A DNA stretch of 32,679 bases, from positions 1-32,679 of the forward strand of contig JAHDPS010000154.1 of NCBI GenBank assembly GCA_018434225.1, given 5' to 3'. How positions within the stretch are numbered: the stretch's first letter is position 1; every line of letters starts with the position of its first letter. Below the pieces are notes generated by a model. It was not told where the DNA came from. It did no database searches and saw nothing but the letters and a program-made list of their open reading frames with translations. This document shows positions 1 through 32,679 of the stretch, piece by piece. The stretch is from Bacillota bacterium (GTDB lineage Bacteria; Bacillota; Sulfobacillia; JABLXB01). A program made the position numbers and the translations under genes.

Positions 1-2
1 AG

Positions 3-173
3 GGGGCGTACAGGATCCACGGGACCGCCCCGATCTCGCTGCGGGAATTCAACGCGGTTGCGATAACCGCCGAGGACAAATCGGGGCCGCAGACCGCAAA
101 CGGCCCGTTCATCATGATGGGCACGTTCCGCGAGGCTATCCGAAAGCCTACGCCCACGAAGCCGCTGGGCTGA
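3..173 (+). CDS. Anti-sigma factor C-terminus (RskA-like), 5' truncated
   Basis: This is the last 56 codons of a gene that enters from outside the window and ends in TGA at 171-173. The readable tail has the pattern of the C-terminal domain of RskA-type anti-sigma-K factors: a short strand, then FNAVAITAEDKSGPQ, then a TANGPFIMMG ending. It resembles the family's usual FAVTLEPaGGSpxPTGPivl-G block. In that family this domain lies outside the membrane and an N-terminal zinc-finger segment binds an ECF sigma factor. Neither the N-terminal part nor the sigma factor gene is in view, so the identification rests on one short motif. Confidence 0.55.
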   Translation, partial: GAYRIHGTAPISLREFNAVAITAEDKSGPQTANGPFIMMGTFREAIRKPTPTKPLG

Positions 174-195
174 GCGCGTCGTGACTTCTGCATCT

Positions 196-247
196 GGGGG
201 CCGGCTCGGAGGGCGCCTCCGGCCCCCGGCGGCCGGTATCCGGCCGG
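196..247. terminator. Hairpin cluster between convergent genes
   Basis: Two GC-rich stem-loops lie between the convergent ends of the anti-sigma gene and the HDAC-like gene. The first pairs GGGGGCC (196-202) with GGCCCCC (221-227), with an inner GGAGG/CCTCC stem (208-212/216-220). The second pairs GGCCGG (231-236) with CCGGCC (240-245). Neither has a T-run, so a role as a bidirectional terminator is inferred from position and stem strength. Confidence 0.35.
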
Positions 248-266
248 CATCGCCGGCGACCGCGCG

Positions 267-1595
267 TCAGGTCGTCTCGTGGATGTACAAGTCCCCCGCG
301 CTGTCCTGAAAGTAGACATGCACCCGCGCTCGCGCGTCGGTCGATTTCTCGAATTCCATCCTTCCGGAGCGTCGACAGGACTCGCACGCCCTCCTCGGCA
401 CAATGATGGCGCGCGCCCTGTAAACCCGTCCATCCTGGTGTTCGGCCACGGAGTCCACAAGGCGGTAACCGCTGCACTCCGCGCACAGCCGGATGGTCTC
501 GTCCTGATGCTCGACGATGCCGCCGGTGTCGTAATAAATGGTCCTTTGCCTGCGGAAGAAATCTCCCGATCCGAAAAGTCCCACCAGATCCGCTCGCTCC
601 CTCTCCCTCCAGGTCTCCAGCAACCCCGCGCACAGGTGCTCCAGGTACGGGGATATCCACTCCTCCTGCGCCAGGCCGCGTTCGTCGTAATCCGGTTCGC
701 GAACGTGTCCATAATCCCTACCCGCCAGGGCGAGCAGAATACCCACGTTTACGTACGGCAGCGCCCCCTCGATGGAATACCCTCCCTGGAGGACGAGGAT
801 GTCCGGGTCCAGGGCCGCGTTGAGCCTGGCATACCCCTGCGCCGTGACGTTCATACTGGTTATCGGGTCCGAGTAGTGATTGTCCTGGCCGGCGGAGTTG
901 ATCAGAACGTCCGGCCGGTATTCCTCCAACACGGGCAGGACCAGCCTATCCAACACGAGCATGAGTCCCTCGTCGCCAGTGCCCGGCGGAAGCGGCACGT
1001 TCAATGTCCCGGCGTAAGCGGCGGGACCGCCCAGTTCGTCCGGAAATCCCGTGCCGGGATACAACGTCCTGCCATCCTGGTGAATGGATATATGCAGGAC
1101 GCCCGGGTCGTTGTAGTAGATGTCCTGAGTGCCGTCGGCATGATGGGCGTCGGTATCGACGAACGCGATCCTCAGATCATCGCCGTACGCGCTCCTGATG
1201 TGCTCCGCCATGATGGCCTCGTTGTTGATATTGCAGAAGCCCCTGGCCCCGTGCACGATCCTCATGGCGTGATGCCCGGGCGGGCGCACGAGGGCTGCGG
1301 CCTTATCCACTTCGTGCCGCATGAACATATCGGCGGCCGCGATCGCCCCTCCGGCCGATATCAGGTGCGGCTCTCCGGCCACCGCTCTCACCGACGGTAC
1401 GCATATGTGCGCCCGCAGCACATCCACCTCCGATGCGATCGATGGCCTTCGCTCGACGAATTCGGGCAGGTCGAGCAGGCCCTCTTCGTGGATCTGATCC
1501 CTGGTGTACAGCAGGCGCTCCTCCCTCTCCGGGTGTGTGGGCGATATGGCCCAGTCGAGCGCAGGGAAGAACACCAATCCAACAGTCCTAGACAC
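267..1595 (-). CDS. Histone deacetylase-family amidohydrolase with C-terminal Cys-pair extension
   Basis: This is a zinc-dependent deacetylase of the HDAC/AcuC/acetylpolyamine amidohydrolase superfamily. Visible active-site elements are RPPGHHA (residues 104-110, paired His), DTDAHH (147-152; D149 and H151 as Zn ligands), SAGQDNH (234-240; D238 as third ligand) and GGY (271-273; catalytic Tyr). The catalytic domain ends near residue 300. About 140 further residues carry two Cys pairs, CAEC (371-374) and CESC (404-407), which look like a small zinc-ribbon module not usual in bacterial AcuC. Translation starts at a GTG preceded by GGAGAGGGGG and overlaps the end of the upstream hydantoinase gene by 8 bp, so the two are probably coupled. 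The substrate is unknown. Small acylated amines are as likely as proteins. Confidence 0.85.
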   Translation of the reverse strand: MSRTVGLVFFPALDWAISPTHPEREERLLYTRDQIHEEGLLDLPEFVERRPSIASEVDVLRAHICVPSVRAVAGEPHLISAGGAIAAADMFMRHEVDKAAALVRPPGHHAMRIVHGARGFCNINNEAIMAEHIRSAYGDDLRIAFVDTDAHHADGTQDIYYNDPGVLHISIHQDGRTLYPGTGFPDELGGPAAYAGTLNVPLPPGTGDEGLMLVLDRLVLPVLEEYRPDVLINSAGQDNHYSDPITSMNVTAQGYARLNAALDPDILVLQGGYSIEGALPYVNVGILLALAGRDYGHVREPDYDERGLAQEEWISPYLEHLCAGLLETWRERERADLVGLFGSGDFFRRQRTIYYDTGGIVEHQDETIRLCAECSGYRLVDSVAEHQDGRVYRARAIIVPRRACESCRRSGRMEFEKSTDARARVHVYFQDSAGDLYIHETT

Positions 1596-3327
1596 GCGGC
1601 CCCGCCCCCTCTCCGGAGTCGCAAAGCCGCAGTCTACTGGGCCTGACCTGCGCCTTCACGTTGAAGATCCTCCCGGACGTGTGAAAATCCCTGACGACGT
1701 TGAACGACTCCATCTCCACTATCTCCACGTCGCGTTCCCGCGCCCATTGGGCCCGCCTCAACACGTGGCGCTTCGTTATCTCCTCCGCGTCGCCCTCCCT
1801 CATGATCCGGCCGCTCGTTTCTTCTCTCATGCCGTCTTCCACGACGGTCACGAAGCCGGCGGCGGTGTCGATTCGAACCGTCGCCTCCACGGTGGGAACG
1901 GCCAGGGCTGCGCCGACAGCGTTGCCCACGGCGGCGAGGCCGGGCACGACGTATCCTACTCCCAGCGCGGATGCCACGAGCGGTGTGACGGCCGCCGGCG
2001 GCGCGCCTATCCCTACGACCACTTCCGGCTGGAATACGACGGGGTCTACGACCTCCCGAACGGTGTACACGGGGGTCCCCCGCAGGGCCTCAAGGCACCG
2101 CAGAATGAATTCCACTATCCTGCGAACCGCCTGTTCCACAGCACAATGGGCGAACCGCGCGTAGTTCATGCCCGATCGTTCCGCCTCGCGCCCTATCGCT
2201 GTCATGGATCTGGAGCGGTCGCCCGCATCCGCGAATCCGGCGACAACCAGCGCGTCGGTGAGGGTCGCGCCCGGACCCCCAAAGGCCGCGGCGGCGCCCC
2301 TCCTCGATCCCCCCACGAACACGGCGTCTTCGGAGGCCGAGACGGGAGTATCGCCACCAAGGGCGAGGGATCGTGAATACACGGCCCTTACCAGGGTCTT
2401 TCTCCCCGCGATCTCGGCTCCCTTCGCCTCCAACAACGGTTCCCCTTTAACGAAGAAGGAAACATCGGTGGTTGTTCCCCCGACATCCACAGACACGCCC
2501 GTCCCCCACCCGGGAGCGAGGGCGAGCGACCCGGCGACGCTCGCCGCCGGCCCCGAAAGGATGGACTCCACCGGCATGGAGCCGGACGTCTCCGCGTCCA
2601 TCGTCCCCGCGTCGGCCTTGAGGATCATGACGGGGCACGTCACACCCCTCTCGGCGAACGCCCTCCCCAGCGAGGAAACGAACGCGCCGAAGGTGGACGC
2701 CACTGCGCTGTTCAAGCACGCTGTCGCCGCCCTTCGGGGGAAGCTCAGGACACCTGAGAGCGAGTGGCCCATTGTAATGTGCTCGAACTCGTCCAATTCG
2801 CGGGCCATGCGCGCGACGCGCTTCTCCGGAGCGGGGTTGCGCACGCTGAATTTGCCGGCGACGGCGAGGTTCTCGAACCCGGCCGCGCGAAACTCCCGCA
2901 GCAACCTATCCACCTCGGCGGGGTCCAGGGGTTCCACCTCGCGGCCGCGGTGGTCCACGTATCCCCTCAATTCGGCCAGATCGAACACCCGACCGTCGAT
3001 GCCCGCCATTAACTTGAAGTCCGCGATTGAAAGGCCCGGGCCCGGCATGATCAACAATGCGACGGGCTCAAGTAGGCCCGAAAGCACCGCATTAGTACAT
3101 AGGGTGGTGCTCACCACCACCCGCTCGACCATGGAAGTCTCGCATCGTCGCGTGCCGTCGAACAGTGCGTCGAAAGCGGAAATGATCGCTCCACCGGGGT
3201 CCGCGTCCGAGGTGGCCTTCTTGGAAAGCGACAGGACCCTCGCGTTCTCCTCGCCCGTTCTCTCCAGGAGCACGGCGTCGGTGTACGTGCCGCCGACGTC
3301 GATCCCCACGATCAGGCTATTCGTCAC
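1588..3327 (-). CDS. Hydantoinase/oxoprolinase A-family protein (HyuA-like), no HyuB partner
   Basis: This is an ATP-dependent lactam/imide hydrolase or kinase-like protein of the HyuA/OplA fold (ASKHA-type). The N-terminal Hydant_A_N block starts IVGIDVGGTYTDAVL (residues 6-20, phosphate-binding loop 1). The main domain carries ILSGPAASV (256-264) and a second phosphate loop DVGGTTTDVS (281-290). At 579 residues it is close to the short HyuA-type members and lacks the HyuB or acetone-carboxylase partner usually encoded next to HyuA. The GTG start overlaps the TGA of the PHP gene as GTGA (3324-3327) and has a GGGGGG Shine-Dalgarno. The true substrate (hydantoin, 5-oxoproline or another lactam) cannot be told from sequence. 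Confidence 0.85.
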   Translation of the reverse strand: MTNSLIVGIDVGGTYTDAVLLERTGEENARVLSLSKKATSDADPGGAIISAFDALFDGTRRCETSMVERVVVSTTLCTNAVLSGLLEPVALLIMPGPGLSIADFKLMAGIDGRVFDLAELRGYVDHRGREVEPLDPAEVDRLLREFRAAGFENLAVAGKFSVRNPAPEKRVARMARELDEFEHITMGHSLSGVLSFPRRAATACLNSAVASTFGAFVSSLGRAFAERGVTCPVMILKADAGTMDAETSGSMPVESILSGPAASVAGSLALAPGWGTGVSVDVGGTTTDVSFFVKGEPLLEAKGAEIAGRKTLVRAVYSRSLALGGDTPVSASEDAVFVGGSRRGAAAAFGGPGATLTDALVVAGFADAGDRSRSMTAIGREAERSGMNYARFAHCAVEQAVRRIVEFILRCLEALRGTPVYTVREVVDPVVFQPEVVVGIGAPPAAVTPLVASALGVGYVVPGLAAVGNAVGAALAVPTVEATVRIDTAAGFVTVVEDGMREETSGRIMREGDAEEITKRHVLRRAQWARERDVEIVEMESFNVVRDFHTSGRIFNVKAQVRPSRLRLCDSGEGAGPRV

Positions 3328-4046
3328 GCCTGCCCCCCGTATCGCCTCAGGATAGCGAGGATGCCATCCATGGAGCAGTTGACCACGTATTCGGGCGGGA
3401 TTCCCGCCCGCTCCGCCGCTCGGACCGACTCATCGAGATCCCCGACATGGGCGGAGAAGTGGGCGTCGCTGTCGAGAGCGACCCTCACCCCGTGTTTTGC
3501 GCACAGGCGGGCGATGACCTCGCAGTTATCTTTGCTCCCGGCCCTTGCCCTGCAGAAAGAGGCGTTGTTCAACTCGATGATCTTCCCGTTGTCGGCCGCG
3601 GCCATCACCACCTTCTCGTAATCGACCGGAAATTGCGGGTTCCCCGGGTGGACGAGGACGTGCACCCATGGATTCCGCAACACCCCGATCGCGGCCGCGG
3701 TATTCTCTTCCACGCTCGAGGGCTCGAGGCACTCGGAGTGGAACCCCGCCAGCACGATCTCCAGCCGTTTCAGATATCTTTCGGGAAGGTCCACGGAGCC
3801 ATCGGGATCGATGATATTGGCCTCGATCCCCTTGATGACCCTGACTCCCTCGATCACAGGTGGAAGTGTGTAAAGGTTCCCGAAGTAGAACGGCTGGGGG
3901 CCGTAAGGCATGGCGGGACCGTGGTCGGTGATCGCGACGGCAAGAAGGCCCTTTTCCCTCGCGGCGCGCGCGTTCTCCTGAATGGTGCTGTACGCGTGCC
4001 CGCTGACGATTGTGTGGGTGTGGAGATCCGCTACTGGCTTGATCAA
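3324..4046 (-). CDS. PHP-domain phosphoesterase (YcdX-like)
   Basis: This is a metal-dependent phosphoesterase of the PHP superfamily. The metal-binding residues line up with the YcdX type: DLHTHT (7-12), TDHGP (40-44), GIEANI (E75), GFHSE (H103), VHPGNP (H133) and LDSDAH (D194, H196). Its 240 residues match stand-alone YcdX-like enzymes, whose physiological substrate is generally unassigned. The start is a TTG with a strong GAGGAGGACC site just upstream, 19 bp after the radical SAM gene. The end overlaps the hydantoinase start by 4 bp, so it sits inside a tightly coupled operon. Confidence 0.88.
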   Translation of the reverse strand: MIKPVADLHTHTIVSGHAYSTIQENARAAREKGLLAVAITDHGPAMPYGPQPFYFGNLYTLPPVIEGVRVIKGIEANIIDPDGSVDLPERYLKRLEIVLAGFHSECLEPSSVEENTAAAIGVLRNPWVHVLVHPGNPQFPVDYEKVVMAAADNGKIIELNNASFCRARAGSKDNCEVIARLCAKHGVRVALDSDAHFSAHVGDLDESVRAAERAGIPPEYVVNCSMDGILAILRRYGGQA

Positions 4047-4065
4047 TTCCGGTCCTCCTCCGGCA

Positions 4066-4935
4066 TCAAAATACGACCTCGATGGGACAACCGGCGCCCG
4101 CCCGCGCCTCTTCTATGCTGGCTCTGAGTTCGGCCTCGTATCCGGCGGGATCGTCCCTTGCCCACGCGAGGCGCCTGGCCGCCCTGCTCTCCCCCTGCAA
4201 CGCGCGCAGCACCCCGCTCACGCACGCGGGGTACATGTTCATCCTGTCAACCAGTATCCTTCTCACCCCCGCGTCGCGCAAGCGAGAGAACAGGACGCGG
4301 ATCGATTCGGCTCCATCCGAATAGTGAGGGATAAGGGGCCCCGCGAATGCCCAGGTATATATGCCCCTGGTCGCGAGGATCTCCAGAGCCCTGAATCTCC
4401 TCGATGAATCCGGCGCGCGCGGCTCGAAGACGCGCGATACGCGATCGTCCACGGTCGTGACGGTCATTCCCACCTCGACGCGCTGCATGCGCGATAGTAT
4501 GTCGGCGTCCCTGACGACCATGTCCGATTTGGTGAGGACCGATACAAGGGGTACCCTGGAAGTCTCCGCGACACCTGACCCCGGGAGGGCGACAGCCTCC
4601 GACCGGGCATCCTGCGTTTCCTCCAGTATATGGAGGCACTCCCTCGTGATACCGTATTCCGCCTCGACGGGCTGGTACGGGTCGGTGACGCTGGAAATCA
4701 CGATCTCCCCGCCCCCCACCCTGCGACACTCCCGACGAAGAGCCTGTGGGAAATTCACCTTCACGTCCACGAACCCACCCCAGGTCTCGGGGTGCGGACT
4801 GAATCTAGTCATGAAGGAGGCGTAGCAGTACACGCAGCCGTGTTCACAACCAGTATAGGGGTTGAGGGCGAAGTCAACCCCGGGAATTTTCGATTTGACA
4901 ATGGCGGATTTGCAGAGGATCTCGCGCACCCGCAT
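4066..4935 (-). CDS. SPL-family radical SAM protein (Rv2578c-like)
   Basis: This is a radical S-adenosylmethionine enzyme of the spore-photoproduct-lyase-like (SPL/Rv2578c) family. The iron-sulfur motif is near the N-terminus, NPYTGCEHGCVYCYA, with cysteines 30, 34 and 37 in a CxxxCxxC arrangement followed by Tyr. The next block, with VTDPYQPVE, is also typical of the family. It has 289 residues, the usual length. The conserved C-terminal cysteine of true SplB photolyases is not evident, so a DNA-repair role should not be assumed. It is the first gene of the four-gene minus-strand operon. It starts at ATG with GAGGTG upstream and follows an extended -10 promoter. Confidence 0.85.
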   Translation of the reverse strand: MRVREILCKSAIVKSKIPGVDFALNPYTGCEHGCVYCYASFMTRFSPHPETWGGFVDVKVNFPQALRRECRRVGGGEIVISSVTDPYQPVEAEYGITRECLHILEETQDARSEAVALPGSGVAETSRVPLVSVLTKSDMVVRDADILSRMQRVEVGMTVTTVDDRVSRVFEPRAPDSSRRFRALEILATRGIYTWAFAGPLIPHYSDGAESIRVLFSRLRDAGVRRILVDRMNMYPACVSGVLRALQGESRAARRLAWARDDPAGYEAELRASIEEARAGAGCPIEVVF

Positions 4936-4976
4936 TGACCGTGAGCACCTCGCTAAGCACCGGGTCGGCCAGACCT

Positions 4977-4985
4977 ATTATAGCA
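4977..4985 (-). promoter_or_regulatory. Extended -10 promoter for the radical SAM/PHP/HyuA/HDAC operon
   Basis: Read on the minus strand, TGCTATAAT gives a perfect -10 hexamer (TATAAT, 4977-4982) with an extended TGn. A clear -35 box is missing, as is common for extended -10 promoters. The start of transcription would fall near 4970, about 35 nt before the ATG at 4935. Confidence 0.6.
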
Positions 4986-5004
4986 TGGGGACCCGGCAAC
5001 ATAA

Positions 5005-5034
5005 TTGACTCCGCCTCAGGCGACCTGATACAAT
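5005..5034 (+). promoter_or_regulatory. Sigma-A promoter for the MATE gene
   Basis: TTGACT (5005-5010) and TACAAT (5029-5034) are separated by 18 bp. Transcription would start near 5041, giving a leader of about 25 nt with GGAG (5057-5060) six bases before the ATG at 5067. It lies back-to-back with the minus-strand promoter at 4977-4985. Confidence 0.65.
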
Positions 5035-5066
5035 TTGGAGATGACCTCGTCCAACTGGAGATCGAT

Positions 5067-6464
5067 ATGAAAGCACCGAAGCGGCCCATCGACGCAAGCG
5101 CCAGCGGCGCCAGCGGCGGCAATGAGCCATCGCTGCGCGGCGAGGTGCTCAGACTGGCTTTCCCCGCAATCCTCGAAATGACCGCCCACATGTCCGTATG
5201 GATGGTGGACACCGCCATGGTGGGGAGACTGGGCTCGGAGGCTCTCAGCGCGGTGGGGATGGCCGGCCAGATATTCTGGACGATCACGTGGGTCTTCGGA
5301 GCCCTTGGCGCGGGGATAATCGCCATGGCCGCTCGTTCCTTCGGAGCGGGCGACACGGATGAGACCTCCCGGCTGGCCTCAGAGAGTATCGGGGTGGCGG
5401 CCCTCATGTCCACGCTTCTCTTCGCCGTGATAAGGGGCGCGGCGGGACCCGCCGCGAACTCGATCGCGATGGGCGAAGAGGTCAGGGTGGGCATGAGAGG
5501 CTACCTCTCCGTGATGTCGTACGGCGCCCTCCCGATACTGGTGTTGCTCTCCGGCACAGCCATCCTGCGGGCCACGGGGGATACTCGGACTCCACTCGTC
5601 ATCGCGGGACTGGCCAATGCATTCAACGCGGTCGCGGACTGGGTCCTCATATTCGGAAAGTTCGGATTCCCAAGGCTCGGAGTAAGGGGCGCCGCAATCG
5701 CTAGCGCCGCGTCGTTCGCTCTGGGAGCAATCCTAATCATCTGCGTCCTTCTTGCGGGCAGAAACGGGGTTCGGTTGCGATTGGCCCACCTGTTCAAATT
5801 CCGAAAGGAGACAGCGCTGAGACTGGTCTCCCTGAGCGCGCCCGCGGGACTGGAGAGCCTCCTCATGGATGGGGCCCGTTCCGTCCAGATGTTCATCATG
5901 ACAGCGCTTGGCGACGTCGGTTTCGCAGCCAATCAAGTGGCGGTGTCCTGCGAATCCCTCTCGTTCATGCCGGGATACGGCTTCGCCATCGCTTCCAGCA
6001 TCATGGTTGGGCAATCGCTCGGAGCGGGGGACGTGAAACGCGCGAGGGCCGGCGCCGGGGAGTGTCTGCGCCAGGGGGCCCTGATCATGGGCGTCATTGG
6101 GATCCTCTTCCTATCCGTCCCGCAGTACCTTGTCCGCGTGTTCACTCAACAGCCTCAAGTGATCTCCCAGGCTTCTCTGGCCCTTAGGACGGCCGGCCTG
6201 TTCCAGGTCGTGATCGCCACCACAGACGTGTTGAACGGGGCATTGAGGGGATCGGGGGACACGCGCACACCCCTCAAGATAACCGCCCTCGGGGCCTGGC
6301 TCCTCAGGATTCCCCTGTCGTACCTGGCCGTGCGCCTGCTCCACCTACCGCTTGTCGCCGTCTGGTTGATCAACGGTATCGACTGGGTGGCGCGGGCGTG
6401 CGCGATCGCGGCGGCGTTCAGGTCGGGGGCGTGGGCGAAATCGAGGACTCCCTTCAGGAGCTAG
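5067..6464 (+). CDS. MATE-family multidrug/cation antiporter
   Basis: This is a 465-residue multidrug and toxic-compound extrusion (MATE/NorM/DinF-type) exporter in the cytoplasmic membrane, normally driven by a Na+ or H+ gradient. About twelve hydrophobic segments arranged as two similar halves can be read. The first repeat has MVDTAMVGRLGSEALSAVGM and the second has MIMTALGDVGFAANQVAVSC-like text, both hallmarks of the family. The open frame extends upstream to 4935, but that would include the promoter and the neighbouring divergent start. The ATG at 5067, with GGAG six bases before it, is preferred. The 3' end overlaps the convergent diguanylate cyclase gene by 11 bp, leaving no room for a terminator. 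The exported substrate is unknown. Confidence 0.88.
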   Translation: MKAPKRPIDASASGASGGNEPSLRGEVLRLAFPAILEMTAHMSVWMVDTAMVGRLGSEALSAVGMAGQIFWTITWVFGALGAGIIAMAARSFGAGDTDETSRLASESIGVAALMSTLLFAVIRGAAGPAANSIAMGEEVRVGMRGYLSVMSYGALPILVLLSGTAILRATGDTRTPLVIAGLANAFNAVADWVLIFGKFGFPRLGVRGAAIASAASFALGAILIICVLLAGRNGVRLRLAHLFKFRKETALRLVSLSAPAGLESLLMDGARSVQMFIMTALGDVGFAANQVAVSCESLSFMPGYGFAIASSIMVGQSLGAGDVKRARAGAGECLRQGALIMGVIGILFLSVPQYLVRVFTQQPQVISQASLALRTAGLFQVVIATTDVLNGALRGSGDTRTPLKITALGAWLLRIPLSYLAVRLLHLPLVAVWLINGIDWVARACAIAAAFRSGAWAKSRTPFRS

Positions 6465-8514
6465 CGGGACCGGGCGTCGCCCTGGACACCGCAACGGCGT
6501 TTCCACCGCTGCGCTTGGCCATGTATAGGGCCACGTCCGCCGCTTCCACCAACGAGGGTCGGGTCGTCGCGTTGGAGGGACACGTAGCTACGCCAAAACT
6601 GGCCGTAATACGCACGGTATGAGATTCTTCCGCGCCCGGGAATCGCTCCCTTTCCAGTCCCGCCCTCAACCGCTCGGCCACGTCCGCGGCCTCCGCTGAA
6701 CCCACCCCGGGGAGGATCAGCGCGAATTCGTCTCCGCCGTACCTTGCGACAATGCTCTCCAGCCTCACGCCGGCCGCAAGGAACTGGGAGACCTTCTGCA
6801 GGAGGACGTCGCCGGAGGGATGCCCGAACGCGTCGTTGTAGTCCTTGAACCTGTCGAGGTCCGCCATTACGAGGCTCACCTCGCGGCCGCTCTTCATGCT
6901 CTTCTGCACCTCGGACGCGAGCGACTCCTGCATGTACCTGTGATTGTAACATGCCGTCACGCCATCCATGATCGCCAGCTTCTTCGTGGCCTCGTGCAGC
7001 CGGGCGTTCTCTATGGCGACTGCGGCGCGCGAACCTATGATGTACAGCATCTTCGTATCATCGTCGGTGAATTGCCTTGGAGTGGAGCTCGCCACCGTGA
7101 GCACGCCGACGACCCGTCCCTCCGATATTAAGGGAATACAGGCCATCGACACGATCTTGGGCCCCCCTAACACGCTCTCTTTGAACCGCGGCTCCAGGGA
7201 GACGTCCGGCACGATTACGGCCTTGCCTTCCAGGGCGGCCCAACCCGCCAGTCCTTCGCCCACACGGAAGCGCACCCGGTTGATCAACGACGGGTCCGCT
7301 CCCCTCGCGGCCTTCATCACCAGATCGTCCGTGTTCGGCTCTATCAGCATCAGCGAACAACGCTCGACTCCCAGCAGGTTCCCCACCATATCGAACGTGG
7401 CGTTCAGCACGCGCCCCATGTCGAGCGTCGAACTGAGCGCCGACGCCACCTCGTACAACGCCGACAGGTCCTTGACGCGGCGCTTGAGTTCCTCGCCCAG
7501 TCTCGCGTTCTCGAGGATCACCCCAAGATCCCGCGCCAGTAACTCGAGCAGGTTGAGATCCTCGACCGTGAAGAAACCCTTCCTGGAATCCTGGGCGGTC
7601 ACACAACCGATAACGTTGCGACCAGCCATGAGCGGCGCGATTATCGCGGAACCAGCCCCCGAACCACCGGTGCTCCGCGAATCCTTGGTGATATCGGCGA
7701 TGAAATCGGCGCCGCCAGTACGAACACACCACTCAGCAAGTCCCCAGTCCACGGTACCGCCTGCCCTGGAGCATCCGGCCGTCCCGGAAAGCAACCGTAG
7801 GTCGGCCGAACCCTCCCCCTCGGACAGGAAGAGGGCAATACGCGTCCATCCCGTACGCGATTTCATGGCCTGGATTGCCCTGGAAGCAGTCTGTTCGGTG
7901 GTGTCTCCCCCACCGCAACTGGAGGATATTTCGTACAGGAGGGACAGTTCCCTGATGCGCCTCTCCCTCTCCTGCAGCAATCTGGCGGTTTGTATAGCGG
8001 AAGCCGCCAGAGAGGCGGCCACTGAAAGCATCCTGCAATCATGCTCGCTGAATCCCGCCGGCTTCTCCTTTTCGAGGTTGAAGACGCCGATTATCTCACC
8101 GCGCACTCTCAGGGGCACCGCTATCTCGGAGACCGTATCACCCTGCGCCTTGAAATATCTCGGGTCTTCCCTCACATCGCTCACCAAGGCCGGCTGTCCG
8201 GTCATCGCCACCCAACCTGTCACGCCCTGGCTTACAGGAATCCTGATATGCGCCACTTTCGACAACGGCACGCCCCATGATGCCCTAACCCGTAGAACCT
8301 GTTCCTCCTCGTCCACGAGCAGGATGTGAGAGTAGGTCGCCCCGAAGCGCCTGCCGATTCGTTCTACGAGAAAATCCAGCAGTTTTTGGGGATCGGTGGT
8401 CTCGCCCACTGCTTGAGCGGTAAGATACAGGATCTCTTCTTCTGTCCGGTATTGCTGGAGTTCGGTATTGAGGTCACTCATTTGGCGGGCTGAGTGATCG
8501 AACGCCCGGGACAT
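6454..8514 (-). CDS. Triple-GAF diguanylate cyclase (GGDEF)
   Basis: This 686-residue soluble signalling protein probably makes cyclic di-GMP in response to ligands or redox/light signals sensed by three N-terminal GAF domains (about 25-175, 195-340 and 355-510). The C-terminal GGDEF domain (about 515-680) has the metal/substrate block DLDRFKDYND and an intact active site YGGDEF (GGDEF at 593-597). The product-inhibition site that would read RxxD just before it is RLES here, so the aspartate is missing. No transmembrane segment is visible. The ATG at 8514 is chosen because AGGAGGG lies seven bases upstream; an in-frame ATG at 8547 lacks such a site. The gene overlaps the MATE gene tail to tail. 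Confidence 0.9.
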   Translation of the reverse strand: MSRAFDHSARQMSDLNTELQQYRTEEEILYLTAQAVGETTDPQKLLDFLVERIGRRFGATYSHILLVDEEEQVLRVRASWGVPLSKVAHIRIPVSQGVTGWVAMTGQPALVSDVREDPRYFKAQGDTVSEIAVPLRVRGEIIGVFNLEKEKPAGFSEHDCRMLSVAASLAASAIQTARLLQERERRIRELSLLYEISSSCGGGDTTEQTASRAIQAMKSRTGWTRIALFLSEGEGSADLRLLSGTAGCSRAGGTVDWGLAEWCVRTGGADFIADITKDSRSTGGSGAGSAIIAPLMAGRNVIGCVTAQDSRKGFFTVEDLNLLELLARDLGVILENARLGEELKRRVKDLSALYEVASALSSTLDMGRVLNATFDMVGNLLGVERCSLMLIEPNTDDLVMKAARGADPSLINRVRFRVGEGLAGWAALEGKAVIVPDVSLEPRFKESVLGGPKIVSMACIPLISEGRVVGVLTVASSTPRQFTDDDTKMLYIIGSRAAVAIENARLHEATKKLAIMDGVTACYNHRYMQESLASEVQKSMKSGREVSLVMADLDRFKDYNDAFGHPSGDVLLQKVSQFLAAGVRLESIVARYGGDEFALILPGVGSAEAADVAERLRAGLERERFPGAEESHTVRITASFGVATCPSNATTRPSLVEAADVALYMAKRSGGNAVAVSRATPGPASS

Positions 8515-8586
8515 CTCGCTTCCCTCCTGGTGAACGGCAACAGCCATATTTCGACTTGTCCCGCGGAAATCCTCTCGGACTATGGA

Positions 8587-9540
8587 CTAGGCAGAGTCCG
8601 GAGTTCCCAGGCCCTTTCTCACCACCAGCACACTCCCGAGGATCAGCGCCGCTCCCACAGCCTGAATCCATTCGAAACGCTCCCTGAGGAAAACAAACGC
8701 CAGGATGGCGGACATGAGGGGCTCGGATGTCCCGAGGATCGCGGTCCTGGTCGCGCCTATCCGGATGAGCGCGCCCATCAACGCGACCATGGGGATGGCC
8801 GTCGAGATCACCGCAAGCGGGGCGACGGCGGCCCACGAGCCGGCAGCCGTCGGTACCCATCGATCGCCTGAGACGATGGCGCTGACAATGTAGAACCCCG
8901 CCCCCCACAACATCACATACGTGGACATCACCACCGGCTGGAGTCCGGCCACGATCCTCCTGGACACGACCGAGTAGGCGGCGTAGGATACTCCCGCGGC
9001 CAGGGCCATCACCACGCCTCGGATATCCAGGCGCTGGATGCCGCCACCAAGTGCGGGAGCCCACACGATGAAAGCGCACCCCAGCAACGACATGATCATG
9101 GCCCGCACCTTCGCCCGATCCAGCCGCTCTCCCAGGGCGGGGCCCGCGATGAGCGCCGTCGCCACGGGGTATACGGAGAACAACATCGTGGCGACCCACG
9201 CAGGGATGAATCTTACTGACGTCGAGTATAACCAGGAGAACCCGCCGTAACCGACGCTCCCGATGAGCGCGACGCGCACCGCCGTGGCCCGATCGGTGCG
9301 TAGCGACAGCCTCCGCGCGCAACAGTAAATCAGCATCAACGCCGACGCGATGCAGAACCGCCACGCCAATACGCCCGTCGTCGTCGCGCCGAGGGAAAAG
9401 GAGTATTTGTACAGTACGGGCAGGGTGCTGAAGCCCGCCGCCGAGACGATGGCCAGGATCATCCCCGTGACGCCGGGGCGGGGCGCTCTACCGGATCTCC
9501 GCGCACAACGGGCAAATGACCTCGTCCAGCTTGCTATCAT
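8587..9540 (-). CDS. EamA/DMT-family transporter
   Basis: This integral membrane protein has about ten hydrophobic helices in two EamA repeats, the architecture of drug/metabolite transporters such as RhaT- or YdcZ-like exporters. The first repeat starts MILAIVSAAGFSTLPVLYKY. The second covers the region with GVVMALAAGVSYAAYSVVSRR and ends with AFVFLRERFEWIQAVGAALI, a typical family ending. Two starts are possible. The ATG at 9540 lies three bases after the stop of the YitT gene with GGGAGGG 12 bases upstream. The ATG at 9462 would drop 26 non-hydrophobic residues and fits the family start better, but has only a weak ribosome site. The substrate cannot be deduced. Confidence 0.83.
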   Translation of the reverse strand: MIASWTRSFARCARRSGRAPRPGVTGMILAIVSAAGFSTLPVLYKYSFSLGATTTGVLAWRFCIASALMLIYCCARRLSLRTDRATAVRVALIGSVGYGGFSWLYSTSVRFIPAWVATMLFSVYPVATALIAGPALGERLDRAKVRAMIMSLLGCAFIVWAPALGGGIQRLDIRGVVMALAAGVSYAAYSVVSRRIVAGLQPVVMSTYVMLWGAGFYIVSAIVSGDRWVPTAAGSWAAVAPLAVISTAIPMVALMGALIRIGATRTAILGTSEPLMSAILAFVFLRERFEWIQAVGAALILGSVLVVRKGLGTPDSA

Positions 9541-9543
9541 TCG

Positions 9544-10368
9544 TTACACAGTCCCTCCCTCGAACCCCTCCCCCAACACCTCCGCCACGTCCGTCACTAT
9601 GACGAAGGCGCGGGGATCCACCTGCTTTATCAACCGCTTCAATCTGCCTACCTCTCTTGCGTTCACGGCCGCCAGAATGACCATCTTCTCGTCTGAGGTA
9701 TAACCGCCGCGCCCGCTCAGATAAGTCACGCCCCGCTCGAGCCCGTCCATGATGGCGGTGGCGATTTCCTCGGGGTGATCGGACACGATGATTGCGGCCT
9801 TCGCCCGCGACAGCCCTTCCTGCACATACTCCGCCACCTTGCCTCCGAGGAAGGTGATCATCAGGGCGTAGAGTGCGGTGTTCGCGCCCATGGTGAGGCC
9901 TACGATCGTCAGGATCGCCATGTCTGTAATGGTGTATGTTGCGGCCATCGACACACTGTGCGCTCGCTTCAAGTAAAACGCGAGAATGTCCATGCCGCCC
10001 GAAGAGCCGCCGGCGCGCAGCATCAATCCAGATCCCAATCCACCTATCGCCCCGCCGTAGAGGGAGGCGAGCAACAGGTCGTCCATCTGAAACCTGAGCC
10101 CCTGAGTGAGGTACAGGGCGACAGTAAATAACGCCACGCCCAGCACTGTTTTTCCGCAGAACCTGCGGCCGAGCTTCGCGTAGCCGAACACAAGGATGGG
10201 GACGTTCACCGCCGCGTACAGATATGCAACTGGGATCCCGGCGAATCTGTGCGCGACCACGCACAGCCCCGTGATGCCCCCCTGTCCAAGGTTATTTGGC
10301 ACCACAAACCCGTTGGTGCCTACCGCTAGTATCACGGCGCCCGCTCCCAGCCACAGAATGTCCTTCAC
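9544..10368 (-). CDS. YitT-family membrane protein (DUF161 + DUF2179)
   Basis: This 274-residue membrane protein matches the YitT family. Five to six hydrophobic segments form the N-terminal YitT_membrane domain, with GTNGFVVPNNLGQGGITGL near residues 17-35 and the conserved LMLRAGGSSGGMDILAFYL block. A soluble ferredoxin-like DUF2179 domain follows (about 190-270: ERGVTYLSGRGGYTSDEKMV onward). The molecular function of the family is not established. The start is GTG at 10368 with GAGAGG upstream; an ATG two bases earlier is out of frame and hits a stop at once. It is followed at 3 bp by the EamA gene, so the two transport-like genes are co-transcribed. Confidence 0.88.
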   Translation of the reverse strand: MKDILWLGAGAVILAVGTNGFVVPNNLGQGGITGLCVVAHRFAGIPVAYLYAAVNVPILVFGYAKLGRRFCGKTVLGVALFTVALYLTQGLRFQMDDLLLASLYGGAIGGLGSGLMLRAGGSSGGMDILAFYLKRAHSVSMAATYTITDMAILTIVGLTMGANTALYALMITFLGGKVAEYVQEGLSRAKAAIIVSDHPEEIATAIMDGLERGVTYLSGRGGYTSDEKMVILAAVNAREVGRLKRLIKQVDPRAFVIVTDVAEVLGEGFEGGTV

Positions 10369-10477
10369 ATCTCATACCTCTCTCTATTTGAGACAGTCCC
10401 TATTAGAGACGACCCATCCAACCGGATTGTTGCGCCCCTCAGCGCGCCCTCCCCCCGGCGTATTGAAGCGCCCCCTC

Positions 10478-10506
10478 ATTACACATTTCGTGGCAAACGG
10501 CCGCAA
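10478..10506 (-). promoter_or_regulatory. Candidate sigma-A promoter for yitT-eamA
   Basis: On the minus strand TTGCGG (10501-10506) and TGTAAT (10478-10483) are 17 bp apart. Transcription would start near 10471 and leave a leader of about 100 nt. No convincing terminator for the upstream L,D-transpeptidase gene is seen in the same 147-bp gap. Confidence 0.4.
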
Positions 10507-10515
10507 TCCTTGCCG

Positions 10516-11535
10516 TCACAACCCTAACAGCCTCATGAGATCGGGAGACGTTACTCCCGTCGGCTCGAACCCGTAGAACATCTGCATGTCTTTCACGGCC
10601 GACTCGGTCGCCGGACCGAAATCACCGTCCGCCCGCTGATCGTAGAAGCCCTTTTCTCGGATTTTCATCTGGAACAGGACCACGTCCTGCGCCCCGCTTC
10701 CCAATCTCAGAACATCTCTGCATCGCAACTGGGATATGTCCCCTTCTATGGTTACCGGTGTGCCCGCCTCCACCCACGCATACAGCTCCTCCACGTCGTG
10801 GTTGAACATGCGGAAACACCCATGGCTGGCCATATAACCGACAGTCCACGGCCTATTCGTTCCGTGGATGCCATACATCCCCCACGGGACATTGAGCCCT
10901 ATCCAACGGCTGCCGAGTACCCCGCCTATGCCGCTGCTCTTCCATAGGACCTTGAACTCGCCCACCGGCGACGGGGTCTCCGATTTTCCGATAGCCACCA
11001 CGTAACTCTTGTGTACGGCCCCATCGGAATAGACTGTCAACCGGCACTGGTCTATATTGATTCTCAGATGGACGCTTCCCTCGGGAGGCGGCACGGCGGC
11101 CCGCGCGGCCGGTGTCCCTCCTTCGATTTCAACCCATGTCTGCAGGTCGTAGGCACCCGTCACGGGCACCCGCAGCCACCGTTGCAGTGATCTGACGGCA
11201 TCGGCCGTCGCCACACCGTACACGCCGTCGAGGGCACCTTGGTAAAACCCCTTGTCTCCTAGGTACGCCTGGAGGTCCCTCACATCGCTCCCCGTCATAG
11301 GGGGCGATTTCACGCTCAATACCCTCCATTCCTCGCATCCGTCAGGCAACTCCCCGAACGTGGCGTCGTGCGAAGAGCGCGATCCCTCCTCATCCTCTGG
11401 ACCCGCCCGCTCCGGCGGCGTGGGTCCCATGGCCCGCATAGGCGACCCAGGCGAAACAATATTGATTCGCGATGATAACGCCGACATCACGATCACAGCA
11501 GTCAAGAACGCGACAAGGCACCATGTCACCCTCAC
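10516..11535 (-). CDS. L,D-transpeptidase (YkuD) flanked by two peptidoglycan-binding domains
   Basis: This exported cell-wall enzyme forms or edits L,D-crosslinks in peptidoglycan. A hydrophobic N-terminal segment (residues 5-20) acts as a signal peptide or anchor. A first peptidoglycan-binding domain (about 78-135) contains LQAYLGDKGFYQGALDGVYG. The YkuD catalytic domain (about 155-265) carries the signature His224 (IHGT) and SHGCFRM, with nucleophile Cys240. A second peptidoglycan-binding domain (about 275-337) closes the protein. Having wall-binding domains on both sides of the catalytic domain is less common than a single one. The start is GTG with GAGGAGG nine bases upstream. It lies downstream of the pyr genes and the MerR-like gene on the same strand. 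Confidence 0.88.
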   Translation of the reverse strand: MRVTWCLVAFLTAVIVMSALSSRINIVSPGSPMRAMGPTPPERAGPEDEEGSRSSHDATFGELPDGCEEWRVLSVKSPPMTGSDVRDLQAYLGDKGFYQGALDGVYGVATADAVRSLQRWLRVPVTGAYDLQTWVEIEGGTPAARAAVPPPEGSVHLRINIDQCRLTVYSDGAVHKSYVVAIGKSETPSPVGEFKVLWKSSGIGGVLGSRWIGLNVPWGMYGIHGTNRPWTVGYMASHGCFRMFNHDVEELYAWVEAGTPVTIEGDISQLRCRDVLRLGSGAQDVVLFQMKIREKGFYDQRADGDFGPATESAVKDMQMFYGFEPTGVTSPDLMRLLGL

Positions 11536-11603
11536 CCGAGTAAGCCTCCTCTCGCAACAACGGTATGAAGACGAAAGTGAGGGAATACCCGGGGTGATGG
11601 ATA

Positions 11604-12257
11604 CTAGCTCCGGAAGAGACGCTCCAAATAGTGAGCGCGCTCGGCGCGCCTGCGTTTACGAGAGGATGTCAAGGAGAAATAACGTTTCAACTGCTTTTCG
11701 CGCGCGGGGTCGTCGGTTACGCCTGACAGGACCCAGCGGCGTTCCTTCTGGACGGAGTTTATCACGCTGACGCTGGCAGCCACCCTCAAGCGAGCATCAC
11801 TCAAGGAGCCGGCGTGACTCCCGGGGTGGGCCTTCCTGTACGAGGTCACGGTATCTCTCCACAGGCCTTCTTCGAACCGCACGAGTTCTTCCACTATGAC
11901 CTGCTGCATCTCGATGCTTAGGCCCATCGCGGCCATCCCGTCGATGAACTCCATGGTATCCGCAATGGAACACGCGTTGTAGAGATCACCCGCCTGAGTC
12001 CTTCTCTGCGGCACCAGCAGGCATTGTTCGATGAGATAGTGCATCCTGGCCACGTCAAGCCCGTTGGCCCTCGCGAAATCGTACAGATCCGCTTCAGTCA
12101 TGTATGACCGGTCATCATAGGGCAACCTCAGTTGACCCGAAAACACGGCATTCGCAAGCCATTCGAGTTCATCCACCGGATCGCGGCCCACATGCATACC
12201 CCCGAAATTTCCTGTAGTTCCCATATTCCGTGAGCCCGCTCGAATTCCTGCCATCAT
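11604..12257 (-). CDS. MerR-like helix-turn-helix protein of unknown function
   Basis: I do not recognise an established family over the full length. Counting from the ATG at 12257, residues 53-125 resemble a MerR-type DNA-binding domain: a helix-turn-helix (MTEADLYDFARANGLDVARM), a LIEQCLLVP turn, a short wing, then a second helix pair ending FIDGMAAMGLSIEMQQVIVE, comparable to the LreLGfsLeeI part of MerR. The rest is charged and helical, ending in a basic tail (SSRKRRRAERAHY). The start is uncertain. The frame is open back to 12353 but that overlaps pyrE; ATG codons at 12257, 12224 and 12197 and a GTG at 12191 are all possible and none has a strong ribosome site. Effector and targets are unknown. 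Confidence 0.55.
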   Translation of the reverse strand: MMAGIRAGSRNMGTTGNFGGMHVGRDPVDELEWLANAVFSGQLRLPYDDRSYMTEADLYDFARANGLDVARMHYLIEQCLLVPQRRTQAGDLYNACSIADTMEFIDGMAAMGLSIEMQQVIVEELVRFEEGLWRDTVTSYRKAHPGSHAGSLSDARLRVAASVSVINSVQKERRWVLSGVTDDPAREKQLKRYFSLTSSRKRRRAERAHYLERLFRS

Positions 12258-12285
12258 TGAGACAATACGAGAGTGTTCCGAATCG

Positions 12286-12879
12286 TCAGGGGGTTCCGGC
12301 GGCTGACTTCGGGCGTCCGACCGGCACGCCCGCACGGCAAAGCGGACAATCATCCGGCTCGTAAGATGGAATATCCAGCCCCAGCATCGAGACGAAGGGC
12401 ACTCCGAAATCCACTCTGCCTCCGGACCTATCCACCAGCGCGGCGACGCCGACCACGTCCGCGCCGGCGGCTCTGATGAGCTGCATCAGTTTCAACGCGG
12501 ACCCGCCGGTCGTCACCGCGTCCTCGACGACCAGGCACTTCTCCCCGCGGGACACCTGGAAACCCCTGCGAAACGCGAGGCCCACGGCCGACTCCTCCGA
12601 GGCCACCTTCTCCGCGTATATGGCCCTTGCCCCGAGCGCTCTAGCCATTTCATACGCCAGTATCACGCCGCCCATGGCCGGCCCGGCCACGCATTGCGGG
12701 GAGAATCCCTTCACCTTCGCCGCCAGCGCGGAGCAAATGCGCTCCAGGTGCGCCGGCCGTTGCATCACCATGGAGCACTGGAGGAAAGTGGAACTGTGAC
12801 GGCCGGACGTGAGCAGGAAGTGTCCCCTCATTATCACGCCGTCATCCTCGAACACCTGGAGCACGTCCCTCTCGTTCAA
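12286..12879 (-). CDS. pyrE: Orotate phosphoribosyltransferase
   Basis: PyrE converts orotate and PRPP to orotidine 5'-monophosphate in de novo UMP synthesis. The PRPP-binding motif LVVEDAVTTGGS is at about residues 116-127, and the upstream VAGPAMGGVILAYEMA block fits type I phosphoribosyltransferases. The protein ends with a CPLC motif (about 178-181), seen in a subgroup of PyrE proteins from thermophiles and some Bacillota. The GTG at 12888 directly abuts GGGAGG, so the TTG at 12879, nine bases from that site, is the more likely start. It is the last pyrimidine gene of the pyrK-pyrD-pyrF-pyrE order. Confidence 0.92.
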   Translation of the reverse strand: MNERDVLQVFEDDGVIMRGHFLLTSGRHSSTFLQCSMVMQRPAHLERICSALAAKVKGFSPQCVAGPAMGGVILAYEMARALGARAIYAEKVASEESAVGLAFRRGFQVSRGEKCLVVEDAVTTGGSALKLMQLIRAAGADVVGVAALVDRSGGRVDFGVPFVSMLGLDIPSYEPDDCPLCRAGVPVGRPKSAAGTP

Positions 12880-12922
12880 TACATCCACCCTCCCAGTTTA
12901 ATTCTCACCTCGAGCGCGTGGT

Positions 12923-13699
12923 TCAACACGGATGCGCCTCGCAGGCGCAGGCCCCGGCCCGCCCGTGGATCTCGTCGAGGATCCGTAGGGCGGCATCGAG
13001 CGGATCGACCGCGCGCGTGATCGGTCTTCCAACGACGATACAATCGGCACCGGCCGCGATAGCCTCGGCTGGAGTGGCCACCCGCATCTGGTCCCCGTGC
13101 GCATACCAGGATGGCCTAACGCCCGGAGTCACGATGAGGAAGTCATCCCCGCATTCGAGTCGGATCAATCGCGCCTCCCTCGGAGACGCGACCACTCCGT
13201 CGATCCCCGCGGATTGCGACAGCCTGGACATATCGACCACGTATTCAGCGGGAGAAGCGCTTATCATCATGTCTTCGCGAAGCGTCCTCTCGTCAATGCT
13301 GGTGAGCAGCGTGATGGCTAGGATCAGTGGCCGGAAGCCGTTGGCGTCCGCCTTTTCCTTCGAGGCGGCGGCCGCGCGCGTCATCATCGGCAACCCGCCC
13401 TGAGCGTGAACCGTCATCATCGCCGGCTGGAGCCTTCCGAGCTGCCTTACCGCGTTTTCCACTGTATTAGGAATATCGTGGAATTTCAGGTCGAGGAACA
13501 CCTCAACGCCCATGGAGTGCAAGTCCTCCACTATACGAGGTCCCTCGGCATAGAACAGCTCCATGCCGACCTTGAACATGCTCACATGGCCGGACAGCCT
13601 TTCAACAATGCGAAGAGCGCAGTCCCTATCCGGGAGATCGATAGCCACTATGAGCGGATTGTTCCCACCGTTGAGTTCCCGCTTATCTATCAAACCCAT
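12923..13699 (-). CDS. pyrF: Orotidine 5'-phosphate decarboxylase
   Basis: PyrF decarboxylates OMP to UMP, the last step of the de novo pathway. The catalytic motif FLDLKFHDIPNTV is intact (D70, K72, D75), the phosphate-binding ends VTPGVRP and IVVGRPITRA are present, and 258 residues is a usual length for the bacterial type. The ATG has GAGGATGG upstream, and the gene start overlaps the end of pyrD by 17 bp, implying coupled translation. The last few residues are Cys-rich (ACACEAHPC), which is not a family feature and may simply be tail. Confidence 0.94.
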   Translation of the reverse strand: MGLIDKRELNGGNNPLIVAIDLPDRDCALRIVERLSGHVSMFKVGMELFYAEGPRIVEDLHSMGVEVFLDLKFHDIPNTVENAVRQLGRLQPAMMTVHAQGGLPMMTRAAAASKEKADANGFRPLILAITLLTSIDERTLREDMMISASPAEYVVDMSRLSQSAGIDGVVASPREARLIRLECGDDFLIVTPGVRPSWYAHGDQMRVATPAEAIAAGADCIVVGRPITRAVDPLDAALRILDEIHGRAGACACEAHPC

Positions 13700-14624
13700 T
13701 CACCATCCTCGCCATTCCGGTTATCTCGCGCACGCTTTCTATGCCCCGTTCGCTAAGCCATTCACTCATGCCGTTCACTATCCGCTCACCCGCGAGGGGA
13801 TTGCGGAACAGCGTGGTTCCTATCTGAACCGCCGTTGCCCCGGCCATCATGAACTCCAGGGCGTCCGTCGAAGAAGATATCCCGCCCAACCCGATCACGG
13901 GGATACGCACACTTCCGCTCACTTCCCATACCATCCTGAGCGCTACCGGCTTCACGGCGGGACCGGAGAGGCCACCGAATATGTTCGGCAGGACCGGCTT
14001 GCAGGCCGCGACATCTATGGCCATGCCCAGGATGGTGTTAATCAACGAGACAGCATCGGCGCCTGCGTGCTCGACCGCGTTCGCGACCTCAACGATGCGA
14101 GAAGTGTTGGGGCTCAGTTTTACAATAATAGTCTTCGCCGTGGCGCCCCTTAACCGCTCAACCAGGGAGGCGCAGGCGTCCGGGTCAGTCCCGAACTGCA
14201 TGCCGCCGGCCTTCACGTTCGGGCATGAGACGTTGATCTCGAGGGCCCGAACGCTCTCCGCGGCCTCCAGTTTCTCCGTCACCCTGAGATACTCGTCCGC
14301 CGTAGCGCCCGCGACATTCACGATGATCGTGGCGCCCGTCGCCTCAAGGCGTGGGATTTCCTCCCTTATTACGGCATCGACCCCGGGGTTCTCCAACCCC
14401 ACGGAGTTCAGCAACCCCGCAGGGGTCTCGACCAACCGCGGCGGCGGATTACCCGCTCTGGGCGTCAGGGTTGTTCCCTTGACGATCACCGCCCCGAAGT
14501 GACGGAGTATCCCGAGGTTCGAGTACTCCTTACCGTAGCCGACGATACCGGATGCGGCGATTACAGGATTGGCCAGCTTCAAGCCGCCGATATCCACGGA
14601 CATATCCGGCGCGAGCCCGCCCAA
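13683..14624 (-). CDS. pyrD: Dihydroorotate dehydrogenase B, catalytic subunit
   Basis: This FMN-containing TIM-barrel subunit of the class 1B enzyme oxidises dihydroorotate to orotate in the cytosol and passes electrons to PyrK and NAD+. The catalytic base typical of class 1 enzymes is a cysteine, seen in EINVSCPNVKAGG (C134). FMN-binding blocks such as NVAGATADEY, SLINTILGMAIDV and IGLGGISSSTDALEFMMAGA are in place, and 313 residues is normal. The start is TTG with GGGGGTG five bases upstream; an ATG seven codons later is an alternative. PyrK directly upstream confirms the heterotetrameric class 1B form. Confidence 0.94.
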   Translation of the reverse strand: MGGLAPDMSVDIGGLKLANPVIAASGIVGYGKEYSNLGILRHFGAVIVKGTTLTPRAGNPPPRLVETPAGLLNSVGLENPGVDAVIREEIPRLEATGATIIVNVAGATADEYLRVTEKLEAAESVRALEINVSCPNVKAGGMQFGTDPDACASLVERLRGATAKTIIVKLSPNTSRIVEVANAVEHAGADAVSLINTILGMAIDVAACKPVLPNIFGGLSGPAVKPVALRMVWEVSGSVRIPVIGLGGISSSTDALEFMMAGATAVQIGTTLFRNPLAGERIVNGMSEWLSERGIESVREITGMARMVNGFDR

Positions 14625-14645
14625 AGAAGCACCCCCTTAGATAAC

Positions 14646-15482
14646 CTAGATAACGATGTCCTCCGCGTCGAATACGGGTCCGTCCGAGCAGGCCCGGAAA
14701 AAAAGGGCGCCCTCTAAGGGCACCCTTCTGCGCACAGCGCAACCGACGCACGCGCCGATGCCGCACGCCAGGCGGTCTTCTACCGACACCTCGCACGAGA
14801 TGCGCAGATCCCGCGAAACTGCCTGGACTGCCTGGAGCACCGGCAGAGGTCCGCACGCGTACATCCTGACGGGAGCGCATCGCTTCACCGCCGCCTCGAG
14901 AACGTCACACACCGTCCCGCAGAACCCCAAGCTTCCATCGTCCGTGCATGCCGTCACTGAAACCCCTAGACTCTCCAGGCGCTCCAAGCCAATCATCTCG
15001 CTCGCCGACCTTGCCCCGACGAGCGCGGATACTTCCCTTCCAGAGGAACGCAGGTCCGCCGCCCAGGCAAGAAGGGGAGCGGCTCCTATCCCGCCGGCGA
15101 CCAGCAGGACCGGTCCAGCGGTTGAAGGGTGTGAGAAACCGTTGCCCAGCGGGCCGATGACGCCCAGCCGGCTGCCAACTCTCAGGCCGGAGAGCCATGC
15201 CGTCCCGGGGCCCACCAGTTTGTAGGTCATTTCAACCAACCCGCGGTCGCGATCGATGCCGCTTATGCTGAACGGACGTCGCAGGACCATGCCGCAATCA
15301 ACGTGGAGGAACTGACCGGGAACCCCAGTGCGAGCAATCGCGGGGGAATGAAGGGTAAGGCGGTACGTCGCCGCAGCGATCTTTTCGTTTGAGACGACGC
15401 CGCACGTTTCGATCGACGCCGCAGGCCGGTCGCGGCCCGCGCACACCTTTACTCCGGGCGGCGCATCGAGGACGGTATTCAT
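14646..15482 (-). CDS. pyrK: Dihydroorotate dehydrogenase B, electron-transfer subunit
   Basis: PyrK carries FAD and a [2Fe-2S] cluster and links PyrD to NAD+. The flavin-binding RPFSIS (69-74), the NAD-binding VAGGIGAAPLL (128-138) and the cluster ligands C240, C245, C248 and C265 (LACGIGACVGC then FRAC) are all present. It is the first gene of the pyr operon. Its ribosome binding site AAGGGGG (15491-15497) lies in a stem that can be released by an alternative pairing with the PyrR loop upstream, so its translation is probably regulated by uridine nucleotides through PyrR. About 20 N-terminal residues before SIETCGVVS are poorly conserved in such proteins, but the ATG at 15482 is the one next to the ribosome site. 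Confidence 0.94.
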   Translation of the reverse strand: MNTVLDAPPGVKVCAGRDRPAASIETCGVVSNEKIAAATYRLTLHSPAIARTGVPGQFLHVDCGMVLRRPFSISGIDRDRGLVEMTYKLVGPGTAWLSGLRVGSRLGVIGPLGNGFSHPSTAGPVLLVAGGIGAAPLLAWAADLRSSGREVSALVGARSASEMIGLERLESLGVSVTACTDDGSLGFCGTVCDVLEAAVKRCAPVRMYACGPLPVLQAVQAVSRDLRISCEVSVEDRLACGIGACVGCAVRRRVPLEGALFFRACSDGPVFDAEDIVI

Positions 15483-15489
15483 GAATAAT

Positions 15490-15527
15490 GCCCCCTTCGG
15501 CTTGGCTACCCGGCCAGCTAAGGAGGC
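15490..15527 (-). promoter_or_regulatory. Hairpin sequestering the pyrK ribosome binding site
   Basis: In the pyrK leader RNA, GCCUCCUU (15527-15520) pairs with AAGGGGGC (15497-15490), and a second stem inside it pairs GCUGGC with GCCAAGC with one bulge. The 3' arm is the Shine-Dalgarno of pyrK, eight bases before its ATG. No U-run follows, so the stem should block translation rather than stop transcription. Confidence 0.6.
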
Positions 15528-15545
15528 ATGTGAATCGCTTGGCTT

Positions 15546-15581
15546 CCCCTTACTGGCCTCTCAGGACCTAACTTAAAGGGT
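15546..15581 (-). promoter_or_regulatory. PyrR-binding loop in the pyrK leader
   Basis: The minus-strand RNA contains GGUCCUGAGAGGCC, which fits the known PyrR binding-loop consensus ARUCCNGNGAGGYU closely. It is the tip of a hairpin whose lower stem pairs CCCUU with AAGGGG. The 3' half of the hairpin, GGCCAGUAAGG (15558-15548), can instead pair over 11 bp with CCUUAGCUGGCC (15523-15512), the 5' arm of the hairpin that hides the pyrK ribosome site. UMP-loaded PyrR would favour the closed state. pyrR itself is not in the window. Confidence 0.75.
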
Positions 15582-15590
15582 ATTGGTTCG

Positions 15591-15608
15591 CGGATGGAGG
15601 TCCATCCG
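15591..15608 (-). other. Stem-loop at the 5' end of the pyr transcript
   Basis: CGGATGGA (15591-15598) and TCCATCCG (15601-15608) form a perfect inverted repeat at the predicted transcription start of the pyr operon. A hairpin at the extreme 5' end of an mRNA often protects it from decay; that role is inferred here. Confidence 0.45.
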
Positions 15609-15614
15609 TCCACT

Positions 15615-15643
15615 AGCATAGAGCAATTCTATTCCCGTGTCAA
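15615..15643 (-). promoter_or_regulatory. Sigma-A promoter of pyrKDFE
   Basis: On the minus strand a consensus TTGACA (15638-15643) is 17 bp from TATGCT (15615-15620). Transcription would start near 15608 and give a leader of about 125 nt that holds the 5' stem-loop, the PyrR loop and the ribosome-site hairpin. Confidence 0.75.
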
Positions 15644-15656
15644 TCGCCTGGGTAGG

Positions 15657-15686
15657 GTACACGAAGCCCACAGTACACGAAGCCCA
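15657..15686. repeat. 14-bp direct repeat upstream of the metX promoter
   Basis: GTACACGAAGCCCA occurs at 15657-15670 and again at 15673-15686, a 16-bp period, ending four bases before the metX -35 box. It may be a regulator site or a chance tandem duplication. It also lies behind the pyr promoter on the other strand. Confidence 0.6.
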
Positions 15687-15689
15687 TAG

Positions 15690-15719
15690 TTGACTCGGCG
15701 CGCAACCCTGTGGTAATAT
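15690..15719 (+). promoter_or_regulatory. Sigma-A promoter of metX
   Basis: TTGACT (15690-15695) and TAATAT (15714-15719) are separated by 18 bp, and TGG before the -10 gives an extended TGn. Transcription would begin near 15726, just ahead of the SAM riboswitch. Confidence 0.7.
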
Positions 15720-15743
15720 CGAGCAAAATAGCATATTCGAGTG

Positions 15744-15852
15744 CTCTTATCCAGAGCGGCGGAGGGACTGGCCCGATGAAGCCCGGCAACCTGCGGTCTC
15801 ATTAGCCGTAAGGTGCCAACTCCTGCAGGACGGATGGTCCTGAGAGATGAGA
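15744..15852 (+). promoter_or_regulatory. SAM-I (S-box) riboswitch aptamer
   Basis: The plus-strand leader of metX has the conserved S-box text in order: CTCTTATC and AGAG for P1/P2, then GGAGGGACTGGCCC, GATGAAGCCCGGCAACC, AAGGTGCCAACTCCTGCAG, and GAGAGATGAGAG closing P1. Binding of S-adenosylmethionine stabilises this fold and lets the downstream terminator form, lowering expression of methionine genes. The gene it precedes, metX, fits that role. Confidence 0.95.
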
Positions 15853-15866
15853 GAGTGGGAGATTCT

Positions 15867-15890
15867 GCCTCCGCACTCGGAGGCCTTTTT
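15867..15890 (+). terminator. Riboswitch-controlled intrinsic terminator
   Basis: GCCTCCG (15867-15873) and CGGAGGC (15878-15884) form a 7-bp stem with a 4-base loop, followed by C and five T residues. It sits directly downstream of the SAM-I aptamer, which is the standard expression-platform arrangement. Confidence 0.9.
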
Positions 15891-15897
15891 GTACCCA

Positions 15898-15925
15898 AAC
15901 CCCCTCCTGATCTCGGGAGGGGGTT
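15898..15925 (+). terminator. Second hairpin in the metX leader
   Basis: AACCCCCTCC (15898-15907) pairs perfectly with GGAGGGGGTT (15916-15925) around an 8-base loop; ATTTG follows. It could be a back-up terminator behind the riboswitch, but the T-tract is weak. It does not cover the metX ribosome site at 15973-15980. Confidence 0.45.
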
Positions 15926-15989
15926 ATTTGTCTCGAGGACGACTTGACGAACGAGGACGCCCGCGAGACGCCGAGAGAGGTAGACCAGC

Positions 15990-17201
15990 GTGAGCGACCC
16001 ATTGAACGCATTATTGGGGAAAAAGAGCAACAAATACGATCCGCCGGATTCCCCCAGGTCGGTGGGATGGACCACCCCGCGGCGGGTACGCCTGGCGGAC
16101 CAGTCGAATCCGCTGCCACTGGATTGCGGTAGAAGCATTTGGCCCGTCGAGGTGGAGTACGAAACTTATGGGACGTTGAATCCCGAGCGGGACAACGCCA
16201 TACTCGTTTTCCATGCCCTGAGCGGCGACGCGCACGCCGCCGGGTGGGACCGGAACGCGGAGCATGATGGAAGGCTCTGGCGCGGCAAGAGACCGGGCTG
16301 GTGGGACTCCATGATAGGGCCGGGCAAGGGGTTCGACACCCGGCGGTACTACGTCATATGCAGTAATGTTTTGGGTAGCTGCTACGGGACCACCGGCCCC
16401 TCGTCCACCAATCCCGAAACCGGACTCCCGTACGGCCTGCGCTTTCCGGTGGTGACCTTGGGTGATTGGGTGAGACTCCAGAGGCGCCTGATCGACCATC
16501 TGGGCATCGATCGGCTGCTTGCCGTCGCGGGGGGGTCCCTTGGAGGGCAACAGGCGATGGAATGGGCCCTCTCCTCTCCGGACCGGGTTCGAGGGGCGAT
16601 TGTCCTGGCCGCTGCCCCACGGCTGAGCGCGCAGGGGCTCGCGTTCAATGCCGTGGCCCGGCGCGCGATAATGTGCGACCCCGGCTTTCGGGGGGGTGAC
16701 TATTACGGAGAAACATCCCCCGAGGCCGGCCTGGGCGTCGCCCGGATGATCGGCCACATCACCTATCTGTCCCAGGCAAGCATGGCGATGAAGTTCGGCA
16801 GACAGTTGAGAAACGGAAATAGGCTCGGCTTCGGGTTCGACCCGGAGTTCGAGGTGGAAGGCTATCTTCAGCACCAGCAACAGTCCTTCGTGGAGCGGTT
16901 CGACGCCAACAGCTACCTGTACATCACCAAGGCGATGGACTACTACGATGTCGCCACGTGGGGCGACGGCGATCTCGCGAGGGCGGCGATGCTCAGTCGC
17001 TGCTCGTGGCTTGTGGCGTCGTTCTCGAGCGATTGGCTGTATACTCCGGAACAGTGCTTCGAATGGACTGAGGCCCTGCGCTCGGCCGGAAGGCAGGTTG
17101 CTCATTGTGATATCAAGTCCTCATACGGCCACGACGCCTTCCTGCTAGAGACGGCTCAGGTAACCGGTAAGGTCGCAGCATTTCTTGACGGGTTGAAATA
17201 G
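15990..17201 (+). CDS. metX: Homoserine O-acetyltransferase (MetX family)
   Basis: MetX acylates L-homoserine, normally with acetyl-CoA, as the first committed step to methionine. The alpha/beta-hydrolase triad is complete: Ser183 in AVAGGSLGGQQAMEW, Asp348 in SFSSDWLYTPEQ and His381 in SSYGHDAFLLE. The family signature NVLGSCYGTTGPSSTNP is present. The 403 residues include an N-terminal extension of about 45 residues. Some MetX-fold enzymes use succinyl-CoA, and I cannot exclude that here. The start is GTG with GAGAGAGG nine bases upstream. The gene is alone: no metY or metB follows, and expression is governed by the SAM-I riboswitch in its leader. Confidence 0.92.
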   Translation: MSDPLNALLGKKSNKYDPPDSPRSVGWTTPRRVRLADQSNPLPLDCGRSIWPVEVEYETYGTLNPERDNAILVFHALSGDAHAAGWDRNAEHDGRLWRGKRPGWWDSMIGPGKGFDTRRYYVICSNVLGSCYGTTGPSSTNPETGLPYGLRFPVVTLGDWVRLQRRLIDHLGIDRLLAVAGGSLGGQQAMEWALSSPDRVRGAIVLAAAPRLSAQGLAFNAVARRAIMCDPGFRGGDYYGETSPEAGLGVARMIGHITYLSQASMAMKFGRQLRNGNRLGFGFDPEFEVEGYLQHQQQSFVERFDANSYLYITKAMDYYDVATWGDGDLARAAMLSRCSWLVASFSSDWLYTPEQCFEWTEALRSAGRQVAHCDIKSSYGHDAFLLETAQVTGKVAAFLDGLK

Positions 17202-17253
17202 GAAACGGGCAGGGCCCGTGTGCCGTAGGGCCGTGCTTCCAACCGTTCAGTGT

Positions 17254-17285
17254 CCGGTCGCGCCCGGCGCAACCGGCCTTATTGT
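17254..17285 (+). terminator. Probable metX terminator
   Basis: A 10-bp stem with one C-A mismatch pairs 17254-17263 with 17267-17276 around a 3-base loop, followed by the T-rich CCTTATTGT. A smaller hairpin (ACGGGC/GCCCGT, 17205-17210/17214-17219) lies closer to the metX stop but has no T-run. Confidence 0.5.
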
Positions 17286-17291
17286 CTCTCT

Positions 17292-17320
17292 AACTAATAG
17301 CCTCCCCAACTAATAGCCTC
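17292..17320. repeat. 13-bp direct repeat downstream of metX
   Basis: AACTAATAGCCTC occurs at 17292-17304 and 17308-17320, again with a 16-bp period as in the unrelated repeat upstream of metX. No function is apparent. Apart from this repeat, the terminator and the feo control sites, the 17202-17498 gap shows nothing recognisable. Confidence 0.5.
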
Positions 17321-17424
17321 TCTCGCTATGTCACCCCAGGGCATCATCCTGCGCTTTGCTTTGGCGCGGTCAGCCGTTACAGTCGTCTCCACTGATGCGC
17401 TGCGCAAGGGTCACATGGTCCACG

Positions 17425-17453
17425 TGTAACCTATATGCTCACAACCTCATAAT
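17425..17453 (+). promoter_or_regulatory. Candidate feo promoter
   Basis: CATAAT (17448-17453) is a reasonable -10 box; the -35 at 17 bp (TGTAAC) is poor. The predicted start near 17460 falls inside the pair of palindromes that follow, as expected for a repressible promoter. Confidence 0.35.
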
Positions 17454-17478
17454 CTAGATTACGTTAGCCGAGGCTAAC
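17450..17478. promoter_or_regulatory. Twin palindromes upstream of feoA, probable metalloregulator operator
   Basis: Two perfect palindromes lie side by side: TAATCTAGATTA (17450-17461) and GTTAGCC-GA-GGCTAAC (17463-17478). The second contains the TTAG/CTAA half-site pattern known from DtxR/IdeR iron boxes. They overlap the probable feo transcription start, and a DtxR/MntR-family gene ends right after feoB. No T-run follows, so this is not a terminator. Confidence 0.55.
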
Positions 17479-17498
17479 CGCCTCCGGGGGGCCGGGCA

Positions 17499-17753
17499 AT
17501 GCGGATACCGATGTCGAGGCTGAAGATAGGCATGACGGGTTGGGTGGTCGGTGTCGGTGGGACGGATCCACTCAGACGAAGGCTTCTGGATCTCGGATTC
17601 ACGGCGGGCGCCCGAGTGAGCGCTATCAGAAGGGGGCCGCTCGGCGGCCCAACCGCCTTCCTGATAAGGGGCACGATGCTGGCATTGCGTTCCAGGGACA
17701 GCCTGACAATAACAATAGACACGGGGGAGATGGACCGTGCGACTCGCACCTGA
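17499..17753 (+). CDS. feoA: FeoA ferrous iron transport accessory protein
   Basis: This small cytosolic SH3-like protein of 84 residues is required with FeoB for Fe(II) uptake. The typical FeoA text is readable: GMTGWVVGVGGTDPLRRRLL, DLGFTAGARVSAIRRGPLGG, then FLIRGTMLALR and TITI near the end. The ATG at 17499 follows GGGGGG at a good distance; a second ATG at 17511 is possible. The 3' end overlaps the start of the FeoB GTPase gene by 17 bp. The gene is first in the feo operon, directly behind the twin palindromes. Confidence 0.92.
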   Translation: MRIPMSRLKIGMTGWVVGVGGTDPLRRRLLDLGFTAGARVSAIRRGPLGGPTAFLIRGTMLALRSRDSLTITIDTGEMDRATRT

Positions 17754-18522
17754 ATCGATCGCGCGTGACCTCAAGGGCACCGATGGGCTCGGGCCCGGCG
17801 GGAAAACGAACGAACTGGTGGTGGCGCTGGCGGGGAACCCAAACACCGGAAAGAGCACCGTCTTCAACGCGCTCACCGGCCTCCGCCAGCACACCGGAAA
17901 CTGGCCAGGAAAGACGGTCGCCGTCGCCCGCGGGCGGTACAACCACGAGGGGACCTCATTCGTGGTGGTGGACCTCCCCGGGACGTATTCGCTGTTCACA
18001 AACTCGGCCGAGGAGGAGATCGCGAGGGATTTGCTCCTAGCCGGCGCACCGGACGCCACCGTAGTCGTGGCGGACGCGGGATGCCTGGAGCGGAATCTCA
18101 ATCTCGCTCTGCAGATAGTCGAGATCACGCCCAGGACAGTGGTTTGCGTTAATCTGATCGATGAGGCGCGCAAAAGGGGAACGACCATCGATGTGAATGC
18201 CCTGGCGATGGACCTCGGGGTGCCCGTAGTGGCGACCGCGGCGAGGTCGGGCATGGGTCTCAAAGAGCTCAGGGACACGATAGCGGCGGTGGCTACCGGG
18301 GCGATCCGCCCCGAGCCGGTGCCCGTGCCCTATTCGAATACGGTTTCCCACGCATCCAACCGCCTTCTCCCACACATTCTAAGGTTGGGGTTCGAGGAGA
18401 GGGGCGCACGGTGGATTGCGATGAGTCTCCTGCATTCGTCCGGCGCAGCGCGGGATTCGCTCCTCCGGTTGATGGCCGAGCGATCCGCCGTCGCGGACGG
18501 GGAGGGAGGGTTCGCGACGTGA
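17737..18522 (+). CDS. feoB: FeoB GTPase domain protein (N-terminal half of split FeoB)
   Basis: This is the G-protein half of the ferrous iron transporter. All GTP-binding motifs are intact: G1 AGNPNTGKST (32-41), G2 around NWPGKTV (55-61), G3 DLPGTYSL (79-86), G4 NLID (139-142) and G5 ATAARSG. After the G domain comes the helical GDI-like region with RWIAMSLLHS, and the protein stops at residue 261, where a normal FeoB of 700 or more residues would enter the membrane part. The GTG start has GGGGGAG upstream. The TGA overlaps the GTG of the membrane-domain gene (GTGA, 18519-18522), and a GGAGGGAGGG site precedes that GTG, so this looks like a natural split rather than a broken gene. Confidence 0.9.
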   Translation: MRLAPESIARDLKGTDGLGPGGKTNELVVALAGNPNTGKSTVFNALTGLRQHTGNWPGKTVAVARGRYNHEGTSFVVVDLPGTYSLFTNSAEEEIARDLLLAGAPDATVVVADAGCLERNLNLALQIVEITPRTVVCVNLIDEARKRGTTIDVNALAMDLGVPVVATAARSGMGLKELRDTIAAVATGAIRPEPVPVPYSNTVSHASNRLLPHILRLGFEERGARWIAMSLLHSSGAARDSLLRLMAERSAVADGEGGFAT

Positions 18523-19931
18523 CCTCCCATCGCGTCCCCGAAAATATCGCGAGACTGGGCGAAGAAGCGCGGCACATATCGGCGGGCTGCGGTATCAACA
18601 GCGAGGACGTCGTCGCGAGCATCTACAACCGTGCCGAAAGGATCGCCGCCGACGCCGTTCACGCCGGAGTTCCCAGTCGACGCGCCGTTGACTCGCTCGA
18701 CGACCTGCTGACGTCATGGTGGTTTGGTTTCCCTATAATGCTCTTACTGCTCACCGCCGTATTCTGGGTGACCGTCAGCGGTGCGAACTACCTGTCCGCG
18801 GGACTCGCGCGGGTTCTCTTCGCGGGCCAGGACATCCTCACGTCGATCTTCAACAGGTTGAACGCGCCGGCGTGGCTCCACGGAGTGCTGATCATGGGGA
18901 CTTACAGGTCCGTGGCGTGGGTTGTCTCCGTAATGCTGCCCCCCATGGCCATCTTCTTCCCATGCTTCACCCTGCTCGAAGACCTGGGATACCTCCCCAG
19001 GGTCGCCTTCAACCTGGACCCACTCTTCGACTTGGTGGGCGCCCATGGCAAGCAATCGCTGACCATGAGCATGGGCCTGGGATGCAACGCCGCAGGCGTG
19101 ATAGCGTGCCGGATCATAGAATCCCCACGGGAACGGCTCATAGCGATCGTGACCAACAACTACGTCCCCTGCAACGGGAGATTCCCGTGCCTCATCGCGC
19201 TCTCCTCGGTTTGCATGGCGTGGTATTCGGGCATGGACCCGGAGGGTGCCGCGGGTTCATTGATGGCATCCCTTATCGTCTCCGGAATGGTCGTCCTGGG
19301 CGTCGTCGTTACCCTCGGCATCTCATGGATACTGTCCAGGACGCTGCTCCGAGGGATTCCAACATCCTTCACGCTTGAACTCCCGCCGTACCGCCCCCCG
19401 CAGATCGGTCGAGTGCTTTTCACCTCGTTCATCGATAGGACGATATTCGTCCTGGGCCGGGCCGTGACCGTCGCCGCACCGGCGGGGGCGCTGGTCTGGA
19501 TGCTGGCCAACATGCGCGTGGCTGGAACCACTCCGATCCGGTGGGCGGCGGCCTTCCTGGATCCCGCCGCGAAGTGGATGGGCCTGGATGGCATGATCCT
19601 GGTTGCATTCCTGCTGGGGCTGCCCGCCAACGAAATCGTTCTGCCAGTGGCGTTCATGGGCTACACAGGAGCGAGCGCCATGGTCGATGCGGGTGACATA
19701 GCCGAGATGGCGGCCGTCCTCCGGGTCAACGGCTGGACCTGGGTGACCGCCCTGTGCACGGTCCTTTTCTCTTTGCTCCATTTCCCGTGCGCTACGACGT
19801 TGCTCACCATCTTCAAGGAGACGGGTCGCGCAAGATGGGCGATAGCGACCGCCCTGATAACGACCGCGACAGCGGCGGTGGCATGCTTTCTCGCCAGGGC
19901 GGCCCTTACCGGCTCGTTCAGTCCGTTCTAG
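18519..19931 (+). CDS. feoB: FeoB membrane-domain protein (C-terminal half of split FeoB)
   Basis: This 470-residue integral membrane protein is the permease half of FeoB, with about ten hydrophobic segments organised as Gate/nucleoside-recognition repeats flanking a FeoB_C region. FeoB hallmarks are present: LLEDLGYLPRVAF, GLGCNAAGVIACRIIESPRERL, TNNYVPCNGRFPC (conserved metal-pathway cysteines) and HFPCATTLLTIFKETG near the end. The first 60 residues are cytosolic and continue the helical linker of the GTPase half. Upstream codons in this frame overlap the GTPase gene and read as nonsense, so the GTG in the GTGA overlap, with GGAGGG eight bases before it, is the start. The 3' end overlaps the convergent regulator gene by 14 bp. 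Confidence 0.9.
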   Translation: MTSHRVPENIARLGEEARHISAGCGINSEDVVASIYNRAERIAADAVHAGVPSRRAVDSLDDLLTSWWFGFPIMLLLLTAVFWVTVSGANYLSAGLARVLFAGQDILTSIFNRLNAPAWLHGVLIMGTYRSVAWVVSVMLPPMAIFFPCFTLLEDLGYLPRVAFNLDPLFDLVGAHGKQSLTMSMGLGCNAAGVIACRIIESPRERLIAIVTNNYVPCNGRFPCLIALSSVCMAWYSGMDPEGAAGSLMASLIVSGMVVLGVVVTLGISWILSRTLLRGIPTSFTLELPPYRPPQIGRVLFTSFIDRTIFVLGRAVTVAAPAGALVWMLANMRVAGTTPIRWAAAFLDPAAKWMGLDGMILVAFLLGLPANEIVLPVAFMGYTGASAMVDAGDIAEMAAVLRVNGWTWVTALCTVLFSLLHFPCATTLLTIFKETGRARWAIATALITTATAAVACFLARAALTGSFSPF

Positions 19932-20397
19932 CGCGCCTTTGCACCCATCCGCCCGTGAACGCGTCCGAGGGACCCGGAAGCGGAGTCCCCTTATCCTCGC
20001 AGAATCGTCTGTACTCATCACGCATTCGAGGATTCTCCTCCATATACTGCACGAATCGCTCGATCGCGGTGATCGTCACCATGCTGAAACCGTGCTCGAC
20101 GGCCTCAGCCTCCCTCGAGGCCGTTTCCGACGACCCCAAAAAGCGAAGGAACTGCGTGATAATCCTGTTCCTTTCCACGAGGTACTTCCCCACCTGGTGG
20201 CCCTTTGGCGTCAGGGTGAGTCGGGAGTCGCGACCGTACTCGACGTAGTCTTCCAAGGCAAGCCTCCGCAACGCCTTCACCACCGATGGCAGCCTCACGT
20301 GAAGCCGCGCGGCTATGTCAGTAATGCGGACGCCCGTGTTGCCCGCCGATATCCGGTACACCTCTTCGAGGTAATCCTCCATGCTCGGAGACAGCAT
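19918..20397 (-). CDS. DtxR/MntR-family metal-dependent regulator
   Basis: This 159-residue repressor is closest in layout to Bacillus MntR. A winged helix (about 22-65: VRITDIAARLHVRLPSVVKAL) is followed by a helical dimerisation domain (VEHGFSMVTITAIERFVQYMEEN). From memory of Bacillus subtilis MntR, ligands D8 and E11 (SMEDYLEE) and the ExxEH group (E98, E101, H102) are kept, but the ligand corresponding to H77 is Asn here (ERNRIITQF). The metal sensed is therefore uncertain; the position beside feo suggests iron. The ATG at 20397 follows GGGGGTGG. The frame runs on to 20490 but that stretch is a long inverted repeat. There is no C-terminal SH3 domain as in IdeR. Confidence 0.88.
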   Translation of the reverse strand: MLSPSMEDYLEEVYRISAGNTGVRITDIAARLHVRLPSVVKALRRLALEDYVEYGRDSRLTLTPKGHQVGKYLVERNRIITQFLRFLGSSETASREAEAVEHGFSMVTITAIERFVQYMEENPRMRDEYRRFCEDKGTPLPGPSDAFTGGWVQRRARTD

Positions 20398-20422
20398 CCA
20401 CACCACCCCCACAATCGCTGAA

Positions 20423-20460
20423 ACCTCCACTCGGACAGCGCTCGCTGTCCAAGTGGAGGT
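20423..20460. repeat. 38-bp near-perfect inverted repeat between rodA and the MntR-like gene
   Basis: Two 18-base arms (20423-20440 and 20443-20460) are complementary except for one position (C32/A51 of the 20400 block) around a 2-base centre. The outer part is ACCTCCACT/AGTGGAGGT and the inner part GGACAGCG/CGCTGTCC. Lying after the rodA stop on the minus strand and followed by TTTC, it may terminate the rod operon. Its length and symmetry also fit a repeat element or a regulatory leader stem. Confidence 0.7.
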
Positions 20461-20496
20461 CCGGCTCTCGAGGCTGTTCGGGTCATTCATTCTATG

Positions 20497-21627
20497 TTAG
20501 AAGACGATCTTGTGCCTCCTCATATAGACGTTCAACAACAGACCGACCGCAGCCATGTTCGTGATCATCGAGTTGCCGCCGTAGCTCATGAACGGTAAGG
20601 GAATCCCCGTCACCGGCATCATCCCGACAGTCATGCCCACGTTGATCAGGATGTGGAAGGCCAGCATCGAAACCACTCCCACGGACAGGAGAGCGCCGAA
20701 GTAATCCCTGGCCATCGCGGCTATTCTCAGGCCCCTCCACAACACGAACAAGTACAGCGTCAGTACGGCTATCCCTCCGATGAACCCCAGTTCTTCGCCA
20801 ATCACGGAGAAAATGAAGTCTGTGTGCTGGAACGGGAGAAACCTCAGCTGGTTCTGGGTACCCGCGAAAAGCCCCTTGCCGACGAGTCTCCCCGAACCTA
20901 TCGCGATGATGGATTGCCTGAGCTGATAGCCGGACCCGAGCGGATCGATTCCGGGGTTGGTGAAGACGATGAGCCTCTTCAACTGGTAGTCCTCCAGCGG
21001 CAACGGGAGACCCCAACGGAAATGCGCCACCACCGCCCCGATCACCGAGCCAAGTCCCGCCACGACGATACGCGCCAGGATCCTGCCCGGGGCGCCCGCG
21101 GCAACCAGTATGCCCAGCGTGATCGCCACAAAAGCGAGCGAGGTGCCCAGGTCCGGTTGCTTGAGCACGAGCAGCATGGCTGGCGCGATGTGGATGAAGG
21201 AGGAGATTATCTCGGCCCAGCCGTGCTCTTCGCCATCCCTCCGTGATAGGCTTGCCGCCAGCGTAATGATCATGCATAGCTTGGCCAGTTCCGATGGTTG
21301 GAGTGAAACCGGGCCTATCTGGACCCATCTCTGCGCGCCCAGCGTGGTCCTTCCCGCCGCTGTGACGGCGACGAGCAGGCCCAGGTTGAATACGTAGATG
21401 AGCCTCGAGAACCTGGCCAGGTCGCTGTAGTCTACCGACATGACTGCAAGCGCCACGAGAATGCCTATGGCGATAGATACTCCCTGTCGCTTCACCAGCG
21501 AGAAACCGCCCGTCGATGGGGCCTGCGTGGCGCTGGCTATCATAGGAAGACTAATCGCGGACAGGATCAGGACCGCCGTCACCAGCGCCCAATCCAGTCC
21601 CCGCTTCATGCGCCGTTCCGCGATCAT
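20497..21627 (-). CDS. rodA: RodA peptidoglycan glycosyltransferase (SEDS family)
   Basis: This membrane glycosyltransferase polymerises lipid II during cell elongation together with PBP2. It has about ten transmembrane segments over 376 residues and shows SEDS signatures: GAQRWVQIGPVSLQPSELAKL, VLKQPDLGTSLAF, the catalytic-region text SGYQLRQSIIAIGSGRLVGKG, FQHTDFIFSVIGEELGF, and GIPLPFMSYGGNSM. The position in the mre/mrd/min cluster argues for RodA rather than FtsW or SpoVE. The ATG lies one base after the minE stop, so translation is probably coupled; an ATG at 21609 is an alternative. It is the last gene of the shape cluster. Confidence 0.92.
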   Translation of the reverse strand: MIAERRMKRGLDWALVTAVLILSAISLPMIASATQAPSTGGFSLVKRQGVSIAIGILVALAVMSVDYSDLARFSRLIYVFNLGLLVAVTAAGRTTLGAQRWVQIGPVSLQPSELAKLCMIITLAASLSRRDGEEHGWAEIISSFIHIAPAMLLVLKQPDLGTSLAFVAITLGILVAAGAPGRILARIVVAGLGSVIGAVVAHFRWGLPLPLEDYQLKRLIVFTNPGIDPLGSGYQLRQSIIAIGSGRLVGKGLFAGTQNQLRFLPFQHTDFIFSVIGEELGFIGGIAVLTLYLFVLWRGLRIAAMARDYFGALLSVGVVSMLAFHILINVGMTVGMMPVTGIPLPFMSYGGNSMITNMAAVGLLLNVYMRRHKIVF

Positions 21628-21628
21628 C

Positions 21629-21922
21629 TCAGGATCGTCGTGAGCCGTTGATCTCGCCGGCCCGCTTTATCCTCCTCACCGGTATGTTCGCGACCAGGGC
21701 CACCGACGCGTCCGAGTTGGAGAGGCTGAAGCTCACCGCCGAGCCATCGATCTCGAGATACTTCGACGCGGCCTTTATCATGTCTTCCCTGACCTTCTCG
21801 ATGAGATGGGGCGCCACTCCCGCCCTATCGTTGACGAGTGTCAAGCGAAGGCGCTCTTTGGCCACGTCCTTGCTGCCAAAGCCCCTCGTTTGAAGTCGGC
21901 TGAAGAATCCTATGGGACCCAC
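21629..21922 (-). CDS. minE: Cell division topological specificity factor MinE
   Basis: MinE stimulates the MinD ATPase at the membrane and drives pole-to-pole oscillation or localisation of MinCD. The conserved body is clear: SKDVAKERLRLTLVNDRAGV (anti-MinCD helix and first strand), PHLIEKVREDMIKAASKYLEI and then VSFSLSNSDASVALVANIPV. The frame is open to 21988, but that would overlap minD by 62 bp and give an unusual N-terminus. The GTG at 21922 lies four bases after the minD stop behind a GGGAGG site and yields 97 residues beginning MGPIGFFSRL, normal for MinE. Confidence 0.92.
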   Translation of the reverse strand: MGPIGFFSRLQTRGFGSKDVAKERLRLTLVNDRAGVAPHLIEKVREDMIKAASKYLEIDGSAVSFSLSNSDASVALVANIPVRRIKRAGEINGSRRS

Positions 21923-21926
21923 CCCC

Positions 21927-22727
21927 TCACCGGCCTCCCAATCCAAGAAATCTCTTGAAGCGATCGAAAAAGCCATCTTGTTCCTCAATGGGCATGAACG
22001 GCACTTGCTCCCCGGTGATTCGCCTCGCCACGTTCCTGTACGCCTCTCCCGCCCTGGAATTCGCGTGGAGGGAGGCGGGCTCGCCCTTGTTGGTCGTGAC
22101 CACTATGCTGTCGTCCTCGGGAACCACACCGAGAAGGTCCACGGACAGGATATCCACTATGTCTTGAACATCCAGCATATCGCCCTTCTTCACGAGGCGC
22201 GGCCTTATCCTGTTGACGACCAACCAGGGTGATGCCACATCCGTCGCCTCGAGCAGGCCGATGATCCGGTCCGCGTCCCGCACGGCTGAAACCTCTGGAG
22301 TCGTTATTATAATCGCCTTGTCCGCTCCGGCGATTGCGTTCTTGAACCCCTGCTCGATCCCTGCGGGGGAATCCACGAGCACGTAGTCGAAATCGTTCTT
22401 GAGTTCGTTCACGATCTTCTTCATCTGCTCCGGCCTCACCGCGGTCTTGTCCTTCGTCTGCGCGGCGGGCAGGAGGCACAGTCCTTCGATCCGCTTGTCC
22501 TTGATGAGGGCGTTCTTCATCTTGCAGTAGCCCTCCACCACGTCCACCAGATCGTATACGATCCGCTGCTCCAGTCCCATGACGACATCGAGGTTCCGCA
22601 GACCTATGTCAGCGTCGATCATCGCAACCCTCTTGCCGATACTTGCGAGAGCAGTACCTATATTGGCTACGGCGGTCGTCTTTCCGACGCCCCCCTTGCC
22701 CGAAGTAATGACGTAACCTTCGCCCAT
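21927..22727 (-). CDS. minD: Septum site-determining ATPase MinD
   Basis: MinD is the membrane-cycling ParA-type ATPase that recruits MinC. It has the deviant Walker A motif GKGGVGKTTAV near residue 11, the switch region MIDADIGLRNLDVVMGLE, Walker B DYVLVDSPAGIEQGF, and a C-terminal amphipathic membrane-targeting helix (FFDRFKRFLGLGG). It has 266 residues. Of two adjacent starts, GTG at 22730 and ATG at 22727, the ATG has the better spacing from GGGGAGG. It is followed at 4 bp by minE. Confidence 0.95.
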   Translation of the reverse strand: MGEGYVITSGKGGVGKTTAVANIGTALASIGKRVAMIDADIGLRNLDVVMGLEQRIVYDLVDVVEGYCKMKNALIKDKRIEGLCLLPAAQTKDKTAVRPEQMKKIVNELKNDFDYVLVDSPAGIEQGFKNAIAGADKAIIITTPEVSAVRDADRIIGLLEATDVASPWLVVNRIRPRLVKKGDMLDVQDIVDILSVDLLGVVPEDDSIVVTTNKGEPASLHANSRAGEAYRNVARRITGEQVPFMPIEEQDGFFDRFKRFLGLGGR

Positions 22728-22742
22728 CACACAACCTCCCCG

Positions 22743-23417
22743 TCAGCCTCCGGCGACCCAGGACATTGCTTCGACGATTATGCCGCCGTCCGAGAGCCTG
22801 GCCATCTCGGGCCGCCCGGGATTCGCGGTCTCATCCGGTGGAATCGCGATGCGCCCCGCGATCCTCAACTGCGTGGGAGCCAGTCTGAGCGCTGCGACGA
22901 TGGCGCCACCGTTACCGGACGCCCCGGCGTGCGCGACCCCGCGCAGCGCGCCGACCACGATAATATCCCCCGCTGCAACGATCTCGGATCCAGGGTTCGC
23001 GTCCCCGAGAACGACCACATTGCCCTCGTACCCGATCCTCTGCCCCGACCTCAATGTTCTCCTGATCAACAGGGTCTGCCTGGCTTCCCCTTCCTCAATC
23101 GGTTTCGCCGGGCTCGCGGCGGCGGGCGCGCTCACGCGCTCCACCTCCGCCGACCTCGCCGCGTTGTGGCCGTGAACCACCTTCTCCAGATGAACCCCAA
23201 ACCTCTCGCTCATCATTTCTTCCAGGTCCACGAGCTCCGCCGGCCCAAAAGTGCGCGACCCCGTATCCAGGATCACCCGGGAACCTTGGAAAAAAGTCCC
23301 CGATTCCTCCAGGCGCTCGACCAGTCTCTGTTTCAAAGCCTCGTAACCGACATCCTCATCCAGGACGACCAGTACGCCGTCCCTGGTCCCCCTGAACGTG
23401 ACCCCATCCCGTTTCAC
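22743..23417 (-). CDS. minC: Septum site-determining protein MinC
   Basis: MinC inhibits FtsZ polymerisation away from midcell when bound to MinD. The N-terminal MinC_N domain covers about the first 95 residues (GVTFRGTRDGVLVVLDED onward). An Ala/Pro-rich linker of about 25 residues follows, then the beta-helical C-terminal domain with TLRSGQRIGYEGNVVVLGDA, NPGSEIVAAGDIIVVGALRG and VAHAGASGNGGAIVAALRL, the standard MinD-binding region. The GTG at 23417, seven bases from GAGGAGG, is preferred over the TTG one codon earlier. The gap of about 100 bp to mrdA holds no clear promoter or terminator. Confidence 0.93.
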   Translation of the reverse strand: MKRDGVTFRGTRDGVLVVLDEDVGYEALKQRLVERLEESGTFFQGSRVILDTGSRTFGPAELVDLEEMMSERFGVHLEKVVHGHNAARSAEVERVSAPAAASPAKPIEEGEARQTLLIRRTLRSGQRIGYEGNVVVLGDANPGSEIVAAGDIIVVGALRGVAHAGASGNGGAIVAALRLAPTQLRIAGRIAIPPDETANPGRPEMARLSDGGIIVEAMSWVAGG

Positions 23418-23521
23418 CAAGGCGCCTCCTCACTCCGTAGCCTGATTCTCGCCCGGAGCTGCAATTCCTTCACCCGGTGCCAGAATACTCCAGTTCACCC
23501 GCTATCATTCAGGGGTTTGAC

Positions 23522-25363
23522 TCATGGGGTGGGATTATCCCCGCCGGCGCCCTCGGACGATAGGTTGAAGTACTTCTCGAAAGCCGCCCTTGCAACGGGG
23601 GCGGCGGATGTGCCGCCGTGGCCGCCGTGCTCGATTATTACCGCGATCGCTATCTCAGGATCTTCCACGGGGGCGTACGCCACGAACCAGGCGTGATCGT
23701 CACCGTGGGGGTTCTCGGCGGTGCCCGTCTTGGCGGCCACTTTCACGGGAAAACGAAAGAAGTTCGCGCTCGCGGTGCCGCCGGGCTGCGTGACCATCCA
23801 CATACCCTGCCTCACCGCGTCCAGGTTTTCCCTGGAGGCTCCGAGTACGGCGGCGACCTCCGGAACGGCCTCCCGTATCACCTTGCCCTGGGGATCCGTT
23901 ACCTTCTTTAGAAAATGGGGCTTGTACCTCGTACCGCCGTTGGCAATCGTGGCGACATAGTTCGCCATCTGTATGGGGGTGTACGTGTGGAACACCTGTC
24001 CCATCCCGGCCATCATATTCTCAGCCATCAGCACCTGGGGTTCCGTCACTATCTTTCGCGAGTACGCCTGTTTCTTCCAATCAGTGGTGGGTATCAGCCC
24101 CGGGGCTTCGCCGGGTAACTCGACTCCCGTCGGTGACCCCAATCCCAGGCGCTTGCCGTACTTCGCAATGAGGTCCACTCCGAGTCTCCTGCCCATCTCA
24201 TAGAAGAAGACGTTGCACGAAACCTGGATCGCCTGTTGTATATCGATGGAGCCGTGCCCCGACTTGTTCCAGCAGTGCAACGTGGGGACGAACCAATGGT
24301 ACCCAGGATCGGTGACCTTTTCGGACAGAGTGATCTTGCCCTCCTCGAGGGCTGCGATGGCCGTAACCATCTTAAACGACGACCCGGGTGGATATTGCCC
24401 CGCGATGGCCAGATTGTTAAGGGCCTTGAGTCTGTAAAGGGCATCGAGTTGGGATGGCTTGATCCCACGCGAAAAGTCGTTAGGGTCGAATTCCGGGCGG
24501 CTGACCATGGCCAGGATCCCGCCGTTCCTCACGTCTAACGCCACGGCCGCCCCCGCCTTCACGCCGGGGTTCGTCTTGCGAAGATTCGCTATCTGGGCGT
24601 CGAGCGCGTTCTCCACGGCCCTCTGCAAGCCAAGGTCGAGCGTCAGGTATACGTTGTTCCCGGCCGTCGGATCTATCCTCCCCAGGTCCTTGCTGAACCT
24701 GCCCCTGGCGTCTACTTCTACCTGCTTGCCACCGTCTTTGCCGCGAAGATCCCGTTCGAAGGCGGATTCCAGGCCGTATTGCCCGATTATGTCACCCATG
24801 CGGTAATCGCTGAACCTGGGCGAACCCAGCTGTTCCTGAGATATCTCATGGACATAACCCAAAACATGCGAGGCAACGGAGCTGTTGGGATAATCCCTGA
24901 CCGGCTCAACCTCGACCACGACGCCCGGCAGATCGGCCCTTTGCTCCTCGATCGCCGTGTATGTTTCGGGACTGATGTTGCTCACGATCTTCACCGGTTC
25001 GTAGAGCCTATCCTTGCGATCGTTCACCTTTTTCTCGATCTTCTCGCGCTCTATGCCGAGCACCGCCGCCAGGTTCGCGGCGTTATCCTTCATCCGGGAT
25101 GGGTCCATGACGAACAATGAGACGGAGAACGCCGGCCGGCTGGTGGCGAGTATCATGCCGTTGCGGTCGTATATCACGCCCCTGGGCGCGGTGATCGGAA
25201 CGAGCCTCAGCCGGTTGCCCCTCGATAGATCCTCGTACTCCTCACCGTGACCGATCTGGAGACGCCCAAGCTGAACCCCAATCGAAAGGAACGCCACGAC
25301 CAGGATCAGAAAGAACGCTATTATGCGCTTTTTGGTCAGGTCTCCAACACCTTGAGTCGGCAT
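23522..25363 (-). CDS. mrdA: Penicillin-binding protein 2 (elongation transpeptidase)
   Basis: This class B PBP crosslinks peptidoglycan during elongation as the partner of RodA. A single N-terminal transmembrane anchor (about 12-32) is followed by the PBP dimerisation/pedestal domain (PRGVIYDRNGMILATSRPAF at 60-79) and the transpeptidase domain. The three active-site motifs are intact: SSFK with nucleophile S328, SCN (382-384) and KTGTAE (545-550). At 613 residues it has the usual length of PBP2 proteins. It follows mreD by 3 bp, with the mreD stop falling inside its ribosome-site region. Confidence 0.95.
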   Translation of the reverse strand: MPTQGVGDLTKKRIIAFFLILVVAFLSIGVQLGRLQIGHGEEYEDLSRGNRLRLVPITAPRGVIYDRNGMILATSRPAFSVSLFVMDPSRMKDNAANLAAVLGIEREKIEKKVNDRKDRLYEPVKIVSNISPETYTAIEEQRADLPGVVVEVEPVRDYPNSSVASHVLGYVHEISQEQLGSPRFSDYRMGDIIGQYGLESAFERDLRGKDGGKQVEVDARGRFSKDLGRIDPTAGNNVYLTLDLGLQRAVENALDAQIANLRKTNPGVKAGAAVALDVRNGGILAMVSRPEFDPNDFSRGIKPSQLDALYRLKALNNLAIAGQYPPGSSFKMVTAIAALEEGKITLSEKVTDPGYHWFVPTLHCWNKSGHGSIDIQQAIQVSCNVFFYEMGRRLGVDLIAKYGKRLGLGSPTGVELPGEAPGLIPTTDWKKQAYSRKIVTEPQVLMAENMMAGMGQVFHTYTPIQMANYVATIANGGTRYKPHFLKKVTDPQGKVIREAVPEVAAVLGASRENLDAVRQGMWMVTQPGGTASANFFRFPVKVAAKTGTAENPHGDDHAWFVAYAPVEDPEIAIAVIIEHGGHGGTSAAPVARAAFEKYFNLSSEGAGGDNPTP

Positions 25364-25366
25364 GTT

Positions 25367-25858
25367 CTACATCTTCCCCTGCGTGGGCTTCCCGGAACTC
25401 AGCCTCGAAACGAGCATGAACGCCAGCGGCCCCAGTAGCGCGTTGTAGGCGCTCGCGGTGAGCACCAGCATTTGCCTCCGGAGCACGAACGTACCGGCGC
25501 CGGCGACGCCGAAAATAACAAGCGACACGAGATCGTCGAGGAGCGTCGCGCCAAAACCTACGAGGAACGGGACCGCAAGGCTGTCGGGGAGCACGCGCTT
25601 CCCGGCGTAGCCCGACACAAACCCGCATGCGGCCCGGGAAAGCGCGTGGACTCCTATGTAGCGGCCAAACGATATGTCCTGAAGCAGGCCGGCAAAGAAG
25701 CCCGTGGCGGCGCCCGCATCAGGCCCCATCAGAAGGCCCGAGAAAGCGGCGAGGAGCAGGGGTATATCGGGAATCGCGTTGATGGGCCCGAATCGCGCCG
25801 CCAGCAATACCTGGAGGATCCACGACAGGGGTATCGCCACTAACGGCCAGTACTTCAT
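25367..25858 (-). CDS. mreD: Rod shape-determining membrane protein MreD
   Basis: This small membrane protein of the elongation machinery (163 residues) has about five hydrophobic helices. Family text is visible: FGPINAIPDIPLLLAAFSGLLMGPDAGAATGF (only partly quoted here as PDIPLLLAAFSGLLMG), GFFAGLLQDISFGRYIGVHA and GKRVLPDSL. MreD links MreC and MreB to RodA/PBP2. Its ATG overlaps the mreC stop as ATGA (25855-25858), so translation is coupled. Confidence 0.88.
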   Translation of the reverse strand: MKYWPLVAIPLSWILQVLLAARFGPINAIPDIPLLLAAFSGLLMGPDAGAATGFFAGLLQDISFGRYIGVHALSRAACGFVSGYAGKRVLPDSLAVPFLVGFGATLLDDLVSLVIFGVAGAGTFVLRRQMLVLTASAYNALLGPLAFMLVSRLSSGKPTQGKM

Positions 25859-26694
25859 CTGGGTTTCTCTCCCGCCGGGGGCCTCATGATGAGGGCTTCC
25901 TCTATCCTCCCGAAATCGCTGGCTGGACGGACCAGCGCGGATTTTATCAATCCGTATTCTTCTCTTTCAACCTTCTCGACGCTACCCACCAGCAGCCCGC
26001 CAGGGTAGATGCTCCCCAGACCGGATGTCACCACGCTGTCTCCTTCGCGAACATCCGCGTCCCTGGAAAACATGGTCATCTTCAACAGGTTATCCGACCT
26101 GCCGCCGGAGACAATGCCGGCGTCCCTCGATCTCTCCACCAGGACGCCCGCGGACGAGTCGGTATCCAGGAGGAGCAATACGGTGGAGGTCCTGGCGGTC
26201 ACCTTGATTGTGCGCCCCAACAAGCCCTTGCTGCTCAGCACCGGCCAGTTCTTCTCCACTCCGCTCAGGGAGCCGCGGCCCACAACGATGGTCGAGAACC
26301 AGTTATCGGTGCTCCTCCCCACCACGTCCGCGGGAATGAAGGCAAAAGGGGACCTTTCGGCGAAACCCGCCAGTTCTCTCAGGCGGCGGTTCTCGTTGAG
26401 GGCATCGTCGAGTTGGACCTTGATCGAGTCTATCTCGCTCGTCCGCTTCTTGAGTTCCTCGTTTTCGGCCTTCAATCTATTGATATCGGCGAACCACGAC
26501 CGGGCGGACGCGAACGATTGCGCCACGCGATGCGCGACGGCCTGCAGGGGAAAGACCACGTCATCGACAAGGTTTTCTATTCCAGTGGTCGCGCCCCTCT
26601 CCCCGGATGTCAGGCTTGTCACCGCGACGGCTGCAATAACCAGGAGCGCCCCCAGGATCAGCCTGCGAAGACCATAACGGCGGTCCAGGAGCAT
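25855..26694 (-). CDS. mreC: Cell shape-determining protein MreC
   Basis: This membrane-anchored protein of about 280 residues activates PBP2/RodA on the outer face of the membrane. One transmembrane segment lies near residues 12-27. A coiled coil follows (about 60-105, INRLKAENEELKKRTSEIDS). The beta-rich MreC domain contains DVVGRSTDNWFSTIVVGRGS, LLLLDTDSSAGVLVERS and TSGLGSIYPGGLLVGSVEKV. The start is ATG at 26694, five bases from an AGAAGG site; a GTG codon directly before it is less well spaced. It follows mreB closely and overlaps mreD by 4 bp. Confidence 0.93.
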   Translation of the reverse strand: MLLDRRYGLRRLILGALLVIAAVAVTSLTSGERGATTGIENLVDDVVFPLQAVAHRVAQSFASARSWFADINRLKAENEELKKRTSEIDSIKVQLDDALNENRRLRELAGFAERSPFAFIPADVVGRSTDNWFSTIVVGRGSLSGVEKNWPVLSSKGLLGRTIKVTARTSTVLLLLDTDSSAGVLVERSRDAGIVSGGRSDNLLKMTMFSRDADVREGDSVVTSGLGSIYPGGLLVGSVEKVEREEYGLIKSALVRPASDFGRIEEALIMRPPAGEKPR

Positions 26695-26704
26695 CACGCC
26701 CTTC

Positions 26705-27739
26705 TTACCTAAGCCCTCTGCTTACCGAGGCAATTCGTCTGAGTGTATCCACGTCCTCGATGGCCTTGCTCGTACCCCTGACAACGCATAGCAGCGGCTC
26801 CTCGGCAAGGTGGACTGGCATCCCGGTGTCCTCCGCGATCAGCTTGTCCAGGCCCCGCAGCATAGATCCGCCGCCGGACATCATTATGCCCCTGTCCATT
26901 ATGTCCGCGGATAGCTCCGGCGGCGTTTTCTCCAGCGTAACCCTGATGGCGTCCAGAATCGCGGTAACCGGTTCCGACAGGGCCTTCCTCGCCTCTTCCG
27001 CCGTGAAGGTTATCGTCTTCGGCAGCCCGGTGACGAGATCCCTGCCCCGTATCTCCATCGACTGGCCGTCGTTCACCGGGTACGCCGAGCCTATCTCGAT
27101 CTTGATCTCTTCGGCGGTACGCTCGCCGATTGCCAGGTTGTAGCCCTTCTTTATGTAACTGATGATCGCCTCGTCCATCTCGTCCCCCGCGATCCTTATG
27201 GAGCGAGACGTCACGATCCCGCGCAGGGAGATGACCGCGACCTCGCAGGTACCCCCACCGATGTCGACGATCATGTTGCCCGTCGGTTCCGTAATCGGAA
27301 GCCCCGCTCCTATCGCCGCCGCCTTGGGTTCGTCGAGCGGGTACGCCTCTCGGGCGCCGGCCTGCAGGCACGCTTCGATGACCGCCCGCCTCTCGACCTC
27401 GGTCACCCCCGTGGGAACCGATATGACTATGCGCGGTTTGAATACCCCCCTGGGATTGGCCTTCCTTATGAAGTACTTCAGCATCGTCTGGGTCACGTCG
27501 AAATCGGCTATGACGCCGTCCTTCATCGGGCGGATGGCCACGACGTTGCCGGGTGTGCGACCGATCATCTGCTTGGCCTCGTTCCCGACGGCCAACAGCT
27601 CGCGCGTGTCCTTGTTTAGCGCGACCACGGAGGGCTCCTGAATGACTATCCCCTTGCCCTTCACGTGCACCACCGTGTTTGCGGTCCCAAGATCGATCCC
27701 CATGTCGCGGGAGAAGTAGTTGTAGATGAAATCAAACAT
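26705..27739 (-). CDS. mreB: Actin-like cell shape protein MreB
   Basis: MreB forms membrane-bound antiparallel filaments that orient wall synthesis. The 344-residue sequence shows the actin-fold ATP sites: phosphate 1 [18 protein letters not shown], phosphate 2 [20 protein letters not shown] and the adenosine region [20 protein letters not shown]. The membrane-binding [13 protein letters not shown]-terminus is typical. The ATG is preceded by AGGAAGGGG. It opens the mreBCD-mrdA-minCDE-rodA run and follows radC by 16 bp. Confidence 0.96.
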
Positions 27740-27755
27740 GTAAATCCCCTTCCTG

Positions 27756-28508
27756 TCAGCGCCAGGCCAACCCGGCTTCCCTCAGACTGAAGAACCTGTC
27801 ATCGCCGATTACTACGTGATCGAGGACCTCGATACCCAGGATCCCTCCCGCTTCGATGAGTCTCCTCGTAACCTCCACGTCCTCGGCGCTTGGATTCGGA
27901 TCTCCGCTCGGATGGTTGTGAGCCAGTATCACCGCGGCGGCGCTCTTTCTCACCGCCGGTTTGAATATCTCTCTGGGATGCACGATCGACTCGTTGAGAC
28001 TACCGACCGAGATCACCTCGATGCCGACCACCTGATTCTTTGTATTAAGCAAAACAGTCCGGAACTGCTCCTTATCGAGGTGTTTCATCTCCTTCACGAG
28101 GAGGTCTCCCACGTCCGCCGGGCATCTGATCGCCGCCCTTGGTAGGCCGGCCTCCGCCGCCGCCCGTCTCCCTAGCTCGAGCGCCGCCTTGACCTGCGCC
28201 GTCTTCGCGGCGCCCATCCCCCTTACCCCGCAGATCTCCTCGACCGGCGCTCCCATAAGGTAGCCCAATTCGCGACCCGGTCCAGCCGTTTCTCTGCCGA
28301 GGCTGAGCAGCTGCTGGGCCAGTCCCAGCGCAGTCACGCCACCGCTCCCGGTCCTCAAGGCCACCGCCAGGAGCTCAGCGGTGGAGAGAGCCTCGGGGCC
28401 CAGCCTACATACCCTCTCTCTCGGCCTGTCGTCGTCCGGCAAGTCCTTCAGCCGAACAGTGTGATCTCGGACACGCCCTCCAGGATCCCTAATTCCTCGC
28501 GTACCCAA
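27756..28508 (-). CDS. radC: RadC/JAMM-domain protein
   Basis: RadC proteins (DUF2466) carry a JAMM metalloprotease-like domain; a DNA-repair role was once proposed but is not supported. The N-terminal part has [15 protein letters not shown] and a helix-hairpin-helix-like [20 protein letters not shown] (84-103). The JAMM motif [15 protein letters not shown] is complete (H197, H199, S207, D210). At 250 residues it is slightly long, with about 18 extra N-terminal residues. These follow from a TTG start that does have a well-placed GGAGG six bases upstream. It sits between maf and mreB, its usual place in many Bacillota. Confidence 0.92.
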
Positions 28509-28566
28509 TAAATGCCTCCATCCCGCCGGGCCGGCGCCCTTCGCCGTTGCGGAACAGGGACAACTG

Positions 28567-29151
28567 TTATCGGTTCATCTCGAGAACGTCCAACCCGAAC
28601 GACTTGAGGATCCCCGCCAGCCTCCGCAGTGGTAGTCCCACCACATTGAAATAGCAGCCCTCGATCTTCTCCACCATTACCGCGCCTAGGCCCTGGATCC
28701 CGTACGCGCCGGCCTTGTCCGCCGGCTCACCGGATGCTACATAAGCGTCGATCTCATCGCTATCCAGTGTTCTGAACCACACGCGGCTTTCTTCGTGTTC
28801 CACTATTGATCTTCCCGTACCCGCGTCAACGACCGCCACTCCGGTCACCACCAAGTGGGACCTGCCGGACAGCCTGGTGAGCATCATGCGCGCATCGTCG
28901 CTATCCGCCGGTTTGCCTAATATGTCGCCATCCAGCGTAACGACGGTATCCGCGCCTATGACCAGCCCGCGCTCGAGCGAATCCGCCACGGCGCGCGCTT
29001 TGGCCAGCGCCAGCCGTTCGGCGACAGTTCCCGGCCCGCCCAATCCGGCCGGTTCGTCGACCGCCCCAGGAATGATGGAGAACTCCAGGCCGATCTGCTT
29101 GAGAAGCGCCGCCCTCCTGGGCGACCGCGACGCGAGTACTATCGGGCCCAT
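28567..29151 (-). CDS. maf: Maf-family nucleoside triphosphate pyrophosphatase
   Basis: Maf hydrolyses non-canonical or excess nucleoside triphosphates (dTTP/UTP type) to the monophosphate and pyrophosphate. The signature ASRSPRR (7-13), the catalytic Asp in IGADTVVTLDG (D68) and the DKAGAYGIQG block (145-154, with the Gln typical of the YhdE/dTTPase subfamily) are visible. It has 194 residues. The frame stays open far upstream to 29517, but that stretch is antisense-like and covers the DUF4321 gene in another frame. The ATG at 29151, nine bases after the DUF4321 stop, gives the normal Maf start. Confidence 0.93.
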   Translation of the reverse strand: MGPIVLASRSPRRAALLKQIGLEFSIIPGAVDEPAGLGGPGTVAERLALAKARAVADSLERGLVIGADTVVTLDGDILGKPADSDDARMMLTRLSGRSHLVVTGVAVVDAGTGRSIVEHEESRVWFRTLDSDEIDAYVASGEPADKAGAYGIQGLGAVMVEKIEGCYFNVVGLPLRRLAGILKSFGLDVLEMNR

Positions 29152-29159
29152 TCCACGGG

Positions 29160-29411
29160 TCAGCGCCTGCCGAAGCAGAGCATCATCGCCAGGATAATCC
29201 CGATAGCCGTGCCGACATTCACAACCATCTTGACCCCGAAAGTGATCGTAAGGACGATCAGATTGAGCGTTGCCGGCGGCTCCAATCCCCCCCCGATGGA
29301 GATACCGAGCAGCGGCACATACCTGGATAGAATGTGGCCGACTGCGCTCCCCGATATAGCCCCGAAAAGCAATATCAGGAAGATGATCCACGGGTTCCTC
29401 TCCCGCCGCAT
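29160..29411 (-). CDS. DUF4321-family small membrane protein
   Basis: This 83-residue protein has two hydrophobic helices and matches the pattern of DUF4321, a family often found directly upstream of maf in Clostridia. Readable text includes ERNPWIIFLILLFGAISGSA, then a PLLGISIGGG loop, LNLIVLTITFGVKMVVN and a final AIGIILAMMLCF helix. Its function is unknown. The frame runs to 29507, but the ATG at 29411 has GGGGGCGGAG just before it and gives the family-typical start, so the extra 32 residues are rejected. It is the first gene of the maf-radC-mre run; the 114-bp gap upstream to apbE has no clear promoter. Confidence 0.8.
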   Translation of the reverse strand: MRRERNPWIIFLILLFGAISGSAVGHILSRYVPLLGISIGGGLEPPATLNLIVLTITFGVKMVVNVGTAIGIILAMMLCFGRR

Positions 29412-29525
29412 CTCTCCGCCCCCTTGACGGCCAATTGGAATCTTTATTCCGGTCCGGTACACTATTCGTGCAAACGCTGGCTTTTCCTGTCGTATCCTTC
29501 TCCCCATTTCCGCCCAATTATTCCA

Positions 29526-30623
29526 TTAAATGTCCGGGCGCTCAGGGATGATATCGATCATGGCATCTGGGGTTCCGGCGGTAATCACGGTGCCATCACC
29601 CCTGACCGCCACCGCTCCGAAGCCGGTCAGGTCCTGAAGAAATCTGAAGCCCGCCTCTTCCCCCATGACGAAAACGGCCGTGGACAGCGCGTCGCAATCG
29701 AACGACGCGGGTCCGATGATGGTCACGCTCCGGAACCCCATGGACGGATAGCCGGTGGCCGGGTCCAGGATGTGATGGTACCTGTATCCTCCGGCCTCGA
29801 AATACCTCTGGTAGTCGCCCGAAGTTACGACGCTTCCGCCGGAAATCCGTATCGTTGCCAGCGTCCCGGCCGGATTTCTGGGATGCTGAACAGCGACCTT
29901 CCAGGGGGCGGATCCCAGAAAACCTGCGGGCTTTGCCCCGACGGCACACACGTTGCCCCCCGCGTCGATCAGGGCCGACGTCACGCCCCTGGCACGCAGG
30001 GCATCCGAGGCGCGATCGGTGGCGTACCCCTTGGCTATCCCGCCGACATCGAGGCCCATACCCTTCTTGAGAAGGGCGATCGTGGAAGCCCCCCGGTCCA
30101 GCCGAACGTCGCGGTAGTCCACGAGCTCGAGCGCGTTCTCCAGATCCCCCCGCGACGGCACACGCGGAGTCCCCGCGAAGTTCCATGCCTCCATCAGGGG
30201 AAAGACAGTAGGGTCGAAGGCGCCTCCCGTGCGGTTCGCGTACCAGAGGGCCCGCTCGACCACGGCGAATGTGTCCGGGCTTACCCTCACCGGCCCGATT
30301 CCCGCGGCGCGATTGACTGCCGAGATCTCGCTGGATTCGTCATACGGATTGAGCAGGGCGTCAAGTCTCCCAAACTCGGCGACGGCCGCCTCGGCGGCCT
30401 CGCCGGCCCGCGGTCCCCAGGCACGAACACGAATAAACGTGTCCATCGCGATACAGGACTTCTCGACCTGCCGCGATGTTCCCAAAAAACCGCAACCCGC
30501 GGCCACGCAAACCACAACAAACGCGGCGCAGAACGCCGCCGCCACGTCCCCCTTCACCACGCACCCCGCCAATCGCCACAACCCCGTTTCCGCCCGCGGC
30601 CCCCGCCGCGCGGCACTCAGCAT
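29526..30623 (-). CDS. apbE: FAD:protein FMN transferase (ApbE), probable lipoprotein
   Basis: ApbE covalently attaches FMN to Thr residues of target proteins, including the RnfG and RnfD subunits of Rnf, outside the cytoplasmic membrane. The N-terminus has a signal segment ending in a lipobox (VAAGC, Cys44). Family blocks are MDTFIRVRAWG, GGAFDPTVFPLMEAW, GMGLDVGGIAKGYATD, ALIDAGGNVCAVG, VTSGDYQRYFEAGGYRYHH with LDPATGYPS, and DALSTAVFVMG. It follows rnfB, the usual order rnfCDGEAB-apbE. The ATG at 30623 has GAGGGGG five bases upstream, but that site is inside a perfect 10-bp hairpin. A GTG at 30683 is an alternative start without a ribosome site. Confidence 0.92.
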   Translation of the reverse strand: MLSAARRGPRAETGLWRLAGCVVKGDVAAAFCAAFVVVCVAAGCGFLGTSRQVEKSCIAMDTFIRVRAWGPRAGEAAEAAVAEFGRLDALLNPYDESSEISAVNRAAGIGPVRVSPDTFAVVERALWYANRTGGAFDPTVFPLMEAWNFAGTPRVPSRGDLENALELVDYRDVRLDRGASTIALLKKGMGLDVGGIAKGYATDRASDALRARGVTSALIDAGGNVCAVGAKPAGFLGSAPWKVAVQHPRNPAGTLATIRISGGSVVTSGDYQRYFEAGGYRYHHILDPATGYPSMGFRSVTIIGPASFDCDALSTAVFVMGEEAGFRFLQDLTGFGAVAVRGDGTVITAGTPDAMIDIIPERPDI

Positions 30624-30647
30624 GAAGGCCCCCTCGCGGGGGCCTTC
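30624..30647 (-). promoter_or_regulatory. Hairpin covering the apbE ribosome binding site
   Basis: GAAGGCCCCC (30624-30633) and GGGGGCCTTC (30638-30647) form a perfect 10-bp stem with a 4-base TCGC loop, and the apbE ATG follows at once. In the mRNA the 3' arm contains the GAGGGGG Shine-Dalgarno. There is no U-run, so control of apbE translation is more likely than termination. Confidence 0.6.
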
Positions 30648-30685
30648 ACCGGAAGCCCGATGCCCATATCGGACTGCGCGCACCG

Positions 30686-31507
30686 TCAGATCGCCGCCGC
30701 TATCTTCGATGCGCGTGTCAGAAGATCCTTAATGGCCCCGGTGGGGCACTTCGCAGCGCAAGCCCCGCATGAAGTGCACTTCGTATAGTCTATCCTGGCG
30801 AGGTTGTTCTCCACCTGAATGGCGCCCTCCTGGCACGCCTTGACGCACAGGCGGCAGGCTATGCAGCCGGCCTTGCACACCTTGCGAGTGACGGCACCCG
30901 AATCGGTGCTGCGGCACGCCACGAATACGGTCTTGGATCGAGGAATGATCTCGATGATCCCCCTGGGGCAGGCCTTAACACAACTACCGCACGCGACGCA
31001 CTTCTCCTCGTCTATAACCGGCATTCCGTCGGCCGACATCTTCATCGCGTCGAACCGGCACGCCTCCACGCAATCTCCGAGGCCAAGACACCCGAATTCG
31101 CACGACTTGAACCCACCGCCGGCCAGCGTGGCCGCTCGGCAAGTGGGTATCCCCGAGTATCTTGCGCGGTTTCCACAAGTGGCCCCGCCTCCGCAGATGA
31201 GTCTCGCGATGCCTCTATCGCCGTCCGCGTCGACGGCCACCCCGAGTATCTCACCGATCCTGGTCGCTGCCGCTGCCCCGCCCGGCTTGCAGGCGTCGGC
31301 GGCGGCTTTGCCGGACACGACGGCCTCCGCATATCCGTCGCAGCCGGGATAACCGCATCCCCCGCAGTTCGCCCCCGGGAGACATTCCCGGACCCGCGTA
31401 ACCCTGGGGTCCACCTCGACATGGAATTTCTTGCCCGCGACCCCCAGGAGCAGGCCGAACGCCGCCCCCATGATCGCCATCACTACTATCGCGAACGTAA
31501 GCATCAT
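30686..31507 (-). CDS. rnfB: Rnf complex iron-sulfur subunit RnfB
   Basis: RnfB receives electrons from ferredoxin for the ion-pumping ferredoxin:NAD+ oxidoreductase. A single N-terminal transmembrane segment is followed by the 4Fe-4S (Fer4_16-like) domain with CLPGANCGGCGYPGC (43-57). A clostridial-type CEFGCLGLGDCVEAC stretch comes next, then three ferredoxin-like motifs beginning CVACGSCVKAC, CIACRLCVKAC and CTSCGACAAKC. It has 273 residues and no missing cluster cysteines. The ATG has GGGGGG upstream. It is the last rnf gene, directly followed by apbE. Confidence 0.94.
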   Translation of the reverse strand: MMLTFAIVVMAIMGAAFGLLLGVAGKKFHVEVDPRVTRVRECLPGANCGGCGYPGCDGYAEAVVSGKAAADACKPGGAAAATRIGEILGVAVDADGDRGIARLICGGGATCGNRARYSGIPTCRAATLAGGGFKSCEFGCLGLGDCVEACRFDAMKMSADGMPVIDEEKCVACGSCVKACPRGIIEIIPRSKTVFVACRSTDSGAVTRKVCKAGCIACRLCVKACQEGAIQVENNLARIDYTKCTSCGACAAKCPTGAIKDLLTRASKIAAAI

Positions 31508-31523
31508 CTATCCCCCCAGGGCC

Positions 31524-32144
31524 TTACAGGCCGAAGAGTCCGGTGAAGCCCGTGAACGCCAGGGACATTAGAGCGGACGTCACGAACGCCATCGGGTAAC
31601 CCTTCAACGGCGCCGGCACCGGCGCGAAGTCCACCCTCTCCCGTATCGCGGCGAATATGATAAGCGCCACGCTGTATCCCAGGGCCACACCAAGCGTGTA
31701 AACCCATGCCTCCGGCAGGGTATAGTTGTAGGCGATACTCATCTTGAGGAATCCCGGCTTCGCCACCTCTGTGGCGGCCGCGAGGACCGCGCAGTTCGTG
31801 GTGATGAGCGGGAGATATATGCCCATCGACTTGTAGAGCGTCGGTGCCGTCTTTCTGATGAACATCTCCTCGAGTTGCACGAACGACGCTATCACGAATA
31901 TGAACACCGGTATATACAGGAACTCACCGATCCCCAGGGGCGCAAGAACGTAGTTCCACAGGCCCCAGGAGAGCGTGCTCGATATCAGCATGACGAATAT
32001 CACCGCCAGGCTCATGCCGATGGACGTGTCCATCGACGTCGATATTCCGAAGTACGAGCACAGCGCGATGAATCGTATCAACAGTATATTGTAAACCAGC
32101 AGCGCGCCGAAGAATATCAGGAAATACCTCTGCAATTCGCCCAC
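31524..32144 (-). CDS. rnfA: Rnf complex membrane subunit RnfA
   Basis: RnfA is a six-helix membrane subunit that with RnfE forms the inverted-repeat core of the Rnf ion pump, binding an iron-sulfur centre between them. Typical text includes YNILLIRFIALCSYFGIS, the LGIGEFLYIPVFIFVIASFVQ helix, LPLITTNCAVLAAA with the conserved Cys, and LALI-like end VALIIFAAIRERVDFAPVP. It has 206 residues. The GTG start follows GGGAGG and lies one base after the rnfE stop. Confidence 0.94.
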   Translation of the reverse strand: MGELQRYFLIFFGALLVYNILLIRFIALCSYFGISTSMDTSIGMSLAVIFVMLISSTLSWGLWNYVLAPLGIGEFLYIPVFIFVIASFVQLEEMFIRKTAPTLYKSMGIYLPLITTNCAVLAAATEVAKPGFLKMSIAYNYTLPEAWVYTLGVALGYSVALIIFAAIRERVDFAPVPAPLKGYPMAFVTSALMSLAFTGFTGLFGL

Positions 32145-32145
32145 G

Positions 32146-32679
32146 TCATGCGCCTCCCGAAGCGGTCTTTCCCATAGATGGAGATGCCCTTCTCGTCGCG
32201 CGCTCCGCCATGACCGCCTGAATCTTATTCAGCCCGCCCATCACCAGGCCGAAGGTCAGGAAAGCCCCGGGGAAGGTGATCATGAAAGTCGGGGCCTGGA
32301 ATCCGGAGCCCAGGCTGACGAGCGTGACGCCCATGACCGATATGCTCCCGGAGCCCAGCAACTCCCTGATGAAGCCCATGACGATCAGCACTAGGGTGTA
32401 TCCGGCCCCCATTCCCAGCCCGTCCAGAGTCGACGCCACTATGCCGTTATGGTAGGCGAACGCCTCGGCCCGCCCGAGGATGATGCAGTTCACCACGATG
32501 AGTGGGATCCACACACCGAGCCTCGTGTATATGTCGGGAAAATACGCCTTGAGCACCAGGTCGACTATTGTCACGAACGCGGAGACCACGACAAGGAAAA
32601 TCGGGATCCTGATGTTGTCCGGCGTGACCGGCCGTATGAGCGATATAACCACGTTCGACAGCGTCAGCACGAATATCAC
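32146..32679 (-). CDS. rnfE: Rnf complex membrane subunit RnfE, N-terminus outside the window
   Basis: The C-terminal 177 residues of RnfE are present; the reading frame continues past the window edge, so the true start is missing. Diagnostic text is LSNVVISLIRPVTPDNIRIP, GVWIPLIVVNCIILGRAEAF (conserved Cys, partner of the one in RnfA), GMGAGYTLVLIVMGFIRELL and the FMITFPGAFLTFGLVMGGL helix. It pairs with RnfA in the membrane. Gene order E-A-B-apbE implies rnfC, rnfD and rnfG lie just beyond the edge. Confidence 0.93.
   Translation of the reverse strand: MIFVLTLSNVVISLIRPVTPDNIRIPIFLVVVSAFVTIVDLVLKAYFPDIYTRLGVWIPLIVVNCIILGRAEAFAYHNGIVASTLDGLGMGAGYTLVLIVMGFIRELLGSGSISVMGVTLVSLGSGFQAPTFMITFPGAFLTFGLVMGGLNKIQAVMAERATRRASPSMGKTASGGA

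Follow-up and report, generated by a model that had tools for sequence, protein, structure and literature searches.

ATP-dependent opening of a lactam is carried out by the 5-oxoprolinase PxpABC, which is considered a functional analogue of the gene pair described here, although its components belong to other protein families. A precedent from a HyuA-type system is the caprolactamase CapAB, in which the proposed roles are ATP-dependent phosphorylation for CapA and hydrolysis at a zinc site for CapB (PMC8453981). In the window (the whole 32,679-nucleotide stretch of Bacillota DNA that was analysed), as in CapAB, 5-oxoprolinase and HyuAB, a HyuA-type ATPase with both phosphate motifs stands alongside a gene for a metal-dependent amidohydrolase, but the partner has the HDAC fold, whereas theirs is HyuB (Table 1). 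By family names alone, the two genes would be read as a "hydantoinase" and a "histone deacetylase", and their pairing remains hidden.

We propose, with a probability of roughly 0.4, that HyuA and the HDAC-fold protein (HDAC hereafter) make up a single ATP-dependent amidohydrolase system found in anaerobes, either as its two subunits or as two obligate steps. HyuA, as an ATPase of the acetone-carboxylase/caprolactamase type, would phosphorylate and so activate an amide, lactam or cyclic imide, and HDAC, with its intact zinc and His-His-Tyr active site, would hydrolyse the activated substrate in place of the HyuB of HyuAB enzymes. The proposal is supported by the pairing itself, the gene order, the one clade match found in each genome, the largely congruent trees, the preserved phosphate motifs of HyuA and catalytic residues of HDAC, and by the presence of the pair also in genomes without a HyuB match; a physical complex, the transfer of an activated intermediate and the kind of chemistry are inferred.

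Table 1. Features of the locus, in window coordinates
Feature	Coordinates	Strand	Evidence and remarks
HDAC-fold (Hist_deacetyl) zinc amidohydrolase, 442 aa	267-1595	minus	Pfam PF00850 1.9e-59; clade nearly always paired with HyuA
C-terminal four-cysteine stretch of the HDAC protein, CxxC...CxxC, residues 371-407	375-485	minus	C371, C374, C404, C407
Short orphan HyuA-type ATPase, 579 aa	1588-3327	minus	Pfam PF05378 and PF01968; upstream partner of the HDAC gene
PHP-domain protein, PRK09248 type, TTG start	3324-4046	minus	NF006702 9.4e-89, above cut-off; outside the conserved pair
Radical SAM protein, PA0069/Rv2578c-like	4066-4935	minus	PF04055 5.3e-11; outside the conserved pair
Extended -10 element TGCTATAAT	4977-4985	minus	Ahead of the four genes
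Divergent MATE exporter ORF	4935-6464	plus	TIGR00797 6.3e-80; part of the radical SAM-PHP block

Occurrence and phylogeny of the HyuA-HDAC pair

The analysis of sampled anaerobic bacteria and methanogenic archaea gives good support to HyuA and HDAC as a near-obligate pair. In a sample of 299 genomes from the phylum of the window (E limits of 1e-70 for HDAC and 1e-55 for HyuA), HDAC is found in 119 genomes, HyuA in 118, both in 116 and the two as adjacent genes in 113, HyuA being located directly upstream of HDAC in 113 of the 119 HDAC-bearing genomes. The corresponding counts for a sample of 119 Methanosarcinia are 66, 66, 65 and 64, the archaeal HyuA clade being defined by matches of at least 49% identity (E <=1.7e-60), while those of 39% or less were dropped. 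HDAC lacks a HyuA match in three phylum genomes, namely G433 and G456, each with a partial match, and G308, where a HyuA fragment adjoins HDAC; HyuA lacks an HDAC match in two, and the Methanosarcinia include one genome of each kind. At the threshold used, there is one HDAC match per genome in all 119 phylum genomes and all 66 Methanosarcinia. HDAC is also present in 49 of 198 sampled genomes from the phylum of a Desulfobacteraceae genome (G090), with a single match per genome among the matches listed. No viral copies were found when viral contigs were scanned with one protein, a search that detects close relatives only.

The occurrence of HyuA and HDAC together in nearly every sampled genome that has either gene suggests two halves of one enzyme system. 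The sequence-only reading had supposed joint action of an orphan HyuA and an HDAC-type amidohydrolase in the absence of HyuB, and both co-occurrence and adjacency strongly support this idea. It had also reported HyuB as missing, correctly so for the locus; the single HyuB match of this genome adjoins a different HyuA on contig C132. No HyuB (PF02538) match was obtained in 11 of 21 pair-bearing genomes, for most of which completeness is not given, and isolates with the pair and without a HyuB match include Syntrophomonas zehnderi, Fuchsiella alkaliacetigena, Halanaerobium salsuginis and Ammonifex thiophilus.

The trees of HyuA and HDAC built for 74 pairs are largely congruent, sharing 49 of 71 splits (mean 0.21 and maximum 3 in 200 label permutations), and their path distances correlate with r 0.92, a value that includes shared ancestry. 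The archaeal branch is placed beside different Bacillota in the two trees, which therefore are not fully congruent. Among 73 measurable loci, with start codons chosen by script, 31 have overlapping HyuA and HDAC reading frames, and none contains a natural HyuA-HDAC fusion, all five same-frame cases having stops.

The pairing would be accounted for equally well by two distinct enzymes that act in the same short pathway and form no complex: HyuA on its own would use ATP to open or modify a ring, and HDAC would then deacylate the product. This arrangement is in line with the separated genes of Ammonifex thiophilus, where HyuA lies ~3 kb from HDAC on the opposite strand, but we consider it somewhat unlikely, as no further hydrolase is a recurrent neighbour of the pair and in CapAB the metal-site partner does the hydrolysis (PMC8453981).

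A further alternative, an unrecognised 5-oxoprolinase activity of the pair in place of PxpABC, appears highly improbable. The solved relatives of HyuA include a chain named 5-oxoprolinase, and PxpA (PF03746) is rarer in genomes with the pair (26 of 119) than in the others (62 of 180; p 0.02 in a Fisher test that ignores kinship); the association is weak, however, with both the pair and PxpA in 26 of the 299 genomes and neither of them in 118.

Conserved residues and predicted folds

The window HyuA matches Hydant_A_N (PF05378, 8.9e-33) and Hydantoinase_A (PF01968, 1e-32), both above cut-off. Residues were counted in 72 HyuA sequences, after removal of partial genes, two sequences whose extended frame contains a stop, and the Ammonifex thiophilus locus. 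In the phosphate motifs DxGGTxT and DxGGT, residues D10, G12, G13, T14, T16, D281, G283 and G284 are invariant (72/72), and T285 is kept in 71 sequences. Other features set the pair's HyuA apart from those of CapAB, 5-oxoprolinase and HyuAB. The protein is shorter (~570 vs ~690 aa), the GGG of known HyuAs is replaced by an invariant GGD (G324 G325 D326, 72/72), and the Asn of the proposed substrate site (N269 of CapA) is replaced in 67 of 72 sequences according to a by-eye alignment, with F or L in 66 and N in five. GxxPGP, the adenosine-binding motif of HyuA enzymes (PMC8453981), is also absent, the aligned region being RRGAAAAFGG in the window protein and GPAxCLGG in the family consensus. 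Because GxxPGP is missing and GGG is changed to GGD, nucleotide use by this HyuA could differ. Among other HyuA genes in relatives of the same class, some frames are as short as the window HyuA.

The AF2 model of HyuA (pLDDT 89) can be aligned along its length with the ATP-using subunits of caprolactamase and of the acetone and acetophenone carboxylases. Its best structural match is the beta subunit of acetone carboxylase (5svc_B; VIA Z 36.1, 536 residues, rmsd 4.2), and CapA is matched with VIA Z 24.6. The identity to the carboxylases is 19%, and the window locus has no carboxylase metal subunit.

In HDAC proteins from the window and 81 further loci, H108, H109, D149, H151, D238 and Y273 are invariant (82/82), as are the GFC (G119 F120 C121) and GGY (G271 G272 Y273) motifs. 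The double His, GFC, Asp-His-Asp zinc ligands and GGY make up the motif set of classical zinc deacylases listed in PMC11532494. With HDAH, Kdac1 and HdaH (cluster 1 in that source) the protein shares the fold and the RPPGHH, GFC, DxH...D and GGY motifs, whereas it differs from them by ~27% identity, the near-obligate HyuA partner, Gln237-Asp238-Asn/Ser239-His240 and a C-terminal extension with four cysteines. The AF2 model (pLDDT 87) has the deacetylase fold, with VIA Z of ~37 to HDAH and Kdac1 (rmsd 2.6-3.0 over ~320 residues, model range 1-334), the structural comparison extending to about residue 335. The cysteines of the extension are invariant in 82/82 proteins and possibly form a structural metal site, for which the four-cysteine stretch is a candidate. 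A sequence search of the PDB with residues 336-442 gave nothing up to E 10, and no Pfam domain besides Hist_deacetyl was found in the C-terminal part of more than two of 52 members (E 0.1).

The nearest solved folds, those of the deacylases HDAH, Kdac1 and HDAC6, and a catalytic set equal to that of classical deacylases (PMC11532494) would also suit a regulatory or protein deacylase, with HyuA as its target or ATP-driven partner and the pair controlling the acylation of central-metabolism enzymes in anaerobes. The CdhC domain (acetyl-CoA synthase) is commoner in pair genomes (55 of 119) than in others (34 of 180), a comparison uncorrected for kinship. We regard such a role as distinctly unlikely, since 64 of the 119 pair-bearing genomes are without a CdhC match, and no acetyltransferase or acetyl-CoA synthetase was recognised by eye in the 45 largest neighbour clusters.

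For the proposed ATP-dependent amidohydrolase system, a two-site enzyme is a possible but still tentative form. Phosphorylated substrate would pass from an ASKHA kinase-like site to an HDAC-type zinc site, an unrelated hydrolase fold having replaced HyuB, and the reaction would be a housekeeping one in anaerobic bacteria and methanogens. Should HyuA feed the HDAC site, amide hydrolysis would be made ATP-dependent in a new way and, to our knowledge, the HDAC fold would gain its first energy-coupled member. The near-obligate HyuA partner makes the function of HDAC directly testable, for instance in a genetically tractable Methanosarcina. A literature search on the pair or its context, covering a minority of subscription journals, gave no description of the pair among the matches listed.

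Gene neighbourhood of the pair

Gene context was analysed in 160 pair-bearing loci, namely the best 80 of 345 matches and 80 chosen stretches (60 from the phylum and 20 archaeal) picked mostly for spread over families, which together contain 152 distinct HDACs. Frequent neighbours are mutS, mutL, miaA, miaB, hfq and other genes of that operon; the labels mutS, mutL, miaA, miaB, hfq, spoVK, ylbF and pcm were assigned by reading the sequence, without a family search. The pair is located between mutS and mutL in 38 of the 152 distinct loci, beside one of the two in five and next to miaB or miaA in four. This position would be explained if the pair served mismatch repair or tRNA A37 modification, a role that we find very unlikely given the other neighbours in 100 of the 152 loci and the absence of mutS and mutL beside the pair in all 18 callable archaeal stretches (of 20); genes that share a housekeeping operon do not necessarily share a function. 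No recurrent third partner was seen in these loci beyond genes of the mutS-mutL-miaA-hfq operon. A pcm-like gene occurs in seven of the 160, and both pcm-like and MATE neighbours look lineage-bound or occasional.

Two modules in one locus

The sequence-only reading had assigned the four minus-strand genes to one breakdown pathway. Their arrangement is as it described: Pfam matches (Radical_SAM, PHP, Hydant_A_N with Hydantoinase_A, and Hist_deacetyl; MatE for the divergent gene) support each gene, the ORF coordinates give a 19-nt gap between radical SAM and PHP (4047-4065) and overlaps of 4 nt between PHP and HyuA (3324-3327) and 8 nt between HyuA and HDAC (1588-1595), and the extended -10 element ahead of them is present, as the one match in the window vs 0.14 expected by chance. 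A two-hexamer sigma-70 scan of the promoter region found no minus-strand promoter. The radical SAM protein matches NF033668 with 1.1e-38, under the cut-off of that model.

The locus joins two separate modules, the HyuA-HDAC pair and a MATE-radical SAM-PHP block. The latter is syntenic in all three genomes of the family (G000, G001 and G002). In G002 the block is present and neither HyuA nor HDAC is matched, and in G001 a distance of ~7.8 kb, with ABC-transporter and other opposite-strand genes in between, separates radical SAM and PHP from the HyuA-HDAC genes downstream on their strand. Among the 160 pair-bearing loci (best 80 of 345 matches plus 80 chosen; 152 distinct), a radical SAM homologue is found in none and a PHP homologue in five, never adjacent to the pair, the midpoints of the PHP and HDAC matches being at least 5.1 kb apart with other genes between. 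In none of the other genomes examined do the four genes stand together, and their grouping is thus incidental.

A four-enzyme breakdown pathway with MATE export, in favour of which speak the close packing of the genes behind one promoter element in this genome, the strand and order kept in G001 despite the distance, and MATE genes next to the pair elsewhere, is hardly credible in view of these counts and of the G002 block without the pair, and was rejected on both grounds. Radical SAM, PHP and MATE stand near the pair as members of the other block and are not part of it. The suggestion that the exporter handles the same compound retains weak support: MATE occurs in five of the 160 loci (best 80 of 345 plus 80 chosen), one place being counted twice, and immediately precedes HyuA, on its strand, at two distinct places (L067, identical with L219, and L116). 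The two-hexamer scan gave one site in the region (1.1 expected), on the plus strand at 5005-5034, and MATE could be transcribed from it. The MATE ORF as listed opens with TTG at 4935, and the match to its G001 homologue starts only at residue 45; ATG at 5067 is therefore the likelier start.

Two gene modules at the locus

The sequence-only reading had placed the radical SAM, PHP, HyuA and HDAC genes in a single operon, suggested to break down or salvage one compound, and held that a divergent MATE exporter might handle that compound too. The spacing of the four genes (a 19-nt gap followed by 4- and 8-nt overlaps) was borne out by ORF calls, and the extended -10 element ahead of them is present.

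Features of the window
Feature	Position	Strand	Support or remark
ORF end at the left edge of the window	1-174	+	by-eye likeness to a 235-aa ORF of genome G001 (L062:12867-13574), which sits past HDAC and two acetolactate-synthase-like genes
HDAC	267-1595	-	ORF, Pfam and NCBIfam
HyuA	1588-3327	-	ORF, Pfam and NCBIfam
PHP	3324-4046	-	ORF, Pfam and NCBIfam
Radical SAM	4066-4935	-	ORF, Pfam and NCBIfam
Extended -10	4977-4985		ahead of the radical SAM-PHP-HyuA-HDAC set
Promoter-like site that could serve MATE	5005-5034		one found, 1.1 expected by chance
MATE	ATG at 5067 (the more likely start)		divergent to the four genes; Pfam and NCBIfam
GAF-GGDEF protein (6454-8547), EamA transporter, YitT membrane protein, L,D-transpeptidase with peptidoglycan-binding domains, unnamed ORF	6454-12353	-	syntenic with MATE, radical SAM and PHP in G001 and G002
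SAM-I riboswitch aptamer	15744-15853	+	RF00162, 96.7 bits (gathering score 44.4)
Cell-shape and division genes (FtsW/RodA, penicillin-binding transpeptidase, MreB)	20497-27739	-

The window HDAC was aligned with its orthologue from G001, a genome of the same family, and a scan of genome contigs with this alignment yielded 345 relatives. The best 80 were kept as loci; they come from anaerobic Bacillota, Methanosarcina, Methanothrix, Desulfobacteraceae and other groups, with identities of 50-64%. In 78 of these best 80 loci HyuA precedes HDAC in the same orientation, and in some (e.g. L093 and L111) it is split or partial. The exceptions are L128, with only ~260 bases of upstream DNA, and L133 (Ammonifex thiophilus), whose HyuA gene is ~3 kb away on the opposite strand. 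The four genes are not conserved as neighbours: among 160 pair loci, these 80 plus 80 further stretches, no radical SAM homologue was found, and a PHP homologue occurs in five, its midpoint at least 5.1 kb from that of the HDAC match with other genes intervening. A MATE homologue is likewise present in five; among these it stands immediately before HyuA in L116 and in L067, which is the same place as L219.

The genes for the GAF-GGDEF protein, MATE, radical SAM and PHP form a block whose synteny is kept in all three family genomes searched (G000, G001 and G002), and G002 has no HyuA or HDAC match. In G001 the pair lies ~7.8 kb past PHP on the same strand, separated from it by ABC-transporter and other genes, all on the opposite strand. 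The locus thus comprises two modules, HyuA-HDAC and MATE-radical SAM-PHP, which are close together in two of the three genomes and in contact only in the window.

Pairing, context and inheritance of HyuA-HDAC

In 299 genomes from the window's phylum, taken to be Bacillota, fixed-threshold searches of the whole genomes detected HDAC in 119 and HyuA in 118, with both in 116 and neither in 178. The two are adjacent in the order HyuA-HDAC in 113 of the 116; the other three have a partial same-strand HyuA match ~1 kb upstream. HDAC lacks a HyuA match in three genomes, in one of which (G308) a HyuA fragment adjoins HDAC, while the HDAC matches of G433 and G456 are partial; HyuA lacks an HDAC match in G296 and G315. 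Among 119 Methanosarcinia, 66 have HDAC, 66 HyuA, 65 both (adjacent in 64) and 52 neither. Each listed genome has one HDAC match at the threshold used. In the phylum of the Desulfobacteraceae genome G090, the HDAC search was positive in 49 of 198 genomes.

A housekeeping operon is the only frequent context of the pair, with varied neighbours elsewhere. The order mutS-HyuA-HDAC-mutL is found in 38 of 152 distinct HDAC loci, mutS or mutL alone adjoins the pair in five, miaB or miaA in four, and other genes in 100 (five were not callable). The typical order, with gene labels read from sequence, is miaB-ylbF-mutS-HyuA-HDAC-mutL-methyltransferase-miaA-hfq-spoVK. In L110, L114, L126 and L264, miaB or ylbF is found on one side of the pair and miaA on the other, with mutS/mutL not called beside it. 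With script-chosen start codons, an overlap of the two frames was seen in 31 of the 73 loci where it could be measured; 4 nt was the commonest length (15 loci). A divergent gene labelled by eye as protein-L-isoaspartate-methyltransferase-like is directly upstream of the pair in L070, L081, L082, L092, L131 and L213, and one ORF farther away in L074, mostly in related Bacillota.

Trees of 74 HyuA and 74 HDAC sequences have 49 of 71 splits in common, whereas 200 permutations of the labels left 0.21 shared splits on average and never more than 3. Path distances in the two trees are correlated (r 0.92, with no correction for common ancestry). In both unrooted trees a branch with SH-aLRT 97 separates the 20 archaeal sequences from the rest, so it is plausible that the pair was acquired once, both genes together. 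The placement of these sequences differs, however: with moderate support, the HDAC tree sets them next to Syntrophomonas-type Bacillota and the HyuA tree next to Desulfotomaculum-type ones.

Protein features and possible role of the pair

The predicted HyuA structure (pLDDT 89) resembles, over its whole length, acetone carboxylase beta (Z 36.1), acetophenone carboxylase (28.5), caprolactamase CapA (24.6) and N-methylhydantoinase (24.2). In the two phosphate motifs, D10, G12, G13, T14 and T16 of the first and D281, G283 and G284 of the second never vary (72/72). The protein lacks the adenosine motif GxxPGP named for the HyuA family in PMC8453981, and has an invariant GGD (324-326) in place of the GGG of known HyuAs. 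Residues 1-334 of the AF2 model of HDAC (pLDDT 87) match the structures of Kdac1 and HDAH (VIA Z about 37). All 82 HDACs keep the classical deacylase residues given in PMC11532494, namely double His (His108-His109), Gly-Phe-Cys (119-121), Asp-His-Asp (Asp149-His151-Asp238) and Gly-Gly-Tyr (271-273), and share invariant Cys371, Cys374, Cys404 and Cys407 in a C-terminal extension (82/82).

A search for HyuB (PF02538), the partner of HyuA in HyuAB enzymes, was negative in 11 of 21 genomes with the pair, four of the 11 being named isolates; provided that the assemblies are complete enough, this HyuA is independent of HyuB there. For caprolactamase CapAB, the authors of PMC8453981 propose ATP-dependent phosphorylation of the lactam by CapA, then passage through a tunnel to a zinc site in CapB, where it is hydrolysed. 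Compared with CapAB as described there, the pair has a related first half and, as constant partner, a different zinc amidohydrolase. The simplest reading is that HDAC would take HyuB's place as the hydrolysing partner of HyuA, with complex formation, intermediate transfer and chemistry being inferred. Our confidence is moderate, somewhat short of even odds, because a two-step pathway in which the enzymes form no complex, or regulatory deacylation by HDAC, would explain the genomic observations nearly as well. Both families are already known; a limited full-text literature search found no description of their combination, for which an ATP-driven HDAC would be a bolder reading. Weak leads to the role of the pair come from profile tests: the acetyl-CoA synthase domain CdhC occurs in 55 of 119 genomes with the pair versus 34 of 180 without it, and the 5-oxoprolinase subunit PxpA in 26 of 119 versus 62 of 180.
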